Positions 1 through 64,000 of a stretch of DNA of 64,000 nucleotides are shown one piece after another. A program made the position numbers and the translations under genes. The stretch is from positions 1 through 64,000 of IMG/VR virus record IMGVR_UViG_3300030102_006903, one strand, 5' to 3'. Every line of letters starts with the position of its first letter. Within the stretch, counting starts at the first letter, position 1. The stretch is from a virus. Below the pieces are notes generated by a model, which did not search any database, was not told where the DNA came from, and saw only the letters and a list, made by a program, of their open reading frames with translations.

Positions 1-1664
1 CCAATCTTTCTGATATCAATGTAGATGAATCTATCATCTGATTTTAATTTACCATCTTTCCAAGAAATAACCATCTTGTTCAACTTATCGTAATCTGCAG
101 GTTTTAGATTGTAACCCCATAATACAGTTTGTCTAACATCTTCTGGTGCAGATATAAAATATCCTAAAGTTTGATTTATATAATCTTTAGTAAAAGATTT
201 AGGTTTTACTTCTGTTGGCATAAGGTTATTATCAAACATTTTCATTGTAATATCTGGTATACCAGGTCCTTTTGCAAACTGATTGATGATTCTTTCAGTT
301 CTATCTTGTTTACCTAATTTAAGATAGTGGTCAAAACCATCTAAACCTCTTATTTCTTGCACTACCTTACCAGCATCATCTTTAACTGTGTAAAGAACCT
401 CACCTGAATAAAACTTCTTTACCCAAGATGTCTTGTTATTTCTCAGTTGCTCGGTAATCCATAATTCATATGCTTGTTCAGCATCTTTTTCATCAGGATA
501 CATTTCAACCCACTCATCTTTACAAAATTGTACTATTGCCTTCAACCTCTCATCATCATCTTTAAAGAAAGGTGTTTTAGTTAGAGAAGATGATTCAAAT
601 GTGGAATCTTGTATATCAATGTACACTCTCCACTCCATACCATTCATGTGGACTGGGTGATTTTTAAAGAAAGCCTGGTGAAGAACATTACCAGTTCTAA
701 CAGAACATATTGTAATTTTAGGTTTATCACCCATCTCTGCAGAATATACATTCTTTCTGTATTCTTCTTCAGTTACAATAATATTTCTATCCATTAAATT
801 GTTTAAACCTGGTCTTTTACCATACTCTAATTTGTTTAACCATAAATCATCACCAGAATCTGTCTTAATAGATACACCATCCTTTTGATGCATGGTTTCT
901 TGTAATTTAGTATGGGTAGTATCTGTGTAATAATACTCAGTCTTTGCTTGTAAATCATCTAAATCATTAAAAGATTTTACAAAACTTGAATCCCATTTAC
1001 CTTCACCACCTAATTTTATTGTTATCTTTTTATCTTGATTCTTAAGTTGAGTAAAATACTCTTCTTTTAAAATGTTATATAAAGATTTTACAAATCCTTC
1101 AGGTGTATGTGCAGGGTGTCTTTTGGACATCCCTGCAAAGGTCATTCTTACAAACCAACCAGAATCAGATTTGATTTTTGGGTTAGTTGGTACATCCCAT
1201 GATATTGAACGACTAACATCACCGAAAAGAGTTGCAGACATTACAACTCCACCGATAGGTTTCATTTCAATATAAATGTTGGAATAAATTTCATGAGTTG
1301 GGTCATGTTGGGTATCAAGAACCATATTCTGTAATCCTTGACCATATCTGTTATCACCCTGCTTTGTAGTAAACTCAGTTTGATTAACTTTCAAAAGATG
1401 ATTAAGAAAGGTCTGTTTCATAGAACCGATATCATCATCTTTAATTGATAAAGTAAATCCATGACCTCCTCTAAGTAAATTTACTTTAATTTGTACTTCG
1501 GACATTACATCTGTCCAAGGGATATTCTGAAGAAGTTCTCTTATCTTCTCATCCCATCGAGGATTCTTCTTGAATGCCTCTTGAGCTCGTACTTTCTCAT
1601 ACGAGTCAAATTGTAGTGATTGTTTTTGAAGAGGCAATTCTACCTCTTTAATTGCAATTTCCAT
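1..1664 (-). CDS. Large phage protein of unknown function (3' end outside window)
   Basis: The frame opens at ATG 1664 and stays open to the left edge, about 554 codons without a stop, so the C-terminus is missing. I do not recognise the family. Near residues 75-125 there is a weak GHKL-ATPase-like pattern: an Asp-rich DDDIGS, then RYGQGL, in the order of the G1 and G2 boxes. The expected upstream Glu/Asn helix is not clear, so this is only a hint. The rest is charged and soluble, with no signal peptide or membrane segment. It is preceded by the longest untranslated leader in the window (about 118 nt) behind a strong Bacteroidota-type promoter. Confidence 0.8.
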   Translation of the reverse strand, partial: MEIAIKEVELPLQKQSLQFDSYEKVRAQEAFKKNPRWDEKIRELLQNIPWTDVMSEVQIKVNLLRGGHGFTLSIKDDDIGSMKQTFLNHLLKVNQTEFTTKQGDNRYGQGLQNMVLDTQHDPTHEIYSNIYIEMKPIGGVVMSATLFGDVSRSISWDVPTNPKIKSDSGWFVRMTFAGMSKRHPAHTPEGFVKSLYNILKEEYFTQLKNQDKKITIKLGGEGKWDSSFVKSFNDLDDLQAKTEYYYTDTTHTKLQETMHQKDGVSIKTDSGDDLWLNKLEYGKRPGLNNLMDRNIIVTEEEYRKNVYSAEMGDKPKITICSVRTGNVLHQAFFKNHPVHMNGMEWRVYIDIQDSTFESSSLTKTPFFKDDDERLKAIVQFCKDEWVEMYPDEKDAEQAYELWITEQLRNNKTSWVKKFYSGEVLYTVKDDAGKVVQEIRGLDGFDHYLKLGKQDRTERIINQFAKGPGIPDITMKMFDNNLMPTEVKPKSFTKDYINQTLGYFISAPEDVRQTVLWGYNLKPADYDKLNKMVISWKDGKLKSDDRFIYIDIRKI

Positions 1665-1736
1665 GTTTTTAATAGCAATGTGCTCCCCTATTTTTTCGTG
1701 CGGTTCGCGGTAACACTATCCTTACTTTGATACTTT

Positions 1737-1774
1737 ATTGTAGTTAAGAAAATCTACAATGATGGAGCTCCATC
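1737..1774 (-). promoter_or_regulatory. Two adjacent hairpins in the mRNA leader of the left-edge gene
   Basis: Bases 1761-1774 form a perfect 14-bp palindrome (GATGGAGCTCCATC). Bases 1737-1743 and 1754-1760 pair as ATTGTAG/CTACAAT with a 10-nt loop. Both lie just after the predicted transcription start near 1782. A G/C-rich patch (about 1698-1713) follows. They could be an operator, an mRNA-stabilising structure or part of a cis-regulatory RNA. Confidence 0.5.
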
Positions 1775-1788
1775 TCAATTTTATTTTA

Positions 1789-1820
1789 CAAATATACGAA
1801 ATTATTTTTACAATTCCAAA
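1789..1820 (-). promoter_or_regulatory. Bacteroidota-type promoter for the left-edge gene
   Basis: On the minus strand TTTGG (1820-1816) is followed by 19 nt and TATATTTG (1796-1789), matching the Bacteroidota -33 TTTG and -7 TAnnTTTG boxes. It lies within a perfect inverted repeat with 14-nt arms (1794-1807 and 1818-1831, 10-nt loop), which could be an operator. Confidence 0.8.
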
Positions 1821-1851
1821 TAATTTCGTATTTTTTTTATTTTTTTATTTT

Positions 1852-1940
1852 AAGGTTAGAAATCAAAGGGAGGCATTTGGACTCGGTAACCTGTTATTTA
1901 TTCGCTCCCTTATCATTCAATGTAAATAATTGATAACCTT
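1852..1940 (-). repeat. Nested inverted repeat at the MoxR 3' end
   Basis: Outer arms AAGGTTA/TAACCTT (1852-1858 and 1934-1940) enclose inner arms AAGGGAG/CTCCCTT (1866-1872 and 1905-1911). The outer arm overlaps the MoxR stop codon. No U-run follows on the minus strand, so it is not a standard intrinsic terminator. It may protect the mRNA end or form a small structured RNA. Confidence 0.4.
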
Positions 1941-3156
1941 AAAACTGAGGAATCTCTTCCCCATTCTCTTCTTGGTTGTCCTCTACATCATTGAATAGAG
2001 GTTCACCATTTTCATCTCTTTGATACTTCTGTACCAATTGTTTGATGTAAGTTCTTTCAGAATCAACACCACCATCTTGTGAGAAGAATGGAAATATTGA
2101 AATCTCAGCGGCTTCTCCTAATTCGAAACCATCATATAGTAACCCAGCCATTTCAACTGAAGCTCTTGTGGAAACCATTGAAGTTAGTTTACCATTTTCA
2201 CTCATTGATTGAGTTCTAGTGTGGTGAGAGATTTCAGCGATTGCTTTCAAATCATCTTCGTTCACTTCTGGAAACATAAACTTAAGTAATCCAAATTCTT
2301 TAACATCATCAAGAACATCCATCTCAATAGTAACAAATCTATCAAGGATTGCTCTATCCATTACTCTCGTAGAAGTATATTCATTACCGATGTTAGCCGT
2401 TGCGATGAAGGTAACACCTTCTGCTACATTTACAATCGGAGAACCTTCCGCCTCATCTAATCTGAGGTATCTCTGTCCACCATCAAGAACAGTCATTAAA
2501 ATGTTCCACGCATCTGGATGTGCTCTTGATAACTCATCCAATAAGATTACTGCGTTTGGAGTTTTGATGGCGGTAACAAATGCTGATTCAGAGAAAAAAG
2601 TTCCTTTCTTCTGGTCAAAGTGAGTATTACCAATTAAGGTTGCTCTCGGGTCTTGAGTAGCACCTAAGTTAAAATAGAAATCTGGTCTATCTAATGCAGT
2701 AACCAAAGCCTTTGCAGCCATAGTTTTACCACAACCAGCAGGACCAGTCATCATAATGTTTTTAGCCCTAACAGCACTTCTGATTAGGTATTTCCACTTA
2801 AGTTCTTCCATTACCAACTCTTGTGGTTTTAGATTTACTGAACCTTTGTGGATAAAATCTTTAATTGCGGTGTGGTCATTCTTATCTTCGAATTGTACAC
2901 CACCTTGGTCTGTATTCATTGGGATAACTAATGCGTTGTAAACATCCATATCCACTTTTTTGAATACCTTTTTACCATTTTTCATAACATAGGCTTGAAC
3001 TGCCTTTCCTTCGTTGAAGGCGTTTTTTCTAGTAAGGGTTGTTGCACCTAGAGTACCAACTTTGTTACCCATAGTGTCGATTAGTTTCCATGTGTTACCA
3101 AATTTTTCAACTTTGTAAACTTCGTTTGGAACATAACCTGTTTTAATTTCATTCAT
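1939..3156 (-). CDS. MoxR/CobS-like AAA+ ATPase
   Basis: 405 aa, matching the MoxR/CobS branch of AAA+ ATPases. A poorly recognised N-terminal region (1-110) precedes the ATPase core: Walker A GPAGCGKT at 138-145, Walker B VILLDE at 203-208, sensor-1 FIATAN near 250, and Arg-finger-like DRAILDRF near 267-274. MoxR proteins usually act as chaperone-like partners of VWA-domain proteins, and the gene directly upstream encodes one. Marine T4-like phages often carry similar genes annotated cobS. Nothing here specifically indicates cobalamin synthesis. It has its own promoter and an SD-less leader of roughly 35 nt. Confidence 0.9.
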   Translation of the reverse strand: MNEIKTGYVPNEVYKVEKFGNTWKLIDTMGNKVGTLGATTLTRKNAFNEGKAVQAYVMKNGKKVFKKVDMDVYNALVIPMNTDQGGVQFEDKNDHTAIKDFIHKGSVNLKPQELVMEELKWKYLIRSAVRAKNIMMTGPAGCGKTMAAKALVTALDRPDFYFNLGATQDPRATLIGNTHFDQKKGTFFSESAFVTAIKTPNAVILLDELSRAHPDAWNILMTVLDGGQRYLRLDEAEGSPIVNVAEGVTFIATANIGNEYTSTRVMDRAILDRFVTIEMDVLDDVKEFGLLKFMFPEVNEDDLKAIAEISHHTRTQSMSENGKLTSMVSTRASVEMAGLLYDGFELGEAAEISIFPFFSQDGGVDSERTYIKQLVQKYQRDENGEPLFNDVEDNQEENGEEIPQF

Positions 3157-3195
3157 AGTTTTAAGATTTATTAATTATTATTTTTATTTACATTG

Positions 3196-3227
3196 TAAAT
3201 ATACGAAAAAAAGCTGAGAAATCCAAA
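3196..3227 (-). promoter_or_regulatory. Bacteroidota-type promoter for the MoxR-like gene
   Basis: TTTGG (3227-3223), 19-nt spacer, TATATTTA (3203-3196) on the minus strand. A 9-bp inverted repeat ACGAAAAAA/TTTTTTCGT (3203-3211, 3228-3236) brackets the spacer and the -33 box. Confidence 0.8.
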
Positions 3228-3249
3228 TTTTTTCGTGTATTTTTTCATA

Positions 3250-5343
3250 TTATTTTTGTAAGAATAATTGATTCATAGTTTTTGTAATCTGATTTACATT
3301 TGTTACATCAATCATCTTGGCACCTTTACCATACATTCTTTTGAAACATCTAGCATCTGAAGAATCCTCATCAGTTTCCCAATCTGTTACAAAGTAAGCC
3401 AAAGTTTGGATTCCCATATTTTCAATCATCTTAACCATTTTGTTCGTATGTCTTTCAGCAGCATCACCACCGTAGTAGTAACCTGTACCAGGAAAGTAAG
3501 GTTGTCCATCTGATATATTTAAGAAGTAAGAATCCAAATCGTTGTTTATTGGAACAAACTCCTTCATAATAGCCTCGAAACATAATCCCTCTGGTGTGGT
3601 ACCTCTTGGATTTAATCCACCAAACATTTGTTTTACTTTAGAGAACTTATCTACTCTACTATCATATGCCATTACGATATAAGGTTTACTATCTTGAGTT
3701 AATCTAAATGTTACTTGAACATTAAGGTTTGGAATCATATCAACTGCTTTACAAATAGCAACTGTATTAACCATTGTTTTTTCCCACTTATCACCATTCA
3801 TAGATGAACTCGCATCTACTGATATGTGAAGGTTGGCCTTTTTGTAAGAATCAATCTCAGTAAATTGAAAAACATTTTCGTTTCCAAATCCTAAAGATGA
3901 AATCATTCTTCTATCAATCTTACCAACTTTTTGTCTGTTGAAAACTGTACTTCTATCTTCACCTCTAACTTGAAGTTTCTTACCTAACATAGAACCAAGT
4001 TTGATACCTTTATCAACTGAATCAAGGTATGTCATTCTTATTGGTCCATCTTCTTTACTCCAATAATTGTTGTAAGTCATTGGGAACATTTCAGATTCGA
4101 ATAGTGATTTAGTAAGTTTCTTAACTACAATACATTGAACTGATTCGTTAGAATAGTAACCTTGACTAACATCTTTACCTACTTCTTTCAATTCAGAACC
4201 ACTCTCTTCAATTGCATTTAAGTTTTTAGAATCAGTTTTTGTTATGGAAGTTTTTTGGATATCACCATCTAAAAACTTCTTTTGTCTTTGTATCTTCTTT
4301 TTAAGTAATTCTTTTTGTCTATCTGAAAGTTGTACTGAAGATGAAGATTTTGAATCATCAGTTGAAGGTTTACCACCATCCATATTATCAGGTAAATTAT
4401 CAACATTCATACCACTACCACCAGTAGGAGTTTCATCAGAACCACCCATTGGTGAAGTACCATTTAGAATATTGTTTGAAAACTCTTCGAACTCTTCATC
4501 ACTCATAGTGTTATCAGAAGAACCTTGTCCATCATCAGAAGATTCTCCACTACCTTCACCTTCACCACCTTTTTGTGGTTCAATTTTATCATCTTTGATT
4601 ACATCGTTCAAACTACCTAAGATAACTTTGAATATTTCTAATGCAACATCTAGTGTTTGTTTTGAATCCTTTAATCTACTAATATTTTTTAAATCAATTA
4701 GTTTGTATATTTTTCTTAATCCTTTTAGTTTAGAAAGTTTAGTATTTTTGTTATGAAGGTTAATGATTCTGAACATATAACTTTCAACAGTTTCTTCAGT
4801 AAATTCATCTGAAAGTAATCCTTTGTCAATAACTCTATCATTGAAATACTTATCGTACATCTTTCTATAATAACCTCTATAACCAGGTGCTGATTTGAAT
4901 ACGAAGTTATCTATTCTTCTATCCTCAACATAGTTCCAAAGATTCTTGATAATTTCTTGTGAATTGTAAATACCTTTTTTGATTGCTCCTTCAGTAATAT
5001 GAAGTGGTATCAAGTTGTATAAATCGTTAAGTAATTTGAAATCAGAAAGTTTGATGTGAGAACCTTCGTGAAGTGCAAGTCCTACTGCAACATCAAAATC
5101 TTTAGGTTCTACAATTCTACTACCAATCACAACTGTTTTACCATCGGTATAAGAATCCCCTCTCTCTTTGAACTGAACAGGTATTGATTCGTTAGTTACG
5201 ATATTAACGAAGTTAGATATCGCTCTTTTTGAAGATGCTAATTTGTATAAATCTAAGGATTTTTTTTCTGTATCAGATAGAGTATCAATTATGATATCAT
5301 CTGTTTGAAAATCATTGTACCAGTAGGAGGAGTTATATGTCAT
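3250..5343 (-). CDS. VWA-domain protein with HExxH metallopeptidase-like N-terminus
   Basis: 697 aa. The N-terminal third has LHEGSH (H92, E93, H96), a HExxH zinc-peptidase signature, followed by VEDRRID near 139-145, which could supply the third ligand. Residues 255-340 are a Gly/Ser/Asp/Glu-rich linker. The C-terminal part is a von Willebrand A domain with the MIDAS motif DASSS at 510-514. CobT and DUF2201-type proteins combine such modules and work with MoxR ATPases; the next gene downstream encodes one. Likely role: a metal-dependent binding or remodelling partner of the ATPase. Whether the peptidase is active is unknown. It is transcribed from its own promoter. Confidence 0.85.
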   Translation of the reverse strand: MTYNSSYWYNDFQTDDIIIDTLSDTEKKSLDLYKLASSKRAISNFVNIVTNESIPVQFKERGDSYTDGKTVVIGSRIVEPKDFDVAVGLALHEGSHIKLSDFKLLNDLYNLIPLHITEGAIKKGIYNSQEIIKNLWNYVEDRRIDNFVFKSAPGYRGYYRKMYDKYFNDRVIDKGLLSDEFTEETVESYMFRIINLHNKNTKLSKLKGLRKIYKLIDLKNISRLKDSKQTLDVALEIFKVILGSLNDVIKDDKIEPQKGGEGEGSGESSDDGQGSSDNTMSDEEFEEFSNNILNGTSPMGGSDETPTGGSGMNVDNLPDNMDGGKPSTDDSKSSSSVQLSDRQKELLKKKIQRQKKFLDGDIQKTSITKTDSKNLNAIEESGSELKEVGKDVSQGYYSNESVQCIVVKKLTKSLFESEMFPMTYNNYWSKEDGPIRMTYLDSVDKGIKLGSMLGKKLQVRGEDRSTVFNRQKVGKIDRRMISSLGFGNENVFQFTEIDSYKKANLHISVDASSSMNGDKWEKTMVNTVAICKAVDMIPNLNVQVTFRLTQDSKPYIVMAYDSRVDKFSKVKQMFGGLNPRGTTPEGLCFEAIMKEFVPINNDLDSYFLNISDGQPYFPGTGYYYGGDAAERHTNKMVKMIENMGIQTLAYFVTDWETDEDSSDARCFKRMYGKGAKMIDVTNVNQITKTMNQLFLQK

Positions 5344-5370
5344 ATTTTAAGGTTTTAATCAATTACAAAG

Positions 5371-5402
5371 CTAATATAGTAAAAAAAACAATACGAGTCA
5401 AG
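5371..5402 (-). promoter_or_regulatory. Bacteroidota-type promoter for the VWA gene
   Basis: CTTGA (5402-5398), 19-nt spacer, TATATTAG (5378-5371) on the minus strand. The boxes are weaker than in the other copies but the geometry is identical. The start codon is about 22 nt downstream of the predicted transcription start, with no SD. Confidence 0.65.
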
Positions 5403-5422
5403 TTTTTTAACAATTATTTTTT

Positions 5423-5641
5423 TTATCTGTACATTGTTACAAACGAACCGAACTTATCATCGAATACTTTGATTAGATTCTCATAATCACCACTTGTCAT
5501 TTTTTCCATTAGTGGTTTAAATGGAATATCAAATTCTCTACATAATCTCTTAGCCAAACCTAAGATTGCGAAAGCATTACCATCAGGTCCTGTCAAATCG
5601 ATTTCGATTCCTTTTCTTTTTGTTTCTTTACTTTTAATCAT
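5423..5641 (-). CDS. Small conserved phage protein (72 aa)
   Basis: 72 aa, soluble and compact, beginning with a basic stretch and then EIDLTGPDGNAFAILGLAK. The sequence resembles a small protein family I associate with marine T4-like phages, but no function is known to me. It sits alone between two promoters: its own ahead of it, and that of the VWA gene after its stop. This suggests an independently expressed, probably early, transcript. No signal peptide, membrane segment or recognisable motif. Confidence 0.85.
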   Translation of the reverse strand: MIKSKETKRKGIEIDLTGPDGNAFAILGLAKRLCREFDIPFKPLMEKMTSGDYENLIKVFDDKFGSFVTMYR

Positions 5642-5658
5642 ATCACTTATTTACATAG

Positions 5659-5690
5659 TAAATATACGAAAAAAAATCGAGAAATCCAAA
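5659..5690 (-). promoter_or_regulatory. Bacteroidota-type promoter for the 72-aa gene
   Basis: TTTGG (5690-5686), 19-nt spacer ending TTTCG, TATATTTA (5666-5659) on the minus strand. The spacer is nearly the same as in the MoxR promoter, suggesting recent duplication or strong selection. Confidence 0.8.
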
Positions 5691-5707
5691 TTTTTTGGTA
5701 CTTTTTT

Positions 5708-5848
5708 TTAGAATTTTTTGGGAATAATCATTTCCATTATGGGTTGTCCACTTTCAATACTTTTCAATTTCCATCCTTGTTCTTCCATGGATTGAATCAT
5801 GACCTTGTTATTGTATTTTTTTGGAAATGTTTTTGTGAATCTTGTCAT
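5708..5848 (-). CDS. Small hypothetical protein (46 aa)
   Basis: 46 codons from ATG 5848 to TAA 5708-5710. The start overlaps the stop of the cupin gene as ATGA, a coupling pattern seen throughout this phage, which supports it as a real gene. Basic N-terminus (TRFTKTFPKKYNNK), then an amphipathic region. No family recognised. Confidence 0.65.
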   Translation of the reverse strand: MTRFTKTFPKKYNNKVMIQSMEEQGWKLKSIESGQPIMEMIIPKKF

Positions 5849-6231
5849 AATAAATCATTAGGTGTGTTTCTGTATATTCTATATGAATCTTCATCAAAAT
5901 GTTCAGTTGATACTTCAAATATTGTTGAGTTATCTTCTAAAGCTATAAGTTGATGAGGTAATCCTCTTTTAATTAATACTGAATCTCCTACCTTAATGAT
6001 TCTACTATCATGTTTTCCATCTTCTACATCAATCCAATTGAATTGGAATGAACCTGATTGTACATACCAAGTTTCCTTCTTCTTTAAATGATAGTGCATA
6101 GAAAAATATGAACCTTCTTTTGGAAATACTAATAATTTTCCGCAATAATCTTCATCATTGTGTATCCAAAGTTCATGACCCCATATTTTATCTACTTTTT
6201 TGGGTGGTTTAATATCTACTGGTATTATCAT
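5845..6231 (-). CDS. Cupin-fold sugar-phosphate isomerase-like protein
   Basis: 128 aa single-domain cupin. Metal-ligand motif MHYHLKKKE gives H46, H48 and E53, and GLPHQL gives the later His (H92). KIWGHE near the N-terminus resembles type II phosphomannose isomerases and the cupin half of mannose-1-phosphate guanylyltransferases. Probable role: isomerising a sugar or sugar phosphate, consistent with the surface-sugar operon elsewhere in the window. The substrate cannot be told from sequence. It is translationally coupled to the 46-aa gene after it. Confidence 0.85.
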   Translation of the reverse strand: MIIPVDIKPPKKVDKIWGHELWIHNDEDYCGKLLVFPKEGSYFSMHYHLKKKETWYVQSGSFQFNWIDVEDGKHDSRIIKVGDSVLIKRGLPHQLIALEDNSTIFEVSTEHFDEDSYRIYRNTPNDLL

Positions 6232-6234
6232 ATT

Positions 6235-6396
6235 TTATTCGTAATCTACTCCATAACCGTTTTCTTGTCTATCAAGTTGGTTATAGATATCATCTAATTC
6301 ACTTATAATTTCATCGACTAGATTCCAATCTTGTTCTTCTTTGGCATCCTCTAATTGAGTAATAATTCTGCCTATCTCTTCCGATAAATTGCTCAT
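6235..6396 (-). CDS. Small acidic helical protein (53 aa)
   Basis: 53 codons from ATG 6396 to TAA 6235-6237, ending just before the cupin start at 6231. Very acidic, predicted mostly helical (for example EEIGRIITQLEDAKEEQ). Small acidic phage proteins often bind or inhibit host factors or mimic DNA, but nothing shows that here. No family recognised. Confidence 0.65.
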   Translation of the reverse strand: MSNLSEEIGRIITQLEDAKEEQDWNLVDEIISELDDIYNQLDRQENGYGVDYE

Positions 6397-6433
6397 AAAA
6401 ATTGTAAGTTTTATAGAATTAAATATAACATTT

Positions 6434-7444
6434 TTAAAAAAGTGTATTCTTATCTATAAATTTTGTTATTGATTCACTTATCTTCTTATGAGCATGTAAT
6501 GAGGGATGAAAATTTTGTGTTTTAGGGAAATCATCATTTATTTTTGAACTTTTTAATGTTTTTTCCCAACTAGTCCACTTTTTATAATACTTTCCATCAT
6601 CACCTTTCAGAGGGATTAGTTTCTGAAAGTAATAATCGTTTTCAAAAAGATACTTAGATGATTGTTCATCCCAACTATCTATAAAGTAAATTGGTGCTAT
6701 ATCTTTTTCAATTTGTTTTATTTTATCAATAATTAATTCCAAACCTTCTCTAACCATTTTTGGAATTTCCTTCTCCAACAAATCTATTAACTTCGTTGCT
6801 TCATTGTAGTAATTGTGTGAATCTAATTTCTTAAATTTTTCATAATCAAAACTTGGAATTACTTTTTTTGCAAATATCTTAAATAATTTTATGGTATCAT
6901 CATCTGCTGGTTCATTTATATATCTTAGATGATGTAAAACCATACTCATTGGTTTCCAAGTTGTACTATAACAAGTATCACACTTACATTTATAATTAAA
7001 ATGGATAGGGTCTCTATCAAAACAACTAAATTGTATGATAATGGCTTTTATATTTGGTTTAGATAATAAAAATTCATAAGTATTATCATCTAACCAATCA
7101 TTTGAATCATATCTCAAACCCTTACTAAACCATGATTTCATTTTATCTGGTTCTTTATGATTTAAAATAGAATCAATTGAGTCAATGAAACGAAGTGCAG
7201 ATGCAAAACAACCACCATTTTTATGATGAATAATAGGTTTGATATTGTAGTATTTACCAACTAAACCACCAAAGTTGTTTTCTAATCGGAAGTTTGTTCC
7301 CTCATTATCAACAACGCCATCATGGTAGAGTTCTTTATCATGAGTTACATGATTTCTTTGTTCAATCCATTTATCGGTTTTTGTATATAGTTCTAACCCT
7401 TCACCAAAGGTGTATGAGCAACCTCCAAATATAATACCTTGCAT
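6434..7444 (-). CDS. SGNH-hydrolase-like phage protein
   Basis: 336 aa. It begins with IIFGGCSYTFGEGLE, the block I pattern of SGNH/GDSL hydrolases, except that the motif is GCS: a Cys stands beside the usual nucleophile Ser. Near the C-terminus NFHPSLHAHKK matches block V, which supplies the catalytic His. Such proteins are common in marine T4-like phages. Possible role: esterase or sugar O-acetyl modification of host or virion glycans. A CKCDTCYST cluster mid-protein could bind metal. No signal peptide. Confidence 0.75.
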   Translation of the reverse strand: MQGIIFGGCSYTFGEGLELYTKTDKWIEQRNHVTHDKELYHDGVVDNEGTNFRLENNFGGLVGKYYNIKPIIHHKNGGCFASALRFIDSIDSILNHKEPDKMKSWFSKGLRYDSNDWLDDNTYEFLLSKPNIKAIIIQFSCFDRDPIHFNYKCKCDTCYSTTWKPMSMVLHHLRYINEPADDDTIKLFKIFAKKVIPSFDYEKFKKLDSHNYYNEATKLIDLLEKEIPKMVREGLELIIDKIKQIEKDIAPIYFIDSWDEQSSKYLFENDYYFQKLIPLKGDDGKYYKKWTSWEKTLKSSKINDDFPKTQNFHPSLHAHKKISESITKFIDKNTLF

Positions 7445-7455
7445 TGTTCTGATTT

Positions 7456-7593
7456 TTATCTGCCTTGTCCGCGATACTTCTTCTTGTAATTTCTTGATGT
7501 CTTACTATTAGAAGTTTTTGACTTAGCATGAACCCCAGGTCTTTTCTTTTTTGGTTTATACCAAACAGAATTGATACCAAATCCTCTTGCCAT
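7456..7593 (-). CDS. Small basic conserved phage protein (45 aa)
   Basis: 45 codons from ATG 7593 to TAA 7456-7458, directly after the zeta-like kinase gene with a 3-nt gap. Extremely basic: KPKKKRPGVHAKSKTS followed by a Lys/Arg/Tyr tail ending YRGQGR. I recall near-identical small proteins in marine T4-like phages, without known function. The charge suggests nucleic-acid binding or packaging with DNA in the head. Confidence 0.75.
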   Translation of the reverse strand: MARGFGINSVWYKPKKKRPGVHAKSKTSNSKTSRNYKKKYRGQGR

Positions 7594-7596
7594 TTA

Positions 7597-8415
7597 TTAT
7601 TTAATAAGTTTTGATTTTTTTAACGCTCTTGCAGTTTCAATCCATTTAACACCAATTTTGTTATAAACTGGTTTTCTTACGAATCTATTAACTGCTTTTT
7701 GAACTTCTTTTGCGATTGGTTTGTAGACTGTGTTATCTACAATTCTAAAGTTTCCACCGAATAAGTTTTGGAATTTACCTAAATTGTTTTGAACATCTTT
7801 CCAAGATTTTTCTAATAAATCATCTGGTAAAACTCTATCTCTTTGTTTGTTTCTTTCTTGAGCTACTTCGAGTGAAGTATTAACAAATACCATGTAAGTA
7901 TCGTAACCTAGTGATTCAGCGTACTTCTTATTCTTCTTAATCTTACTGTAAACATGACCAGTACCATCGATAATCATACCTAATCTACCTGCTTCATAAA
8001 ACTTCTTTTGTTTTGCGGTAAGTTTTTTTGCTTTATCTCTAATACCACCTGGTGTTGCAGTAATTTTATCCCATAGTTCTGGTTCTTCTCTTTCGATTCT
8101 TGCCAAATCTTTTGGGTCAATACCATTCTTTTTTAATCCAGCTTCAAATGCTGAATCTGAATTAACTGATTTAAGACCTGATGCTGCAAATGATGATTTG
8201 AGTTTTTTATCAATACCGAAGATTTCCATGGCAGTAAATGATTTACCAGAGCCAGGTCCACCTGCCATGAAAACACACTTTAGTATACCAGGGTCATCTA
8301 CTCCTTCTAATATTAGTTGTTCTAATATAGATTCTTTGACAGACATCATTTCTGATTCCATGTCAAACATAGTATCTAAGACCACTGCTTCGGTGATTAA
8401 GGTTCTTAAACTCAA
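7597..8415 (-). CDS. Zeta-toxin-like P-loop kinase with possible prohead-targeting N-terminus
   Basis: 272 aa. Start is TTG 8415, preceded by a good SD (AAGGAG, 5-nt spacing). Residues 1-10 (MSLRTLITEA) contain an ITE-A site like those cut by T4 prohead protease gp21; a second match (ILE-G) lies near residue 37. The kinase core has Walker A GGPGSGKS near 52-59 and IIDGTGH further on, as in zeta-toxin/AAA_33 proteins, which phosphorylate small molecules such as UDP-sugars. The C-terminus is basic. If packaged, it could be injected to act early on the host. The substrate is unknown. Confidence 0.85.
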   Translation of the reverse strand: MSLRTLITEAVVLDTMFDMESEMMSVKESILEQLILEGVDDPGILKCVFMAGGPGSGKSFTAMEIFGIDKKLKSSFAASGLKSVNSDSAFEAGLKKNGIDPKDLARIEREEPELWDKITATPGGIRDKAKKLTAKQKKFYEAGRLGMIIDGTGHVYSKIKKNKKYAESLGYDTYMVFVNTSLEVAQERNKQRDRVLPDDLLEKSWKDVQNNLGKFQNLFGGNFRIVDNTVYKPIAKEVQKAVNRFVRKPVYNKIGVKWIETARALKKSKLIK

Positions 8416-8428
8416 TTGTACTCCTTAT

Positions 8429-8731
8429 TTATTTCTTTGCTCTTGGTTTTCTACCTTTTCTTGGTTTACCTTTTACTGCTTTTACAACATCTTTAGATTG
8501 TTTACCAACCTCTTTGATTGCATCAGCAACATCACCAAGTTCTTCTTTTACTCTTTTTGCTCTTTTCTTTACAGTTTTCACAACTTCTTTTGCGTCTTCT
8601 ACTGCATCTTCGATTTCATCAGGAATAAAATCCCCATCTCTATCGTTGATTTTACCTTTTTTGTAAAATCCGAAATAATATACTCCTGCACCAACTGCAA
8701 GAATAGCTAAAATAATTAAAATTGTTTGCAT
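8429..8731 (-). CDS. Small membrane-anchored protein with EF-hand-like loop and basic tail
   Basis: 100 aa. One N-terminal membrane helix (about 3-23), then DRDGDFIPDEIED, which matches a thrombospondin-3/EF-hand-like calcium loop. An amphipathic charged helix follows and a very Lys/Arg-rich end (KGKPRKGRKPRAKK). The topology fits an inner-membrane protein whose tail binds nucleic acid or acidic lipid. A CTATATTTATAG motif lies about 40 nt upstream and a weak SD (AGGA) precedes the ATG. No family recognised. Confidence 0.8.
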   Translation of the reverse strand: MQTILIILAILAVGAGVYYFGFYKKGKINDRDGDFIPDEIEDAVEDAKEVVKTVKKRAKRVKEELGDVADAIKEVGKQSKDVVKAVKGKPRKGRKPRAKK

Positions 8732-8768
8732 AATAATTCCTATTTTTGATTAATTGTATTTCTACTTA

Positions 8769-8780
8769 CTATAAATATAG
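8769..8780 (-). promoter_or_regulatory. TATATTTATA motif (candidate late promoter)
   Basis: CTATATTTATAG on the minus strand, 38 nt before the start of the 100-aa membrane protein. The same 12-mer occurs at 19223-19234, ahead of the Trp/Tyr-rich lipoprotein. Proposed as a second promoter class; AT-richness makes chance copies possible. Confidence 0.4.
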
Positions 8781-8785
8781 TGTTA

Positions 8786-8932
8786 TTAAATAAACATTTG
8801 TACATCATCATTACTTTCATAGTCATTATCACACTTTTTAATAATGCCTGAATTAGGAAACCAAACTCCTAATATAAAAATAATTGATAAAAATGCTGTC
8901 TTTAATATTTTGACAAGTTTATTCTTCGCCAT
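8786..8932 (-). CDS. Small membrane protein (48 aa)
   Basis: I choose ATG 8932 (MAKNKLVKILK), giving 48 aa and a 14-nt overlap with the preceding gene, rather than an earlier ATG further inside that gene. One hydrophobic helix (residues about 11-26, FLSIIFILGVW), then an acidic tail. No lipobox. Function unknown. Confidence 0.6.
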   Translation of the reverse strand: MAKNKLVKILKTAFLSIIFILGVWFPNSGIIKKCDNDYESNDDVQMFI

Positions 8933-9185
8933 ACAAACTCCATTTTTTTTCTGGTTCTGGTTCAACAATTTTTTCCTCCGTATCTACTATGTAGACGAAT
9001 CCTTCTCTTGCATCCATATAAAACTGAGTATTACCTTTAGATTGATATATAAATTCAAGGACATCAGTTAGTGAATCCAAAACCACAGTTGAGTTTGATA
9101 AGGGAGTCCACCTATCTCCAGGTGGAACTCTCTTCGCTACTTTTGTTTTAACTTCTTCTTGTACTATTTCAGGTTTCTTTACCAT
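8919..9185 (-). CDS. Hypothetical protein (88 aa)
   Basis: 88 aa, soluble. Charged N-terminus, a central beta-type segment (TVVLDSLTDVLEFIYQ), and a Glu/Pro-rich C-terminus. Its ATG overlaps the last base of the DUF4494-like gene stop, so the two are translationally coupled. No family recognised. Confidence 0.75.
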   Translation of the reverse strand: MVKKPEIVQEEVKTKVAKRVPPGDRWTPLSNSTVVLDSLTDVLEFIYQSKGNTQFYMDAREGFVYIVDTEEKIVEPEPEKKWSLYGEE

Positions 9186-9397
9186 TACCCAATAACTCTC
9201 AATATTCTGCTTTCCTTAGCACCACTCACTTTGTAATCGATTTGTACTCCTGAATCTTCGAAGTCTTTTACAACTCTTGATTCTGCTTCTGTAACTGATT
9301 GTGCATCTACTAAATAGATTTCTTTTGCTTTTTTATCTTTGCCATTTTTAAGTGTAGCAACAACCACTTCTACTGTAACTTCAAAAAATTTACTCAT
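9185..9397 (-). CDS. DUF4494-like protein
   Basis: 70 aa, opening FFEVTVEVVVATLKNGK and continuing EIYLVDAQSVTEAESRVV, which matches the DUF4494 pattern known from Bacteroidota genomes: a small ferredoxin-like alpha/beta fold of unknown function. Its presence supports a Bacteroidota host. It is transcribed from its own TTTGG-N19-TATCTTTG promoter with no SD. A TATAAATA (9418-9411) also lies 14 nt before the start. Confidence 0.75.
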   Translation of the reverse strand: MSKFFEVTVEVVVATLKNGKDKKAKEIYLVDAQSVTEAESRVVKDFEDSGVQIDYKVSGAKESRILRVIG

Positions 9398-9436
9398 AAT
9401 TTTAGTTTTATATTTATATATATTTATTTGTATCTA

Positions 9437-9468
9437 CAAAGATACAAAAATTTTACGAATTTTCCAAA
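9437..9468 (-). promoter_or_regulatory. Bacteroidota-type promoter for the DUF4494-like gene
   Basis: TTTGG (9468-9464), 19-nt spacer, TATCTTTG (9444-9437) on the minus strand, the best match to TAnnTTTG along with the ferredoxin promoter. Confidence 0.8.
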
Positions 9469-9474
9469 TTTTTT

Positions 9475-9798
9475 CTAAAATTTATCTTTTGGATAATCAA
9501 ATCCGAAAAATTCATAGTTTTTCTTAACTGATTCATCAGTTCCTTCTGCCTTAATTGTTTCATCTTCATCGTAAAATATAGCATCAGGTGGACATTCAGG
9601 TACACACGCACCACATAGAATACACTCTTCAGGATTAATGTAAAGTTGTTTTCCTTTTAGTTCTTCAGGTGACATATCATCAACCTCTTTACCTGCACCT
9701 TCAATATCAATTGGCCCATGAATACAATTCACAGGACAAACTTTGACACACGCAGTGTCACAAACACTAACACACTTATTTCCGATTATATAACTCAT
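9475..9798 (-). CDS. Dicluster [4Fe-4S]-type ferredoxin
   Basis: 107 aa. The first Cys cluster (C9, C13, C17, C21, C25; CVSVCDTACVKVCPVNC) and the second (ECILCGACVPECPPDA) match bacterial 7Fe/8Fe ferredoxins of the FdxA type. About 25 residues are inserted between the two clusters. The protein carries electrons at low potential in the cytoplasm. It could feed phage enzymes in this window such as the radical SAM protein or the 2OG oxygenases, or redirect host metabolism. It has its own promoter. Confidence 0.92.
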   Translation of the reverse strand: MSYIIGNKCVSVCDTACVKVCPVNCIHGPIDIEGAGKEVDDMSPEELKGKQLYINPEECILCGACVPECPPDAIFYDEDETIKAEGTDESVKKNYEFFGFDYPKDKF

Positions 9799-9807
9799 AA
9801 GTTAGCC

Positions 9808-9839
9808 CAAAGATACAACTTTTTTTTGAGATATCCTAA
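9808..9839 (-). promoter_or_regulatory. Bacteroidota-type promoter for the ferredoxin gene
   Basis: TTAGG (9839-9835), 19-nt spacer, TATCTTTG (9815-9808) on the minus strand. The predicted start leaves only a short SD-less leader. An 8-bp inverted repeat (9817-9824, 9841-9848) overlaps it. Confidence 0.7.
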
Positions 9840-9855
9840 TAAAAAGTTATATTTC

Positions 9856-10419
9856 TTAATATTCGTATTCTTTTTTAGGACCTGAAAGATTTCCATTTAT
9901 TAGGAAGGAACAATTAAAACAAAGCATTCTAAGATTTTCATAATTATGATTCTTTCTATCACCATCGATAAAATCTAAAACTAAAGGAACCTTTCCATCA
10001 GTCATTCTCTTTTCTTCAAAACCACAATTGTTACATTTTTCTAACATATAACCATTGTTTAATAATCTCTGTTTAAGTTTCCATATTGGATAATCTGGAT
10101 ATTTTCCTTTTAAGATATCATCAAGAGAATATTTTCCTCTTTTAATGTTATATCCTTTTCTGATACCATTTCCATCAGGATTTTTCAAATCTTCAAAGAT
10201 ACCATACTTTCTTGCGTATTTTTTGTAGGTATTGTAGGAGACTCCTAATAATCTTGCTGCCTCCATTGCAGAACGAGCCTTTTTCTGTACATCTTTTATT
10301 TCCGATTCAAGTAAGGGTTTTGCACCCAAACCTCTTTTCATTCTTCGATTACTTCCCGCTAGTGATAAATCTTGTGTAGGGTCAAAGTTGGGGAATATCT
10401 TCTCGTTTTTATTTTCCAT
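9856..10419 (-). CDS. HTH plus HNH-like zinc protein with degenerate active site
   Basis: 187 aa. Residues 40-75 resemble a helix-turn-helix (SAMEAARLLGVSYNTYKKYA). The C-terminal part is HNH-like: CNNC near 128, then LDFIDGDRKNHNYENLRMLCFNC. The usual catalytic HH before IDGD is replaced by DF, and the final CxxCH ends in Ser. Nuclease activity is therefore doubtful, and it may be a zinc-stabilised DNA-binding regulator. HNH and HTH proteins of this size are often mobile in phages. A CTATACTTATA element lies upstream. Confidence 0.8.
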   Translation of the reverse strand: MENKNEKIFPNFDPTQDLSLAGSNRRMKRGLGAKPLLESEIKDVQKKARSAMEAARLLGVSYNTYKKYARKYGIFEDLKNPDGNGIRKGYNIKRGKYSLDDILKGKYPDYPIWKLKQRLLNNGYMLEKCNNCGFEEKRMTDGKVPLVLDFIDGDRKNHNYENLRMLCFNCSFLINGNLSGPKKEYEY

Positions 10420-10472
10420 AGTAATAACCTTTATTATAAGTATAGTGTATTAAAATTTATTGACAGGCTTTA

Positions 10473-11561
10473 TTACTTTTTTTGTAGTATTTCATCGATT
10501 AATTTAATAATCAATGATTTTCCTTTCCATAATAATTCTTCACATAGTTTCTTATTATTATAAACCCTATGTTGATTATTATTTAAGAATTCTTCAGTAT
10601 CACAAGTGGTTAATCGTTTTGCTTCTTGTACTAATTTTTCTAATCTCAAAATTTCATCTGTTTCCTTTTCATAAGAATGGTCAACAAAATCATCATACAA
10701 ATCAAAACCTAATTTTCTTAATTCATCTTGTAATCCCCTATAACCATGTATAAGTGGTATCTGTCCTCTTACAAGGGGTTTTATTGTCTTTTCAGTAAAT
10801 GAAATGTGGTTTTTATCATCTTGTTCTAAAAGACCTGTTACATTCTCTGATATCAAATTTACAGTATGTTCTAAGTATTTTAAATCATTCCAATCTTCTT
10901 GTAATAATCTGTGTTCTTCATGATGGTGAACACGAAATTTTTCATGTAATACTTTCTGAATTTCTTCATTTGGTAAAGTACTTACCATTTGATTGAAATC
11001 TTCTTGATAAAATTTTGGTCCTTCACCTTTATTAAGATAATACCAAAAAAATAAATGTGTATGTTTTATTAATCTTGACCTTTTAAATGCCTTACTGCAA
11101 AAATAATTTAACCATAATCTTTGTGTTCTTAGAGAACCATTGTATGATACAATACCATGTGCTAATTCTCTATTATCATGATGAAAAAAAGTTCTACTGT
11201 GAATATTATCGTGCAAGTGTCCAAGAAATGCTAGTGAGTAATCATCAATTACTCTACAATTTAATTCTTGATTTATTGGTAAATCGGATATCAGTATAAA
11301 TTCGTAGTTGTATTTTTCTATTATTTTTTTAAATCTTTCTAAAAATAATTCAATCTGACCCGATTCTGTTGTTATATCAACTATAATTTTTGTATTGGGA
11401 TTACAATATGGAATAACTTTTTCAATCTCACCTTCACCTTCTATTTCTCTATGTACAAATATAATATCATATTTGCCATCTAGTTTTTCAGGTAAAGTAG
11501 CATTTAAAAATCTACCCCACAATCTTTGAGATTGATAATGAAAATCGGCAATCTTAATCAT
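10473..11561 (-). CDS. Putative glycosyltransferase (GT10/exostosin-like C-terminus)
   Basis: 362 aa. The C-terminal stretch SFTEKTIKPLVRGQIPLIHGYRG followed by a Leu/Gly element and FVDHSYE is the pattern seen in GT10-type fucosyltransferase-like proteins of T4-like marine phages, where it forms the sugar-nucleotide binding half. The N-terminal half is less clear. No membrane segment. Its 5' end overlaps the amidinotransferase stop by 8 nt, so the two are probably cotranscribed and act on one product. Donor and acceptor are unknown. Confidence 0.7.
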   Translation of the reverse strand: MIKIADFHYQSQRLWGRFLNATLPEKLDGKYDIIFVHREIEGEGEIEKVIPYCNPNTKIIVDITTESGQIELFLERFKKIIEKYNYEFILISDLPINQELNCRVIDDYSLAFLGHLHDNIHSRTFFHHDNRELAHGIVSYNGSLRTQRLWLNYFCSKAFKRSRLIKHTHLFFWYYLNKGEGPKFYQEDFNQMVSTLPNEEIQKVLHEKFRVHHHEEHRLLQEDWNDLKYLEHTVNLISENVTGLLEQDDKNHISFTEKTIKPLVRGQIPLIHGYRGLQDELRKLGFDLYDDFVDHSYEKETDEILRLEKLVQEAKRLTTCDTEEFLNNNQHRVYNNKKLCEELLWKGKSLIIKLIDEILQKK

Positions 11562-12591
11562 CCTCTCTTACAACATCTAAAGTTACACAATGTGGTCCAC
11601 CACTAAAGGTTCTTGAATGTCTCATCTTTACTGGTAATGATTCAACTCCAAACCTTTGTAATTCTTTCATTAACATTGTTTGATGTTCTTCAACCATACA
11701 AAGTTTACTATTAATAGGTAGGATATTCATACCTAACCAAGGTGATGCAGGACACCAATCATCAAGAACTTGAGTTGCAAATGGTTCTGGTGCCCATATT
11801 TTATCAAAATCATGTAAAAAATGTGGCATATTCCATTCATTAACTCTTTGAGGATTTAATAATACCAATCCTTCTCTTAAAAATACAAAAGTTGTATCAA
11901 TGTGGATATATGCATAAACATTTTCGACTGGATGGACATTGTATTCATTTCCAAAATTTTCTTTACAATAATGTTCTAACCATTTAGCTCCATCTAAATT
12001 ACCTGTATTAGAAACTAAATACAACAAATCATTATTATGTTTTATGACATTTGCAGCATCAAAAACTGGTTCTCCATTTAATAAGGTTGGAATAGATAAA
12101 TCATCTCTTTGATAAATGGAATCTAATAATTTTGGTTTTGGTGCATCAACCCAATGATTTTGGTCAAATAATGGTTTACAGGTTTCTGCCTCATTACTTC
12201 TATGTCTTAATGTCATAGGGGTTGCTATTACCTTATCATTTATTACTATCATTGAATCTCTTGGACAATAATTATAATAACCATCAACTTCCCAATTTTC
12301 TGTTTTAATTGGTTCAGAAAAATCTCTATCCTTAGGTCTGTGAACTTTTACACCGAGATTTCTTAATGTATTTGCAATCTCGTTTAAATCTTCTTCCATC
12401 TCCTCTCTTACCTTTTCAGGATAAAGACCTGATGGTCTATTTTTAAATTCTTCTTCAGATAAGTGTGCATAATCAATACTATGTAGACACTTATCACCAA
12501 CTGTTGGAACTCTTGCGTGTTTTGTTGTTCCTACTATAATCTCTTTGAGATTTCCCCACTCATTTCTTACTTGTGGTTTTATTAATTCCAT
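11554..12591 (-). CDS. Amidinotransferase family enzyme (glycine/inosamine amidinotransferase-like)
   Basis: 345 aa. It has the pentein-fold catalytic set of arginine:X amidinotransferases: FDAAN (D178), YIHID (H230, D232) and the nucleophile C335 in GGPHC. These enzymes move the amidino group from arginine to an amine, giving guanidino products such as guanidinoacetate or streptamine derivatives. Human AGAT and bacterial StrB have the same motif order. The neighbours include a GT-like protein, a 2OG oxygenase and APS kinase, so modification of a small molecule, sugar or base is plausible. It overlaps the DUF2061 gene by 32 nt and has an SD-like GGAG. Confidence 0.88.
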   Translation of the reverse strand: MELIKPQVRNEWGNLKEIIVGTTKHARVPTVGDKCLHSIDYAHLSEEEFKNRPSGLYPEKVREEMEEDLNEIANTLRNLGVKVHRPKDRDFSEPIKTENWEVDGYYNYCPRDSMIVINDKVIATPMTLRHRSNEAETCKPLFDQNHWVDAPKPKLLDSIYQRDDLSIPTLLNGEPVFDAANVIKHNNDLLYLVSNTGNLDGAKWLEHYCKENFGNEYNVHPVENVYAYIHIDTTFVFLREGLVLLNPQRVNEWNMPHFLHDFDKIWAPEPFATQVLDDWCPASPWLGMNILPINSKLCMVEEHQTMLMKELQRFGVESLPVKMRHSRTFSGGPHCVTLDVVREDD

Positions 12592-12781
12592 AATTACTCC
12601 ATTTATACCAGGCTCTTTCGTGTAAATAATAAAGAACCATTTTTGTTACTAATTCAACTCCTCCAATTGCCACACCCCATTTCCAATTACCTGTAATTAT
12701 CCAAGATAATACCATGGTATCTAATGTACCAATGATTCTCCATGTAATTGTTTTTAAGATATGTCTTTTGTGTTTTACCAT
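12560..12781 (-). CDS. DUF2061 membrane protein
   Basis: 73 aa with two membrane helices and the DUF2061 signature: TWRIIGTLDTMVLSW, then GGVELVTKMVLYYLHERAW. This family is often found next to sulfate-activation genes (cysC/cysN), which fits the APS kinase gene 0.8 kb upstream. A role in sulfur or anion handling at the membrane is guessed from context only. The gene overlaps the oxygenase gene stop by one base. Confidence 0.9.
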   Translation of the reverse strand: MVKHKRHILKTITWRIIGTLDTMVLSWIITGNWKWGVAIGGVELVTKMVLYYLHERAWYKWSNYGINKTTSKK

Positions 12782-13263
12782 TATATTAATCCTTTCGGTT
12801 TGTTTATATTTATTGCAAAATGTAATGAATATCTTACACCCTCTGTAACTTCTTTTACTTCATGCCAATCGTTTCTACCAAATACAAACAATTCACCGAT
12901 ACTAACAGATAGTTTTTTATTTTCCAAAATAAAATCACCACCTTTATAATCAGTATTGAGTAAATATCCTCCTGTCAATACTGTATTTAATTTATTTGAA
13001 GAATAACTTGGTCCATCAATATGATTACCAAAGAAATCTCCTTCGTTATAAATCAAAAAAGTAATAAATTCACTAACTTCGTAAAATTTATTAATCTTTT
13101 TTAAATCTTTATTTATTAATTCACTTACAAATTTAAATTCTGAAAAATCTGATATCTTCAACCATTTATTTTTTTTCCAATCTAAATCGTAATCTTGATA
13201 AAACTCTGTATAATCTTTTTGAAAAAATACATTTAATATTTTTTTAACATCAGAGTTTTCCAT
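12781..13263 (-). CDS. 2OG-Fe(II) oxygenase (prolyl-4-hydroxylase-like)
   Basis: 160 aa. Iron ligands HID (H81, D83) and WHEV (H134), with R144 positioned to bind 2-oxoglutarate. The double-stranded beta-helix core covers roughly 65-150. Such enzymes hydroxylate proteins, nucleobases or small molecules. Phage versions are common and mostly uncharacterised. Start and stop overlap both neighbours, so it belongs to the sulfate/amidino module. Confidence 0.85.
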   Translation of the reverse strand: MENSDVKKILNVFFQKDYTEFYQDYDLDWKKNKWLKISDFSEFKFVSELINKDLKKINKFYEVSEFITFLIYNEGDFFGNHIDGPSYSSNKLNTVLTGGYLLNTDYKGGDFILENKKLSVSIGELFVFGRNDWHEVKEVTEGVRYSLHFAININKPKGLI

Positions 13264-13609
13264 CTTTTCTCATTTGTTCTCTGATTGATGTAGCAGATAT
13301 TTCACCAATTTCTTTTGGTGGTATATGTTCTATAATATCGTAACCAACACCTCTTCCATAATTAACTGATTCGATATCAGGTATAATTGTTGTAATTACT
13401 CTACCATCTTTAATCAAATCTTTTAATTCTCCCTCATGAACCATTTTTTCAATTTCTTGAGCAGTCCAAGGTTGATTTTCGTTTGGTTCAACATCTCTAA
13501 TTGCTAAACAAATATTTTTACCTTCCTTTAATCTTTGATTTATTAACCATAGATGACCTTTGTGTAAAGGTTGCCATCTACCAATGAACATTGAGTATTG
13601 TTTTCCCAC
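13250..13609 (-). CDS. Cytidylyltransferase-like nucleotidyltransferase
   Basis: 119 aa. The nucleotide-binding HxGH motif (HKGH at 16-19, in FIGRWQPLHKGH) and the C-terminal ISATSIREQM are typical of the cytidylyltransferase superfamily, which includes NMN adenylyltransferase and CTP:glycerol-3-P cytidylyltransferase. The protein is near the minimal domain size. Placed one base after the APS kinase gene, it may activate the same small substrate. The exact substrate cannot be assigned. Confidence 0.88.
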   Translation of the reverse strand: MGKQYSMFIGRWQPLHKGHLWLINQRLKEGKNICLAIRDVEPNENQPWTAQEIEKMVHEGELKDLIKDGRVITTIIPDIESVNYGRGVGYDIIEHIPPKEIGEISATSIREQMRKDGKL

Positions 13610-13610
13610 T

Positions 13611-14084
13611 TTAAATTTTATTTAGTTGATTTAAATGATTTATAATTTTTGAAAAAGAAGATTCTGGCGAATCTTTTGTTGTATCAATATCTATAAATTC
13701 TATTTCAGGTGCCTCAAAATCTTTTGTATGGAAATGGTCTCTTTCCCTTTTATCTGTACAATGTAAATAAAACTCTTGAAAATTTTCATAACCGATTCTT
13801 TTCTTGAATTCTTCTCTTAATTTTCTATAAGGTGCAACCAATGATACTACAACATCACAATCATTATTGTGAATAAATTCTACAATCATCTGTGCATTTC
13901 TGATGTTATTTTTTCTTCCCTTTTCTGAATAATCTTTATTGATTGTTAAATCTCTTAGATTATCACCATCAAGATGAAAAACACTTCTCCTCCAATTTCT
14001 TTTTTCTGTTTTTAAAAAAGAATGAAGTTTTTTTCCTAAAATCGTTTTACCTGCTCCAGGTTGTCCTATAAACCAATATACCAT
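13611..14084 (-). CDS. cysC: Adenylylsulfate (APS) kinase
   Basis: 157 aa from ATG 14084, which starts directly after the methyltransferase stop; a longer frame into that gene lacks support. Walker A GQPGAGKT at 7-14, HLDGDNLR, and VVSLVAPYRKLREEF match CysC, which phosphorylates APS to PAPS, the sulfate donor. With a nucleotidyltransferase and DUF2061 nearby, it may supply sulfate or a phospho-adenylyl intermediate to modify a phage or host surface molecule. Some spacing motifs differ from E. coli CysC, so another small kinase substrate is possible. Confidence 0.85.
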   Translation of the reverse strand: MVYWFIGQPGAGKTILGKKLHSFLKTEKRNWRRSVFHLDGDNLRDLTINKDYSEKGRKNNIRNAQMIVEFIHNNDCDVVVSLVAPYRKLREEFKKRIGYENFQEFYLHCTDKRERDHFHTKDFEAPEIEFIDIDTTKDSPESSFSKIINHLNQLNKI

Positions 14085-14085
14085 T

Positions 14086-14817
14086 TTATTTTTTAATATG
14101 ATAACACTTGTGGTGGGATGGTACACAAATGTAATCTCCATCTAAAAATTCATGTACTGCTTTTATTACACCTACATGAACTTGTTGTCCTTCAAAATCC
14201 CAAGTATCAGTTTCTAACATTTCTTCAGTTGCATCTTTAATGTTTAAATCATCGTAAGTATTTGCATCACCAGAGAAATCATCAAAAACCATGATACCAC
14301 CTTTTTTTAATTTTTTATATCCATTTTCAACATCAGATTTTACGATGTTATACTCATGTCCTCCATCAATAAAAATAATATCATACCAGTTATCCATTAC
14401 ATTGTGAATCATTTTTCTTGAATCACCTTCAAATACTGTTATAATATCATCTACTTTGAATTTTTTTGCCTCATTCCATAAATGTTCTTTCCATTCTTTT
14501 GGATTATCTTCATTGTACGACCATTCTTCCTCTTTATCGACAGTTAAATTACCTTTAAACCAATCAATCACATGAAGTTCACCATTTATCATTGGTAATT
14601 TTAATATCTTTGCATTTTCAACTGCATCCCATCCTTGGGCACAACCAATCTGTAAAACTTTTGGTCTATCTTTGTAATCATCCTCAGAATCATTATAATT
14701 CCAAAATGTTGATTTAATATGTGTGAAAATGAATGAGGATATCCAAGGAATAGGCAATACCCAATCTGAAGGTGAGAATGTATCCTTTTCTTTTTCTGTA
14801 ACAAACCACTCACTCAT
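14086..14817 (-). CDS. Class I SAM-dependent methyltransferase
   Basis: 243 aa from ATG 14817 (MSEWFVTEK). A longer version from ATG 14892 would overlap the holin candidate by 32 nt, and its extra residues look unstructured, so I prefer the shorter start. Motif I VLQIGCAQGWDAVENA, then IIFIDGGHEY and KKGGIMVFDDF, match the Methyltransf_24/CmcI type that methylates O- or N-atoms of small molecules or sugars. It is probably cotranscribed with the APS kinase. Confidence 0.85.
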   Translation of the reverse strand: MSEWFVTEKEKDTFSPSDWVLPIPWISSFIFTHIKSTFWNYNDSEDDYKDRPKVLQIGCAQGWDAVENAKILKLPMINGELHVIDWFKGNLTVDKEEEWSYNEDNPKEWKEHLWNEAKKFKVDDIITVFEGDSRKMIHNVMDNWYDIIFIDGGHEYNIVKSDVENGYKKLKKGGIMVFDDFSGDANTYDDLNIKDATEEMLETDTWDFEGQQVHVGVIKAVHEFLDGDYICVPSHHKCYHIKK

Positions 14818-14860
14818 ATCGAGTGGTGATATTTTTTTAAATCTTTCCACTAATAATAGT

Positions 14861-15184
14861 TTACTTGTTCTTACTATAAGCTTGAGTACCAAAGAAAGCT
14901 GCTACGATTGCTGCTACTGAAACAAAATATGTTGCTGCCATATCTCCAAGTATTGTTGCTGCTGTTTCTAACTTTACTAAATTTGCTAAAACCACTGCAA
15001 ATGGATATAACAACATTCCAAATAAAGCAAACCATGCCATCTTTCTTTGAGCATCTCTCATTGCATCTTGGTCATCAAGTTCTTTTCTCTTGAATTCCAA
15101 ATACATTTTGTGCTCTTCACTACTTACCTTACCATCACCATTAGTATCAGCAGGGTGAATAGTGTTCTTTTTTTCTTCTGCCAT
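14861..15184 (-). CDS. Small two-helix membrane protein with EF-hand; candidate holin
   Basis: 107 aa. An EF-hand-like loop DTNGDGKVSSEE (about 13-24) and a charged helix precede two hydrophobic helices (about 50-68 and 78-98). A very strong SD (GGGAGG, 6-nt spacing) precedes the ATG. The gene lies directly downstream of the amidase endolysin, which has no signal peptide and so needs a membrane pore. Size and topology fit a class II-like holin, but small two-helix proteins of this kind may have other roles. Calcium binding is inferred from the loop only. Confidence 0.75.
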   Translation of the reverse strand: MAEEKKNTIHPADTNGDGKVSSEEHKMYLEFKRKELDDQDAMRDAQRKMAWFALFGMLLYPFAVVLANLVKLETAATILGDMAATYFVSVAAIVAAFFGTQAYSKNK

Positions 15185-15233
15185 TTATTACCTCCCATTA
15201 ATTGCGAGATGTAACCTTTATTACTTATATATA

Positions 15234-15722
15234 TTAACTTAATTCTTTTTTGAATCTTTCCCAATCAAATGCAGAGCCAGGGTCAACTTTTCCTTTTCCC
15301 TTTCCTCTAACATGGTCTCCACTACAATCAGAATGTCTAACTACATTTTCCGCAGGAATATCATATTTATCCATCCACCATTTACAAGTAGATAATGCTG
15401 ATTGAAATTGTTCTTCAGTATAAGTTCCTTCTTGTTCAATTTCTTTTAAAAATGAATCATATGTTTGTTTTCCAGGTACTAATAATTCAAACCCTAAGTA
15501 ATGGGAATTAAGATGTTGTAAACCATTCCATTCTGATTTACCTGCATGAGCTGCTTTTCCAGGTGATGATATCATCTTTTCATATGTACCATCTGGATGT
15601 ATAAATCCATGTACTGATAATTTTAATTCTTTTAGAAATTGGTGAGCTGTTATCCATTCACCTTCCCATTGAAGATATTCTCCCATACTGTGTACTACGA
15701 TTCCTTTGGGTACTATTGCCAT
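15234..15722 (-). CDS. N-acetylmuramoyl-L-alanine amidase endolysin
   Basis: 162 aa, a single amidase_2 (T7 lysozyme-like) domain covering the whole protein. Zinc-site residues fit H11 (VVHSM), H130 (VVRHSD) and D147 (KVDPG). It cuts the bond between muramic acid and the stem peptide. No signal peptide and no cell-wall binding domain, so release needs a holin. A clear SD (AAGGAG) precedes ATG 15722. Confidence 0.93.
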   Translation of the reverse strand: MAIVPKGIVVHSMGEYLQWEGEWITAHQFLKELKLSVHGFIHPDGTYEKMISSPGKAAHAGKSEWNGLQHLNSHYLGFELLVPGKQTYDSFLKEIEQEGTYTEEQFQSALSTCKWWMDKYDIPAENVVRHSDCSGDHVRGKGKGKVDPGSAFDWERFKKELS

Positions 15723-15731
15723 TTTTTCTCC

Positions 15732-16091
15732 TTATCTTATTTTCTTTAGAATGGGTTCTATATCTAATGCTATTGCATATTGGTCAAGATGTCTGTAATC
15801 AATAGGTACAAACTTTTGTTTTGTTTTCTTTGATGCAAATTCTGCTAATTGTTTACAGATATCATCTTTTGGGATACTACCCAAAGTAATAATCTTATCT
15901 AAATCTTTTGAACTTTTTGGGATACAAGTTAAAGTTGGTCCTTCACCTAAGAAATTAGGATATGCATAATTAAACTTGAACTCAACTTGTTGAGATGGTA
16001 GTTCCGCATCTTTTGCTTTTGATTGGAGTAGAACTTTTGCATTTCCATAAAAATGTACTCTTTCGTTAAGTAAATTTGTTAATTTAATCAT
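15732..16091 (-). CDS. Hypothetical protein with N-terminal LLNE tag
   Basis: 119 aa. The first ten residues MIKLTNLLNE nearly match the starts of the genes at 18167 and 21332, which are otherwise unrelated. The body is alpha/beta, soluble and unrecognised. The shared tag suggests targeting to the prohead and trimming at L-x-E. It overlaps the stop of the 624-aa gene by 4 nt. Confidence 0.8.
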   Translation of the reverse strand: MIKLTNLLNERVHFYGNAKVLLQSKAKDAELPSQQVEFKFNYAYPNFLGEGPTLTCIPKSSKDLDKIITLGSIPKDDICKQLAEFASKKTKQKFVPIDYRHLDQYAIALDIEPILKKIR

Positions 16092-17962
16092 CTTATTTTA
16101 AATGGTATATCGTGGTCTTTCCAAAATTTATTAAGTGTATTTCTTAAATCCTTAACTAACTTTGCAGATTTTTTTCTATTTTCAGGTGTGTTCGTATCTA
16201 ATCTTCCTTGTGGAATAATTCCTTTAATGTAATTAGTGACAGGAAATACACCTACTTCAGTTACAGAGTTTTGACCAAATTGGTCTCCTTTAGTAAACTC
16301 ATATGAACCTGCAGTGCTATATTCATCTATATCTCTGTTGATTGCATCTTTGGGTTTTGGTGTTCCTTTTAATCTTGCTTCTTTATCATCAATAAAAGAG
16401 AAATCTAATCTTTGGCCATATTCATCTATTGTTTTAGGGAATTTCGTTCTCTTTGCAAGTTGGTAAAGTTTTTTAACATCAGCTGGATTGTTTCTATTGA
16501 ACTTATCTGCATTCTTTTTATCTTTGAATATTGCTGATATTAATTTATTACCATCACGCATCATTATGATAATACCTTTTTTACCAAAAAATCTTTCAGT
16601 TTCAACTTTTACCTCGTTTACTGCCATTGAAGGTTTTTTTGCAACATTAATTACTTTGTTTTGTTTTATGTATTCAACTGCATCTTTGTAATCAACTTTG
16701 AATTTTTTAGATAATTTTTTTATATTGTTTGGGGTAAACTGATTAAATTTCATTCTATCTAATGCTTTATCAAATGCAGATGGAACAAAAAGTCTTTCGT
16801 TTACTGTTCTGTAAACTTGTCTTACAACTTTTCTATTTTTTAATAAATCAATATTAACCTTTAAACCTTTTCTTTCCATATCCTTTTTGAATTTGGAAAA
16901 TAACTTATCATTATATTTAGAATCTCTTACTGTCTTAACAACTTTATTACCTTTATATGCATATGCAACATATTGTTCATTTTCGTTTACAGGTGTTTGT
17001 TTATTTGTTAATCCTACTTCTTCATCTTCATCAGCGTTTTCAATATCTGGTTGACCATGATTTGTTTTCTTAAAGTTTGTTCCACCACTATAATCTCTTT
17101 TCTTTCCTCTTAACGCTGTGTGATAATCTGAAACTCTTCCTTGCATATAATTCTGAGGAACACCTTTAGATTCATCAACACCTTCATAGATAGATTTAAG
17201 ATATTTGATAAACTCTTTATCATTTTTCATTTTCTTAAAATCTCTATCCGCAAATACATTTTTTACAAAATCTCTTACATTTTTGGAATCTTGTCTGATT
17301 TGGTCTAATGTAGAAAACATTCCTTCTTTCATTTTCTTCTTACCCTTTTTACCTTTTGCTTTATATCCACTAGCAAATGCTGCTCTTCTTTGTGCATCAG
17401 ATGCAAATCCTTCATCTCTTGGTCCTTCATTATCACCATAATTTACATTATCGTTGAATATGCTTGTTTTATGTTTATCAAGTTTCAACTTTTTTAATAA
17501 ATCATAAATCTGATATATTTCACTATCTCTATTATGACCAGAATATAATTCTATATCTATTGTTTTTCCATCGAGTGATGCACCCTTAAACTTTCTATTG
17601 ATTTTCTTTAAACCTAAATTTAATGCCTTTAGTACTTTTGGAGATACTCTTTCATCCATATTATCATACCCATCATCATCTCTCAACCCTTTTTGTGGAG
17701 CATATCCATGTGAACCACTACCACCAAGTTTATCACCACCCATTTTATTTGCGTATTCTTTAAATGCTTTTAGGATTTGTTCTTTTACTTTTTTTGGAAT
17801 ACCACTATGTTTTGTAGAAGCAAAATCTTTTGCATCAGATTTTTTTATGGTTTTAGCAACATCTCTTACTGATTGGGTTACATCAGATGGTTTTACATCA
17901 CCCTTGTTCAATGCATGAACAATGCCCATAAATTTTTGTTGTTGTTTTGATTTTGCTGGCAT
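16088..17962 (-). CDS. DUF3008-containing large phage protein (624 aa)
   Basis: 624 aa, highly basic and low in hydrophobic segments. The N-terminus (MPAKSKQQQKFMGIVHALNKG, then DFASTKHSGIPKKV) matches DUF3008, seen at the start of many T4-like marine phage proteins. The middle is Lys/Gly-rich, probably disordered, with KMKEGMFSTLDQIRQDSKNV. The C-terminal 180 residues look folded. Possibly an internal head or core component. A TATATTTATA motif and a weak SD lie just upstream. Confidence 0.8.
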   Translation of the reverse strand: MPAKSKQQQKFMGIVHALNKGDVKPSDVTQSVRDVAKTIKKSDAKDFASTKHSGIPKKVKEQILKAFKEYANKMGGDKLGGSGSHGYAPQKGLRDDDGYDNMDERVSPKVLKALNLGLKKINRKFKGASLDGKTIDIELYSGHNRDSEIYQIYDLLKKLKLDKHKTSIFNDNVNYGDNEGPRDEGFASDAQRRAAFASGYKAKGKKGKKKMKEGMFSTLDQIRQDSKNVRDFVKNVFADRDFKKMKNDKEFIKYLKSIYEGVDESKGVPQNYMQGRVSDYHTALRGKKRDYSGGTNFKKTNHGQPDIENADEDEEVGLTNKQTPVNENEQYVAYAYKGNKVVKTVRDSKYNDKLFSKFKKDMERKGLKVNIDLLKNRKVVRQVYRTVNERLFVPSAFDKALDRMKFNQFTPNNIKKLSKKFKVDYKDAVEYIKQNKVINVAKKPSMAVNEVKVETERFFGKKGIIIMMRDGNKLISAIFKDKKNADKFNRNNPADVKKLYQLAKRTKFPKTIDEYGQRLDFSFIDDKEARLKGTPKPKDAINRDIDEYSTAGSYEFTKGDQFGQNSVTEVGVFPVTNYIKGIIPQGRLDTNTPENRKKSAKLVKDLRNTLNKFWKDHDIPFKIR

Positions 17963-17980
17963 AATTATTCCTTTTACTTA

Positions 17981-17990
17981 TATAAATATA
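17981..17990 (-). promoter_or_regulatory. TATATTTATA motif (candidate late promoter)
   Basis: TATATTTATA on the minus strand, 18 nt before ATG 17962 of the DUF3008 gene, with an AAGGA SD-like sequence in between. Confidence 0.4.
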
Positions 17991-18002
17991 AGGAAATTTA
18001 GT

Positions 18003-18167
18003 TTAATCATTAGACGGGAGGTTTATGATAATATTATTATCCTTTGACTGTACCTTAAAATCTGAGGGTGAGAGGTTTGTATAATATTTTTCGTAGTATT
18101 TAACTCTATTGAAATTTTGTTGAGGTTCTTCGTTGATTTGTTTTAATAAATCGGTGAGTTTAATCAA
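18003..18167 (-). CDS. Small protein with LL tag, TTG start (54 aa)
   Basis: I place the start at TTG 18167, giving MIKLTDLLKQINEEPQQ, which aligns with the tag MIKLTNLLNE of the 119-aa protein. The alternative ATG further upstream lies well inside the lipoprotein gene and gives an unlikely leader. The start overlaps the lipoprotein stop by 8 nt. The remainder is polar and unrecognised. Candidate packaged peptide. Confidence 0.65.
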   Translation of the reverse strand: MIKLTDLLKQINEEPQQNFNRVKYYEKYYTNLSPSDFKVQSKDNNIIINLPSND

Positions 18168-19218
18168 TGTTGTTTCTGCCCACACTACCTCTACTAGAAC
18201 CTGCTCCACTACCAACTGATGAACCTCTACTAATATTTGATGATGGTGGTGGGGAATAACTTCTTACTGGTGGTGAAGAACTTCTAATGTTGTTATTATT
18301 TGGTGGAGTATAATAGTTTCTAATATTGTTGTTATTATTTCTATAATTATTATTACCGTTTTCTACTCTATTATAGTTTCTGATATTGTTAGGAACATTA
18401 TTAGGATTATTGTATGTTCTTACTTTTACATTTGAATTTTCAAGTTTTTCAAATAATCTTCCAATAAAGGTTCTATCTTGATTATTAACTATTACATCCA
18501 CATCATTTGGATTAGGAATTCTATTTCTATCACCATAGTTTCTTGGAGGAGTTATAACATCGTTTCCTCTACTAATTCTTATGTTAGGATTTGCTATTAC
18601 ATTATTATTACCATTACCTCTTCTATTACCATTTGGAGTTACTACAATTCCATTAGAACCTCTCCTACCTATGTTATATGAGATGTTTTGATTTTCTCTA
18701 TTGAAGTTATATGCAATACCTTGGTTATATCTGAACCAGTTTCCATCATACCAATTACTTGGATAATACCATCTATAAGGATTGTATCTGTATCCATAGT
18801 AATAAGGGTCACCATATCCGAACCATCCATTGTTCCAATGACTCCAATAATAGAATGGATAGTTCTGTGCCCAATTCCACCAATAATCATGTCTGTTCCA
18901 ATAGAAATCCCATCGAGAAACTTGACTTCTCCATAATCTATTGTTGAAATAAAAATCAGAGTGCCATGAATATGGTTGATTTTGTGCGTATAAGGAGTAA
19001 TTCCATCTGAACTTCCAATTATTTTTGAACATTCTATGGACATCCCATTCAGAATCTAAAACATCTATTTTGATGGTATCACCCGTCTGTTCAACAATAC
19101 CATACATTGGGTCATTGTTGTAATATGATGCTAGACGATATTGACTACCACAACTTGAAAAGAGGAATAAAACTAATAATCCTCCCAATAATCGAAAAAG
19201 TGAACTTGGAATCTTCAT
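18160..19218 (-). CDS. Tyr/Trp/Asn-rich outer-surface lipoprotein
   Basis: 352 aa from ATG 19218. Signal peptide with lipobox LFLFSSC, cut before Cys. The mature part has a Trp/Tyr-rich region (about 85-165, many WNxxYYW-type units) followed by Asn/Arg/Ser/Pro low-complexity repeats. This composition is typical of Bacteroidota envelope proteins rather than phage virion proteins. Start codon choice: the motif CTATATTTATAG ends only 4 nt before this ATG, which would make the transcript almost leaderless. It may coat the infected cell or bind glycans; function unknown. Confidence 0.8.
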   Translation of the reverse strand: MKIPSSLFRLLGGLLVLFLFSSCGSQYRLASYYNNDPMYGIVEQTGDTIKIDVLDSEWDVHRMFKNNWKFRWNYSLYAQNQPYSWHSDFYFNNRLWRSQVSRWDFYWNRHDYWWNWAQNYPFYYWSHWNNGWFGYGDPYYYGYRYNPYRWYYPSNWYDGNWFRYNQGIAYNFNRENQNISYNIGRRGSNGIVVTPNGNRRGNGNNNVIANPNIRISRGNDVITPPRNYGDRNRIPNPNDVDVIVNNQDRTFIGRLFEKLENSNVKVRTYNNPNNVPNNIRNYNRVENGNNNYRNNNNNIRNYYTPPNNNNIRSSSPPVRSYSPPPSSNISRGSSVGSGAGSSRGSVGRNNID

Positions 19219-19222
19219 ACAC

Positions 19223-19234
19223 CTATAAATATAG
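19223..19234 (-). promoter_or_regulatory. TATATTTATA motif (candidate leaderless promoter)
   Basis: CTATATTTATAG on the minus strand, followed by GTGT and then ATG 19218. It lies between the lipoprotein and HAD genes. Confidence 0.45.
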
Positions 19235-19238
19235 AATT

Positions 19239-19766
19239 TTAGTGTTTTATGTGTTGAACCCTCCACTTAACATCCTTTTTTCTAAGCATTTGTTTAGTGG
19301 CGTTAACATTTTTTAAGGAATCATCAGCAAAATAAACATCATCATAACCTTCATTATCAATCTTATCTTCAATCCAATCTGCTTTATCTTTTGGATTGTT
19401 AGATGCTAATGCGGTTACATATATTTTACTCATATTAATACCGATATCTTTTAGATATTGTCTTATCGGTTTGTGTGCTGCTCTGGCAGTTAGGATATGA
19501 ACTCCTTGTCCACCACTTGATGCTACGATTCTTCGTAGTACTGAAGTTATCTTTTTAATCTCATTTGGATTTTGAACTTTTTGAAAATCTCTAAAATCAA
19601 ATTCATCACCTGGTTTTTCTTTATATACTGCATACTGACCAGGTGTAAGTTTTCTTGTCTTACCTTTATTGGTTACATAAATAAAAGATGTGGTCTTTAC
19701 CAGAGTATCATCAAAATCGAATACTCTGAGTTTCTTTGATTCCACAAATAAACTTCGTAATAACAT
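19239..19766 (-). CDS. HAD-superfamily phosphatase with N-terminal tag
   Basis: 175 aa. MLLRSLFVES at the start resembles a prohead-targeting tag (F-V-E before Ser). HAD motif I FDFDDTL follows directly near residue 17, motif II is at ILTAR, and motif IV at YFADDS. Phage homologues with an N-terminal extension before the DFDDT motif are common in T4-like genomes. The enzyme would remove phosphate from a small molecule or nucleic-acid end. Packaging in the head is inferred from the tag. Confidence 0.85.
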   Translation of the reverse strand: MLLRSLFVESKKLRVFDFDDTLVKTTSFIYVTNKGKTRKLTPGQYAVYKEKPGDEFDFRDFQKVQNPNEIKKITSVLRRIVASSGGQGVHILTARAAHKPIRQYLKDIGINMSKIYVTALASNNPKDKADWIEDKIDNEGYDDVYFADDSLKNVNATKQMLRKKDVKWRVQHIKH

Positions 19767-19769
19767 ATC

Positions 19770-20156
19770 TTATATAAATAGTTTGTAATCTTTTTCGAAA
19801 CTAATAGCTTCTTTCTCATATGGGTGAGATACATAATCATGACCCATATTGTAATATCTTTTGAACCAAGTTGGTGATTGTAGGTAGTGAATGTATTCGT
19901 GAATAAGAGTTTGAATAACCATTTTCTTACTTTTCATCTGTGGATAGTAAACACTAATCTCATTCATCATAGAACAATACTCAGCATGACATTTATCTTC
20001 ATCACCTTGAGCACCTTCTTCACCACTATATTTTTCGTAGATGTTTTTGTGGAGTTCTACATAAGGAGTACATTCTTGGAATTTAGAGAACCCATAGTGT
20101 TTCTCTATCTTTGGAAACACTTCATCGATAATATTTTGAACTTTTTCTTTTATCAT
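19770..20156 (-). CDS. HExxH metallopeptidase-like protein
   Basis: 128 aa. It contains LIHEYIHYLQSP, a HExxH zinc site preceded by a helix, followed by HDYVSHPYEKEA, which may give the third ligand (Glu). The pattern resembles SprT/eCIS-core or minigluzincin-type proteins. Cys residues mid-protein (KCHAEYC) could also bind metal. The role is unknown, possibly processing of a phage or host protein. Three nt separate it from the HAD gene. Confidence 0.75.
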   Translation of the reverse strand: MIKEKVQNIIDEVFPKIEKHYGFSKFQECTPYVELHKNIYEKYSGEEGAQGDEDKCHAEYCSMMNEISVYYPQMKSKKMVIQTLIHEYIHYLQSPTWFKRYYNMGHDYVSHPYEKEAISFEKDYKLFI

Positions 20157-20157
20157 A

Positions 20158-20313
20158 TTAAAATTGTATTAAATCAATTGCCATTTCACCAGTTGGATTT
20201 CCATTTTTAGTAATTTCGTAGTTAGGGTCTGAACCATTCATCATCACATAATTGATTAATTCATCAATCGAGTCAAAAGTTTCAGAGAAAAAAGAACAAT
20301 CTAAAGAATACAT
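20158..20313 (-). CDS. Small acidic protein (51 aa)
   Basis: 51 codons from ATG 20313 to TAA 20158-20160, ending one base before the HExxH gene start. Its own Bacteroidota-type promoter lies 37 nt upstream, which makes it very likely real. Acidic, one Cys, no motif recognised. Confidence 0.75.
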   Translation of the reverse strand: MYSLDCSFFSETFDSIDELINYVMMNGSDPNYEITKNGNPTGEMAIDLIQF

Positions 20314-20349
20314 AGTTTAAGTTTTAAGTGTTATTAATTATTTACATAG

Positions 20350-20381
20350 TAAATATACGAAAAAAAAATGAGAAATCCTAA
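20350..20381 (-). promoter_or_regulatory. Bacteroidota-type promoter for the 51-aa gene
   Basis: TTAGG (20381-20377), 19-nt spacer ending TTTCG, TATATTTA (20357-20350) on the minus strand. It also could drive the HExxH and HAD genes that follow. Confidence 0.75.
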
Positions 20382-20392
20382 TTTTTTAACAA

Positions 20393-21031
20393 TTATTTTT
20401 CTAAATATGAAGAAATATATCCAGCTATTCTACCTGCTTTGATTTGTAGTTTTTCCCACTGGTCTTTGGTGAGTTTTTTCTTTCTTGTAACATAATCAAT
20501 TCCTAATGTACCAACAAATTTTTCATCTAAGGTGAACATTGGAATAACATATGAAGATTTAGTTCCTACTGATTCTGCTGCTCCTTTTAATCCAAAATGT
20601 TTAATTGATTTATCTTTGTAATCTGGTATGAATATACCTTTCTTTTCACCATTTAACATATGGTCGAATGCAAGTGGATAAAGTGATGTGGGGATATTAT
20701 TAAAAGTATGTGATACTGATGAAACACCTATTTTTGTAACTTCATAGAATATTGAAAACTTTTGGATTGATTTACCGGTTGGATAAAAGTTTCCACCATT
20801 ATGAAATTGAGAAATCCAAACTCTACATGATTCGAATTCTTCTCTCATCTCTTCCAACTCATTATTGATGAGGGTGGTGTTTGCAATTGTTTCTCTTACT
20901 TTATCTCTTTTCTTTTCTTGTCTTTGTTTGTGATATCTATCTATTATCAGATAAAGTACAGGCCCAACTACACCAGTTAAAAATGCTCCTAGTAGTTCCA
21001 TAATGTTAGTATTATTATCAATTATCTCCAT
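20393..21031 (-). CDS. Membrane-anchored GAF-like domain protein
   Basis: 212 aa. One N-terminal membrane helix (about 12-30), a charged coiled segment, then a GAF-like sensor domain (about 65-205) with SQFHNGG and a C-terminal FVGTLGIDYV strand motif. GAF domains bind small ligands or report cell state. Starts at ATG 21031 (14-nt overlap with the tagged gene); ATG 21001 is an alternative. No catalytic output domain, so it may act by binding alone. Confidence 0.75.
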   Translation of the reverse strand: MEIIDNNTNIMELLGAFLTGVVGPVLYLIIDRYHKQRQEKKRDKVRETIANTTLINNELEEMREEFESCRVWISQFHNGGNFYPTGKSIQKFSIFYEVTKIGVSSVSHTFNNIPTSLYPLAFDHMLNGEKKGIFIPDYKDKSIKHFGLKGAAESVGTKSSYVIPMFTLDEKFVGTLGIDYVTRKKKLTKDQWEKLQIKAGRIAGYISSYLEK

Positions 21032-21332
21032 CTTTTTCGTATTCGTCTAAATCTTCCATGTAATCAGCAACATTTTGTAGATAATCAGATGCAAGAGATA
21101 ACTTTTCTTGTACCCAACCTTCTAACTCTTCAATGTCCCTTTTTTTTATATTATCATAAATGATTTTAGCGGAACGAACAGATGATTTTAGAGAAGATAA
21201 ACCCATACCTACTTCATGGTCATCTCCTTCTTTTATAACTTGTTCTGGTGATTTAAATGCGGTGTGATATGGATTAGAATATATCTTTCCAATTTCAAAT
21301 TTTTCAGATAATATGTCTTTTAACTTTATCAC
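21018..21332 (-). CDS. Hypothetical protein with LSE tag (104 aa)
   Basis: 104 aa. Opens MIKLKDILSEK, matching the tag shared with the genes at 16091 and 18167. The rest is alpha-helical and acidic at the end (DYMEDLDEYEKDGDN). Proposed head-packaged protein; no enzymatic motif. Confidence 0.75.
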   Translation of the reverse strand: MIKLKDILSEKFEIGKIYSNPYHTAFKSPEQVIKEGDDHEVGMGLSSLKSSVRSAKIIYDNIKKRDIEELEGWVQEKLSLASDYLQNVADYMEDLDEYEKDGDN

Positions 21333-22075
21333 TTTTTTATTTTACCTCTCTTAACATCTCTTTGTAATTCTTTCAGAGCATTGATTTGGTCTTGTATTGC
21401 TGATGCTAAATCTACATTTCTGTATTTAGCCTGTTTTCTAACTGCCAACATTGCAATTCTTTTTTCTTCAGTAGATGGTCCTTCGTTGATTGATTCTTTA
21501 ACACCATGTTGGTTATCCCAAACCTTACCAATCGCATTTCTATACTTTTTATCCTTTTCAAAATCTTTAAAAGTTGGACCATAATTCTTTTTCATGAGTG
21601 CAAAGAAAGCATCTATAAATTTATCTTTACTTTTGGGATATTTTTTTGCCAACTTTCCGAGTGTGATTTCATTCATCTCTATTTTTTCTTTATCAAGACC
21701 AGTTAACATATCTTGTTCTGCCTTTTTCATTTTCTTTTCTTGAGCTTTTACTTTGTGGTGGTGGTCTATGATTGCTTTTTTAGCTTTCTCTTTTTTCTTT
21801 GGGTCTTTTTCTGATACAAATGCTGATGCTAATCTTTTTTGGTCTTTCACCATACTTTGGTGTTTGAGTGCTTCTTTTTGATATGTACTTGCAAGTTTAT
21901 TAAAACCACGAGATGGTCCTCTAACTTCTGCCATTCTTTTAATTATTTCTTTAAGTTGCGATATTTTGAGTTTCATTTCGTTCCTTTTTTTTCTACCTGC
22001 ACAATGAGCTTTTTGTGAGAAACCTTTTGGATTATTACAATCTATACTTTTTTTATACTTATTACTCCACCCCAT
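21329..22075 (-). CDS. Conserved basic T4-like phage protein (248 aa)
   Basis: 248 aa, Lys-rich. The opening GWSNKYKKSIDCNNPKGFSQ and AHCAGRKK is a conserved start of proteins found in T4-like marine phages, with two Cys that could bind metal. An internal MKLKISQLKEIIKRMAE may be a secondary start or a tag. A TATATTTATA motif lies 7 nt before the ATG and no SD is seen. Possibly a virion-internal protein. Confidence 0.8.
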   Translation of the reverse strand: MGWSNKYKKSIDCNNPKGFSQKAHCAGRKKRNEMKLKISQLKEIIKRMAEVRGPSRGFNKLASTYQKEALKHQSMVKDQKRLASAFVSEKDPKKKEKAKKAIIDHHHKVKAQEKKMKKAEQDMLTGLDKEKIEMNEITLGKLAKKYPKSKDKFIDAFFALMKKNYGPTFKDFEKDKKYRNAIGKVWDNQHGVKESINEGPSTEEKRIAMLAVRKQAKYRNVDLASAIQDQINALKELQRDVKRGKIKK

Positions 22076-22082
22076 TATACTA

Positions 22083-22092
22083 TATAAATATA
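22083..22092 (-). promoter_or_regulatory. TATATTTATA motif (candidate leaderless promoter)
   Basis: TATATTTATA on the minus strand, 7 nt before ATG 22075. A downstream start would fall at or near the ATG. Confidence 0.45.
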
Positions 22093-22112
22093 AAGGTTTC
22101 TGTATATAAGTA

Positions 22113-22784
22113 TTAAATATCTAAATCCTCATAAAATTTTTCAATAAAAGAACCGAGTTGGATTGGGTTTTTTGGTTTTACCTTTTCAACTTTCAATGCT
22201 GATTTAATTTTTTTATAATTTTTATCACCAAACATTTTAGAAATAAAATTTTTTGACCTTTCCATTTCTATCAATCTTTCATTATAATAAAAGTAAAAAT
22301 CATTTTTCTTTTTAAACTCGGGGTCTGGTTTTTCTTGAATACCTGGTGTGTAATGAGCAATCTCCATTCTTAGGTATGTATCAGCAAGTAATTTAAAATT
22401 CTTTGTAGAATCGTAAAGTAACTCATAAAACTTACCATTTAAAGAAATAAAAGTATTGTTTTCAAATTTTACTTTTGAAACTTTATCAGATGATATAGAA
22501 AGAGGTTTCCAATCAGTTTCTATTTCAAATGTTTCCTCAATTAAGTTGTAATTTGTTATTACTCTTAGTGGAGTATCTGAATCGTACAATTCAAGTTCTG
22601 CTGGTTGGGATTCCTTAAAATAATATCTATTACCAACAAACGCAACTTCTTTTGGTGTATATTGTCTTGCTATTTCTCTTTGTAAAACATCTAAATCTGT
22701 TCTAAATTGTGATTCAAAGTTTTGGGTATCAAAGGATTGTCCGAAGATAAATCCTCCGAATAGTATAATTAATAAATTTTTCAT
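22113..22784 (-). CDS. Secreted flavobacterial-type protein
   Basis: 223 aa. N-terminal signal peptide LLIILFGGFIFGQ with a cut after GQ, a site very common in flavobacteria. The mature protein is charged with beta-type segments; no family recognised. It closes the envelope cassette and lies 2 nt after the PAP2 phosphatase gene, so the two probably work together. No lipobox, so it is likely periplasmic or surface-secreted. Confidence 0.8.
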   Translation of the reverse strand: MKNLLIILFGGFIFGQSFDTQNFESQFRTDLDVLQREIARQYTPKEVAFVGNRYYFKESQPAELELYDSDTPLRVITNYNLIEETFEIETDWKPLSISSDKVSKVKFENNTFISLNGKFYELLYDSTKNFKLLADTYLRMEIAHYTPGIQEKPDPEFKKKNDFYFYYNERLIEMERSKNFISKMFGDKNYKKIKSALKVEKVKPKNPIQLGSFIEKFYEDLDI

Positions 22785-22786
22785 GA

Positions 22787-23431
22787 TTATATTTTGTTGA
22801 TTATATATTCGTACATCCTACTACCTATTTCTTCTCCTAATTTTGAATCTGATGGATAGTGTGCTCCTCCGATATTTCGTGAATAGGATATTCTTTTACC
22901 TGCTTCGATAAAGGCATTTGTTTTAATTGGTAACTTTGTTTGTAATACCTTTCCGATTAAAATACCTTGTGCAGAATGACCAGAAGGGTAAGAAGGGGTT
23001 TTCATACTTTCAAGTATATTCTCACCCAACTTAATATTGTAATATTTAGCAAGTTGATACGGTCTTGGTCTATTAAAGTGATATTTAAGTTCTAACATTG
23101 AGCATGATTTAATCATTTCTTCAACCAAATCTTTTGGAAATGTTAGGGCATGTTCTTTACATACTTCTTCAAATACAGCTGAGATATCATCATGTTTTTC
23201 TACAAAATCTTTATCCTCAGGTAAATCTCTAAGAAACTTTAATTCTTCTAAAGTTTTAAGTGAATGATTTGCAGGTGGTTTTTTGTGGAAATACTTTGAC
23301 ATATCAAAATCTCTGAATAATCCTTTCGTTTTGACATATTCTATTTTTTCGGCGTGTTTTTTCTTCATACCATCTTTTGAATAGACAGCATTTTTAATAT
23401 TACCGATATTTTCCAAAGTAAATATAAACAT
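22787..23431 (-). CDS. PAP2-family (type 2 phosphatidic acid) phosphatase
   Basis: 214 aa. All three phosphatase motifs are present: KYHFNRPRP, PSGHS, and SRNIGGAHYPSD. The family removes phosphate from lipids such as undecaprenyl-PP or phosphatidate, or from soluble phosphate esters. Here there is no convincing set of membrane helices, so it resembles soluble acid phosphatases. No signal peptide is evident. A TATATTTATA motif ends 5 nt before the start. Confidence 0.9.
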   Translation of the reverse strand: MFIFTLENIGNIKNAVYSKDGMKKKHAEKIEYVKTKGLFRDFDMSKYFHKKPPANHSLKTLEELKFLRDLPEDKDFVEKHDDISAVFEEVCKEHALTFPKDLVEEMIKSCSMLELKYHFNRPRPYQLAKYYNIKLGENILESMKTPSYPSGHSAQGILIGKVLQTKLPIKTNAFIEAGKRISYSRNIGGAHYPSDSKLGEEIGSRMYEYIINKI

Positions 23432-23436
23432 ACAAC

Positions 23437-23446
23437 TATAAATATA
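23437..23446 (-). promoter_or_regulatory. TATATTTATA motif (candidate leaderless promoter)
   Basis: TATATTTATA on the minus strand, followed by GTTGT and then ATG 23431. The arrangement closely copies that at the Trp/Tyr-rich lipoprotein (GGTGT-ATG). Confidence 0.45.
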
Positions 23447-23454
23447 AAGTATTT

Positions 23455-23640
23455 TTACTTCTTGAATTTATTCCACAAATCAATTGCAGATGAAGTTAAT
23501 GATTCTACTCCCTTACCAACTTTTTTACTTATTTGTTTTGCAAGTGGTTTTGGTAAGAACTTTTCTAATTGTTTTTTAGTTTGTGATTTAGCAACAATCT
23601 TACTACCTTTTTCGATTATTTTTTCTTTAATTTTTCCCAT
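23455..23640 (-). CDS. Small basic helical protein (61 aa)
   Basis: 61 aa, Lys-rich amphipathic helix (KIKEKIIEKGSKIV, then LEKFLPKPLAKQISKK). It resembles membrane-binding or peptide-toxin-like helices, but no family is recognised. Starts inside the preceding 70-aa gene (25-nt overlap). Confidence 0.65.
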   Translation of the reverse strand: MGKIKEKIIEKGSKIVAKSQTKKQLEKFLPKPLAKQISKKVGKGVESLTSSAIDLWNKFKK

Positions 23641-23828
23641 ACTCCTCTTTTCACTAATTCCTTTCTAATTAGTTCTTTTTTTCTTTTATAAGAAGGTGAC
23701 TCATAATACTTAATTAAATCTTCTGTTTTTGTATTCGAAGGTGTGTAATGAATTACTCTGAATTTATTAGTCATTTTATTATTGACTTTAATATATTCTT
23801 TTGTACTTGGTTTTATTTTTGGTGGCAT
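23616..23828 (-). CDS. Small conserved T4-like phage protein (70 aa)
   Basis: 70 aa, very basic. KIKPSTKEYIK and the block SNTKTEDLIKYYESPSYKR match a small protein I recall from many T4-like marine phages. No function known. It interrupts the envelope cassette, which suggests that the cassette has been in the phage long enough to be interleaved with core genes. Confidence 0.75.
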   Translation of the reverse strand: MPPKIKPSTKEYIKVNNKMTNKFRVIHYTPSNTKTEDLIKYYESPSYKRKKELIRKELVKRGVWEKLKKK

Positions 23829-23829
23829 T

Positions 23830-24330
23830 TTATTTTATAACCTCAAAGTTTTTAATTTGATAAGTATATTCATCATCTGCAATACCATAGTGAGGGTCAA
23901 CACCAAGGTACTCCACATATCCATACTCATCGTTATATTTAACATCTAGTGAATATGGAATACTTTTTAATTCATCCGCAACTAGAATAAATAACTGAGG
24001 AACAGTTTTAATCCATGGCCATCCTTTTGGTAAATCACCCCCAGCAACAACACTATCGTTAACTTTCATAATTCTGTTTTCTAAATCAACTTCAAGTACA
24101 TTCCAATTAGTTACTTTATCTTCACAGTAACATTCTTTTCTTTGTTCTAATTTATAGTGTTTTATTTCTGATACTCTCCATTTAGATTTTGCTTTATTTA
24201 AATCCATCATAGCAACTCTAAAAGGGGATGGTTCATACTCTTCAACTTCACAACTTACTAAACCTAGTAGAAATATAGAAGCCAAAAATAATATTGACCA
24301 TTTGATAATTTTGTTATATTCTTTTCTCAT
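23830..24330 (-). CDS. DUF6174-like lipoprotein
   Basis: 166 aa. Signal peptide with lipobox LGLVSC (Cys 27), so anchored to a membrane by lipid. The mature part has W(x)VSEIKHYKLEQ then CYCE, the pattern of DUF6174 (a conserved Trp, a helix, and a Cys pair). The family is common in bacterial lipoproteins and has no known role. Ends near the start of a 70-aa phage gene. Confidence 0.75.
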   Translation of the reverse strand: MRKEYNKIIKWSILFLASIFLLGLVSCEVEEYEPSPFRVAMMDLNKAKSKWRVSEIKHYKLEQRKECYCEDKVTNWNVLEVDLENRIMKVNDSVVAGGDLPKGWPWIKTVPQLFILVADELKSIPYSLDVKYNDEYGYVEYLGVDPHYGIADDEYTYQIKNFEVIK

Positions 24331-24331
24331 A

Positions 24332-24424
24332 TTATTTATCTAACCACTTAAACCACCTATTCATTATGAACCAAAATGCAACAAACATTCCGACCACTTT
24401 GAGTAGTGTGAAAATAGTTTCCAT
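24332..24424 (-). CDS. Single-pass membrane micropeptide (30 aa)
   Basis: 30 codons from ATG 24424 to TAA 24332-24334, one base before the next gene. One membrane helix (LLKVVGMFVAFWFIM) and a short basic tail. Fits the tight spacing of the cassette. Very short, so moderate confidence. Confidence 0.5.
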   Translation of the reverse strand: METIFTLLKVVGMFVAFWFIMNRWFKWLDK

Positions 24425-24435
24425 ACCAATAAGTA

Positions 24436-24780
24436 TTAATTTACTATGATATAAGTTGATTTTATCACTTCTAAGGGAGTTTCTAAGGTCAATAGTAGTT
24501 TGTTCTTAGGTAAAGATTTTGTGTAGATTTTACGAGTGTTTACACCTAATTGTGGTATAAAAGATTCTTTTGCAATTACAGATTTTGTTTCAATATCTGA
24601 TATAATTAACCAATGTCTTTCACTTGATGATAATTCAAAATTAATATCTTGGTTATCAATTACAATTGATTCTTGTTCTTGAAAAATAAATTTGTATTCT
24701 TGTGGAATAGCAATTTCTACTAACTCATCTTTTTGACAAGAAAGTAACAACAATAATATTAATACTAAGTACTTTTTCAT
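24436..24780 (-). CDS. Small lipoprotein
   Basis: 114 aa. Lipobox LLLLSC with Cys 15. The mature part is a beta-type single domain, ending in a hydrophobic strand. Its size and shape resemble the lipoprotein at 31932: each follows one of the two paralogous secreted proteins, so the pair looks duplicated as a unit. ATGA overlap with the 876-aa gene. Confidence 0.8.
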   Translation of the reverse strand: MKKYLVLILLLLLSCQKDELVEIAIPQEYKFIFQEQESIVIDNQDINFELSSSERHWLIISDIETKSVIAKESFIPQLGVNTRKIYTKSLPKNKLLLTLETPLEVIKSTYIIVN

Positions 24781-27407
24781 TTTATTTTTAACTCTATTTT
24801 TTCATTATCTTTATCAACCAATTCCATAAACCTTATACCAAATAATCCTAATGTAGATTGTAGGTTAGATTTTAATTTGAATTTTAATCTATAAGTAATA
24901 CCATTATTAAGGTTTTGTGAATCCTCAGATGTAAAAGAACCAACAGTAACATAATTACTTCTACCTGTGGCAAAGTTTGGAATCACTTCTGATGAAAATT
25001 CTGTTTCGTTATATTCTACTCTATCTTTATCAAAATAAATTTTAAATTGTGAACCAACTATATTTTTTTGATTTGATGGAATCGAAAGTTCTAAGGTAAT
25101 TTCATTTTCAATTCTATCAATATCAAATACTATACTACTATCAGTACGATTAAATGTGGGTGCAGATGAATATCTTACATCCATACTCGTTTCTTGTGCT
25201 GAGTTTGTTGTATAATTTGTAGGTTGTTTGGAATGTGAAAAATTAACATCACCTAATATTGCCATATTGTAAGTTTTACTTTGTGTTCTTTGACTGAATG
25301 AGGTACTTGGTACATAAGTTTTAGTTTTACCTCTCGGAACACTTGTTGACCAATCTGAAGTACTCCAACTATTATAATCACTTTCAAATAAAAGTACAAC
25401 ATCATCAAATGTATTTCCTTCAAATGGGTCTGTATCACCATAGATATGTTGCATCATTAATTGAGTATCTGTAAAATCAAATTTATTATCTTCGTTAACA
25501 TCAGATACTACATATTCAATACCAGTTGTATAGATACCACCACTACCACCAAATGGTCCACCACTACCTGGTGAAGTTAAATGAGAAAATGCTAATGCTA
25601 AATCTTGAACTGTTATAACATTTGCATATTGGTCTGAGTAATAAGTGTTATCAACTTCTAATAATAAATCGTGATTGATGTAACTTGTAACATCTACAAA
25701 TTCAAACTCTGCTTTGATTCCATATCCACCACCACCCATACTTCTAATATAAGATGAAAATGTTGAGTTAGAAAAATCAAGTTCTGTATCTGTATAAATC
25801 CAATATTCATTCCAATGAGTATCTGCATTATTGTTACCACTCTTTGGTGTTACTGCACCATCCCATAAATCAAATAATTTTAATTTAGTTACTTTATCCC
25901 AATCTGGTTGTTGATTTGTAAATTCTCTACTATCGATACCAACTCTGTATCTATTGTTTGTGTTATCATAAGCATAAATTACACACCATTCTACCGAACC
26001 ACCAGTTGTAGTTGCTTTCTTATTACCAGTATTTACTTGAGTAGAATAAACTCCACCACCATCATCATTATATGATACTTGTCCACTTGTTCCTAATGAT
26101 TCAGTTTTTGTACCATTTACTGTTCCATTATCATATTCTAACTTTGAACTAAATTTACTTTTATCTAAATCTGTATTTAAGTTATAAACAACATCTAATT
26201 TATGAGGAATACTTGCAGGACTAACACTCCATATTTCATCTTTGTTAAACTGATAATCAGAATCAGATGGTCTTTTCCATTTAAGATATAAATCTGCACC
26301 ACCAACTCCTTGTTCATATCGTACTCTAAATGAATAAACATTATCAGCAGTTAAACTAATATCAGCAGTTCTTGCTCCATTATTATAAGCCAAGTTAGTA
26401 TTTACCATATTTCCATCACTATTTGTATCAAAGAATAAATCACTTCTATCATCTGAATCTAATTGGAATGTGTAGGTACCTGTTTCTTCTGGTACAAATT
26501 TACCTTCTATCTCCCAACCGAAGTTGTTACTATTATGTCTTGGTAATTTTGATGAAGGCCAAGTAAATGCCTTTGTTGCGGTTTCTCTACCATAATGTGT
26601 CCACTCAGTAGTTTTCTTATTTGCATAATCAAACATATTATCAAAATCAGATGCATTTGCAGGATGAGCATTATATTCTGATTGGCCACCATTTGAATCA
26701 TAATCGTTTATTTTAAATGATTTGTAAATTACTGCATCTTGTCCATCACTAACCGCTGAAGAGAATGTTGGTGCTGATTGGACTGGAGTATAAGTAAAAT
26801 CTTGATATTCATAAGCATACATTGGGTCATAAACAGTATTGTTACTTTCTGTCATTCTACCCATTGTTACAACAATACCATCTGTATAATCTAAATTTGA
26901 ATCATAATCTTTTACTAATAGATTTACTTTTACATACCAATCGAGAGATGCTAAATTATTATTATTTGCACTTGCCTGATAATGGTCAATCCAAAAATTA
27001 GAATCAGTTGGATAAGAACCACCTTGAGACCATTGCATCCAAATATCATAATGTGGGTGATTGTTTGTAAAACTCATCTTTCTATTATCACCAATGAAGT
27101 GTGAAGTTCCATTAGCAGATGTATGAAACACATGATTTATTTTAGTGTACATTCTTTTATCATACTGAACATCAATGTGAGCATAAGTTATTGCGTTATT
27201 ATTTTTGTAATTGTGAATCTTGATACCCATTACTATTGTATCACCAGGTCTGATATTTGCTACTGATTCACTTGAGTTTGATGGAGTACCTAACCATACT
27301 AAAGTTGCCGCACCTTCACCATCAGCAACTTGTGATGAAGTTGGCCCACTAAACTGTCCGAATACCAAAGTTGGTAAAAGTAGTAATATTAATAAAAACT
27401 TTTTCAT
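24777..27407 (-). CDS. Large secreted protein: PA14 domain, dockerin-like and cohesin-like C-terminus
   Basis: 876 aa. Signal peptide ending LVFGQ. Residues about 55-200 are a beta domain. A PA14-like domain (about 270-400) contains FVPEETGTYTFQLDSDDRSD and GGADLYLKWKRPS; PA14 domains often bind glycans. Around 640-670 is a dockerin-like calcium repeat (DVNEDNKFDFTDTQLM). The C-terminal 150 residues (NIVGSQFKIYFDKDRVEY, VTVGSF) are cohesin-like. The C-terminal half is paralogous to the 554-aa protein at 33607. Likely exported to the cell surface or a fibre. No type IX C-terminal domain seen. Confidence 0.85.
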   Translation of the reverse strand: MKKFLLILLLLPTLVFGQFSGPTSSQVADGEGAATLVWLGTPSNSSESVANIRPGDTIVMGIKIHNYKNNNAITYAHIDVQYDKRMYTKINHVFHTSANGTSHFIGDNRKMSFTNNHPHYDIWMQWSQGGSYPTDSNFWIDHYQASANNNNLASLDWYVKVNLLVKDYDSNLDYTDGIVVTMGRMTESNNTVYDPMYAYEYQDFTYTPVQSAPTFSSAVSDGQDAVIYKSFKINDYDSNGGQSEYNAHPANASDFDNMFDYANKKTTEWTHYGRETATKAFTWPSSKLPRHNSNNFGWEIEGKFVPEETGTYTFQLDSDDRSDLFFDTNSDGNMVNTNLAYNNGARTADISLTADNVYSFRVRYEQGVGGADLYLKWKRPSDSDYQFNKDEIWSVSPASIPHKLDVVYNLNTDLDKSKFSSKLEYDNGTVNGTKTESLGTSGQVSYNDDGGGVYSTQVNTGNKKATTTGGSVEWCVIYAYDNTNNRYRVGIDSREFTNQQPDWDKVTKLKLFDLWDGAVTPKSGNNNADTHWNEYWIYTDTELDFSNSTFSSYIRSMGGGGYGIKAEFEFVDVTSYINHDLLLEVDNTYYSDQYANVITVQDLALAFSHLTSPGSGGPFGGSGGIYTTGIEYVVSDVNEDNKFDFTDTQLMMQHIYGDTDPFEGNTFDDVVLLFESDYNSWSTSDWSTSVPRGKTKTYVPSTSFSQRTQSKTYNMAILGDVNFSHSKQPTNYTTNSAQETSMDVRYSSAPTFNRTDSSIVFDIDRIENEITLELSIPSNQKNIVGSQFKIYFDKDRVEYNETEFSSEVIPNFATGRSNYVTVGSFTSEDSQNLNNGITYRLKFKLKSNLQSTLGLFGIRFMELVDKDNEKIELKIK

Positions 27408-27408
27408 A

Positions 27409-27939
27409 TTATTTATCTTTATCTAATCTGAAATAAATTGATGCTCCTACATAAGGTCTCAATTTACTTGTCATGGTTTCTCTATCTAATAAATCGTTTC
27501 TGAATCCTACATCCAATCCAAACATTTTATCACCAGGTGCCTTGTAAAGTAGTTTTACATTTGAACCACTAAAGTAGTTATCTAAATCATATTGATATCC
27601 AAATCCTAAAAATAATTTTTTCTGAGGTGGTGCTAAAACTTCAACGATAGTTTCATATGGTTTATCTACATAAACTGTTTTGATTACCTCTATGGGTTTT
27701 TCTACTATTACTTCTTTAATTACTTCAACTTCCTTTTCTACTTCCTTAGTAATATACTTTGGTACAAATACTTTTTTCTCTACAAGTTTTTCAACATAGA
27801 TACTATCTATTACGGTCTGAAGAACTTCTATTTCTTTTATTTTTTCTACTTCTTCAATTCGTGGATTTGTAAATAAGAATATTACTCCTGCAAGTAAAAC
27901 TCCAATGATTATTGATTTAAATGTTTCTATTTTTTTCAT
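27409..27939 (-). CDS. Envelope-spanning protein: membrane anchor, Val/Glu/Lys/Pro stalk, beta C-terminus
   Basis: 176 aa. An N-terminal membrane helix (about 8-24) is followed by an extended stalk of EVxK/VEKP units (about 28-105), then a beta-rich end (LFLGFGYQYDLDNYF to YVGASIYFRLDK) like a short outer-membrane segment. The shape could bridge inner and outer membrane, as spanins or TonB-like stalks do. SD AGGAG, 6 nt before ATG. Function not proven. Confidence 0.7.
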   Translation of the reverse strand: MKKIETFKSIIIGVLLAGVIFLFTNPRIEEVEKIKEIEVLQTVIDSIYVEKLVEKKVFVPKYITKEVEKEVEVIKEVIVEKPIEVIKTVYVDKPYETIVEVLAPPQKKLFLGFGYQYDLDNYFSGSNVKLLYKAPGDKMFGLDVGFRNDLLDRETMTSKLRPYVGASIYFRLDKDK

Positions 27940-27948
27940 ATCTCTCTC

Positions 27949-29841
27949 CTAAAAGGGTAACTTTGCTCCTATCATAAACGAATTCATAATTGGAACAAAC
28001 TCATTACTACTATAAATTATTGTCCAACCTGCATTGAACGAAAATGATTTTGTTAATTGTATTGTGAAAGTATTTGCTAAAATACCTATTACATCTTTAC
28101 TTGTTGTTGCCATAGCTTCAAATCCTGGCATTGCTTCTGTATAAGAAATTGGTGATTGTGCAAATACGATTGCTGGTGTGTAAATAATTCTATCATTTAC
28201 TTTTACCATATTAGTATAAAGTGCATTATATCCTAATGACCACATCTGAGGCATTTCCTCACCAAAATTATCTTTTCCAAACATATATGAATAACTTATA
28301 CCAACTCCAACTGTTCCCCATTTACCCATTGGTTTCATCCTACTTGCTGCAGCTGTAATTGAATTCATATTCCAGTTTCTCATATATGTTAAGTTTTGTG
28401 CATCTACCCAAGTTACTTGGTAGTTATCATTCATTCTTAATTTAGAAGTACCTATTCCTAAACTACCTTGTTTTAGATTATCATAAATCTGTAAGGTTGC
28501 AGTATTTGTTCTATCACCAAATATAGAAGTTTGTGAAGCACCTATATTGAGTACAGAATTATATTTTAATGTTAATGCTTGTTGTTGTAAAAAATCTGCC
28601 TTAAGTTGAATAGGTAAATATTTTTTTTCTTCTTCTTCCTCTTCCTCTTCCTCTTCTTCATCACTATCTTCTTCCTCTTCTTCCTCTTCTTCCTCTTCTT
28701 CTTCATCCTCTTCCTCTTCTTCATCTTCTTCTTTTTCTTCTTCTTCCTCTTCCTCATCACTTTCTTCCTCATCTTCTTCTTTTTCTTCTTCATCTGATTC
28801 TTCATCTTTTTCTTCTTCATCAGAATCTTCATCGCTATCATCATCAGAATCATCACTATCATCATCACTATCATCATCTCCATCCGAGTCATCATCTCCA
28901 TCAGAGTCATCATCGCCATCTGAATCATCTCCATCGGAATCATCATCACCATCGGAATCATCCCCATCCCCATCGCTATCTCCATCTGAATCATCTCCAT
29001 CGCCATCTGAATCCCCATCACTATCTCCATCGGAATCACCATCGGAATCACCATCACTATCTCCACCATCACCATCGGAATCACCGTCTGAATCTCCTCC
29101 TCCATCGGAATCAGAATCCCCATCAGAATCTCCACCACCATCAGAGTCGGAATCACCACCACCATCGGAATCAGAATCACCTCCTCCATCACCAGAGTCT
29201 CCTCCACTATCTCCATCGGAATCTCCTCCGCTATCTCCACCAGAGTCTCCTCCACTATCTCCACCACTATCACCACCAGAGTCTCCTCCGCTATCTCCAC
29301 CAGAATCACCTCCACTATCGGAGCCATTTCCTCCACTATCGGAACCGCCTGAATCTGAACCACTTCCTCCACTATCAGAACCACTCCCTCCACTATCAGA
29401 ACCGTTTCCACTTCCTCCACTATCGGAACCACCTGATGAACCACTGCCACTTGAATCAGAACCACTTCCACTTGAACCACTACTTCCACTAGAACCTGTG
29501 TTACCTGTGTTACCAGATGTGTTGTTGGTATTATTAGTTGCGTTATTTGCGGTATTAGTTGCGTTTGTGGCGTTAGTTTGAGCTGATGAACAAGGGGAAA
29601 GTGCTTGCCACCATGCATATTTTTGTACTAACCATTGTTGTAAAGTACCATTTAGATATTCTTGGTAAGTAAATAATTTTGCTTCATTATAGAAAGCAAC
29701 GATTGCAGAACCTGATGCGAAGTTAGCGGATACCACTTGGACTTCACCAGTACATCTATCAACAAATGTCTGTGTAAATTGCTGGGAGTAACTAAAGTTA
29801 GTTACAAACAGAAAAAATAAAATCGATAGTAGTTTTTTCAT
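27949..29841 (-). CDS. Outer-membrane-type protein with giant Ser/Gly/Asp/Glu linker
   Basis: 630 aa. Signal peptide ending FSYSQ, then a small N-terminal domain (20-84) with two Cys (30, 84). Residues about 86-405 are low complexity with a gradient: Asn/Thr, then SGS, then GGDS, DSDGD, DDSD, and finally almost pure Glu. The last 225 residues form repeated aromatic beta strands ending in Phe, typical of an outer-membrane barrel. The linker resembles calcium-binding Asp-rich repeats. It probably sits in the outer membrane with the linker in the periplasm or outside. Lies just downstream of the CsgG-like gene. Confidence 0.8.
   Translation of the reverse strand: MKKLLSILFFLFVTNFSYSQQFTQTFVDRCTGEVQVVSANFASGSAIVAFYNEAKLFTYQEYLNGTLQQWLVQKYAWWQALSPCSSAQTNATNATNTANNATNNTNNTSGNTGNTGSSGSSGSSGSGSDSSGSGSSGGSDSGGSGNGSDSGGSGSDSGGSGSDSGGSDSGGNGSDSGGDSGGDSGGDSGGDSGGDSGGDSGGDSGGDSDGDSGGDSGDGGGDSDSDGGGDSDSDGGGDSDGDSDSDGGGDSDGDSDGDGGDSDGDSDGDSDGDSDGDSDGDGDDSDGDSDGDGDDSDGDDDSDGDDSDGDDDSDGDDDSDGDDDSDDDSDDSDDDSDEDSDEEEKDEESDEEEKEEDEEESDEEEEEEEKEEDEEEEEDEEEEEEEEEEEEDSDEEEEEEEEEEEKKYLPIQLKADFLQQQALTLKYNSVLNIGASQTSIFGDRTNTATLQIYDNLKQGSLGIGTSKLRMNDNYQVTWVDAQNLTYMRNWNMNSITAAASRMKPMGKWGTVGVGISYSYMFGKDNFGEEMPQMWSLGYNALYTNMVKVNDRIIYTPAIVFAQSPISYTEAMPGFEAMATTSKDVIGILANTFTIQLTKSFSFNAGWTIIYSSNEFVPIMNSFMIGAKLPF
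28627..29586 (-). repeat. Acidic low-complexity tandem codon repeat
   Basis: In-frame degenerate repeats encoding GGDS, DSDGD and poly-Glu units in the 630-aa protein. On the plus strand they appear as CCATCGGAATCA-like and TCTTCCTCT-like arrays. The copy number is likely variable through slippage. Confidence 0.85.
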
Positions 29842-29846
29842 TCATG

Positions 29847-30566
29847 TTAATTCTCAAAGATACCCTTTCTTATCATTCTTGCTACTATTCTCGCTGATGC
29901 GGTTTCCAACGCTTTTCTGGTAGTTACTCCAATTGCTGATTGTCTGAAGTTTATTTCCTCCAAATCTAACCCCAGCAAACCCTCTTGAGTCTTAACTGTA
30001 TTTGCTTCTCCTAGACCAGAACCTACAAAGTAAGTACCATTCTCTGCGTTAGTAAACCTAACTTGTAATCCCAAACGAGTTGTTTGTGTTTGTTTAGAAC
30101 CATCTTTTAAAGATAAAACTTCATCTTCTGAAACTGAAAAATCATAAATTTCTATTGTAACAAAATACTTTGCCAACATGATTTTTCCAACACCATAAAC
30201 TTCGTTTTGTGAAACTCCTTTTCTTGAAGCAACCCATTGAGTTTTCATTCTATCTTTTATTTCATCCTTTTCTTCAACAAATTCAAATCGGTTTGTCCAA
30301 TCTAAATACTCGATTACCATATTAGTAACCCCTAAACCAATTCTTGCATCTTTTAAATCTGGCCACATTTCGTAAACCACATCAGATGCTGAAATGTTGA
30401 TTAGTGCTATTGGAATAGTTTCACCCCAATAATCTGAAACATCATCGATAGATTTCTTTTTTTCAAATTCTGCTTGATATTTCTCTGCTTCTATTTTACC
30501 CACTGTCTGCGAGTATCCGAACTGAGAAACGAACAATAACAAAATAATAAGAATTTTATTTGTCAT
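29847..30566 (-). CDS. csgG: CsgG-like secretion pore protein
   Basis: 239 aa. The pattern matches CsgG: a helix-strand start, GVTNMVIEYLDWTNRFEFVE, AKYFVTIEIYDFSV, GLQVRFTNAENGTYFVGSG (the membrane hairpin and following strand region), and a C-terminal ETASARIVARM helix. CsgG forms the nonameric outer-membrane channel that exports curli subunits. Here the signal peptide ends FGYSQ and lacks the lipobox Cys that anchors classical CsgG. Marine T4-like phages are known to carry csgG homologues. No CsgA/CsgB-type repeats are seen in this window. Confidence 0.78.
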   Translation of the reverse strand: MTNKILIILLLFVSQFGYSQTVGKIEAEKYQAEFEKKKSIDDVSDYWGETIPIALINISASDVVYEMWPDLKDARIGLGVTNMVIEYLDWTNRFEFVEEKDEIKDRMKTQWVASRKGVSQNEVYGVGKIMLAKYFVTIEIYDFSVSEDEVLSLKDGSKQTQTTRLGLQVRFTNAENGTYFVGSGLGEANTVKTQEGLLGLDLEEINFRQSAIGVTTRKALETASARIVARMIRKGIFEN

Positions 30567-30663
30567 CTTTTTTCATATGTTTTGTAAGTTCAGGATAAAA
30601 TTGAACAAAAAAGTTATCAATTTTATCAATCACTTTAATTAATATTTTTTTTAAGTTTTTCAT
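30556..30663 (-). CDS. Small basic peptide (35 aa)
   Basis: 35 codons from ATG 30663 to TAA 30556-30558, overlapping the csgG start. Lys-rich amphipathic helix (KNLKKILIKVIDKIDNFF). It could associate with the membrane. ATGA coupling with the 31-aa gene supports it. Confidence 0.5.
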   Translation of the reverse strand: MKNLKKILIKVIDKIDNFFVQFYPELTKHMKKDDK

Positions 30664-30755
30664 AGTTGTAATACGATAATAAAAATTACAAATAGAATAC
30701 AACTAAAAAGTATTCCATAGCAACATTTATCTACCGCGTCAATAAAATTTTTCAT
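30660..30755 (-). CDS. Membrane micropeptide (31 aa)
   Basis: 31 codons from ATG 30755 to TGA 30660-30662. One hydrophobic helix (GILFSCILFVIFIIVLQL) after a CC pair. Overlaps the next start as ATGA. Confidence 0.5.
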   Translation of the reverse strand: MKNFIDAVDKCCYGILFSCILFVIFIIVLQL

Positions 30756-30757
30756 AT

Positions 30758-30949
30758 TTAACAACAATAATCAAAAATACCAAATGTGGCATTCTGAACA
30801 TCTGCTTCACCTGATATAAATCCATACATCAAAGTTGTGAAACCAACAACAAATAATCCTATTAAACCAAATATCCATATTTTAAAGATATAGTCTAAAA
30901 TTACATAATCAGATAATTTGTCTTTCCAAATCTGTACTAAAACATTCAT
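30758..30949 (-). CDS. Small membrane protein (63 aa)
   Basis: 63 aa with a central hydrophobic region (about 22-46, IWIFGLIGLFVVGFTTLM) and a C-terminal CC. SD AGGAG is present but 10 nt from the ATG. Part of a run of four small membrane proteins ahead of csgG; they may form one complex or include a holin. Confidence 0.7.
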   Translation of the reverse strand: MNVLVQIWKDKLSDYVILDYIFKIWIFGLIGLFVVGFTTLMYGFISGEADVQNATFGIFDYCC

Positions 30950-30972
30950 AATATAATCTCTCCTAATTTAAA

Positions 30973-31215
30973 TTAACTGTGAGTTTCTTTTACCGATTTC
31001 GGTAATCGCCAACCCATTCTTCTCATAATCCAAGCCCAAAGTCCACCTAACATAAAGAATTGTACAACAAATCCTAATGCTAACCAACTTGAGACCTCAT
31101 CGCCTACTCTCATTCTATCAGAGAAAACATACCCATAAACATTCAAATAAACTATTATTGAAATAAATCCTACCGGTTGTCCCCATGTCCTACACCATTT
31201 TTTAAAACGATTCAT
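30973..31215 (-). CDS. Small two-helix membrane protein (80 aa)
   Basis: 80 aa with two membrane helices (about 14-31 and 42-66) and basic ends (MNRFKKWCRTWG; MRRMGWRLPK). A perfect SD AGGAGG lies 5 nt before the ATG. The topology fits a holin or accessory membrane protein. No family recognised. Confidence 0.75.
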   Translation of the reverse strand: MNRFKKWCRTWGQPVGFISIIVYLNVYGYVFSDRMRVGDEVSSWLALGFVVQFFMLGGLWAWIMRRMGWRLPKSVKETHS

Positions 31216-31238
31216 ATTAACCTCCTATTCGTTTAATG

Positions 31239-31544
31239 TTACCAATCAATTTCTTCTTCTTTTTCTTTTTTCTTCTCAACTGGTACTTCTTTAACAATTA
31301 CTTTTTCTTTTACTGGTTGTTGTTCTGGTATGTTTACAACTATTGTTGGTCCTTCCACATTTACCGATTGATTGTTTTCTTGAACAACCTCAGTTTGTGG
31401 ATTTGATTCATCATCTCCAATACCAATAAAAGATTTTACTTCATCAATAAACATCGTACCAAGTGCAGTTAGTATTACACCAACTGCAGCTATGATTTGA
31501 TTTTTTAGTTGTGAGAAGAAACTTTCTTTTTTCTTTTTTGCCAT
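31239..31544 (-). CDS. Inner-membrane protein with Val/Glu/Lys/Pro periplasmic tail
   Basis: 101 aa. Lys-rich start, one membrane helix (about 15-33), then an extended tail with EKVIVKEVPVEKKKEKEEE, similar in composition to the stalk of the 176-aa protein. It could interact with that stalk or reach the outer membrane. SD AAGGAG, 6 nt before ATG. Confidence 0.75.
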   Translation of the reverse strand: MAKKKKESFFSQLKNQIIAAVGVILTALGTMFIDEVKSFIGIGDDESNPQTEVVQENNQSVNVEGPTIVVNIPEQQPVKEKVIVKEVPVEKKKEKEEEIDW

Positions 31545-31554
31545 CTTAATCTCC

Positions 31555-31932
31555 TTATTCTACAACGAATGATTCGTTACCTAATACATTATGATAATCA
31601 TCAGTAAGTTGAATCATGTACGCTGATTTTTCTAAAGATGCAACATATACCTTTAGTATATTATCACCTTCTTTTACTTCTAATCTCTCTTGTGAGATTA
31701 ACTCATTGTTTAATCCATGTCTGATTTTGATTCTGTAAGTACCTGCTTCAGGTAATTTAACATTCATGGATACTCTATCTGAAACGATAGTGTTTTCTAA
31801 CTTGATACCAACTAAATCTTTGATAACCAAAGTTTCAGGTACCTCTTGGTTAGGGTCTACCATGATGAAATCTTCATCTTTTGCACATCCTAAGATAAAC
31901 AATAAACTAAATAATATTAATAATTTTTTCAT
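31555..31932 (-). CDS. Lipoprotein with Ig-like beta domain
   Basis: 125 aa. Lipobox LFILGC (Cys 16), then acidic linker and an Ig/fibronectin-like beta domain (about 40-125) with TYRIKIRHGL and SAYMIQLTD. Strong SD AAGGAG. It follows the 554-aa secreted protein just as the 114-aa lipoprotein follows the 876-aa one, suggesting each lipoprotein anchors its partner. Confidence 0.8.
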   Translation of the reverse strand: MKKLLILFSLLFILGCAKDEDFIMVDPNQEVPETLVIKDLVGIKLENTIVSDRVSMNVKLPEAGTYRIKIRHGLNNELISQERLEVKEGDNILKVYVASLEKSAYMIQLTDDYHNVLGNESFVVE

Positions 31933-31942
31933 TTTTTTCTCC

Positions 31943-33607
31943 TTATTGTATTATAAATTTAATTTGAGTACCATCTGCTTTAACACCCTCTTTTACTCTA
32001 AATGAAATCAAGCCCGATGTATTTTGAATAGCTTCATTTGGGGTAAAGATTAATTTATAAGGTGTTCCTTGTTTTACAGTTGCATCAAAGTTTTGGTCAA
32101 ATGAACCAACTCTTACTTTTCCTTCTTCAACAATGTTTGCGAAGTTTGTCATTGTATTACCAGTATCAAAGATGACATCATCTAATGTTAAAATACTTGG
32201 GTCATATACAATATTAAATTGTGAACCTACCATCTCAGCAATTTGTGAATTGATTGAGAAGATGACTTGTCCATCTTTAATTTCAGATACTAAATCTATG
32301 TTTGCAGTTTCTGCGTTATTAAATTTAGTACCAGGTGCCATTGAAACTCTATATTGTGAACTAACATTCTGAGCTGAAGATGTTTTTGCTCCACTAGATA
32401 CTGATGGTTCATATGAATGAGAGAAGTTAACATCACCTCTTAAACCATGTGCTACATTAACAATTTTTGAGTTTGAATCTGAATCAATTGGTGTAAATGT
32501 ATTTGCGAATGTTACTGCGTTATTTACATATGCACCATATGTTTCTTTAATACCACTATATTCATGTACTGTTCCTGCTTTTGTGATATAATTTGTATTT
32601 CCACTTGTTACACCTTGTAGGTAAGCAAGTATTTCATAAGAATCTTGGAAATCTACTTTGTTATCTGTTCCAACAACATCAGCGATAATATCTTGTATGT
32701 AGTAATCAAATGTAGTTGAACCACCACTTGGACCAGAACCTGCTCCAATTGCCTCAGCGAATACTAATGCTAAATCTGCAACAGTTACAACCTCACCTAA
32801 ATACTCAGGTAAATCTGAAATAGAAACTGATATATTATATTGTATGTTATTTTCTAAACCACTAACTACTGCTTGACCTGATGCATCAAAATCACCACTA
32901 GCTTTTGTTTCTCCTGCACCATTTTTGATAACATAAGAATAATCTGTTCCATCAGATACATTGTTATCTAAAAGTTTTGATGATAGGTTTAAGGTAACAT
33001 TACCTGCATTACCACCTTCCAATCCATTTAAATCGATATCTGAGGTTGGTCTACCTACTTGTATTTGTGTTCCATCTGCTTTTTTATAGTTTGCCCAATT
33101 CACTTTTAATATGTTATCCCATGAATCATAATTTGTACCGAATTTATCTTTGATGATAAATCTGTAAACTATAATCTGGTCTCCATCTGTATATGCTGCT
33201 GAAGTTTGTGCTGTGATTCTTTCTACACTCCAATCTGCTGAAGTTGAGTAGGAGTTGTTTCCTGCTTCATCTCTCCACCAAATATACTGAACATCCATAT
33301 CTGATTCAGATGTGTTTGCTTTTGGGTTAAACTTATATCCACTCCAATTGTTTCTTGCTTTAGAAGCACCACTTGGGGTTTTCCAACTTATGTCTAAGAA
33401 ACTCATAAGTTTGTTATTGTATTCAAAATCGAATTGGAGTAGTGTTGCTGCTCCTTCATCTTTTTTTGCATACTTAAATTCCACCGATAGTGTATCACCA
33501 ACTTTAGTAACAGTATTGACTGTACCATATTGTATCTCCGATGGGTCTTGTCCGAATGAAGTTAGTGTAAAAAGAACACCAACTAATAATGATAAAAATT
33601 TCTTCAT
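31943..33607 (-). CDS. Large secreted protein with dockerin-like and cohesin-like regions (paralogue)
   Basis: 554 aa. Signal peptide ending TSFGQ. N-terminal beta domain with EGAATLLQFDFEYNN, also cohesin-like. A dockerin-like segment lies near 310-335 (VVGTDNKVDFQDSYEIL). The C-terminus has RGDVNFSHSYEP, VGSQFNIVYDPSILTLDDV and VRVGSF, each with a counterpart in the 876-aa protein. No PA14 domain. Cohesin-dockerin pairs self-assemble through calcium, so the two proteins may form a surface fibre or mat. Likely substrates of the CsgG-like pore or of Sec alone. Confidence 0.82.
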   Translation of the reverse strand: MKKFLSLLVGVLFTLTSFGQDPSEIQYGTVNTVTKVGDTLSVEFKYAKKDEGAATLLQFDFEYNNKLMSFLDISWKTPSGASKARNNWSGYKFNPKANTSESDMDVQYIWWRDEAGNNSYSTSADWSVERITAQTSAAYTDGDQIIVYRFIIKDKFGTNYDSWDNILKVNWANYKKADGTQIQVGRPTSDIDLNGLEGGNAGNVTLNLSSKLLDNNVSDGTDYSYVIKNGAGETKASGDFDASGQAVVSGLENNIQYNISVSISDLPEYLGEVVTVADLALVFAEAIGAGSGPSGGSTTFDYYIQDIIADVVGTDNKVDFQDSYEILAYLQGVTSGNTNYITKAGTVHEYSGIKETYGAYVNNAVTFANTFTPIDSDSNSKIVNVAHGLRGDVNFSHSYEPSVSSGAKTSSAQNVSSQYRVSMAPGTKFNNAETANIDLVSEIKDGQVIFSINSQIAEMVGSQFNIVYDPSILTLDDVIFDTGNTMTNFANIVEEGKVRVGSFDQNFDATVKQGTPYKLIFTPNEAIQNTSGLISFRVKEGVKADGTQIKFIIQ

Positions 33608-34119
33608 AATAATAAATCCTTAATAATTTGTTCACATAGTTTTTTCAACGCTATGCTCGCCGTTTGTTGATTAAATGTTCCGTCCTCTGCAACTACAAGG
33701 GTTGAAGTAGAAATTGTTCTACTCGTTCCTTTTTGAGTAGTTCTTTTTCTGACTTTACCATTGACTTCAAGTTCACCAATTGCTATAATCTGCGTTAGTG
33801 AAACATTGTTATGGAATACAGCAATGCTGGTTCCTTTATTTTTAATATCAAAAAAGACTAAACGAACATTAATTTGTTGATTCGCTTGGTCTGATAAATC
33901 ATAATCTAAATCTAAGAGAAGTTCTTCGAGAATATTTTTTACACCGATTGTAAGATTTCGGTTACCTGCAAACTTACCCATACGAATTTCGTTGGTAACT
34001 TCGCCGACCTTAATTAGGTTTTGGTCGTCTTGATGTATCTCATTGGTAGAACCATTTGGTAGTAACACTAAGATACACAAAACGAATATTTTAAATACAT
34101 TTAGTGTAGCTAATTTCAA
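33604..34119 (-). CDS. YajG/CsgG-like exported protein
   Basis: 171 aa. Start is TTG 34119, with SD AGGAG six bases before. Signal-like hydrophobic N-terminus (about 8-22). The core contains GNRNLTIGVKNILEELLLD and INVRLVFFDIKNKGTS, an alpha/beta pattern similar to CsgG and YajG-type outer-membrane assembly proteins, ending in a helix. No lipobox. As the first gene of the cassette, it may be a periplasmic partner of the pore. Confidence 0.7.
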   Translation of the reverse strand: MKLATLNVFKIFVLCILVLLPNGSTNEIHQDDQNLIKVGEVTNEIRMGKFAGNRNLTIGVKNILEELLLDLDYDLSDQANQQINVRLVFFDIKNKGTSIAVFHNNVSLTQIIAIGELEVNGKVRKRTTQKGTSRTISTSTLVVAEDGTFNQQTASIALKKLCEQIIKDLLL

Positions 34120-34205
34120 AGTAATCTCCTATTGTTGATTACTGTAACCAATAAATGAAACGATTTGTAAAACGCTTTGAATAAAACGGTTGTTGAAATA
34201 ACGGT

Positions 34206-34218
34206 GGGATTTTATCCC
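34206..34218 (-). promoter_or_regulatory. Hairpin upstream of the envelope cassette
   Basis: GGGAT-TTT-ATCCC stem-loop about 90 nt before TTG 34119, with an ATATTTAT-like element (34229-34236) further upstream. This 144-nt gap is the only sizeable gap before the cassette, so its promoter is probably here. No TTTGG-N19-TATATTTG match was found. Confidence 0.4.
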
Positions 34219-34245
34219 TTTACTAAGAATAAATATGGGGTTGAA

Positions 34246-34270
34246 AAAGTAAAAATAGTTTTTTTACTTT
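34246..34270 (-). terminator. Hairpin at the end of the sugar operon
   Basis: Perfect 10-bp arms AAAGTAAAAA/TTTTTACTTT (34246-34255 and 34261-34270), loop 5 nt, overlapping the stop codon of the last glycosyltransferase gene. No T-run follows on the minus strand, so termination is probable but not certain. Confidence 0.5.
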
Positions 34271-35157
34271 ATTTTTTTGAGTTCCTCACCAAAATTGGAT
34301 TCAGCAATTTTTTTAAACTCTTCTCTTCTATCATAAACTGATATATGATTTAAGTAGTGAGAATTGTTACGATATTTATAGTTTTCACAAACTACGAGGT
34401 TTTTTATTTTGAATTGGTTTACTTTGACACCAAACTCTTCAACGAGTTTTTCAGATGCCCACATTACAAATGTATCTTCGTAACCATAATGCCCAAATGA
34501 TTGGGGAACACCAATTCTATTAAGAAGTTTTCCACTAATACAAGTAAACCAACCACCTGCAAATTTAAATCTTGGTTGCCCATAAAAGTTATTTGTAACT
34601 CCTCTTACTATAATATCACCTTTAACACCTGAATCTTTGTAGGGGTCATTTGTTTTTTGGTAGTTAACTTTTTCAAGTAAGAAATTATCATTAACAAGAC
34701 AATCCCATGTATCATCCCAAATTTTAACAATCTCTGGTGTTATTATAGAGTTTGGAAAACTTTGATTAGTTGATTTCATAGCGTTTTCCAAATAAGATAA
34801 AGTTCTTTCATCAAATATAATATCTGTATCTAACCAAATGAAGTAATCAGCATCTCTATGTTTTTCAAATGAGAATCTTCTCTGTGAAACACAACCTAAT
34901 ATTTTTTCAGATGTTTGAAAGTTTTTTACACACCAATCTGTATTTGATGCTAATTTTAAAAATTTATCTTCAAAATATTTTTTATTGATTGATGATTTAT
35001 CCCAATTGACCATTTCAGATGAAGTACACATTGTAACATCTAAATTCCAATCTAATGATTTATCAATATAATATGATGCTTTTTTGAGTTGATTTAGAGT
35101 ATTTTCTAACTCATCAATTTCATATGGTAAACAAAAAATAGATATTACAATTTTCAT
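34264..35157 (-). CDS. Glycosyltransferase, GT-A type
   Basis: 297 aa. Rossmann-like start (KIVISIFCLPYE), then FIWLDTDIIFDE with the metal-binding DTD at 110-112, as in GT-A enzymes. It would transfer a sugar from a nucleotide donor. Last gene of the operon, ATGA-overlapped with its neighbour. No membrane helix; cytoplasmic. Donor and acceptor unknown. Confidence 0.8.
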   Translation of the reverse strand: MKIVISIFCLPYEIDELENTLNQLKKASYYIDKSLDWNLDVTMCTSSEMVNWDKSSINKKYFEDKFLKLASNTDWCVKNFQTSEKILGCVSQRRFSFEKHRDADYFIWLDTDIIFDERTLSYLENAMKSTNQSFPNSIITPEIVKIWDDTWDCLVNDNFLLEKVNYQKTNDPYKDSGVKGDIIVRGVTNNFYGQPRFKFAGGWFTCISGKLLNRIGVPQSFGHYGYEDTFVMWASEKLVEEFGVKVNQFKIKNLVVCENYKYRNNSHYLNHISVYDRREEFKKIAESNFGEELKKIK

Positions 35158-35972
35158 GAATATTTTTTTTCTATAAATTCTTTGAATTGTGGAATCCTAT
35201 CGTATTGATGCACTAATGGAAATACTTCTCCTTTTTGATTTGTAACGATATAATTTTCATCAACATTTGGTGTAGGTTCTAGTAACACATTTTTAAATTT
35301 TTCTTTATTTACCAAAACAGTACCCAATTGTGTTACGAATCCTTCTTCTTGTTCAACTTTTTGTACAATATTTTTAAATTGTTTTAAATTAATAAGAATA
35401 TTATATGCTGCCTGGTCTGCAAGTTGTTCTTTATTTGCTGTTGTCATACTCCATCTGTAAATATCAATAAATAAATCTCTTAGATATTCAGCGTTTCCTA
35501 CAATAGTTCCTGCACAATATGAAGTTTTATTTTGTAACCATTCCCATTCCATAGGAAAAGATGTTCCACTATTTACACACGCCCAAGGGTCATCTTTAAA
35601 AGTAATTGATTCTGAGAATGAAAGTATCTCACCATCCATATTTGCTTCTATCCATTCAGATGGGTCTTTTTGAAATATAATATCCTTTACATCAGTCCAT
35701 ATAACTGTTCCTTTTATTTCAGAACCAAGTAGTTTGTATAAATCTCTAAATCTTTGAAGGATTATATGTTGTTGAAGTTCTCCTCCATATAAATCCCATC
35801 CTTTTGATTTAAGATAATCAATAGTTTCTTGTGGTACTTCATATACCAACATTACTTTTCTACCATCAAACCCACATCTATCAATAGATTCAACATAAGG
35901 TCTAATGTCATCAGGTGAATATTTTGTTATACACCCTAAAATTGTTTTTTGGAAACTCGTTGGGTTTATCAT
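35154..35972 (-). CDS. Glycosyltransferase-like protein (TDxxD)
   Basis: 272 aa. Contains VIWTDVKDIIF (TDVKD at 93-97), a variant of the DxD motif seen in GT-A families, with YCAGTIVGN further on. Soluble. Overlaps both neighbours by 4 nt. The family is often seen in marine phage sugar operons; specificity is unknown. Confidence 0.7.
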   Translation of the reverse strand: MINPTSFQKTILGCITKYSPDDIRPYVESIDRCGFDGRKVMLVYEVPQETIDYLKSKGWDLYGGELQQHIILQRFRDLYKLLGSEIKGTVIWTDVKDIIFQKDPSEWIEANMDGEILSFSESITFKDDPWACVNSGTSFPMEWEWLQNKTSYCAGTIVGNAEYLRDLFIDIYRWSMTTANKEQLADQAAYNILINLKQFKNIVQKVEQEEGFVTQLGTVLVNKEKFKNVLLEPTPNVDENYIVTNQKGEVFPLVHQYDRIPQFKEFIEKKYS

Positions 35973-36730
35973 AATTTTACTAATTCTGGTTGTTTACATC
36001 CTGTCAATATTTCAAATTCTTCAAAGTTAGGTACTTCCCACAACTCACATAATTTTGTATTTTGAATAATTTCATATCCACCTAACATCATTATATATTG
36101 AAATAAAAAATCTTGCCATCCATAAATTTTATTTATTTTACAAAACTCATCAAACTTTTCTGTATATAAATCTAAAGTTCTTTCGTATGCATCAATATAT
36201 TGTTCTCTGTTAAAGATAGTTCCTCCACCACTTGCATAACCTGGACATGAATCCACACCTCCTACTGATTTAGAATATTCTAAAAATTGGTTAGGAATAG
36301 TATTTGGTCTCATTCTACCTGTTGGTGATGGTGCAGTTGGGTGAATTGCCATTGAGAAATCAAAATTTAAAATACTAATCGTATCTAATATAAAATCATC
36401 TTCTTCAAATAACATCATGTATTTTGAATCTGTTTTCTTACAGGCATTGTAAACACCTGTTAACCATTCTACTGCTTTCTCTTTAGTCCAATGTTCGTAT
36501 CCAATATCCCTATCACCAAAGTTACCACAATATCCTAACTGAAAGTTATTACGAGTAACAGTTGCTCCTAACTCTTCACCAACTTTTTGATATCCTTCTA
36601 AATCACCTTCATAATCTACATTGATAAAAAGGTCAGCATCAGAATAAAACTTCCTAAGAGTTTGCATAGATTTCTTACCTGCTTCGGTTTCTCTCCATGC
36701 CCACCAATAACCACTTATTAATTTACTCAT
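35969..36730 (-). CDS. Glycosyltransferase-like protein (EEDD)
   Basis: 253 aa. YMMLFEEDDFIL (EEDD at 109-112) corresponds to the metal-binding acidic motif of GT-A folds, preceded by a GVYNACKK helix. C-terminal part has GWQDFLFQYIMMLGGYE. Overlaps its neighbours by 4 nt. Specificity unknown. Confidence 0.7.
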   Translation of the reverse strand: MSKLISGYWWAWRETEAGKKSMQTLRKFYSDADLFINVDYEGDLEGYQKVGEELGATVTRNNFQLGYCGNFGDRDIGYEHWTKEKAVEWLTGVYNACKKTDSKYMMLFEEDDFILDTISILNFDFSMAIHPTAPSPTGRMRPNTIPNQFLEYSKSVGGVDSCPGYASGGGTIFNREQYIDAYERTLDLYTEKFDEFCKINKIYGWQDFLFQYIMMLGGYEIIQNTKLCELWEVPNFEEFEILTGCKQPELVKL

Positions 36731-37362
36731 AATTTTTCGAAATAACCACCAACTTTGAATTTAACATTTGCAGTAACACTACCTTTATCAGATGTTTTGA
36801 ACTTATCAGGATGTACTATCCTAAAATCAATTGAACATCTTGTATCTTTTTCTTCATTAGTTTGATTACCATGTAAAAGATTTGGTCCACTAAACACCAA
36901 AATTTCACCATAGGATACATCGTAACCTTTGAAATCTTCTTTTCCTTCTTCTGATTCCATCCATATGGTATTCGTTCCATACGCATCAGTAAATGGTAAC
37001 CATAAGTTAATCTCATCTACTCCATGATTGTAATCTCTATCTCTGTGCCATTCACCAACTCCTAAGTTATCAACTTGATGAACTCTGAATGTAGGAATCT
37101 TTTGATAAATAATTTCATCATACTCAAAGTGAGGTTTTACAAACTCTTCTATAAATTGTTTGTACAATGGATAAAACTCTTCTTTAAATTTATCATAATA
37201 AGTTTTATGCCACATTGTAGCCTGGTCTGTTGGTTCAGTATATCTTTCATACTTTTTAACCTCATGTAAATTCTCTAAACTTTTTTCACCTAAGATTTTT
37301 TTTATCAAAGGTCTGAATTGATACTTTGATGTATCGTATTTAATTTTATGTGTTTTTATCAT
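36727..37362 (-). CDS. 2OG-Fe(II) oxygenase-like (StrG/phytanoyl-type)
   Basis: 211 aa. EWHRDRD (H106, D108) and LLHGN (H164) give the iron facial triad, and R175 (TRCSIDFR) would bind 2-oxoglutarate. The long GEILVFSGPNLLHGN stretch resembles StrG and related sugar-modifying oxygenases. It probably hydroxylates a sugar or nucleotide sugar in the operon pathway. Confidence 0.78.
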   Translation of the reverse strand: MIKTHKIKYDTSKYQFRPLIKKILGEKSLENLHEVKKYERYTEPTDQATMWHKTYYDKFKEEFYPLYKQFIEEFVKPHFEYDEIIYQKIPTFRVHQVDNLGVGEWHRDRDYNHGVDEINLWLPFTDAYGTNTIWMESEEGKEDFKGYDVSYGEILVFSGPNLLHGNQTNEEKDTRCSIDFRIVHPDKFKTSDKGSVTANVKFKVGGYFEKL

Positions 37363-38033
37363 TCTGTTCTTTCTAATTTATATAAATTATTGTTTACTGC
37401 TGATTTAAATTCTTCATCCATCCATACAACATCATCTTCACCAACTTGATTTACCATTGGTAAATATAAGTTATGCATACCTGAATTTACTCCATGTGGT
37501 GGATTGGTTTCCATTTCAATTACTGCGTTATAAAAGGATTCTAACATTGAATGTGGGAATACTATAAATGTATCATTCACAATTGGTAAATCCATAAACT
37601 CAGGTTCTCTCCAAAGAAAACTACATTTTGTAAAATCATAATTGTATTCTTCAAATGGATTCTTAAAAAAGTTTATATCATATCTTGTTGATATAACTAA
37701 ATCTAAATCCTCATCCTTAAGTTGTTGTAAACTATTTAGATATGAAACTGTCATTATTTTCATACCATTTGATACTTTATCACCACCACCTAATTTATTA
37801 TAACCAGGTTCTACAAATGTATGTTTTATTGCTGGTGAATAATCTTCAATTATTTTATCTTGTTTTTCATTACTATAACTAAAAAGATAAAATTTTATAT
37901 CATGTCCATTTTCTCTTAATGGATTTACAACATTTTTATAAAAGTTTTGTATTGAGTTTTCATAATCTCTCAATCTACCACCTTCAATAGCATTGTTATA
38001 AGATACTCCTACTAAATTAATTCCTATTTTCAT
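37359..38033 (-). CDS. Glycosyltransferase-related protein (RYDI family)
   Basis: 224 aa from ATG 38033, which overlaps the previous stop as ATGA; a longer start adds residues inside that gene. VISTRYDINFF carries the same RYDI motif as the following protein, so the two are relatives. Motif position fits the acceptor/metal site of a GT-A fold. Specificity unknown. Confidence 0.7.
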   Translation of the reverse strand: MKIGINLVGVSYNNAIEGGRLRDYENSIQNFYKNVVNPLRENGHDIKFYLFSYSNEKQDKIIEDYSPAIKHTFVEPGYNKLGGGDKVSNGMKIMTVSYLNSLQQLKDEDLDLVISTRYDINFFKNPFEEYNYDFTKCSFLWREPEFMDLPIVNDTFIVFPHSMLESFYNAVIEMETNPPHGVNSGMHNLYLPMVNQVGEDDVVWMDEEFKSAVNNNLYKLERTE

Positions 38034-38740
38034 TTTACATCTTCTGGCCACCAAACTTTATCATCTCTAAGTAAGTTAAAGTTGATTCCATCGTGTTTTA
38101 TTGCGTTATCATATAATTGTATTCTATGTAAATACTTCGTAAAGTTTTGTTCAGCACCATCCATAATTCCTTGTTCTCTATTATAATTTACAATATTATC
38201 AAATATTGTTGGAAAAACTTTATCTGAGTTTTCTTGATTAGACATATAAAAATTATCATCATGTATTGGACTGTTAGGCCAATGACTATTTGATGTATAA
38301 ATTTTTGTTAAATCATAATCACTTAATTCTAAATTAGAACCAGCAATATCATATCTACTTCTTATAATACAATCATATTTAATATTTGATTCTTGTATTT
38401 TTTTATAAGTTTCTTGCCAACCATACAACATTGGAAATGCTCTGAAGTTACTAAATACATCAAAATCTGTTAGTGGTCTTGATTTATCATCTCTTGGTGT
38501 TTTAATACCTTCTCTGTACTTAGTAAACTTAATTGGTTTCTGTATATTAATGTATTTAGGATTTGGATAAACTTTTAAAACATCATCACTATCTTCATTA
38601 TTTGTTATTTCATCAGGTTTAGATTCCCATGCATGAAGATACAAATCTACATCATTATTATCTATAATGTATTTCCAATAACCATCATAACCTTCTTGAA
38701 CTTTTCGTGCAAGACCAGTTAACATTAATGCTACTTTCAT
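38030..38740 (-). CDS. Glycosyltransferase-related protein (RYDI family)
   Basis: 236 aa. Begins MKVALMLTGLARKVQEGY, then CIIRSRYDIAGSNL. This start and motif occur in a family of phage and bacterial proteins next to polysaccharide genes. Paired with its relative at 38033, possibly acting in successive steps or as a heterodimer. Confidence 0.7.
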   Translation of the reverse strand: MKVALMLTGLARKVQEGYDGYWKYIIDNNDVDLYLHAWESKPDEITNNEDSDDVLKVYPNPKYINIQKPIKFTKYREGIKTPRDDKSRPLTDFDVFSNFRAFPMLYGWQETYKKIQESNIKYDCIIRSRYDIAGSNLELSDYDLTKIYTSNSHWPNSPIHDDNFYMSNQENSDKVFPTIFDNIVNYNREQGIMDGAEQNFTKYLHRIQLYDNAIKHDGINFNLLRDDKVWWPEDVK

Positions 38741-39159
38741 TTCTTGTAAACCATTTTTAAATATTTTCTACCTCTTCTTAAACCACTCTCACCTGTTTCA
38801 ACAAATCCTAATTCTTCGTATAACTTTTTTGCATGATTATCTTCAAAAACCCAAAGGTCTGCATAATCTTTATCCTCTAAATACTTTGTATATGCTGCTC
38901 TTGCATATCCTTTTCTACGAAAATCAGGATGTATATCACATCCAATCTCATCACCATTGATTCTAATGTACCCAACCTCTTCATTATTTTCATTATAAAT
39001 CATTAACCATTGTGGTTTCATTTTTTCAAACCAATCTTCACATTCATCTAAAGTAAATGCACTATCATTTTTTAATTGAGTACGAGTTGATTCTTCATTC
39101 CTTACTAATAGTAGGAATCTTAAATTATTTTCTTTTAATGGTTCTAATCTTATTTCCAT
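38737..39159 (-). CDS. GNAT-family N-acetyltransferase
   Basis: 140 aa, one GNAT domain. The acetyl-CoA site is IGCDIHPDFRRKGYARAAY (R/Q-x-x-G-x-A variant), and the last strand NHAKKLYEELGFVETG is typical. It follows the aminotransferase gene, an order used to make N-acetylated amino sugars (as in PglD/WecD-type pathways). Confidence 0.88.
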   Translation of the reverse strand: MEIRLEPLKENNLRFLLLVRNEESTRTQLKNDSAFTLDECEDWFEKMKPQWLMIYNENNEEVGYIRINGDEIGCDIHPDFRRKGYARAAYTKYLEDKDYADLWVFEDNHAKKLYEELGFVETGESGLRRGRKYLKMVYKK

Positions 39160-40349
39160 TTTTTAATACAATCTACAATGTATTCTCTTTCTTCTTTTGT
39201 TACCCACCAACCAACTGGTATTGAAACTACATGACCAATTGTTTTGTCCAAATTTGGTAACGATGTTTTAAATTCTTCCATACAAGAATGTTTATCGTTT
39301 CTCTCATGAACTTGAGATACTGTAATATTACAATCTTGCATATATTTGTAGAACGATGGTCTATCATCTACTAATAGTGAGTAAATCCAAAATGCCGATT
39401 CAAATCCTTCTTCTCTTTTTAGAAGTGTAACACCATCTACATTTTGTAAGTGTTCATCATAGTACGCTGCATTATCTTTATGTTTAGTAACTATGTCATC
39501 TAAGTGTTTAAAGTTTTCTATACCAACAGCTGCACAAACATCATTCATGTGAAATTTAAATCCCCATTCAGGTATATCTGCTTCACATCTGAAATCTGTT
39601 CTACCTTTTGGGTTTCTATCAATACCATACCATCTCAGTAATTTTGCTCTTTCATACAATTCTTCGTGTGGACAATAAAGTAAACCACCATCGACTGAAG
39701 TGATGTGTTTGATTGCCTGTAAAGAATTCATTACAAAATTGTGATGATTACCTAAATATTTTCCTTTATATTTTGTACCGATTGAATGTGCTCCATCTTC
39801 AATTAATGCTGGTGCCCATCCATGTTCTTTTCTAAATCTACCTCTAATATTTCTAATCTCATCTAAATCTAATGGATATCCACCCCAATGAACTCCCATA
39901 ATTGCTTTTGTTTTTGGAGTCATCTTTCTTTCTAAATCATCCAAATCCATATTAAGAGTTGTTGGGTCAATATCCACCCATTTAATTTTTAGATTATTTG
40001 CTACGATTGGCCAATTAGATGCAGTACAAGTTAGTGGTGTTGCTAATACTTCATCACCATCTTGAATACCTGGCCAGTTGTGTTCTACAAATGCAACACC
40101 ATGGAATTCTTCTCTCCAATTTTCTTTTGGTTTCTTAAGTAAGTGTAGTGCTAAATGTAATGCAGATGTACCAGCATTTGTTGTAACTACTTTATCATTT
40201 CCAAAGTATTCTCCTAATTGTTTTTCAAATTCATCTACCTTTGGTCCTTGTCCTATATAACCACTATCTAATACTTCACCAACTTTTTCTTTTGCTGTTG
40301 GTGCCATGAATACTTTAAATAATGGTATTGATTGTTCTGGTTTATTCAT
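39150..40349 (-). CDS. DegT/DnrJ/EryC1/StrS-family sugar aminotransferase
   Basis: 399 aa, full length for the family. PLP-site features: NAGTSALHLAL (59-69), IEDGAHSIG (183-191), and lysine K214 in SLQAIKHIT for the Schiff base. These enzymes convert a keto-sugar nucleotide to an amino sugar. With the GNAT protein it would give an acetamido sugar. The oversized insert near 78-95 is unusual. Confidence 0.92.
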   Translation of the reverse strand: MNKPEQSIPLFKVFMAPTAKEKVGEVLDSGYIGQGPKVDEFEKQLGEYFGNDKVVTTNAGTSALHLALHLLKKPKENWREEFHGVAFVEHNWPGIQDGDEVLATPLTCTASNWPIVANNLKIKWVDIDPTTLNMDLDDLERKMTPKTKAIMGVHWGGYPLDLDEIRNIRGRFRKEHGWAPALIEDGAHSIGTKYKGKYLGNHHNFVMNSLQAIKHITSVDGGLLYCPHEELYERAKLLRWYGIDRNPKGRTDFRCEADIPEWGFKFHMNDVCAAVGIENFKHLDDIVTKHKDNAAYYDEHLQNVDGVTLLKREEGFESAFWIYSLLVDDRPSFYKYMQDCNITVSQVHERNDKHSCMEEFKTSLPNLDKTIGHVVSIPVGWWVTKEEREYIVDCIKKWK

Positions 40350-40785
40350 CGTTTAGAATGTTTTTATTTTGTTTAATAGTTTGTTTAGTAATTAAATCTT
40401 TAATTTTTGTAGTTGACCATCCATGTGAACGAGTTGTATAAATAATTTTAATTGGTAAATCATCACCTGTAAATGATTTTCCTATGTAATCTTCACCAAG
40501 TATTCTAACATCTGGTTTAAAAAAATTAATTAAATTTAATAAATCTTCTTCAGTTTGGTAAATATAAACCTCATCAATATATTTTATTGACATTAATGTT
40601 TTATATCTTTCGTAAATAGGTATAACAGGTTTATACTTTGATTTTCTATGTTCCGATGGGTCTCGTTGAAGAAACACTATAAATTTATCACAATGTTTTT
40701 TTGCTTCTTCAAAAGTATAAATGTAACCTGGATGTAGTAAATCAAAATTACCAGCAGTAAATCCTATTGTTTCTTTATTTGCCAT
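40342..40785 (-). CDS. Cytidylyltransferase-like nucleotidyltransferase with HPGY motif
   Basis: 147 aa. AGNFDLLHPGYIYT corresponds to the HxGH motif of the TagD/RfaE family, but the second His is Tyr (H18-P-G-Y21). The C-terminal STTKIKDLI matches the ST-x-I-x motif. Activity may be changed or weak. Likely activates a glycerol-P or sugar-P. Confidence 0.85.
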   Translation of the reverse strand: MANKETIGFTAGNFDLLHPGYIYTFEEAKKHCDKFIVFLQRDPSEHRKSKYKPVIPIYERYKTLMSIKYIDEVYIYQTEEDLLNLINFFKPDVRILGEDYIGKSFTGDDLPIKIIYTTRSHGWSTTKIKDLITKQTIKQNKNILNDE

Positions 40786-41230
40786 AACTTATAATATTAT
40801 CAGAACAAACTCCATAACACTCTTCAACATTTTCTTTATTTATTTCTGGCATTACAGATACACAATTTTTTATTTGTGGTACACCTGGATACTTCCATAA
40901 GTGACCATGTGAAGTTATCGTTACATCATCTTTTTGATGATAAAAATAATTAATATTTGTTATTTTTTGTTCAAGTTCTAATCTTTTAAATTCCTCTATT
41001 GCATCAATATGTTTACAATGCACCCAAAGATTTTTACTTCGTTCTAATAACCATTCCAAACTAATACCATATTGTGCCTCATCGTGTCCTAAAAAGAAAG
41101 TTTCTGAAATAAACCAAACATCAATTTCAACATCATAACCTTGTTCAATTGCGGTATCAATGTAGTTTGGGTTATTCTCAAACTTTTCATGTTTACCATT
41201 TATATTTCCTCTATGAGAAATTAATTTCAT
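40775..41230 (-). CDS. GDPD-like (glycerophosphodiesterase fold) protein
   Basis: 151 aa, shorter than typical GDPD enzymes (about 240). HRGN at 6-9 and VEIDVW supply the first His and the E/D metal ligands; the later LWVHCKH fits a core strand. The C-terminal part of the barrel is abbreviated. Could cut glycerophosphodiesters or act on a teichoic-acid-like polymer; the next gene is a glycerol-P-like nucleotidyltransferase. Confidence 0.75.
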   Translation of the reverse strand: MKLISHRGNINGKHEKFENNPNYIDTAIEQGYDVEIDVWFISETFFLGHDEAQYGISLEWLLERSKNLWVHCKHIDAIEEFKRLELEQKITNINYFYHQKDDVTITSHGHLWKYPGVPQIKNCVSVMPEINKENVEECYGVCSDNIISYGK

Positions 41231-41580
41231 AATTCTTCTATTCTTTTTGCCTTATCATCTATTACTAAATCAAAAGATGGTTTTAGTGGATAACAAAAAA
41301 TACTTTTTCTATAACCAACTATTAAATCATTAAATTTACATCCCCAACTTTTCAATTGTTCTTTAGTTAATTCATACAAATCTCTTTCGGATACACTTCC
41401 TCTTGCTGTCCAATAAATTATTTCCCAACCTTCATCATATAGTTTGTTAATTTTATCTATGTTTTCTTGTTTAGGTATTGCGTTTTCATAAAACCTTTTA
41501 CCTTCGTAAAAACAAATAGTTTCATCAACATCAACTAATGCTCTTTTTTTATCTCTTGGATATAATTTACTTTCTATCAT
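41227..41580 (-). CDS. Small HAD-like phosphatase
   Basis: 117 aa from ATG 41580; a longer frame extends into the previous gene through the promoter, so it is rejected. DVDETICFYEG gives HAD motif I, WTARGSVSE motif II, and VIDDKAKR motif IV. It resembles polynucleotide or sugar-phosphate phosphatases such as phage HAD proteins. The promoter -7 box ends one base before the ATG, so translation is probably leaderless. Confidence 0.82.
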   Translation of the reverse strand: MIESKLYPRDKKRALVDVDETICFYEGKRFYENAIPKQENIDKINKLYDEGWEIIYWTARGSVSERDLYELTKEQLKSWGCKFNDLIVGYRKSIFCYPLKPSFDLVIDDKAKRIEEL

Positions 41581-41581
41581 A

Positions 41582-41613
41582 CAAATATACGAAATTATTT
41601 GTAATTTTCCAAA
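41582..41613 (-). promoter_or_regulatory. Bacteroidota-type internal promoter of the sugar operon (leaderless)
   Basis: TTTGG (41613-41609), 19-nt spacer ending TTTCG, TATATTTG (41589-41582) on the minus strand, then one base and ATG. The -33 box lies inside the 3' end of the HAD/nucleotidyltransferase gene. Confidence 0.8.
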
Positions 41614-42977
41614 TAATATTTCAAATCTTCTGGTGTACCCAATCCCCACATCTTAGGAATATCATAAGTACGAATCTCTTTTCCATCCTCAATTGCTTGA
41701 TTAAATACAGGACAAACATAAAACTCATTGTTCACTCTGATATCTTTTTCAATCATATCTTCTGCATATTTTACAAAATCAGAACCATGTTTCCAATAGT
41801 AATAACCAACTGTTGCAATATCAGAGATAGGATTCTTCTCTGCAACCTCAGTTACTAATCCTTTTTCATCTATCTTTGCAAAACTCCACTTTGGATGTGT
41901 TGCTCTAAATGATACAATACCACCATCTGCATTTGTTTCATTCATTTTATATAAGAATTCATTTGAATCCCACTCAACGAATTGGTCTGAGTTAGCAAAA
42001 AACAGAGGGGTATCTTTATTTATGTATTCTTTAGCAAGTAATGCCGTACATGCTGCACCTTCTGTTAGTTTATCAACCTCTACTATTTTACAATTTGGTG
42101 TAATGAGATTTAATAAAGTATCTAAGTTATACTTTTCTCTATGTTCTTTTTGTACAACATAAACATAGTTTGCTTTGATGTTTAGATTTTCCACCACCAA
42201 CTGAATCATAGGTTTTCCCTTTACATCAATTAATGGTTTTGGAAAAGTATATCCTGCTTGTTGAAATCTACTTCCTGCTCCAGCCATTGGAATCAATACT
42301 GTAAGATTTTCATCTCTCCATGCTGGTGTTGATTGTTGTTCTCCCATTTCTATTTGTTTTAATTTATTATCTATATTACTATAATTTGTTTCTTTTGTAT
42401 TCTTTACTCTCAGTATATGTGATTTGGAACGAGCAGCTGCAAGTAATCCATATGGTGAATCTTCAACTATCAAAGTTTCCTCAGGTAAACAACTCATCAT
42501 AGATATTGCTTTCCAATACATCTCTGGATGTGGTTTTGAATTTTTTACATCTTCATTAGATATCACCAAATCCATAAACTCCATAATACCCAATTTAGAT
42601 AAAACTGTTAAACAAGTTTTTCTGATTGAGTTTGAACACACTGCAATCTTATAACCTTCACTAACTAAGTTTCTCATACATTGTATTAGACCTGTATTTG
42701 GTTCTAGTGCTCTTAACTTTTCTAATGTAAGTTTTTGTTTTAACTCCCAAATAGTTTTATGATTTTCTTTTAGTAACCCTTTTTTCTCAGATAACATTTC
42801 TAATTTTTGAGTTGTTTTCAATCCATCATAGGTTGCTAGGTGTTCATTCCAACTTATGGCGTAACCTGGTCCTAATGCTTCGTTAAGTGCTTCATAGTGT
42901 ATATTTTTAGCCTCAACTAATACACCATCTAAATCAAATATGATTAATTTAATTTTATTTCCCATGTTTACCTTCAT
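41595..42977 (-). CDS. HAD phosphatase fused to sugar nucleotidyltransferase
   Basis: 460 aa. Residues 1-205: HAD beta-phosphoglucomutase-like hydrolase (IIFDLDGVL at 12-20, VCSNS, VEDSPYGLLAA). Residues about 228-460: NTP-transferase, LTVLIPMAGAGSRF and FPKPLIDVKGKP, as in mannose-1-P guanylyl- and glucose-1-P thymidylyltransferases. The fusion could remove one phosphate from a sugar bisphosphate and then charge the sugar-1-P, as in the heptose pathway (GmhB and HddC). ATG 42977 overlaps the neighbour by 23 nt; ATG 42965 is an alternative. Confidence 0.9.
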   Translation of the reverse strand: MKVNMGNKIKLIIFDLDGVLVEAKNIHYEALNEALGPGYAISWNEHLATYDGLKTTQKLEMLSEKKGLLKENHKTIWELKQKLTLEKLRALEPNTGLIQCMRNLVSEGYKIAVCSNSIRKTCLTVLSKLGIMEFMDLVISNEDVKNSKPHPEMYWKAISMMSCLPEETLIVEDSPYGLLAAARSKSHILRVKNTKETNYSNIDNKLKQIEMGEQQSTPAWRDENLTVLIPMAGAGSRFQQAGYTFPKPLIDVKGKPMIQLVVENLNIKANYVYVVQKEHREKYNLDTLLNLITPNCKIVEVDKLTEGAACTALLAKEYINKDTPLFFANSDQFVEWDSNEFLYKMNETNADGGIVSFRATHPKWSFAKIDEKGLVTEVAEKNPISDIATVGYYYWKHGSDFVKYAEDMIEKDIRVNNEFYVCPVFNQAIEDGKEIRTYDIPKMWGLGTPEDLKYYLENYK

Positions 42978-43695
42978 CTAAATGTGTAAATAATCCTTCA
43001 CCATGAGCAACTTTAAATGTTTGTTGTGCCCACCACTTTGAGATATTACCTTCTAATGCAATACCTTCACCAGCAAACTGTTTTACTGTTTGTAAATAAA
43101 AATCTTTTTTATATAAACAAGGATTGTTTGTCCAATTACCATAACGAGATGTTGTAGTAAAGTATTCACCTTCTTTTCCAATATGCTGTGGGAAACTTTC
43201 GAATGGGTCACACCAATGGACTGAATCCAATAGATGGGGTGATGTACATTCAATCTCCTTATCGTAATAATCCAATTCTCTTCCTTGGTATTTAAATGAA
43301 AAATGTGGGTGACCAGGGTTAGCTCTATGTCTATATCTAACACAAGAGTATCCATTATCTAATAACTCAATTCCACTTTTTACTCTATCGAGTGTTACAT
43401 TTCTATCTTCAATTAATTTCCAGTCATGTTCTAAAACCATTACATTATCAGTTTTAGCTTGTTCTGTTAATTGTATGAATCCTTGTCCGATTCCAATATT
43501 CTCATTCAAACCAATATAAGGAATATTAAAATGATTAGCTATTTGTTTATCTTGTTCTGATACTTCTTGAAATAAAATACATACATCATTTACTTGATGT
43601 AGAAATTCTCTATCAAAATAAGTTTGTAAAGTGTTAACAAGAGTTTGTCCACTTTTCCAAGATAAGATACCGATACTTAGTGGGAGTTTTTCCAT
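42955..43695 (-). CDS. Family 2-like glycosyltransferase
   Basis: 246 aa. ILSWKSGQTLVNTLQTYFD starts a GT2-like fold, and VMVLEHDWKLIED holds an EHD in place of DxD. Internal HCDP and Gly/His-rich parts are unclear. Soluble. It is coupled by overlap to the fused enzyme. Confidence 0.72.
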   Translation of the reverse strand: MEKLPLSIGILSWKSGQTLVNTLQTYFDREFLHQVNDVCILFQEVSEQDKQIANHFNIPYIGLNENIGIGQGFIQLTEQAKTDNVMVLEHDWKLIEDRNVTLDRVKSGIELLDNGYSCVRYRHRANPGHPHFSFKYQGRELDYYDKEIECTSPHLLDSVHWCDPFESFPQHIGKEGEYFTTTSRYGNWTNNPCLYKKDFYLQTVKQFAGEGIALEGNISKWWAQQTFKVAHGEGLFTHLDEGKHGK

Positions 43696-44564
43696 TCGTT
43701 ATATTTTTCAATTAAAAATTGTACTCTTTGTTTCTGAGTATGGTTCTCTAAAACCTTTTTAAATCCATTGTTAGCAATTTTTTCTCGTTCTTCATCATTT
43801 TCATTATAATAATTTATTTTGTTGATACAATCAACTATATCATCGTAATAAACTATATCTTCACCATCTGTAAATAATTCTTCTAACTTTTTAGATTTAT
43901 TTAATTTATCACAAAGAACCATTTTACCACAAGCCATTCCTTCAAATAATCTTCTAGTTACTTCTCCCCATCTTGAATGTTGAATAATCATTTTTCCTTT
44001 ATTAAGAAATTCAGTATGTTGTTTTGAATTGAATCCATTTTGATTTCCAATTGTACCACCACCATGTTGAGTAATTGTATCCAAAAATTCTGAACCCCCT
44101 CTACCTCTTGTTGTTACCGCAACAAACTCTGGTTTAATTTCTAATGGAAACTGAACTCGTGTATCAGCAAAATGTGTCCACCAATACGCATCTCTACCTC
44201 TTTTCTTATATTCTTCAGTTGAATCTGCATCTGGTGATACTGTTATATGAAACTTATTTGATTTAGGAAAGTTTCTATCAAAGTTTTGTGGGTCATCTCC
44301 ACTTTCTTGTACCCAAAATGCATCTACTAAATTTTTATCTAAAAGAGGTGAATCAAATCTACCCCAATCCATAAAGATTACAATATCTGTTTTTGGTTTA
44401 CTGTTTAACCATTCTCTTATCTGAGTATCATTCCAATTTTGTAATCTATTAGAACCAATTGAAACTATCTCTACTTCCCATCCTAACGAACCAAATTCAG
44501 TTGCAAGGGATAATGGTGTTGACCATTCTTCATTCTCATATGCATAAATAAAAGTTACTTTCAT
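43677..44564 (-). CDS. Family 4-like glycosyltransferase
   Basis: 295 aa from ATG 44564 (ATGA overlap with the dehydrogenase stop). The C-terminal half has WGEVTRRLFEGMACGKMVLCD, the GT4 E-x7-E nucleotide-binding element, and later helix EREKIANNGFKKVLENHT. GT-B fold, retaining type; adds a sugar to a lipid-linked or protein acceptor. Confidence 0.82.
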   Translation of the reverse strand: MKVTFIYAYENEEWSTPLSLATEFGSLGWEVEIVSIGSNRLQNWNDTQIREWLNSKPKTDIVIFMDWGRFDSPLLDKNLVDAFWVQESGDDPQNFDRNFPKSNKFHITVSPDADSTEEYKKRGRDAYWWTHFADTRVQFPLEIKPEFVAVTTRGRGGSEFLDTITQHGGGTIGNQNGFNSKQHTEFLNKGKMIIQHSRWGEVTRRLFEGMACGKMVLCDKLNKSKKLEELFTDGEDIVYYDDIVDCINKINYYNENDEEREKIANNGFKKVLENHTQKQRVQFLIEKYNEWKNSH

Positions 44565-45397
44565 GATACTGCTCTTCCTTTCATTTGTTCCCAATCTCTA
44601 TTTTTTCTTACCTCATCATTTGTATCTCTTGTTGCTTTTAGAACATTGTTAGTTGTTCCTAAATTTTCCGATACATGGATTAATGCTGATAAATCTTTTG
44701 GAAAACAGTGTCCCCCAAATCCAAAATCACCATCATGACCAGGTACCATCCAATGTGTCTTTCCTAACCTATCATCGTAAGTTGCATATTCAACAACTTT
44801 ATCATAATCAGCACCAACCTTTTCACAGATTTGATATATTTCATTAGCAAAAGATACTTTTGTAGATAAAAAAGTATTTGTCATATACTTAACCATTTCT
44901 GCGTAGGTTGAATGGGTTTTAATTAGTTTTGCATTTGGAAATACTTTTGAAAATAATCTAACTACATCAGTTGATTGTGGTCTTGGTCCACCTATAATAA
45001 TTCTTGTTTGATTATTATAATCTTCTTCTGCATTTCTTTCTGTCAAAAACTCTGGATTAAAAATAATATTCAGATATTTAAAATCCTTATTTAATTGTTC
45101 AGTTGTACCTGGTGGAATAGTTGATTTAACAATAATAGTTTTACTTCTTGCATCTTCAAATTCAATTAGAGTATTGATATCAAATAATGATTGCTGTAAA
45201 GTACTTAAATCACATTCACCACTTTTGTTCATAGGAGTAGGTAAACATACGAAAATAGTATCACACAACATTACTAAATTATGTAAAGTTGATGTTGATT
45301 TACTTTCATCTAAATCATATGTTAAAACATCGTAATACTGTTTCCATTTCTTGTAAACAGCATTACCAACAAAACCTTGTCCTATTATTCCTATCAT
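44561..45397 (-). CDS. UDP-glucose/GDP-mannose dehydrogenase, C-terminally truncated
   Basis: 278 aa versus about 430 for the family. The NAD domain starts GIIGQGFVGNAV. The middle domain has the catalytic Cys near 231 (FGFGGHCFPKD) and the TIPPGTTEQ strand. The UDP-binding C-terminal domain is absent. The frame ends cleanly in an ATGA overlap, so this looks like a natural short form, not a broken gene. It may act with another subunit or use a smaller substrate. Confidence 0.88.
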   Translation of the reverse strand: MIGIIGQGFVGNAVYKKWKQYYDVLTYDLDESKSTSTLHNLVMLCDTIFVCLPTPMNKSGECDLSTLQQSLFDINTLIEFEDARSKTIIVKSTIPPGTTEQLNKDFKYLNIIFNPEFLTERNAEEDYNNQTRIIIGGPRPQSTDVVRLFSKVFPNAKLIKTHSTYAEMVKYMTNTFLSTKVSFANEIYQICEKVGADYDKVVEYATYDDRLGKTHWMVPGHDGDFGFGGHCFPKDLSALIHVSENLGTTNNVLKATRDTNDEVRKNRDWEQMKGRAVS

Positions 45398-46242
45398 AGT
45401 GATTGAATATAATCGTTTAATCTATCCTCAGGTATCCAACCTAATCTTTCTAATGTGTCGTTATTTTCTCTTAATGTTTTACGATAGTTACCTGGTTGGT
45501 CTGGTAAGTAAAGAGATTCTAATTGTGGAAACCTCTCTTTAAACATATTAAACATTTCGTTTATAGAATAGTTTACTCCACACCCAAGTTCCCATGCATC
45601 TTCATGTACTTCAGTTCCAACTGCAACTTTATATAATCCATCTACGATATCTACTACATGAGTAAAATCTCTTCTTTGTTCTCCATCACCAACAATTGTA
45701 ATCTTTTCACCATCTCTAACTTGCCTTCTCCATATACCAATTACTGCTGCCCAATCTCCTTCAATTACTTCATCTGGTCCATATACATTGTAGAATCTAC
45801 AAATCTCTACATTTAAATCATAAGTTTTTTTGTATAGTTTACAAACTTCTTCACCTAAGTATTTGTATGCAGCGTATGGTGATTGTGATGGGTCATGGTG
45901 TTTTGAAGATGAACCTGCATATACAACTTTTACATTGTTATGTCTTGCCCACTCACAAACTGCTTCAGTTCCTCTAACATTAACTCTAAAAGTTTCTGTT
46001 GGATTTTCAAAAGAAGGTTGAATTCTACTTAGAGCAGCAAGGTGAAAACATAAATCATAATCTCCTTGAATATATTCAATTGTTTCAATATCACCTTCTA
46101 TATACTTTGCACCCTCAACATGATTATCTTTTGTACCAGTTTCATAATCATCTAATGAAACAACCTCATGTCCTTCATTTATTAATCTCTTAATTAGATT
46201 AGTACCAATAAATCCAGCACCACCTGTAACTAATACTTTCAT
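45394..46242 (-). CDS. NAD-dependent nucleotide-sugar epimerase/dehydratase
   Basis: 282 aa extended SDR. GGAGFIG at 7-13 binds NAD, YAAYK (Y123, K127) is the catalytic pair, and SSSK precedes it. FYNVYGPDE and GDGEQRRDFTHVVD are typical of UDP-glucose 4-epimerase and GDP-sugar epimerases. It would supply a modified sugar for the operon. Confidence 0.92.
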   Translation of the reverse strand: MKVLVTGGAGFIGTNLIKRLINEGHEVVSLDDYETGTKDNHVEGAKYIEGDIETIEYIQGDYDLCFHLAALSRIQPSFENPTETFRVNVRGTEAVCEWARHNNVKVVYAGSSSKHHDPSQSPYAAYKYLGEEVCKLYKKTYDLNVEICRFYNVYGPDEVIEGDWAAVIGIWRRQVRDGEKITIVGDGEQRRDFTHVVDIVDGLYKVAVGTEVHEDAWELGCGVNYSINEMFNMFKERFPQLESLYLPDQPGNYRKTLRENNDTLERLGWIPEDRLNDYIQSL

Positions 46243-46541
46243 TTTACTATTCCTATTAATTGATGTTCGTTAAATAAAACAAACTCCTCATCACCTATTT
46301 CAATTTTATTTACTGCCTGTGATTTTTCATACATTACTGTATCTCCTACACTTACTGTCATTGGTATTCTTTCTCCACTTTGTGAGAATATACCAGTACC
46401 TACTGATACAACTTCACCATAAACTTTTTGGTTCATTGTAATGGAATCTGCAATAATGATTCCTCCTTTTGTTTTTGTTTCTGTTTGGGTAGCTCTTACT
46501 AAAACTCTATCACCCAATGGTTTAAATTTACCTGATTCCAT
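46239..46541 (-). CDS. groES: GroES-like co-chaperonin (T4 gp31 analogue)
   Basis: 100 aa, full length. FKPLGDRVLVR start, mobile-loop region with KTKGGIIIADS, and GDEEFVLFNEHQLIG end match Cpn10. It would cap host GroEL, as T4 gp31 does to fold the capsid protein. Its site inside the sugar operon, overlapping the epimerase gene, is unusual for a head-folding gene. Confidence 0.93.
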   Translation of the reverse strand: MESGKFKPLGDRVLVRATQTETKTKGGIIIADSITMNQKVYGEVVSVGTGIFSQSGERIPMTVSVGDTVMYEKSQAVNKIEIGDEEFVLFNEHQLIGIVK

Positions 46542-46770
46542 ATTTTATATTATTATGTTCTACTGTTCTATAAATCATGAATGAAATTGTTGAAAAAACT
46601 AATGTTTTCCAAATTCTTTTATTCAATGTCTTGTTTTCCTTTTCATTTACTCCTATTGCTTCTAAAAGAGTTGTTGGTGGTTCTTTATATTCCCATGATG
46701 GTTTAGCTGATACACAACTACCAAATAATATAATTCCACTAAATACTAATGATAATATTTTTTTTCTCAT
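46528..46770 (-). CDS. Small lipoprotein with transmembrane segment
   Basis: 80 aa. Lipobox LFGSC (Cys 19) after a signal sequence, then a short charged part and a second hydrophobic segment (about 55-68). The two-ended design, lipid anchor plus membrane helix, resembles unimolecular spanins that fuse inner and outer membranes at lysis, though it is short (about 35 residues between). It overlaps groES by 14 nt. Confidence 0.72.
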   Translation of the reverse strand: MRKKILSLVFSGIILFGSCVSAKPSWEYKEPPTTLLEAIGVNEKENKTLNKRIWKTLVFSTISFMIYRTVEHNNIKYGIR

Positions 46771-47393
46771 ATTGTTTCGTAAAATTCGTTTTGTTGTTCT
46801 TGTCTATCTATTTGTTTAGGATGATACAAACACCATTGTTCCTCTGCAGGAAAGTTTGAGAATGTATCATAACCTGTTATTCTTTCATGTACTTTATTCA
46901 TCCAAGTAACATCTGGTGTGTTTTTGTAAATACGAGTTTGGTAATCAGGCCAATTTACCCATCCTTTTTCATTTACTTTCCATCCCCATTTTTGGATATG
47001 ACCATCTGTTAATCCTTCTACTGTATTTACTCTTGGTACAAATACAATATCGACAGGATTTTCTTGTAATACCTGTCCTAAATATTCCACTAAAAATTCA
47101 TGTGGAATTTCATCTGCATCTACTTGAAAAATATAATCTTTTGTACAATGTGATTTAAGATTATTTTTAAATGATGCAAAATCTTTATTTAATGGAAACC
47201 CTACAATTTTGTGATTTTCATGCATTGAATCCATTAGATTAAGATAATTCATTACTTCATCTGTTACCGATGATTCATCATATTGAATTACTATTTCATC
47301 TTCTTTTCTAATATGAAGTTGTAAAAAATTAAGAAGTTTTGTAATTTCTTGTATTTCATTACAAACTGTGATTGCGTAACTAATTGTTTTCAT
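46767..47393 (-). CDS. Family 2 glycosyltransferase (KdtX/WaaE-like)
   Basis: 208 aa. ISYAITVCNEIQEI start, FQVDADEIPHEF with DADE as the metal motif, and WVNWPDYQTRIYKN, the pattern of WaaE/KdtX beta-glucosyltransferases that act on lipooligosaccharide core. Soluble. Overlaps neighbouring genes by 4 and 14 nt. Confidence 0.85.
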   Translation of the reverse strand: MKTISYAITVCNEIQEITKLLNFLQLHIRKEDEIVIQYDESSVTDEVMNYLNLMDSMHENHKIVGFPLNKDFASFKNNLKSHCTKDYIFQVDADEIPHEFLVEYLGQVLQENPVDIVFVPRVNTVEGLTDGHIQKWGWKVNEKGWVNWPDYQTRIYKNTPDVTWMNKVHERITGYDTFSNFPAEEQWCLYHPKQIDRQEQQNEFYETI

Positions 47394-48129
47394 TTTTATA
47401 ATATGTTAAAGTATAGTAATTCGGTACATCTTCAGGTATTTGGTCAGCGTTTTTTAAAGGAACCATTTCACCTTTTTCATTAAAGTATTCTGGTCTAACA
47501 TAATACTCTTTATACTTTGGTTTAATAGTAGTTTTATCACCATATTTTTCTAAAAATAATTCTTTTGGAACAACTCTTAAATCTTCTAAAAATACGATTC
47601 TACCATTATCTGTTAAATGTTTTTCAAAGTTATCTATAAGATTATCATGTAATTTAAAATCTAAATCTAAAGTAATCCTTCTTGATGTCTTTTCTCTTTT
47701 TTCTGTGGTTATCCCCATAAATTTTTTATGGTGTTCAAATTGTTCTTCAGTAATAAAAAATGGTGGATTCATTACTATTAAATCTACCTTAGGTCCATCA
47801 TAATTTTTAAAACCATCACTATGATAAAAATTTAATTCTTCATTATTTTTTTCACAAGTAACTTGTAAATCTTCTTCAACTGGTTTGTGTATATCTAAAA
47901 AATGAACTGAATCCATATTTAATGATTTATACAAATACCATCCGATAAAACCTGGTCCACTACATACTTCTAAAACAGATTTACAATCTTTGTGTTCTTC
48001 TAAAAAATCATCTTTACCGAAAAGGTATTTAATCATCAAGGGCCCTCCACCATTATGTCCAACTTGATAGTAGACATAAAAGTTACAACCCATTAAATCT
48101 TTTTTAACACAATATTTTCGGTTTACCAC
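47380..48129 (-). CDS. SAM-dependent methyltransferase with NPPF motif
   Basis: 249 aa. Motif I VLEVCSGPGFIGWYL and catalytic VDLIVMNPPFFI mark a class I methyltransferase of the HemK/RsmC type, which methylates amide or exocyclic nitrogens (Gln or guanine/adenine). Target could be a ribosomal or release factor, RNA or DNA. No sugar-specific feature. Confidence 0.85.
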   Translation of the reverse strand: MVNRKYCVKKDLMGCNFYVYYQVGHNGGGPLMIKYLFGKDDFLEEHKDCKSVLEVCSGPGFIGWYLYKSLNMDSVHFLDIHKPVEEDLQVTCEKNNEELNFYHSDGFKNYDGPKVDLIVMNPPFFITEEQFEHHKKFMGITTEKREKTSRRITLDLDFKLHDNLIDNFEKHLTDNGRIVFLEDLRVVPKELFLEKYGDKTTIKPKYKEYYVRPEYFNEKGEMVPLKNADQIPEDVPNYYTLTYYKNENN

Positions 48130-48135
48130 TTTTTA

Positions 48136-48678
48136 TTATATTATTGTTTGATTATTTTCTTCATCAATATCGGATATCTCATCTCTAAGAATATTTCTTT
48201 TTTCTGATGTTGTGGTTTTTGTTCCGAATAATCTATCTAATACATCTTGTTCAAACCTTATCTCATAGACATTTACAACCTTATCTAAAATGTAAGTTCT
48301 GTAATTATCTAATTCTTTACGATATAAGTTTCTATTATTTTTTACTGCAGAATTAAAAAGTTGTGCACCATCTCTTGAAAATCGTTTCAACATATATTCT
48401 AACCTTAGTTGAGAATTTGGTTCGATTCTTTTATCTCGTAACTTTCCAATAAATTGTGTAAAATGTAAAGGTAAAATAGGATTGAGTTTGATGCAGTGTA
48501 CTTTATTTTCAACTATACCTAAAACAAAAACATATCTTGATTCCTCTGCTTGTTTCGTTGCAGGAGTACCTCCTTTGTATGTAATTATACGATAAATATT
48601 TCTCGGTCTTATTTGTGAACGAGGTATCCTTTTTTCAGGTTTTAAAAATTTAGTATATTGTCTTGTATAAACAGGCAT
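48136..48678 (-). CDS. Hypothetical basic phage protein (180 aa)
   Basis: 180 aa. Basic N-terminus (KPEKRIPRSQIRPRNIYRI), a beta-type core SRYVFVLGIVENKVHCIKLN, and an acidic tail. It may bind nucleic acid. No family recognised. Confidence 0.75.
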   Translation of the reverse strand: MPVYTRQYTKFLKPEKRIPRSQIRPRNIYRIITYKGGTPATKQAEESRYVFVLGIVENKVHCIKLNPILPLHFTQFIGKLRDKRIEPNSQLRLEYMLKRFSRDGAQLFNSAVKNNRNLYRKELDNYRTYILDKVVNVYEIRFEQDVLDRLFGTKTTTSEKRNILRDEISDIDEENNQTII

Positions 48679-49937
48679 TATAATTTTTTAATTTCTGGTA
48701 ATTTTAGTTCCACATGCTGTTGAATCTTTACATATTGGTCAACAATACTTTTTAATTTTTTTGTCATTTCATTTAATGTAAAATTAGTATTGATATTTGT
48801 TTTAAGTCCAGCAGATTTTTTAAGATGTGTTTTATAGTTTTTATAAACATCAAAAATCCTTTGTGCAGCAGTTGAATAGTTTACATAAAACCATTTTGAT
48901 TCTGGTAATAAGAATTTATTCTGTGCAGATTGATGTACTTCTTTCAATTCACCATCTAAATAAACTGTATTTTCTTCTGGTAAGAAATCTGTATGTCCAC
49001 TCCACTTAGATACAATAATTGGTTTACCTGTTGTTGCAAACTCTGCAAGTGGTCTACCATATCCTTCTCCTTTTGTAAACATAATAAAAGATTTTACCTT
49101 CTCATCATTGTATAAATCATTTAATTCTGATTCAGATAAATCTCCCCATACTAAATGAATAGGAGGACACTTATCACCAAATTCTTTTGTTATCTCTTCT
49201 ACCTTTTCTTTTATAATTTCTCTATCACCAACTGAAAATCCTGCTGAAGATGTTTTTAAAATTAAACCTGGTTGTTGATTTTTTGGTAAACCTTTAAAAA
49301 CAGTACAGAATGTTTTAATCATCATACCTGTATCTTTTCTATCATGTCCTAAATCTCCACTTAACCAATGACCAACATATAAGAAATTAAAATCTGTTTC
49401 AACTGAATCTAAAATTGAACTTGAAGATTTTCCATTGAAAATAGTAGTATCAACTCCTTCAAATAAAACTTCAATTGGTTTTTCAACTTTTATTTCACCT
49501 ACTTGTTTTTGTGTTCTTTTATCAACTTGTGTATATTTAGTTTTTTCTAACACATCTTTTGTAAATTTAGATGGAGTTATAATTAAATCCATTTGATTAG
49601 AACCTTGAATAAAATCTTGTGGTGCAAGAGTCGTTTCAACCCCAGCAGTGATACCAATATTATACTTTCCAACTCTTCTAAATTCATTGGCAACTGATAC
49701 TTGGATGAAAACATCAATTTGTTTATCTACCTTCGTAACAATATTTTGTAATATTTTTTGACCAAATTCAGTTTGTGGATTGATTTGGTCTTGTGGAGTG
49801 TTTCCCCATCTCGTTGGTACTATTTTTATATCAAATTTATCTAATTCGAATAATGATTTCAAGATATCTCTTGAATGGTCACCATAACCACTTCTTGTTG
49901 CTATTGGTGCCTGAAATATTAATAATGGTTTATTCAT
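48678..49937 (-). CDS. Family 4 glycosyltransferase
   Basis: 419 aa. GT-B fold: N-terminal IFQAPIATRSGYGDHSRD, and C-terminal KGEGYGRPLAEFATTGKPII, which holds the E-x7-E donor site. Full length. It would build a surface or virion glycan. Overlaps the 92-aa gene by 8 nt. Confidence 0.88.
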   Translation of the reverse strand: MNKPLLIFQAPIATRSGYGDHSRDILKSLFELDKFDIKIVPTRWGNTPQDQINPQTEFGQKILQNIVTKVDKQIDVFIQVSVANEFRRVGKYNIGITAGVETTLAPQDFIQGSNQMDLIITPSKFTKDVLEKTKYTQVDKRTQKQVGEIKVEKPIEVLFEGVDTTIFNGKSSSSILDSVETDFNFLYVGHWLSGDLGHDRKDTGMMIKTFCTVFKGLPKNQQPGLILKTSSAGFSVGDREIIKEKVEEITKEFGDKCPPIHLVWGDLSESELNDLYNDEKVKSFIMFTKGEGYGRPLAEFATTGKPIIVSKWSGHTDFLPEENTVYLDGELKEVHQSAQNKFLLPESKWFYVNYSTAAQRIFDVYKNYKTHLKKSAGLKTNINTNFTLNEMTKKLKSIVDQYVKIQQHVELKLPEIKKL

Positions 49938-50208
49938 TTTCTAATTCTCTTATTCTGTTTTCTTCTTCTTGTCTTAAACATCTATCAATTGATATCTGAG
50001 TAAGTTTTGTAATTTCTTCTAAAGTTTCAGGTTCATGTGGTGAATTGTAACATTCGAACCTTGTTGTTTCAATTTCATTATCTTGTAAAACAATTAAATG
50101 ATAATCTTCATTTAGTTCTTTTCTATCATATAATGCCTTTCGAGATGCTTGAACTTGTTTATTTGTCCAATAACCAGGAAACCTTACAATAAAAATTGGT
50201 TTACTCAT
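49930..50208 (-). CDS. Hypothetical protein between two GT4 genes (92 aa)
   Basis: 92 aa, soluble, charged. FIVRFPGYWTNKQVQAS at the start; ends in a Glu/Arg-rich helix. No family recognised. Overlap with both flanking glycosyltransferase genes suggests a small partner protein. Confidence 0.75.
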   Translation of the reverse strand: MSKPIFIVRFPGYWTNKQVQASRKALYDRKELNEDYHLIVLQDNEIETTRFECYNSPHEPETLEEITKLTQISIDRCLRQEEENRIRELENE

Positions 50209-51602
50209 TACTTCAGTTTATATACATTAAACTTTTGTTTTGGTTTCCAATTTTTTATTGCCTTTTCTATTCCATCTGCCATGCACTTGTTTTGGTATTT
50301 AGCATTCAATCCCATCTCACCTAAGAATTCTTTTCTACCTTTCTTTCCTGCCTTATCTCTTTCTTGAGGTGTTTTATCATACCAATACTTAATTGCATCT
50401 GCGACTTCATGTACATCTACCTTATCATCGATAATGTAAGGTGTTGGTATAGAACCAACCATAGTTTGAACTCTTGGCCATACTGGTTTTACCCACTCAC
50501 CATGAGTTACTTTATCTTCCCATTCTCTGTAATTATGAAGTGAACCGATTTGTTTATAATCATCTGCAGTAAAGTATTTTCCATTGGATTTCTTTTTGAA
50601 TCCACATTGGTCTTGCATACCACCAGTCACATTAACGATTATTGGTGTTTCTGCCATAACTGATTCAGCAGTTACTAAACCAAAACCTTCATTACCTGCG
50701 ATATTAATTGTACAATCTGCAATGTTATAAATGTAATTAAGTTCTTTTTGTGATATTCTTTCAGTTGAAAACTTTATATCACACTCAGGTGCAATTTTTT
50801 CTGCTACTTTAAATAGGTTTGTACCATTAGGGTCTTTTGGTGCAGTATGCATAATTAAACAAACCTTATCTTTATCTTCTTTTGGTAGAGTATCAACAAA
50901 CTTTTTAAACGCCCATATTACATCTGATGGTTGTTTTCTTTTGATGTTTCTGTTCATCCAAAATAAAATAAATTTATAATCTTTACCTGTGGTTACTTTA
51001 TCATGAAAATCTTTAGGTACTTCAACTTTTTTGTATGTTTCAGAATTGATACCATGTGGTACATAATCTACCTGCCAATCTTCAAGTGGTTTGATTGTAT
51101 TAGAATCAATCTTACCAACTCTACTTACAATACCATAAGTTTGTCTTGAAATACATCCTAACCAATCACAACTTTCGTAGTAATCTCTATTGTAATCGGG
51201 GTCTGGTAAATCATCCCATATATGATAAAACAGAATAGGAATATTTTGTCTTATTTCTGATTCCATTTCATACAACCACTTCCAATATCTAGGGTCTGTA
51301 AAGTGTAGAATTGCATCTGGTTGATGTCTCATAATTAGTTCTCTTAGAATATTAGCATCACCATAACCAGTCCAAGGAATGATTTTTAGAGAGGCATCTT
51401 CAATGCCAGTTTCTTTTCTGACATCAGCTCCTAAATCAATTTCTTTACCTTTTTCTGGATGATTAACTGCTGCTCCTAATTGTACCCAATGAAATTTATC
51501 CAAAGTACCTAATACGAATTCTTTGGAAACAGTTGCTATACCTGATGACATTCTCAGGTCATCTGATAATAGAAGAATCTTCTTCTTTTTGTCTTTTGCC
51601 AT
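50208..51602 (-). CDS. Family 4 glycosyltransferase (phage type)
   Basis: 464 aa. LLSDDLRMSSGIATVSKEFV at the start is typical of phage GT-B enzymes, and AGNEGFGLVTAESVMAETPII is the donor site. First gene of the sugar operon, lacking an obvious promoter of its own; it follows the small genes at 51.6-51.95 kb. Confidence 0.88.
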   Translation of the reverse strand: MAKDKKKKILLLSDDLRMSSGIATVSKEFVLGTLDKFHWVQLGAAVNHPEKGKEIDLGADVRKETGIEDASLKIIPWTGYGDANILRELIMRHQPDAILHFTDPRYWKWLYEMESEIRQNIPILFYHIWDDLPDPDYNRDYYESCDWLGCISRQTYGIVSRVGKIDSNTIKPLEDWQVDYVPHGINSETYKKVEVPKDFHDKVTTGKDYKFILFWMNRNIKRKQPSDVIWAFKKFVDTLPKEDKDKVCLIMHTAPKDPNGTNLFKVAEKIAPECDIKFSTERISQKELNYIYNIADCTINIAGNEGFGLVTAESVMAETPIIVNVTGGMQDQCGFKKKSNGKYFTADDYKQIGSLHNYREWEDKVTHGEWVKPVWPRVQTMVGSIPTPYIIDDKVDVHEVADAIKYWYDKTPQERDKAGKKGRKEFLGEMGLNAKYQNKCMADGIEKAIKNWKPKQKFNVYKLK

Positions 51603-51612
51603 TAACCTTTAT

Positions 51613-51753
51613 TTAAATTGTTCTAAATCTTCTTCGGTTATTCAACTGTACTCTCATCGTGTTTCCGAGATATTGTTTTGTTTTAACTCTATCGTTAAAT
51701 TCTTCACGAGTTTGATTAAGTTGAGTATTACCGTTATCTTGTTGTTGTCTCAT
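51613..51753 (-). CDS. Small basic Gln/Arg-rich protein (46 aa)
   Basis: 46 codons from ATG 51753 to TAA 51613-51615, in the 153-bp gap before the GT operon. Gln/Asn/Arg-rich, for example RQQQDNGNTQLNQTREE, with an Arg-rich tail. Ends 10 nt before the GT4 start and begins right after the RHH gene, so it looks like part of that transcript. Confidence 0.6.
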   Translation of the reverse strand: MRQQQDNGNTQLNQTREEFNDRVKTKQYLGNTMRVQLNNRRRFRTI

Positions 51754-51755
51754 GC

Positions 51756-51950
51756 TTAAAATTGTGAACCACTAACTTGTAGGTTCTCGTAATTGTTAAT
51801 TTCAGTTCTAAAATCTTCGTCCTCAATATACTTGTCAACTGAACGATTAACAAGTTTCTGAAGTGTGATATTGGAATCAAATGAAATCCTTTTAAATTTT
51901 GAGTAAATATCTTTAATGATTTTTACTGTTGTTAATTTTGTATCTGCCAT
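51756..51950 (-). CDS. Ribbon-helix-helix DNA-binding regulator
   Basis: 64 aa. TTVKIIKDIYSKFKRIS forms the strand and first helix, and ITLQKLVNRSVDKYIED the second, as in Arc/MetJ and CopG proteins. It would bind DNA as a dimer. With an SD (GGAGAG) and a TATATTTATA motif upstream, and placed at the head of the sugar operon, it may repress its own promoter or that operon. Confidence 0.78.
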   Translation of the reverse strand: MADTKLTTVKIIKDIYSKFKRISFDSNITLQKLVNRSVDKYIEDEDFRTEINNYENLQVSGSQF

Positions 51951-51972
51951 AACTCTCCAATTTGTTATTTTA

Positions 51973-51982
51973 TATAAATATA
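51973..51982 (-). promoter_or_regulatory. TATATTTATA motif (candidate promoter for RHH gene)
   Basis: TATATTTATA on the minus strand within an AT alternation, 22 nt before ATG 51950 and its GGAGAG SD. The surrounding AT-repeat lowers confidence. Confidence 0.35.
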
Positions 51983-52014
51983 TATAAATTTATAAAAAGT
52001 ACAAAAAATGTTAA

Positions 52015-52875
52015 TTAATTCCATGCAGAACAAAGACCTCTTTGTTTAAATTCGCACCAATCACAATGTCTACCTTTTGTATGAGGAAATACTTCTTGTA
52101 TAACATTTCCTCCTTCATCAAATACAGAATCAACAAATCCCATGAACCCATCCCATGCTCTTTTTACTGAAGGTTTACCATTTGCTGGTACAAACTTGGA
52201 TATTCTTGGAATAGGAAATTCGTAATTTTCGTTTATCTTTCTTTTTAGGATTTGATATTCTACTTTAATTTTATCTAAAGGTATATCGTATTTCTCAGAG
52301 TAAAACTTTTTATATAGTAACATCTGAGAAGTTTTTATTTTGTTTGCTTTTTGATATTTGTTCCAACCTCTTGTAGATGTTTTCAAATCTATGATAACAT
52401 ATTCTTGGGTGGTTTTATCTTTTAGTAATACATCAATAAACCCAACAAAATTTACACCTTCTTTAATTTTTGCGTTCAGAACTTGTTCTATTGCAACTAA
52501 TTCAAAACCACTCTTGGTGTATAATTTATCTAATTTTTTTGTGAAGTATGATAATATTAGTTTACCATCTTGAAAGAATTCACCTAACTCTTCTTTTTTA
52601 CATGGATACATTCCTTCATCCATCTTTTCTGATTCTTTCTTAAAATGTTCTACCATTTGATTGTACAACATTGTTTCTAAATCTAATTGCAGTGCCTGTT
52701 TCTTGGTTACATTATACATAACATCCAAAAAGTGTTGGATGGTTTCGTGCATTGCACTACCGAAAATTGTGTGGATATTTGCTGAAGAAGTTCCTAACTT
52801 ATCAATATAATTTAGTTTATATTGTTCTTGACAAGTTGAGTACATTCCATATTGTGAGTAACTTACTCTCGCCAT
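52015..52875 (-). CDS. Cas4/AddB-like PD-(D/E)XK nuclease with Fe-S cysteines
   Basis: 286 aa. Active-site pattern GFIDVLL followed by VIIDLKTS (D and DxK). C15 together with C271, C274 and C282 would hold a [4Fe-4S] cluster, the staple seen in Cas4 and AddB/RecB nucleases. It probably degrades or trims DNA ends during recombination-dependent replication. It has its own Bacteroidota-type promoter. Confidence 0.88.
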   Translation of the reverse strand: MARVSYSQYGMYSTCQEQYKLNYIDKLGTSSANIHTIFGSAMHETIQHFLDVMYNVTKKQALQLDLETMLYNQMVEHFKKESEKMDEGMYPCKKEELGEFFQDGKLILSYFTKKLDKLYTKSGFELVAIEQVLNAKIKEGVNFVGFIDVLLKDKTTQEYVIIDLKTSTRGWNKYQKANKIKTSQMLLYKKFYSEKYDIPLDKIKVEYQILKRKINENYEFPIPRISKFVPANGKPSVKRAWDGFMGFVDSVFDEGGNVIQEVFPHTKGRHCDWCEFKQRGLCSAWN

Positions 52876-52894
52876 AATACTTTTATTTACTATG

Positions 52895-52926
52895 TAAATA
52901 TACGAAAAATAACTGAAAAATCCAAA
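52895..52926 (-). promoter_or_regulatory. Bacteroidota-type promoter for the Cas4-like nuclease
   Basis: TTTGG (52926-52922), 19-nt spacer ending TTTCG, TATATTTA (52902-52895) on the minus strand. No SD before ATG 52875. Confidence 0.8.
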
Positions 52927-52928
52927 TT

Positions 52929-54185
52929 TTAGATGGACTTTTTTCCTTCTATTTTAACTGGTGATATATCTTCAAATTTACCACCATGTAACTCTTCAAT
53001 TTTTCTTATATGTTTTGTTCTCCAATCAGTCGATACTGTCGATTCATCAAACTTTTCATAGGATTCCATATAATCAATCATAGCATCAATTTCATTTTGT
53101 GTTTTTTGTGGATATTTCTTTTTACTTTTATTTAAGAAAATCTTTATTTTATCTTTTTCTACTTGAGATATTTCTGCTAATGAAAATTCTGCTGGAGACC
53201 AAGCATAATAAAAATCAATATGTTCTGAGGTTTTTATGTGTTCCTTTTTTAACATATATTCAATAAAATCAAATATATGATAAACATTCATTATTGTTGT
53301 TGTATATTGAAACCCATACATTATACCCTGTCCAATCTCAAATGGGGTTTTTGGTTCAGCATATTTTTTTATTATTTCTAAATTACTTTCAAATCTCTTA
53401 GTATTAAAACCAGTCCTTTGATATTCACCAACCTTTCCAATACCATCACATGAAATCGATAAGTAAACTCTTTCAAATCCCCTCCATAAATCGATTAAAC
53501 TTTGTTCATCATATTTTATTACTGATAAGTTTGTATTATAATGTATTGATAATTTTCTAAGTTCTTTCGTTTCACCTTTCCAAAACATGGTATGAATTTT
53601 CATATTTTCATGCAGATGTTTTAAAACTTTGAAATGTTCTGGCATTATAAGAGGTTCACCACCAGCAAAATAAAAACTTTTAATGTTACTTAAATGAGGG
53701 ATTAAATCTTCAACAATCGTTTCACTTGCTCTAATTACTTTAGTTTTTTTATCTAAGTTATTAAATGGATGTAATTTTTTATAATCCTCATACCAGTTTG
53801 AAGAAAAATCATGATTACACATTCTACATTTAAAATTACATAAATTAGAAAATCTTATATCGATATGTTGAAAATCTGATGGTACTGAAAAATCATCTGC
53901 AACTTCTGGTTGTACCCATAAAGAGTTTTTATTGAAATCTATTCTTGGTGAGTGGCCTGTACTATCTTCTCGTTTGTAACAAATATCACAAGCCTTATTT
54001 CTTTTCCCCTCCAACATATCCTTTCTAAGGTTTTTCATTTGTGGAGAATTGAATGCGTTTTCAATACTCATCTTTTGCAGATTAAGTGCTTCATCAAAAC
54101 CTCCTGCGATACAACAAGGTTTTACTTCACCATCCGCTTGTGAATACAAATGTAGAAAGGGTAATTTACAATATGTGGAACTCAT
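52929..54185 (-). CDS. Radical SAM protein with twitch-type auxiliary cysteines
   Basis: 418 aa. The cluster-binding motif CNFKCRMC (C116, C120, C123) and FAGGEPLI mark a radical SAM enzyme. Extra Cys at 6, 24, 25, 66 and 69 (KPCC, CDIC) fit an auxiliary Fe-S cluster, as in twitch/SPASM proteins that modify peptides or sugars. The protein lies between the clamp-loader and nuclease genes, far from any recognisable precursor peptide. The phage ferredoxin could reduce it. Confidence 0.88.
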   Translation of the reverse strand: MSSTYCKLPFLHLYSQADGEVKPCCIAGGFDEALNLQKMSIENAFNSPQMKNLRKDMLEGKRNKACDICYKREDSTGHSPRIDFNKNSLWVQPEVADDFSVPSDFQHIDIRFSNLCNFKCRMCNHDFSSNWYEDYKKLHPFNNLDKKTKVIRASETIVEDLIPHLSNIKSFYFAGGEPLIMPEHFKVLKHLHENMKIHTMFWKGETKELRKLSIHYNTNLSVIKYDEQSLIDLWRGFERVYLSISCDGIGKVGEYQRTGFNTKRFESNLEIIKKYAEPKTPFEIGQGIMYGFQYTTTIMNVYHIFDFIEYMLKKEHIKTSEHIDFYYAWSPAEFSLAEISQVEKDKIKIFLNKSKKKYPQKTQNEIDAMIDYMESYEKFDESTVSTDWRTKHIRKIEELHGGKFEDISPVKIEGKKSI

Positions 54186-54631
54186 ACCTTTAATTTTAAC
54201 TTTGTGATTTGCTTCTTTTCAACACCATACTTCTCACATAAATATTTAATATTTTCTCTTCCCTCTCGTGTTGCATAAAGAATTTCACAATAATCAAGTG
54301 CCTCAGAGGAAGAACATTGGAAATCTTGTTGAATTAACTCCAATAAGAAACTTTCATACTTAGTTTCTTTCTTTCCTTTAGTGTATTTTAAGTAATACCT
54401 TCCCTTAGGCAACAATCCAATTAAAAGTTGATATAGTTGTTTAGGTTCTAATGTTTGTGTAAATGGTTGGATTTCTGATATAGTTTCAATCCAATCTGAA
54501 TTCATAGATAAGAAACGATGAATCATGTAGTTACTCCATGTTTTCTTATCACTTTCTTCAAGTTTATCCCAATAATTGGGGTCTTGAAATTGTGTAACTG
54601 CTTTTATATGGTCAAATAATGTTTTAGCCAT
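54182..54631 (-). CDS. 62: Clamp-loader small subunit (gp62-like)
   Basis: 149 aa. FDHIKAVTQFQDPNYWDKL and NYMIHRFLSMN match the start of gp62 in T4-like marine phages. With gp44 it opens the gp45 clamp and loads it on DNA. It is the same size range as cyanophage gp62. In T4 the 44 and 62 genes adjoin; here four genes and a promoter lie between. Confidence 0.85.
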   Translation of the reverse strand: MAKTLFDHIKAVTQFQDPNYWDKLEESDKKTWSNYMIHRFLSMNSDWIETISEIQPFTQTLEPKQLYQLLIGLLPKGRYYLKYTKGKKETKYESFLLELIQQDFQCSSSEALDYCEILYATREGRENIKYLCEKYGVEKKQITKLKLKV

Positions 54632-54890
54632 CTAAATCTGTAATTACAGGTTTTAATTCTTCTGGTAATAATTCCTTACAAATCTCACCACAATCACCAC
54701 AGAGATATAACTCAACTGGTATGATTGCATCTTTTGCTTGACCTGTAACTAATCTTGATATTTTTAAAAATTTATTTGCAGGAATAAATACTGACCCATT
54801 ACATTCTTGACAAGTCATTTCCTTTGCATCTTTTAAATCTACTTTTGGTTGTTGAGGTGGTTGTCCTCCTCCTCCTAATATTTGTGCCAT
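54624..54890 (-). CDS. Zinc-ribbon-like protein (88 aa)
   Basis: 88 aa. A Gly/Pro/Gln-rich start, then CQECNG and later CGDCGE, the four Cys of a zinc ribbon. It overlaps gp62 by 8 nt. I recall small Cys-rich proteins at this place in T4-like marine phages. May bind DNA or a replication protein. Confidence 0.8.
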   Translation of the reverse strand: MAQILGGGGQPPQQPKVDLKDAKEMTCQECNGSVFIPANKFLKISRLVTGQAKDAIIPVELYLCGDCGEICKELLPEELKPVITDLDG

Positions 54891-54902
54891 ATTATTATTT
54901 GT

Positions 54903-55121
54903 TTAATCGAACCACTGGTCTCTATTCGTCTTTATTTTATGAATACCAGTCTTTCTAAGTGTATCTCTTTTCTTTTCTTTGAACTCTTGTACTTTTTTCT
55001 TAAAGTTTTTCTTTTTGAATGCCTCTACACCATCAAGATATTCTAAAAAAGAATCAAAATCTTCTTTTCCTAACTTATCAAGTTGTTCATCAGTTAAAGG
55101 GTTTTTAGGGTCGTACTTCAT
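54903..55121 (-). CDS. Small basic helical protein (72 aa)
   Basis: 72 aa, Lys-rich helix (EAFKKKNFKKKVQEFKEKK) after an acidic start (PLTDEQLDKLGKEDF). Perhaps a DNA- or RNA-binding factor. It has its own promoter within the thioredoxin 3' end. Confidence 0.78.
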   Translation of the reverse strand: MKYDPKNPLTDEQLDKLGKEDFDSFLEYLDGVEAFKKKNFKKKVQEFKEKKRDTLRKTGIHKIKTNRDQWFD

Positions 55122-55139
55122 GTTTTATAATTTATATTA

Positions 55140-55171
55140 CAAATATAGTAAAAATATTTGAATTATCCAAA
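55140..55171 (-). promoter_or_regulatory. Bacteroidota-type promoter for the 72-aa gene
   Basis: TTTGG (55171-55167), 19-nt spacer, TATATTTG (55147-55140) on the minus strand. The -33 box overlaps the last codons and stop of the thioredoxin gene. Confidence 0.75.
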
Positions 55172-55471
55172 TAATTTATCAAAAACTTTTTGAACTATTT
55201 CTTTTTCGTTTCCAAATTCTTTATGTACTTCTTTTCCATTTTTGAATGCAACCACCATTGGAATATTAGTTAAATCAATCAAACTTCTACTCTGTGGAGA
55301 TACATCTGGATTTATAAGTATAAAGGGAATATTTTTATGTTCTTTTGAAACTCTTTCATACTCTGGTTTTAAAATATCACAATTACCACACCAATCAGTG
55401 CCAAACATTACCATTAGTTTAGGTTGTGTTCTCAATAAAACATCGAGTGAATCTGTTTCTAATTTTATCAT
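55163..55471 (-). CDS. Thioredoxin-fold protein (CGNC)
   Basis: 102 aa from ATG 55471 (ATGA overlap with gp44). Active site WCGNC (C28, C31) and the cis-Pro NIPMVVAFKNG. Likely a cytosolic dithiol reductant for phage ribonucleotide reductase or a partner of the polymerase, as thioredoxin is in T7. No reductase gene was seen in this window. Confidence 0.9.
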   Translation of the reverse strand: MIKLETDSLDVLLRTQPKLMVMFGTDWCGNCDILKPEYERVSKEHKNIPFILINPDVSPQSRSLIDLTNIPMVVAFKNGKEVHKEFGNEKEIVQKVFDKLFG

Positions 55472-56415
55472 AAAATACCAACAATCTGAATTATACAACT
55501 CATGAAAGTAATTTCTTTATCTACAACTAATGCATCTTTATGTTGTGCCTCTGAAAGAATAAGAATAATATTAGAAGTATTACCACCACCATATTCATCT
55601 ACTTTTTCGTAAAGGAAAGAATATAGTTCTGTAAAATCTTGTATTCTTGCATCTGCAACTGCCTGTCTAATATCCTTCCATTTATTCTTTTTATCATTTT
55701 TAGATTTAAGAATTTCAACTACCTTTGATTTAATATCTGAATCAATTACAGAGGTTGTGTTAATCTTTAATTGTCCTTTGGTAGAATTTAATTGACAAGT
55801 ATTAATAATCTTTCTAATATCAGGATATGAACTGTCAATGATAGGTACAAGGTCTGTTGGTTGGAAACTAACTCCTTCTTTACCCAAAATCTGTGAGATT
55901 TGTACCGCAACATCTTTTTTAGTTGGTGGTACGATTTGGAAAGTTTGACATCTACTTTGTATTGGGTCAATAACTTTCTCAACATAATTACAAGTTAGGA
56001 TAAATCTACAATGTTTTGAGAATGTTTCCATCAAGTTTCTAAGGATTGCTTGTGCATTTGGTGTCATGTAATCAAACTCATCTAAGATGATTACTTTCAT
56101 ATCCTTAAAACCAATCGTGGAAGCAAAACCTTTTACTTTATTTCTAACAGTATCTACATTATTCTCATCAGATGCATTTATAATGATATAATCACAACTA
56201 ATTGAATTAACAATTAATCTTGCTAAGGTTGTTTTACCTGTACCTGCCTTACCAAAAAATAAAAGGTGAGGTACATCTCCACTTTGAAGATAATCACTTA
56301 CCTTTTGTTTTAGATGTTCATTACCAACATATTCTGTTAGTTTACGAGGTCTATACTTCTCAACCCATAGTGAGTTGTTTACCTCTTTACTTGTTGTATC
56401 TTCAAAGAATGACAT
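55468..56415 (-). CDS. 44: Clamp-loader large subunit (gp44/RFC-like AAA+)
   Basis: 315 aa. Walker A GKAGTGKT (55-62), Walker B VIILDEFD (108-115, DEFD as in T4 gp44 rather than DEAD), sensor FILTCN, and the SRC motif (QSRC) of clamp loaders. It uses ATP to place the gp45 ring on DNA. The C-terminal collar domain is present. Confidence 0.94.
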   Translation of the reverse strand: MSFFEDTTSKEVNNSLWVEKYRPRKLTEYVGNEHLKQKVSDYLQSGDVPHLLFFGKAGTGKTTLARLIVNSISCDYIIINASDENNVDTVRNKVKGFASTIGFKDMKVIILDEFDYMTPNAQAILRNLMETFSKHCRFILTCNYVEKVIDPIQSRCQTFQIVPPTKKDVAVQISQILGKEGVSFQPTDLVPIIDSSYPDIRKIINTCQLNSTKGQLKINTTSVIDSDIKSKVVEILKSKNDKKNKWKDIRQAVADARIQDFTELYSFLYEKVDEYGGGNTSNIILILSEAQHKDALVVDKEITFMSCIIQIVGIL

Positions 56416-56416
56416 A

Positions 56417-56629
56417 TTAAAATGAGGAGTTTTTAACTTCTTTACAGAAGTCTGATAATTTTTCTAATTTAGTTATGATAGATTGTTTTCTGTTTTCGTC
56501 AATTACACCAAGATTTAATTCTGATATAATATCATTTACTGATGATTGTACTATTAACAATCCATCTTCTTTTGAATTAAGAAAGTTTTCAGATACTCTG
56601 AACTTTCTTGCTATTTCTGTTAAATTCAT
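56417..56629 (-). CDS. Small helical protein next to the clamp loader (70 aa)
   Basis: 70 aa. N-terminal LTEIARKFRVSENFL resembles a helix-turn-helix start, then a long helix. Directly before gp44 with one base between them. Could regulate or bind the loader. Own promoter. Confidence 0.75.
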   Translation of the reverse strand: MNLTEIARKFRVSENFLNSKEDGLLIVQSSVNDIISELNLGVIDENRKQSIITKLEKLSDFCKEVKNSSF

Positions 56630-56652
56630 AATTTATATAATTTTAGTTGGTA

Positions 56653-56684
56653 CAAAGATACGAAATTTTTTTTTAATATCCAAG
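56653..56684 (-). promoter_or_regulatory. Bacteroidota-type promoter for the 70-aa gene and gp44
   Basis: CTTGG (56684-56680), 19-nt spacer ending TTTCG, TATCTTTG (56660-56653) on the minus strand. Confidence 0.75.
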
Positions 56685-57212
56685 TAATTTTAATATTTTT
56701 TTTACTGATTTTGGTCCTACTTTTATTGTATGATATGGAAATCCATTATCATCTAAAACTTGTTTACACAATTTATCAATTGCTACTGCTTGTTCGTAAT
56801 CTTGAAATCTTTCTTTATTATTGTGAACAGTATCACCTCTTTCTAAAAGGATATTAATATTATCATATTGATTGTGTAAATCAATTACCAAATTGTGAAA
56901 AGGTTCTCTGTAAAAACTTGCAGGATAACCTTTTGTGTAATATCTGTGATAAATAGTAGAGAAAAGGATTGGTGAATCGATGATTATATAATCAACTTTA
57001 CCATAACATTCTGCAATTCCTCTATGTTGATTTGCAAAAACATATAACTGGTCTGATATTGCTGGTATGTTTTTATCCCATGCTAATCTTTTTGGAAATT
57101 CGTATGGGTTATTACAACTTATATGTTGTTTTTTTAATTTATAAGTAACCCCATTTGCAATTGAGGATTTACCTATACCTGCTCCACCGAATAAATTAAT
57201 CAGTTTGCTCAT
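56673..57212 (-). CDS. P-loop nucleotide/nucleoside kinase-like protein
   Basis: 179 aa. Walker A GGAGIGKSS (9-17), then YIIIDSPIL as the Walker B/switch part and a C-terminal RFQDYEQAVAIDK. It resembles small AAA/dNMP-kinase-like phage proteins (NadR- or thymidylate-kinase-like fold). Could make dNTPs or phosphorylate another small molecule. Confidence 0.82.
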   Translation of the reverse strand: MSKLINLFGGAGIGKSSIANGVTYKLKKQHISCNNPYEFPKRLAWDKNIPAISDQLYVFANQHRGIAECYGKVDYIIIDSPILFSTIYHRYYTKGYPASFYREPFHNLVIDLHNQYDNINILLERGDTVHNNKERFQDYEQAVAIDKLCKQVLDDNGFPYHTIKVGPKSVKKILKLLGY

Positions 57213-57927
57213 ACTCTCTCCAATATCCTAAATCTTTTTTAAACCATTTTATATTTTTGTAATTGAAATAATTGAATAAATTTATTTTTAAAAAATTTAA
57301 ATATCCAAATTTCAAAAATCTTCTATTATCTTGTCCAATATATTCATTGAGTATTTTGAACCTTGATTTTGGTACCTCTTTCGATAACCAAAAATCTTCT
57401 GAATTTTGTAAAGTTTCATCGAACCCACCGAGTTCATTAAATTTCTTTTTAGAAATTAAAAAGAAACAACCTGTACAAAATGTGATTGGCATTATATTTC
57501 TCATCCAATCTAATATCTTATAAGTCCAAATAGATTTTTTATCATGAGTAGTTAATGATTTTTGTTTTACTGAAATGATATCGTATCTATTTAAATTTTT
57601 ATGTGCTTCATTTAAAACATTTCTACCTATAAGAACAGAATCAGCATCCATGAATAAAATGTAATCTGTTGATACAAATGTAGCACCATTATTTCTTGCA
57701 AAACCTACTTTACCACCTTGAACCACCTCTATTTGTAGATTAGAGAAATCCTCAGAGGCTTTTGATATATACTCAAGTGTTTTATCAGTAGAGTTATTAT
57801 CTGCAATTACAACTCGTAATACACCTTGGAAGTTTTGTCTTGATATTTTCCAAAGAGTATTGTAGATGTAGTTTTCCTCGTTATAACAAGGAATTATTAT
57901 TGTTAATAAATCAGTTATTGTTTTCAT
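57196..57927 (-). CDS. Family 2 glycosyltransferase
   Basis: 243 aa from ATG 57927; a longer frame would run through the terminator hairpin. TIIIPCYNEENYI and VVIADNNSTDKTLEYI are GT2 hallmarks, and LFMDADS carries the DxD. A hydrophobic C-terminal part (LNFLKINLFNYFNY) may touch the membrane. Isolated from the sugar operon. Confidence 0.9.
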   Translation of the reverse strand: MKTITDLLTIIIPCYNEENYIYNTLWKISRQNFQGVLRVVIADNNSTDKTLEYISKASEDFSNLQIEVVQGGKVGFARNNGATFVSTDYILFMDADSVLIGRNVLNEAHKNLNRYDIISVKQKSLTTHDKKSIWTYKILDWMRNIMPITFCTGCFFLISKKKFNELGGFDETLQNSEDFWLSKEVPKSRFKILNEYIGQDNRRFLKFGYLNFLKINLFNYFNYKNIKWFKKDLGYWREYEQTD

Positions 57928-57939
57928 GTGAAAAGAAAG

Positions 57940-57959
57940 TGGGGGAGTTTCCTCCCCCA
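57940..57959 (-). terminator. Intrinsic terminator after the TonB-dependent receptor
   Basis: Perfect 8-bp stem TGGGGGAG/CTCCCCCA with a 4-nt loop, followed on the minus strand by CTTTCTTTTC. It is the strongest G/C hairpin in the window and ends the receptor transcript before the glycosyltransferase gene. Confidence 0.88.
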
Positions 57960-57978
57960 ATATTTCTTTAGGTTGTTT

Positions 57979-60687
57979 TTAGAATCTGTATTTGAATGAA
58001 GCATTCCATGTACGTCCGAATCCGAACCATACTGAATTTCTTGTATCAATACCATTCCATGTTTCTGAAGCTGCTCCAGCATGGATGTTTGAGTTAGATT
58101 CTGCAATGTAGTAAGTATCAAGTAAGTTGTTGATATTTACTCTGAATGAAGCATCATTTCCGAATAAGTTGAATCTAAAGGTTGAACCTAAATCAACTAA
58201 TCCATAAGATGGTAACTTCAATGCACCCGCATTGTCAGGTGCTGTAAATTCTGAATCAGTAATTGAGTAATCTGCGTAAAGATTATCTACAAATCTATAT
58301 CCTAAATCTACATTTAACTTGTTTCCAAGTTTATAATCTGCTTCTAAGTAAGAAACGAATTGAGCTGCATCACCAACTTTAGCATCTTTTAAGTACAATG
58401 TACCTGTTCCGATTTGTTGGTTTTCATCATCAAATAACGCTGCTTCAAAATCTTTAGTATATCTCCAATCACCGATTGATAACATACCTTTTAATCTTAG
58501 TTTAGAATTATAATCATAAGTTGCCTCAACTTCTATACCGTTGTGAACTACATCGATATCCTTGAATTGTGCGAATCCATCAACACCTTGTTGGTTTGAT
58601 AAACTTCTTGTAACAAATCTGTTACCCCATACTGTTGAGTATGCGTTTACATTTGCTCTGAAGTTATTTCCAATGAATCCATATCCTAATTCAACCGATT
58701 TAATTTCCTCATTTTGTAAATCAGGATTAACAGTATTAGCATAGTTAGGGAATACACCATCAAAGTTTGGTTGTCTTGAGATGAAACCAGCATTGAAGAA
58801 TACATTATTCTTTTCATCAATGTTATAGTTTGCACCACCTTTTAGATAACCACCACCAACATTCTTAGTATCAGATATTGGATTACCTGGTTGTCCAAAG
58901 TAATCAATTCTTTGGAAAGATTGATTTGATAAACCAGCTTGTAATACAGCAGATAAAGTAGAGTTGTTATATTCAACTAAACCATTTAAACCTTGCCAAC
59001 CAACTTTACCAATATTATAGTAAGCGATTTTAGGGCCTCTGATACCTGTATCTTTGAATGGATTTGCTTCAACTAATGTATTAATTATTTGTCCTGCAGA
59101 GTTATCATTACCAGTTGAGTAATAACCATCTAATCCCATTAGGTGGTTTAATGCTCTATAATGATATCCTTTGTAGTTTCTTAAATCAATACCGATTGAA
59201 GTTTTCCAATTCCCTTTCTCATATTCTAAGTTAGAGATTGCTCCAACCCAGTCATGAGAGTTCATAGAAGCTCTTCTAATAAGTGCACTTCTGTTAACAC
59301 CATCAGCATTGAATCCATTTGAACCAATCAATTGACCTGTAAATGGTAAATCACCACTATATGGGTCTGTGTTTGCTTGGTTATATGCAACTACTGCATC
59401 AAAATCAATAAATCCTTCTGGTGTTCTTGAACCTCTACCATTTTCTAAGTAGTGTTCAGTAAGGTCTTTTCTAAATGGTAAGATATCAGTTTCCGAGTTG
59501 TAATAACTTTTACCTCTTGGACCTGTTCCTCCACCTCTACCAGCTGAACCATATAATGATGTAGCTAATTTAAGGTTAGAATTAATATCCCAATCCCAAT
59601 TCAGAGTTGCTAATGGTTTGTTGTAGAAGTTTCTTCTCATTGAGAATTCTTCTCCATTTAAAACACCACCATTTGTATTCCATCTTCTATCAATTCCTTC
59701 TGTACCAAAGTTTTGGTAGTCTCTAATAGAAACCCAAACATCTCTTTGGTGGTGCCATTGACCAGCACCTAAGAAAGAAAAGTTAACTGAGTGCTTAGAA
59801 TCTTCAGGTGCATATCCTAATGCAAAGAAGTAAGTATAACCCTCACCACTTGTATTATAGATATATCCATCACCTTGCCATCTACTTAATAAGAAAGATG
59901 AAGCCCAACCATTGTCATTAAGACCTGTTGAGTGAGAAACAGTAGTTTTGAAATACCCATCATTACCAAATGTTTGAGCAATTGAACTACCACTTCTTGC
60001 TTCAGCTGCCTTAGTAAAGATTGATACAGTTCCACCTACTGATGGTACTGCTAATCTTGAAGCACCTAAACCTCTCTGTAATTGGATTCCACTTGCAACA
60101 TCAGTAAGACCTTGCCAGTTAGACCAATAAACCCATCCATTTTCCATATCGTTAACTGGTTGCCCATTGATAAGGAAAGATGTATTTCTTTGGTCGAATC
60201 CTCTTAAAGAGATTCTCGAATCACCATATCCACCACCTTGTTTGGTTGCGTAGACACCTGGTGTTCTGTTCATTATCTCAGGAAACTCTTGGTTACCTAC
60301 TTTGAGTGCGATTTCTGATGGTGAAATAGTTGAAACTGCTACAGGTGTTTCTCTCACCTTTGCAATATCAATTACACCAGAACTTACAACAACCTCACCA
60401 AGTACATTCAAGTCAGGTGTTAAACCTACTTTCGTGTTACCACTTGATTCAATTACTGTGGTTTCGTACCCTAAGTAAGAAACAACAAGTGTTGTTCCCT
60501 CAGATACATCAAGAATAAATGTCCCATCAAAACCTGATATTGTACCATCTTGAGTTCCCTCAATGATGATAGTAGCACCTGGTAAAGGGTCATTTGTCTC
60601 GACATCATAAACTAATCCACTTATTTGGGAAAAGCTTGCTGTTATACTTCCAAATAGGAATAACAGACTTAACATTAAATTTCTCAT
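57979..60687 (-). CDS. SusC-like TonB-dependent outer-membrane receptor
   Basis: 902 aa, complete. Signal peptide (1-20, ends SFSQ). Carboxypeptidase-like beta-sandwich (21-105; GLVYDVETNDPLPGATIII). Plug (about 110-235; FPEIMNRTPGVYATKQGGGYG, ISLRGFDQRN). A 22-strand-type barrel ends in Phe (WNASFKYRF). Such receptors import vitamins, iron complexes or glycans in Bacteroidota and are common phage receptors. There is no SusD partner. It is flanked by phage replication genes, has its own terminator and a hairpin-rich leader, and shows no frameshift. Confidence 0.94.
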   Translation of the reverse strand: MRNLMLSLLFLFGSITASFSQISGLVYDVETNDPLPGATIIIEGTQDGTISGFDGTFILDVSEGTTLVVSYLGYETTVIESSGNTKVGLTPDLNVLGEVVVSSGVIDIAKVRETPVAVSTISPSEIALKVGNQEFPEIMNRTPGVYATKQGGGYGDSRISLRGFDQRNTSFLINGQPVNDMENGWVYWSNWQGLTDVASGIQLQRGLGASRLAVPSVGGTVSIFTKAAEARSGSSIAQTFGNDGYFKTTVSHSTGLNDNGWASSFLLSRWQGDGYIYNTSGEGYTYFFALGYAPEDSKHSVNFSFLGAGQWHHQRDVWVSIRDYQNFGTEGIDRRWNTNGGVLNGEEFSMRRNFYNKPLATLNWDWDINSNLKLATSLYGSAGRGGGTGPRGKSYYNSETDILPFRKDLTEHYLENGRGSRTPEGFIDFDAVVAYNQANTDPYSGDLPFTGQLIGSNGFNADGVNRSALIRRASMNSHDWVGAISNLEYEKGNWKTSIGIDLRNYKGYHYRALNHLMGLDGYYSTGNDNSAGQIINTLVEANPFKDTGIRGPKIAYYNIGKVGWQGLNGLVEYNNSTLSAVLQAGLSNQSFQRIDYFGQPGNPISDTKNVGGGYLKGGANYNIDEKNNVFFNAGFISRQPNFDGVFPNYANTVNPDLQNEEIKSVELGYGFIGNNFRANVNAYSTVWGNRFVTRSLSNQQGVDGFAQFKDIDVVHNGIEVEATYDYNSKLRLKGMLSIGDWRYTKDFEAALFDDENQQIGTGTLYLKDAKVGDAAQFVSYLEADYKLGNKLNVDLGYRFVDNLYADYSITDSEFTAPDNAGALKLPSYGLVDLGSTFRFNLFGNDASFRVNINNLLDTYYIAESNSNIHAGAASETWNGIDTRNSVWFGFGRTWNASFKYRF

Positions 60688-60690
60688 AAA

Positions 60691-60758
60691 TTAAATTAAT
60701 TTAAATTAATAATACTATAACTGATTATAGTAACGCTTGAGATACTTGCATACCTCAA
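60691..60758 (-). promoter_or_regulatory. Hairpin-rich leader of the TonB-dependent receptor
   Basis: Three structures lie before ATG 60687: a 16-bp perfect palindrome (60695-60710) inside a direct repeat of TTAAATTAAT, a stem CTATAA/TTATAG (60715-60720, 60725-60730), and a stem with one G-U pair (60737-60744, 60751-60758). They could be operators, RNA switches or processing sites. No TTTGG-N19 promoter was found. Confidence 0.5.
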
Positions 60759-60774
60759 TATCTTCAATATTTTT

Positions 60775-60897
60775 CTAATTGGGTTTTTCATTAAAATCTT
60801 GGGAATAAAAAGTAATCCTATCAGCAGTGACTGATGGTTCTTCGAAATACGGACTTTTGAAATAACTTGCAAAATTTATAATATAAGTTTCACTCAT
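60775..60897 (-). CDS. Small hypothetical protein (40 aa)
   Basis: 40 codons from ATG 60897 to TAG 60775-60777, between the methyltransferase and the TonB receptor. Aromatic-rich (YIINFASYFKSPYFEE). No family recognised. Position and lack of overlap leave moderate doubt. Confidence 0.5.
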   Translation of the reverse strand: MSETYIINFASYFKSPYFEEPSVTADRITFYSQDFNEKPN

Positions 60898-60911
60898 CTT
60901 TGTATAAGTAT

Positions 60912-62546
60912 TTAAGGTTTATAAAAAACGAAGATTGGTTCAAATTTATACACTTTCCCGTCATGTTTGACCGAGTTCTTTATACCACTTTTAGATGGGT
61001 CTAACCCAACCATCCTTGTCATCAACATTTTTAACTTACCTTTATATTCACATCCTAACTCATTTAAGATATCAATTGAATCTTGTTCAAGTGGATAATA
61101 GATTGATTTACCTATCTTGATATCAGCAATATTCCATAAAATATACCTATCATTCTTTAGATACTCATAAATCGTTGTTAGAGTAGGTTTTAAGAAGTTA
61201 TCTCTCCAATCTTCATATTCACCATATGCTTTAAAAGATTGGTTCTCATCTTGAGAGTATTGTTCTCTGTTAAAATATGGAGGTGAAGTAAATGCAATAT
61301 CTAACTTACCTTTATATTTTTGAAATTTTGGATTATTTGAGATTACCTCAGAACCATCTTGAAATAATTCGTAAGTGTTTCCTTGTTTTTCAACATTAAA
61401 AAATGATGTAAGTTTATCTGAGAAATCATCTACACAATTATCATTATAAAACTTAGCAACATATTCGTAACGAGAAATACCTAATTCATCTAAGAAGTTA
61501 TCTGGATTAGGGTCTGTACCAACATAGTGAACTTTCTTACGAGAACTCATCGCACCGATGATTCTACCACCCCAACCACTTGATGAATCGTAAATATGTA
61601 ATGGTTCATCTGTATCGATGTGGTTAGTATAATTTTCGTAAATCCACTTTGCAGTTAGTGCAGGAAAGTTTACTGCAGGTTGTCCACAACTCAATCTAAA
61701 TACTTGTAATATCTTTGGGAAGATACCAACTGTCTTATCATACCATCTTATTAGGTATTTGTATTTAGTGACTGTTCCTGCCTCTGAAGTTGTTGAATCA
61801 ACTATTTCACCAAGATTTGATGTTTGAGTACTATTAAGATAACCAGTCGCAAGTAAACCATTTACTTCTTCTGAATTTAAATATAAGTTACCAAATCCAA
61901 CATATTGTTCATTGAATGTTCCATAGTTTTTAAGAGTAGATTCTTTTACTCTCGCTAAAACAATTCCTAAATCAGAATATTTTCCTTTAAACACTTTACC
62001 ATCATGAACATCTTTTATAAACTGAACCCCATCTTGTCCATTCCAAAAAGGATTCTCATCTTTTTTATCTACAAGTGAACGAGACCAAGAATACATAGAA
62101 TCTCTTTTAACTGCTCGTTTCATAATATTAACGAACTTATCTTCCATACTTGTATCGGAAAAATGGTCATAAATAGATAAACCATTATCAGCAGATTTAC
62201 CAACTGATATTTTTGTTTTTAACATTGTAGGAAAAAACTGATTTACAACTGATGCATCTTTATTAAAGTTTTGTATTACTCCTAAAGATTCTTCATCACC
62301 ACTTGTATCTTTTTTCCAATACTTTGCTGGATTAGATTTAAGTTTCTTGAATGATTTTATAATACCCTTTTCATTCTTACCAATAACTGGTGGAGTTCCT
62401 CTATCATCCCATTGTTCAGTAACCTCCTTACGAAGCAAACGAGCCCATTGAACGAACTCATCATCAGTCATTTCTAACAACTGATGATAAGTCGTATTGG
62501 ATTTAAACTCAGAAAATCTGCTTTTTTCGTAAAAGTGTTTACTCAT
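60912..62546 (-). CDS. DNA methyltransferase (SPPY type)
   Basis: 544 aa. Catalytic TSPPYF (near 423) marks N4-cytosine or N6-adenine methyltransferases. The SAM-binding region is YDSSSGWGGR near 320. The N-terminal 300 residues are long and unrecognised, perhaps target recognition or a structural part. No restriction enzyme partner is nearby, so it likely protects phage DNA or alters replication. Overlaps the sliding-clamp gene stop by one base. Confidence 0.85.
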   Translation of the reverse strand: MSKHFYEKSRFSEFKSNTTYHQLLEMTDDEFVQWARLLRKEVTEQWDDRGTPPVIGKNEKGIIKSFKKLKSNPAKYWKKDTSGDEESLGVIQNFNKDASVVNQFFPTMLKTKISVGKSADNGLSIYDHFSDTSMEDKFVNIMKRAVKRDSMYSWSRSLVDKKDENPFWNGQDGVQFIKDVHDGKVFKGKYSDLGIVLARVKESTLKNYGTFNEQYVGFGNLYLNSEEVNGLLATGYLNSTQTSNLGEIVDSTTSEAGTVTKYKYLIRWYDKTVGIFPKILQVFRLSCGQPAVNFPALTAKWIYENYTNHIDTDEPLHIYDSSSGWGGRIIGAMSSRKKVHYVGTDPNPDNFLDELGISRYEYVAKFYNDNCVDDFSDKLTSFFNVEKQGNTYELFQDGSEVISNNPKFQKYKGKLDIAFTSPPYFNREQYSQDENQSFKAYGEYEDWRDNFLKPTLTTIYEYLKNDRYILWNIADIKIGKSIYYPLEQDSIDILNELGCEYKGKLKMLMTRMVGLDPSKSGIKNSVKHDGKVYKFEPIFVFYKP

Positions 62547-63265
62547 TATGATTGTATCTCCACTAAATAATAATTTGATTCATAGTTATCTACTTCGAAT
62601 GAAATATGTGCTAATCCTTGAGATGAAATCTTAAGAGTAGCATCTGTTGCTTCTTTATTTGCAACTAGGATTTCTTTTAAGAAGTTTGCTGAGAATGAGA
62701 TTGGTTCTACTTTATCTTTTGAACAAGTACAATCAACATCAATGTTAATTCTATTTGTATTGATATTAGAATATCCTAAGATAATTTGACCGTTTTCACC
62801 ATCTTTACAAGTAAATGTAAAGTTATTCTCATCTGCTAAAGCACCTTTTGCTTTGATGAATTTTGAAATAAAGTTTGAATCTAATTTAATTTCTGAATCA
62901 AACTCTGGTAATTGTTTTAAATCAGGTACATTAGGGATAACTGATAAATCAGCTAACATATAGTTTACTGATGTAGAACCATCTTTGAATTTCAAAGAAA
63001 CTGCTTTACCATCAATATCGTTGATTGAGAAATCAACATCATTTCCTAATACTGATAACATTTTTGTAAGTTTTGAAGTATCATATACACCAAAGGTTGC
63101 ATCTGATGAATCAAACTCTTTCATAGTAACACTACCCAAAACAGATTTATCATCTGAAATGAACGATGTTGTTAGAGAACCTTCTTTAGATTCCCACTTT
63201 ACAGATTCTACTAAACCTGCAAGATTGTACTTCGATACGAAGCGATTTAATGATTGTTTTTCCAT
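62546..63265 (-). CDS. 45: DNA polymerase sliding clamp (gp45-like)
   Basis: 239 aa, close to T4 gp45 (228 aa). The pattern fits: a first domain with VTMKEFDSSDATFGVYDTSKLTKML, then a matching second domain with ISFSANFLKEILVANK, as in trimeric PCNA-like clamps. It holds the polymerase on DNA. In T4 it also activates late transcription. Own promoter; just downstream of gp43. Confidence 0.93.
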   Translation of the reverse strand: MEKQSLNRFVSKYNLAGLVESVKWESKEGSLTTSFISDDKSVLGSVTMKEFDSSDATFGVYDTSKLTKMLSVLGNDVDFSINDIDGKAVSLKFKDGSTSVNYMLADLSVIPNVPDLKQLPEFDSEIKLDSNFISKFIKAKGALADENNFTFTCKDGENGQIILGYSNINTNRINIDVDCTCSKDKVEPISFSANFLKEILVANKEATDATLKISSQGLAHISFEVDNYESNYYLVEIQS

Positions 63266-63295
63266 GTTTTTATTAAATTATAATTTATAGTTGTA

Positions 63296-63327
63296 CAAAT
63301 ATACGAAAAATTTTTGATATATCCAAA
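63296..63327 (-). promoter_or_regulatory. Bacteroidota-type promoter for the sliding clamp
   Basis: TTTGG (63327-63323), 19-nt spacer ending TTTCG, TATATTTG (63303-63296) on the minus strand, between gp43 and gp45. It touches the gp43 stop codon at 63328. Confidence 0.82.
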
Positions 63328-64000
63328 TTAAAATGTAAAAAATTTCTCTGCTGTTCTTTGTTCACTTACAACATCACCCCAACCAATTGCATCATAAAAA
63401 TCTTGAAGTTTACCTTTTAACTCTCTTTCAAAAATTTTATTGTGGTCAATGTAAGTGTTAATGAATTCATTTATTTCTGATGGGTCTTTATAACCTGTAA
63501 ATGCCAAACCACTTAATCCAAGTGGATTATCTTTTAAATAAACCCATTTTACCTTATCACCATTTTTCATAGGTTCATATTTGAATGGTGCATCAAAATG
63601 TTTCAAACAATCGTTATATGCGATTGCAGCTTTTACATGAGCGGGTGTTCCTTTCATAAATTGAAACAAATTTCTTTTTCCTTTTGGTAAATACTTTTTA
63701 AGATTTTTAACTGCTGAATTCTTTGCAATTACTTTCATATCTTGATTTACCATAGATTTTTTAAAATCTAATACTTTATCTGATATTTCTTCTTCTGTTT
63801 GTCCTCGTAGAATTGATATAAGAACATCTGCCATGATTTCTTGAAATGCTTTTGGGAATGAACTTCTTTTAACATCCAAACCTTTTACATCTAATTTATC
63901 AACAGGTACTCCATTATCTGAAATAATCCATTGAGCATATCTTTTCTTGGCAATCCACAATCCAGCCTTTGCAACATATTCCTTTTTGATTTCTAATCTA
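63328..64000 (-). CDS. 43: Family B DNA polymerase, C-terminal end (gp43-like, partial)
   Basis: About 224 codons; the frame is open to the right edge, so the start lies outside. GLWIAKKRYAQWI carries the KKxY motif of B-family polymerases, followed by DVKGLDVKRSSFPKAFQEIM, as in the thumb of T4 gp43. The C-terminal region includes the clamp-binding tail (ending EKFFTF). Order gp43-gp45 matches the T4-type replication cluster. Confidence 0.93.
   Translation of the reverse strand, partial: RLEIKKEYVAKAGLWIAKKRYAQWIISDNGVPVDKLDVKGLDVKRSSFPKAFQEIMADVLISILRGQTEEEISDKVLDFKKSMVNQDMKVIAKNSAVKNLKKYLPKGKRNLFQFMKGTPAHVKAAIAYNDCLKHFDAPFKYEPMKNGDKVKWVYLKDNPLGLSGLAFTGYKDPSEINEFINTYIDHNKIFERELKGKLQDFYDAIGWGDVVSEQRTAEKFFTF

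Follow-up and report, generated by a model that had tools for sequence, protein, structure and literature searches.

To our knowledge, ATP sulfurylases come in only two kinds, Sat and CysDN. The PAPS synthetase of animals is an APS kinase fused to an ATP sulfurylase, and in fused enzymes of this type the APS kinase half pulls the unfavourable sulfurylase step forward; the lid of APS kinase, marked by an FTG motif, closes on APS. In phages, cysC genes have been read, at least in parts of two reports, as belonging to assimilatory sulfate reduction that boosts host cysteine synthesis (PMC9529941, PMC10914622). Neither an NMN adenylyltransferase (NMNAT)-like sulfurylase nor a module of the type presented here was described in the titles and abstract openings surveyed, a body of literature that leaves preprints and most subscription papers outside its scope. 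We propose, at a probability of roughly 75%, that the core of a gene block in a marine phage is a sulfate-activation (PAPS-synthesis) module for sulfation and that its compact HIGH-type nucleotidyltransferase (mini-NT) would represent an unrecognised, third class of ATP sulfurylase beside Sat and CysDN. Enzymes of this class would be about 110–120 residues long and NMNAT/PPAT-like in fold, with R38 and the YGRxVGY loop surrounding an anion pocket, and would be used by bacteria, archaea and many phages, with fusion to APS kinase either way round; on the same reading, many phage ‘cysC' genes would serve sulfation and not assimilation.

The window analysed comprises the first 64,000 nucleotides of a 113,373-base virus record, itself possibly a fragment. 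An earlier note on this DNA had described six overlapping or adjacent genes here, and this was borne out: all are minus-strand ORFs, neighbours overlap or sit 1–2 bases apart, and five are supported by Pfam. From the highest coordinate downwards, they encode a class I methyltransferase (14086–14817, with an ATG at 14817 and the frame open to 14892; Methyltransf_24, 56.6 bits), an APS kinase (APSK)-like P-loop kinase with a short lid (13611–14141, likely starting at the ATG at 14084; APS_kinase, PF01583, 59.6 bits against a cut-off of 21.1), the mini-NT (13250–13609, GTG start; CTP_transf_like, 26.2 bits), a 2OG-Fe(II) oxygenase (12781–13263; 2OG-FeII_Oxy_3, 34.8 bits), a small predicted membrane protein of the DUF2061 family (12560–12781; PF09834, 82.2 bits against a cut-off of 23.1) and a StrB1-like amidinotransferase (11554–12591; phrog_25854). 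A 362-aa protein follows on the same strand (10473–11561); Pfam, PHROG and NCBIfam all fit it to no family, so that its former label of GT10-like is unsupported.

That the six genes form a single pathway, as had been supposed, found no support. Conservation in the viral loci is confined to a core of APSK and mini-NT, often with DUF2061, which remain neighbours, whereas the methyltransferase, 2OG oxygenase and amidinotransferase (variable cargo) and the GT10-like gene come and go. The amidinotransferase lies in the same block on all six of the other viral contigs found to carry it (L001; L002/4/14; L003; L005/22; L006/48; L008), and two of these six hold close relatives of the methyltransferase. 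Weak relatives of the oxygenase occur in some viral loci, and the 362-aa protein has close relatives in two contigs (L005/22 and L006/48) and a weak one in L009.

The most informative part of the module is the mini-NT, the identity of which the earlier note had left unstated. The protein is 119 aa long (family range about 110–120 residues), and its HxGH and ISxTxxR-like motifs and Rossmann-like fold place it in the HIGH nucleotidyltransferase superfamily. Across an alignment of 52 sequences, 11 of its residues are invariant (including H16, G18, H19, R86, V88, G89 and R110), the invariant motifs being GRxQPxHxGH, RxVG and R110, while R38, like most positions of the ISAT motif, is kept at ≥90%. 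Its predicted fold (pLDDT 90.6) resembles PPAT and NMNAT (Z about 10); the profile match to PDB sequences covers residues 5–77 only. On the side of Sat, no Pfam match to PF01747 appeared up to E 0.1, and hhalign of the mini-NT profile against nine Sat proteins gave a weak alignment (probability 60). With the mini-NT model as query, Foldseek placed yeast ATP sulfurylase (1g8f) at rank 33, and no ATP sulfurylase was among the matches listed by VIA-align. An exact GRDHAG motif is present in six of the nine fetched Sat proteins; its equation with the YGRxVGY loop of the mini-NT was dropped, as hhalign left the two loops unaligned.

Physical linkage between mini-NT and APSK was then assessed in viruses and cells. 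Among 80 viral mini-NT loci, APSK lies within 4 kb in 75 and DUF2061 in 49; two of the five loci devoid of APSK place the mini-NT at a contig end, and in three phage isolates the kinase and the mini-NT form one protein. Counter-cases with APSK and no mini-NT are L003, L009, L010 and L011. The 80 cellular loci, drawn from genome contigs, comprise 17 APSK-NT fusions, 11 NT-APSK fusions, 44 with a separate APSK within 2.5 kb and 8 with none; a mini-NT lacking a nearby APSK is seen in L104 and L107, for example. Pfam recognised a full APS kinase in each of two cellular fusions (152 and 191 bits, respectively). DUF2061 is likewise fused to APSK in L150, L156 and L163 (Chitinophagaceae/Ferruginibacter), and Sat is fused with an APSK motif in L184.

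In Nitrospirales, where no APSK lies within 2.5 kb, the gene order is NIR_SIR/TusA, PAPS_reduct, mini-NT, an arrangement consistent with the mini-NT producing APS. One such operon is reductive and, along with the APS kinase homology, would agree with the phage gene being an ordinary assimilatory cysC that boosts host cysteine synthesis. However, the viral loci hold sulfotransferases, glycosyltransferases and tailoring enzymes instead, and a CysH profile (a narrow one, from four Nitrospirales proteins only) found no member in the viral loci or the 113-kb record; an assimilatory role for the phage genes is thus very unlikely.

That the mini-NT is most likely an ATP sulfurylase is suggested by genomic displacement together with operon context. 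Among 145 haloarchaeal genomes, APSK was found in eight, five of which carry a full-length mini-NT (130–138 bits) and exactly the remaining three of which carry Sat; no genome holds both mini-NT and Sat, and a CysD search of the 145 returned 0. In the order of G027 (flavobacterial, 246 genomes), surveyed for mini-NT, APSK and CysD, all eight mini-NT genomes have APSK and none has CysD, whereas CysD is present in 95 of the 96 other APSK genomes (Fisher p 3.5e-11, uncorrected for relatedness). More broadly, 49 mini-NT genomes, standing for 49 of the 80 cellular loci, were searched: 38 hold neither Sat nor CysD (E<1e-50) nor CysN (over cut-off), absences that are soft given the many MAGs and single-cell genomes in the mini-NT set, and 11 also carry Sat, CysD or CysN; genome and locus counts alike are non-independent. 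Both Nitrospirales genomes searched are among the 11, and the mini-NT there is therefore one candidate among others.

By sequence and by fold, the families nearest to the mini-NT are NMN adenylyltransferases, which would be expected of a NadR-like pair for NAD salvage (an NMN adenylyltransferase working with a nicotinamide riboside kinase), which might restore NAD against host defence. Yet the mini-NT scores 27.5 bits against the archaeal NMNAT equivalog TIGR01527 (cut-off 181.2) and so falls outside NMN adenylyltransferase membership, its neighbours are sulfur genes, and profile searches identify its partner as an APS kinase, with solved APS kinases matching at 3.4e-10 among PDB sequences. 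Moreover, partial matches read as NMNAT are all that the haloarchaeal genomes without a full-length mini-NT yield (32–55 bits), and such a match, read as the organism's own NMNAT, is present in all 145, including the five mini-NT genomes. Because the partner is APSK and those five keep their presumed NMNAT, NAD salvage was rejected as the main reading and appears most improbable.

For the sulfation reading, the genes that would consume PAPS are of interest. Sulfotransferase-like genes occur in 45 of the 80 cellular mini-NT loci, and Pfam sulfotransferase families score over cut-off near the mini-NT in contigs of haloarchaea, Omnitrophota, Planctomycetota, Diapherotrites, Staskawiczbacteria, bacterium TMED217, Flavobacteriales and Crocinitomicaceae. 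In phage loci L041 and L044, Sulfotransfer_3 is located upstream of APSK (70 and 67 bits, respectively), and a further phage family abuts or overlaps APSK, its Foldseek matches at E≤0.001 being sulfotransferases in seven of seven cases. Pfam placed two of eight phage candidates over a sulfotransferase cut-off and gave no match for six; the candidates of L001, L004 and L052 matched no family, and PDB sequences searched with a profile of the sulfotransferase-like phage family yielded no sulfotransferase. The Pfam-negative candidates are thus putative sulfotransferases on the grounds of the modelled fold of one family and an RxGST motif. Searches of the 113-kb record, which is possibly incomplete, returned no Sulfotransfer_3 match, and the sulfotransferase seeds had no credible relative there.

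Among 86 viral kinase frames, the P-loop is kept in 85 and DGDxxR in 84, but the FTG lid motif in none, as compared with 48 of 72 cellular frames. The phage kinase is called ‘APS-kinase-like' because of this absence, and the acceptor of such lid-less kinases might differ from APS. The kinase and mini-NT could then act on another small anion or a phosphorylated compound, and the decorating enzymes would use the nucleotide-activated group so formed, which might be a phosphoramidate, say, or a head group linked to an NDP. Such a role would also suit a superfamily that acts on many acceptors and a 113-kb record with no detected sulfotransferase. However, members of the mini-NT family are fused to full-lid APS kinases, exclude Sat and CysD, and adjoin sulfotransferase, PAPS_reduct and sulfite reductase genes, and short-lid kinases accompany sulfotransferases too (L164 and L044); activation of a non-sulfate compound is therefore rather unlikely. 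The O-methyl phosphoramidate pathway of Campylobacter, considered because a kinase, a nucleotidyltransferase and a methyltransferase occur together, employs an APS-kinase homologue and a cytidylyltransferase of another family, and was set aside.

In the PAPS-synthesis reading, the mini-NT, which is compact and akin to the NMN and phosphopantetheine adenylyltransferases, would couple ATP and sulfate to form APS, the reaction that would make it an ATP sulfurylase. The APS-kinase-like protein would, by homology, phosphorylate the 3′-OH of APS to yield PAPS and would thereby drive the unfavourable formation of APS forward, and DUF2061, tied to the kinase by fusion, may anchor or serve it. PAPS would then supply a sulfotransferase, the gene of which directly precedes the kinase in related phages. 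The 2OG hydroxylase, amidinotransferase, methyltransferase and 362-aa protein may act as interchangeable decorators, probably modifying a sugar or a protein to which sulfate is added as well; the glycan made by the cluster at 39–52 kb is one possible substrate.

Among PDB sequences, the amidinotransferase matches StrB1 (1bwd; 2.3e-87, 297 bits), full-length and with the Cys/His/Asp motifs kept at positions we take to be the catalytic residues; its match to Pfam ADI is sub-threshold (14.0 bits). Of the guanidino- or sulfo-sugar that the earlier note had envisaged, the sulfo- half gained ground, in that APSK and mini-NT resemble a complete sulfate-to-PAPS pathway, while guanidino transfer is suggested by homology. 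Nothing points to the modified DNA base also envisaged. QueC-, QueD- and QueE-like proteins, as judged by inspection of their sequences, lie near some viral mini-NT loci, all outside the module.

If the main reading holds, the sulfate pathway of many uncultured archaea and bacteria, which appears to have a gap, would be completed by a third sulfurylase of less than one-third the size of Sat, and this enzyme could prove handy for PAPS production. The interpretation of phage cysC genes would also change: the company they keep here, a candidate sulfurylase and in many cases a sulfotransferase, points to phages sulfating their own or host molecules.

Compared with described systems, the mini-NT shares the HIGH fold and both signature motifs with NMNAT (NadM) and PPAT (CoaD), but archaeal NMNAT exceeds it in length by about 50 residues, and the YGRxVGY motif is peculiar to the mini-NT. 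It takes the slot next to APS kinase that Sat or CysDN would fill, and in two clades it occurs to their exclusion, yet it belongs to neither family and aligns weakly with the Sat profile. The phage amidinotransferase, for all its full-length likeness to the inosamine-phosphate amidinotransferase StrB1, sits where no streptomycin-type pathway is seen around it. Animal PAPS synthetase and the bacterial Sat-APSK fusions parallel the module in the proposed reactions, in pairing and in fusion either way round, but the sulfurylase half of the module is a 110–120-residue NMNAT/PPAT-like domain with no PF01747 match. Finally, the module has in common with the cysC auxiliary metabolic genes of aquatic viruses, as presented in parts of those reports (PMC9529941, PMC10914622), an APS-kinase-like gene, which here, however, is paired with the mini-NT, DUF2061 and often sulfotransferases, and is read as serving sulfation.

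The block sits in a virus record of 113,373 bases. Read along the minus strand, in transcription order, it encodes a small EF-hand-like protein, a methyltransferase, an APS-kinase-like protein (APSK; 13611..14141, −), a 119-aa HIGH-type nucleotidyltransferase (13250..13609, −; with its relatives, mini-NT), a 2OG oxygenase, a DUF2061 protein (82 bits), an amidinotransferase, a 362-aa protein and an HNH endonuclease. All six genes that the earlier note had assigned to a modification module at 11554-14817 are present, with neighbours overlapping or abutting; its GT10 label for the 362-aa protein found no confirmation in family searches.

Scanning IMG/VR with the nucleotidyltransferase as query gave 470 relatives, of which the best 80 were retained. 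Among these 80 viral loci, an APSK homologue lies within 4 kb of mini-NT in 75 and a DUF2061 gene in 49. The amidinotransferase was found in only six further viral contigs, behind APSK each time; five of them also carry mini-NT and DUF2061, and the sixth (L003) carries neither. APSK without mini-NT occurs in L003 and L009-L011. The intervening genes, with names mostly read off the sequences by eye (radical SAM is a Pfam assignment), vary by contig and include SGNH-like, radical SAM, glycosyltransferase, sulfotransferase-like and 2OG genes. Conservation in related phages, which the earlier note had named as a check, extends to APSK, mini-NT and DUF2061 but not to the genes between them, and the block is therefore read as a stable core with exchangeable cargo. 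The window's kinase and mini-NT match different halves of one PHROG (10255, 'kinase'), and in the phage isolates DLP_6, AhaSv and Clavibacter phage 33 one protein combines the two. Chitinophagaceae/Ferruginibacter loci tie DUF2061 to sulfate activation, since it forms one protein with APS kinase there (L150, L156 and L163; DUF2061 at 57, 47 and 47 bits; kinase at ~170). Near some viral mini-NT loci, QueC- and QueE-like proteins were read from sequence by eye (for example, L056:5030-5950 and L044:10929-11723), and a carbamoyltransferase cluster occurs in 15 viral loci (L049:8985-9347, Carbam_trans_N, 52 bits).

Of 86 viral kinase frames, 85 preserve the P-loop motif and 84 preserve DGDxxR, yet none has the FTG lid motif, versus 48 of 72 cellular kinases. 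Against solved APS kinases, the window kinase gives a match at 3.4e-10. Short-lid kinases fused to mini-NT also occur in L116 and in L164, where a Sulfotransfer_3 gene lies directly upstream. The phage kinase is read, with some doubt, as an APS kinase with a reduced lid.

A GTDB genome scan with a mini-NT profile gave 123 relatives, 80 of which were kept, from Marinimicrobia, Bacteroidota, Omnitrophota, Nitrospirales, Acidobacteria, Planctomycetota, haloarchaea and others. Among these 80 loci, 17 encode fused APSK-NT and 11 fused NT-APSK; in the unfused loci, APSK lies within 2.5 kb in 44 and is absent from that distance in eight. Two fusions examined contain a full APS kinase by Pfam (152 and 191 bits), and fusion in either order argues for consecutive steps. 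Mini-NTs of 'bacterium TMED217' and a Marinimicrobia genome (L098 and L099) are 84-86% identical to that of the window, which suggests recent exchange; on such sequence likeness, the phage host is perhaps Marinimicrobia-like. Contig L118, assigned to a Chitinophagaceae MAG, bears the gene set of the phage block (APSK, mini-NT, DUF2061 and HNH) and is therefore probably phage. In L143 (486-890) and five more Bacteroidetes loci, APSK and mini-NT are separated by a second CTP_transf_like protein (~135 aa), and all eight haloarchaeal loci (L165, L166 and L172-L177) have a gene of the YqcI/YcgG family 3′ of the APSK-NT fusion (235.8 bits in L175). In L178, an asparagine-synthetase-like frame (G000 67957-69468) adjoins a PLP-enzyme-like frame, both read by eye.

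Three lines of evidence, namely operon logic, displacement of the canonical sulfurylases Sat and CysD, and neighbouring consumers, point to mini-NT being an ATP sulfurylase. First, in four Nitrospirales contigs (L124, L125, L131 and L142), mini-NT lies 3′ of a PAPS_reduct-family gene, with no APSK within 2.5 kb, and occupies the operon position of the sulfate-activating enzyme; the PAPS_reduct-family gene is itself preceded by a reductase gene in two of them (L124 and L125), that of L125 being NIR_SIR with TusA by Pfam. Second, APSK was found in eight of 145 haloarchaeal genomes, five with fused mini-NT and three with Sat adjoining APSK, none with both or neither; no CysD was found in the 145. 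In the flavobacterial order of G027 (246 genomes), where the comparison covers CysD rather than Sat, each of the eight genomes with mini-NT has APSK but not CysD, whereas CysD is present in 95 of the 96 remaining APSK genomes; in the exception (G389), the APSK match ends at a contig edge. Counting against this reading, at least one of Sat, CysD and CysN is present in 11 of the 49 mini-NT genomes searched (of 80; many incomplete), including both Nitrospirales genomes searched (Sat in six, strong CysD in five, CysN over cut-off in five).

Third, sulfotransferase families adjoin mini-NT across many cellular lineages, with a sulfotransferase-like gene in 45 of the 80 cellular loci, and six Flavobacteriales loci have a nearby inositol-phosphatase-family gene, which we take to be CysQ. 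In seven phage loci (L025, L044, L046, L050, L052, L054 and L056), a sulfotransferase-like frame runs up to the APSK start or overlaps it by at most 24 bases. L041 (70 bits) and L044 (67 bits) pass the Pfam sulfotransferase cut-off. Another family occurs in L012, L014, L046, L050-L052, L054 and L056. None of its scanned members matched Pfam, but all seven Foldseek hits of its model (pLDDT 76.5) at E≤0.001 are sulfotransferases. The L025 frame is recognized by motif alone, and a search of the window's own record found no sulfotransferase.

The predicted mini-NT model (pLDDT 90.6) adopts the HIGH nucleotidyltransferase fold and informs on fold, not on substrate. VIA-align gave a top Z of ~10, to PPAT and NMNAT; in Foldseek NadM/NMNAT came first, with no match at E≤0.001. 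A profile search of PDB sequences aligned NMNATs (≤49 bits) over residues 5-77 only, and mini-NT therefore has no close solved relative among them.

Among solved structures, the amidinotransferase is closest to StrB1, an inosamine-phosphate amidinotransferase (297 bits), which scores well above HsvA, SxtG and AGAT (124-141 bits). The alignment preserves the catalytic residues of such enzymes: Cys in GGxHC, His-x-Asp in HID and Asp in FDAAN. Relatives in cyanophage S-SCSM2R, where a 2OG oxygenase gene is adjacent, and Campylobacter phage CP220 lie among radical SAM and sugar-transferase genes, a context that makes a sugar the likely acceptor. The window also encodes, at 39-52 kb, a glycan-type cluster (39150-51602, −) of DegT aminotransferase, HAD plus NTP-transferase, UDP-sugar dehydrogenase, epimerase and glycosyltransferases; six frames at 34264-38740 matched no Pfam family. 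In Omnitrophota loci L121, L126, L129 and L134, genes of one cluster lie between the sulfotransferase and the NT-APSK fusion; that of L121 (7062-7943) scores 69.5 bits against the arginine-deiminase/amidinotransferase fold family, echoing the pentein of the phage module.

Phage cysC genes have been described as assimilatory sulfate reduction genes (PMC9529941, PMC10914622). No NMNAT-like sulfurylase was found described in the literature searched by title and abstract start, with preprints and most subscription papers outside its range. The block is read as a phage sulfate-activation module of ordinary parts around a new core, with a proposed mini-sulfurylase that looks like a new class.

Follow-up and report, generated by a model that had tools for sequence, protein, structure and literature searches.

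A conserved phage cassette that appears to place a cohesin/dockerin-like scaffold on the surface of infected Bacteroidota cells

What use would a virus have for two secreted proteins with cohesin- and dockerin-like regions, each followed by its own small lipoprotein? The question is raised by record IMGVR_UViG_3300030102_006903, of which positions 1 to 64,000 are the window. The record has 113,373 bases and encodes ~133 genes, with few exceptions on the same strand, and is a virus of Bacteroidota-type bacteria. Outside the 64-kb window it has matches to tail sheath, tape measure, baseplate, tail-fibre, ribonucleotide reductase and DnaB helicase, which identify it as a contractile-tailed phage. 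Ten of the 13 signal-peptide genes of the whole record, called by a simple rule rather than a dedicated program, sit within the 12 kb around the genes in question (~22-34 kb; P = 6e-9).

These genes belong to a conserved cassette which appears to place a cohesin/dockerin-like scaffold on the infected-cell surface, together with a CsgG-type pore and a sorting domain, which is fused to the scaffold in some systems and a separate lipoprotein in others, including this one. As an overall explanation we lean towards a module that the virus encodes for surface display on Bacteroidota cells, with the two scaffolds as its presumed cargo half. A preliminary description of the locus had recognized the duplication and the cohesin-like fold, but missed the CsgG-fold unit, the viral nature of the genome and the relation of the lipoproteins to type IX secretion system (T9SS) domains.

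Two paralogous secreted scaffolds

All cassette genes described below lie on the minus strand, with positions given in the window. As had been proposed, the 876-aa protein (24777-27407) and the 554-aa protein (31943-33607; family F1) are secreted paralogues, aligned by BLASTP with 32% identity over 292 aa (E = 7e-18). This similarity is restricted to the C-terminal halves, whose alignment had been named beforehand as the refutation test and is significant. Both proteins do have the shared motifs in one common order, which differs slightly from the one first given: the dockerin-like stretch (residues 598-647 in the 876-aa protein and 274-322 in the 554-aa protein) precedes GDVNFSHS (719 and 391), which is followed by VGSQF (784 and 460) and then by VGSF (822 and 500). 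Given that the pattern GD[VAIL][ND]x[ST][HG] is found in 101/101 scaffold family members, it constitutes a family signature; a GDVNFSHS-type motif alone is not a full EF-hand loop.

Alignment and a structure model give the layout of the 554-aa protein as a signal peptide, a cohesin-like module, a CnaB/FN3-like module, three helices in the dockerin position, the GDVNFSHS module and a C-terminal cohesin-like module. Model confidence in this study is modest (pLDDT 55 and 69), and the scaffold model, with a pLDDT of just 55, was hence used for fold class only. With this model, Foldseek ranks cohesin modules and scaffoldin structures of the cohesin/X-dockerin type first in the PDB (E = 1e-7, prob 1.0). 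Pfam Cohesin is matched in 10/13 aligned orthologues of this protein (best 6.5e-8) and, at E 0.01, by 29 of 50 diverse scaffold members (best 8e-13); neither of the window's own scaffolds passes as a single sequence. The relatives and the structure search together support the cohesin-like fold previously suggested. The 876-aa protein additionally contains a PA14/GLEYA domain, which proved to be real (residues 292-383; Pfam 3e-11, above the cut-off). The T9SS C-terminal sorting domain is absent from both window scaffolds.

A calcium repeat had been ascribed to both proteins. It stands for the 876-aa protein, which has one canonical dockerin loop (DVNEDNKFDFTD), where a type I dockerin would have two calcium-binding loops with helices, but not for the 554-aa protein, which has no canonical loop, the corresponding stretch being degenerate. 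Across the family, a canonical dockerin loop is present in 58/101 scaffold members, versus 0.55 in shuffles, and Pfam Dockerin_1 matches seven of the 50 diverse members. No other dockerin loop was found in the 113-kb record, and a Pfam dockerin search of the record returned nothing. Relatives have lectin partners which carry dockerin loops (16/19 and 16/16); these are the dockerin-bearing partners seen, with no enzymes among them, and no lectin partner was found in the window's own record. For the lectin partners, as for the 876-aa protein, dependence on calcium is plausible; in the 554-aa protein no canonical loop supports it. The calcium-driven self-assembly earlier proposed as possible would thus find a canonical loop in just one of the two window scaffolds.

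The CsgG-fold protein and the cassette across relatives

The 239-aa exported protein (family F0; 29847-30566) has no lipobox, and the top 20 Foldseek matches of its model are all CsgG (best E = 7e-8), which makes it a probable outer-membrane channel. The CsgG assignment is one of predicted fold only: relatives of the protein have no match to Pfam CsgG even at E 10, single-sequence profile comparison failed to yield a CsgG identity, and sequence-profile searches of the PDB with the 239-aa and 171-aa families were uninformative. The 171-aa exported protein (F3; 33604-34119) is a short CsgG-like homologue of the former (hhalign 96.7%, E = 4e-10). The remaining members include a 101-aa protein (F2; 31239-31544) that has a single membrane segment at its N-terminal end and a tail of low complexity, a topology read from the sequence rather than predicted by a program; an 80-aa small membrane protein (F16; 30973-31215; 16 loci); a 63-aa small protein (F14; 30758-30949; 19 loci); and a 176-aa membrane-anchored protein (F11; 27409-27939; 23 loci). 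Finally, a 630-aa exported protein (F4; 27949-29841; F4 HMM E = 2.9e-142) has a short N-terminal domain, a very long S/D/G/E-rich low-complexity linker and conserved ends, and its C-terminal region may resemble an outer-membrane barrel. A 348-aa open reading frame overlapping this gene (28572-29618) is apparently a by-product of the low complexity.

A relative of the 239-aa protein is encoded by 413 viral contigs, the best 80 of which were retained. The comparison covered 88 distinct loci anchored on the 239-aa gene. A scaffold with the Coh-CnaB-Doc-Coh arrangement occurs in 87 of these 88 loci, F2 (~105 aa) in 86, F3 (~157 aa) in 80, and the low-complexity F4 (~500 aa) in 71. The families, their synteny and their model-based folds are established; the contigs reach up to 434 kb. 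The cultured Flavobacterium phage vB_FspM_immuto (NC_055915; Flavobacterium sp. LMO8) has the same arrangement in gp013-gp019, with gp017 as the CsgG-fold protein. Its scaffold is split at the GDVN motif into gp014 and gp015 (L017:11598-13422), the second half having its own signal peptide; gp015 scores above the Pfam cut-offs for Cohesin as well as for a T9SS sorting domain, and the C-type lectin gp013 carries a dockerin loop. Hence, the cassette is common to immuto and the window, but immuto differs in its split scaffold, its lectin and its lack of a separate lipoprotein.

Scanning bacterial genomes with the scaffold returned no relative, and with the 239-aa family two metagenome-assembled genome (MAG) contigs; in the 395 phylum-level and 399 family-level genomes sampled, the only match to the 239-aa family was one of these two MAGs, and a plasmid scan found none. 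Hence, no bacterial parent operon was found in these scans.

Several further genes were also observed, those of the window all on the minus strand. A PAP2-type phosphatase (22787-23431; Pfam 2.5e-8), conserved in 12 loci, lies just outside the cassette, and a DUF6174 lipoprotein (23830-24330; Pfam 3.6e-21), which had no counterpart among the related loci first compared, adjoins the 114-aa lipoprotein discussed below. Glycosyltransferase-like genes and an aminotransferase beside the cassette (34264-40349) are candidates for modifying the secreted scaffold or the surface of the host. Further away, a complete 902-aa open reading frame (57979-60687) resembles a TonB-dependent outer-membrane receptor, with a carboxypeptidase-regulatory-like start, plug, barrel and aromatic C-terminus; this reading was judged by eye, and the PHROG match of the protein is of unknown function. 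A DNA/RNA non-specific endonuclease (Pfam 1.1e-25) is near the cassette in 10 loci, including a copy with a signal peptide in immuto (L017:9935-10513), and is away from it in the window's own record (record positions 87105-87875); it could be relevant to superinfection exclusion.

One sorting domain per system

Each window scaffold is directly followed by a lipoprotein, as originally described: the 876-aa gene overlaps that of the 114-aa lipoprotein (24436-24780) by 4 nt, and a 10-nt gap separates the 554-aa gene from that of the 125-aa lipoprotein (31555-31932). The former, however, falls outside the interval 24777-33607 initially assigned to the pair of units. The two lipoproteins (family F9) are homologous (BLASTP E = 0.002), and the two halves of their family align with hhalign 99.1%. 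With both scaffolds and lipoproteins paralogous to each other, duplication of a unit of secreted protein plus anchor is supported. In agreement with this, the number of scaffold genes equals that of lipoprotein genes in 28 of 36 loci scored as having untailed scaffolds, a set that includes three loci with a diverged fused tail and three with a diverged adjacent lipoprotein.

The body of these lipoproteins was compared with T9SS sorting domains, which Pfam finds in 22 of the 50 diverse scaffold members. Against the T9SS tails of fused phage scaffolds, the F9 lipoproteins match with hhalign 93.1% (E = 3.3e-7), while column shuffles and other cassette families reach at most 1.3%. Against 20 bacterial sorting domains from two Bacteroidota MAGs, the F9 lipoproteins of all loci match with hhalign 94.6% (E = 6.6e-8), while shuffles reach at most 2.6%; one control, a slice of tailed scaffolds apparently reaching into the beginning of the tail, gave 25.8% over 6 columns, and all other non-shuffle controls were below 1%. 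As judged by profile comparison, the window lipoproteins are detached homologues of the T9SS C-terminal sorting domain.

Across 87 loci, the sorting domain is fused to the scaffold in 51, is on a split cohesin protein in two, and is an adjacent separate lipoprotein in 34, so that each locus has it in exactly one way, with no overlap and none missing. Automatic scoring alone left 6/87 loci without a sorting domain, which on inspection had a diverged fused tail in three cases and a diverged lipoprotein in the other three. One locus that apparently had both states was rejected, since its lipoprotein itself weakly matched the tail HMM. Gene order reflects the same division: an untailed scaffold is directly followed by an F9 lipoprotein in 41 cases, and a tailed scaffold directly by F2 in 47/48. 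Complementarity of this kind classically points to the fusion or fission of genes whose products work together. On the tree of the 239-aa protein, swapping fused tail and lipoprotein needs at least about 3 changes, so independent replication of the swap is thin; given the loci are related, a Fisher test over them (P = 3e-16) is not counted as evidence.

The idea that the lipoproteins act as anchors is also strengthened, and made more specific, by their N-termini. Both fit C-x-K-(D/E)2 after the lipobox (CAKDED in the 125-aa and CQKDEL in the 114-aa protein), the optimal surface-export signal defined in Capnocytophaga canimorsus (PMC5080379). The broader motif Cx[KRQ](D/E)2 is present in 22/35 F9 lipoproteins, versus 2/40 other lipoproteins of the same loci. 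Loss of the host T9SS does not obviously explain the lipoprotein form, since T9SS (SprA) is also encoded by a MAG that contains a cassette contig of the lipoprotein type. It is possible, though we put this forward tentatively, that the sorting domain works in trans, i.e., detached, on a surface lipoprotein which captures or guides the scaffold, as a free-standing partner in a new virus-encoded surface scaffold.

Proposed function and relation to known systems

In the surface-display reading, both scaffolds would be exported by Sec, and the 239-aa CsgG-fold channel, its 171-aa partner and the small inner-membrane protein would serve their export or placement. The sorting domain would hold each scaffold at the cell surface. 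Since a T9SS C-terminal domain is fused to the scaffold in most relatives, those would use the host T9SS; in the window virus, a separate sorting-domain lipoprotein with a surface-export signal would dock the scaffold instead. Cohesin/dockerin-type contacts would join scaffold copies into a coat, into which the dockerin-bearing C-type lectin of many relatives may also be linked. We infer the surface location, the docking of scaffold and lipoprotein, the formation of a coat and its purpose, the likely role being remodelling of the infected-cell surface: the coat would most likely alter what the infected cell binds or is infected by (superinfection exclusion or adhesion). Points against this reading are the modest model confidence, the missing lipobox of the 239-aa protein and the failure of its relatives to match Pfam CsgG, the degenerate loop of the 554-aa protein, the lack of a lectin partner in this record, the few changes of state on the tree and the T9SS of the MAG with a lipoprotein-type cassette.

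The main rival is a lysis module: the CsgG-fold protein, together with its small membrane partners, would disrupt the outer membrane at lysis, with the scaffold as a trigger or a structural plug. It owes this place to the GH19 endolysin and holin-like proteins with two membrane segments whose genes, in many relatives (e.g., L060:6371-9945, L099, L100), fall inside the cassette or adjoin it, and the same role was put forward for phage CsgGF in Melnitz (PMC9004378). Nevertheless, no relative of those endolysin and holin-like families was found in the 64-kb window, the annotated endolysin of immuto is ~8 kb from the cassette, and lysis leaves the T9SS tails, lectins, PA14 domain and surface-export signals unexplained; we therefore consider it unlikely.

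Less probable still is a curli-like (type VIII) system with the scaffold replacing CsgA as the substrate of the CsgG-fold pore. The predicted fold of the 239-aa protein agrees with it, and pelagiphages are known to carry curli loci (PMC9599517). However, cassette families reach at most 1.6% in hhalign against E. coli CsgE and CsgF, and no CsgA/CsgB amyloid repeats were seen on reading the cassette. Folded multidomain proteins, such as these scaffolds, are hard to pass through a curli-type pore, and the T9SS tails offer an alternative route. Finally, although glycan binding would fit the PA14, C-type lectin and cohesin-like modules, and the laminin-G part of a lectin partner matches some virion proteins of other phages, virion-associated adhesins (i.e., scaffold and lectins decorating the particle) are the most improbable reading, given that the signal peptides, T9SS tails and lipoboxes indicate export out of the cell and that >60 kb separate the cassette from the start of the recognized virion tail genes.

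Returning to surface display, phage CsgG loci and phage T9SS cargo have each already been published (PMC7029224, PMC9599517, PMC9004378, PMC7468147). The type VIII loci of pelagiphages and OM43 phages encode CsgGF with or without CsgA/B (PMC7029224, PMC9599517, PMC9004378), and resemble the present cassette in that the phage encodes an outer-membrane protein of CsgG type within a conserved block of several genes. They differ in having recognizable CsgG/CsgF of alphaproteobacterial affinity, whereas here CsgG is identified by fold only, CsgF is absent and the partner is a cohesin/dockerin-like scaffold. Cryophage likewise encodes T9SS cargo (Bellas et al. 2020, PMC7468147), with type A sorting domains that include one on a PA14 protein; its cargo consists of variable enzymes, whereas here a single conserved scaffold is accompanied by a CsgG-fold partner, and the sorting domain also occurs in lipoprotein form. 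As in cellulosome scaffoldins, cohesin-like and dockerin-like modules are combined with an X/CnaB-like module, yet no dockerin-bearing enzymes are seen, the calcium loop of the 554-aa protein is degenerate and the origin is viral. The window lipoproteins resemble Bacteroidota surface lipoproteins (PMC5080379) in their C-x-K-(D/E)2 signal after the lipidated cysteine, but not in their body, which is a T9SS-sorting-domain homologue. In the literature, we found no report of phage cohesin/dockerin scaffolds with a CsgG-fold partner, nor of a T9SS sorting domain as a lipoprotein, in a search whose incomplete coverage makes this no proof of novelty.

Widespread among viruses, the cassette appears to remodel the outside of infected Bacteroidota cells, and it joins three export themes in one locus: CsgG, T9SS and surface lipoproteins. 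It also offers a natural test of whether a T9SS sorting domain is able to function once separated from its cargo, and much of the proposal is testable in the cultured phage immuto.
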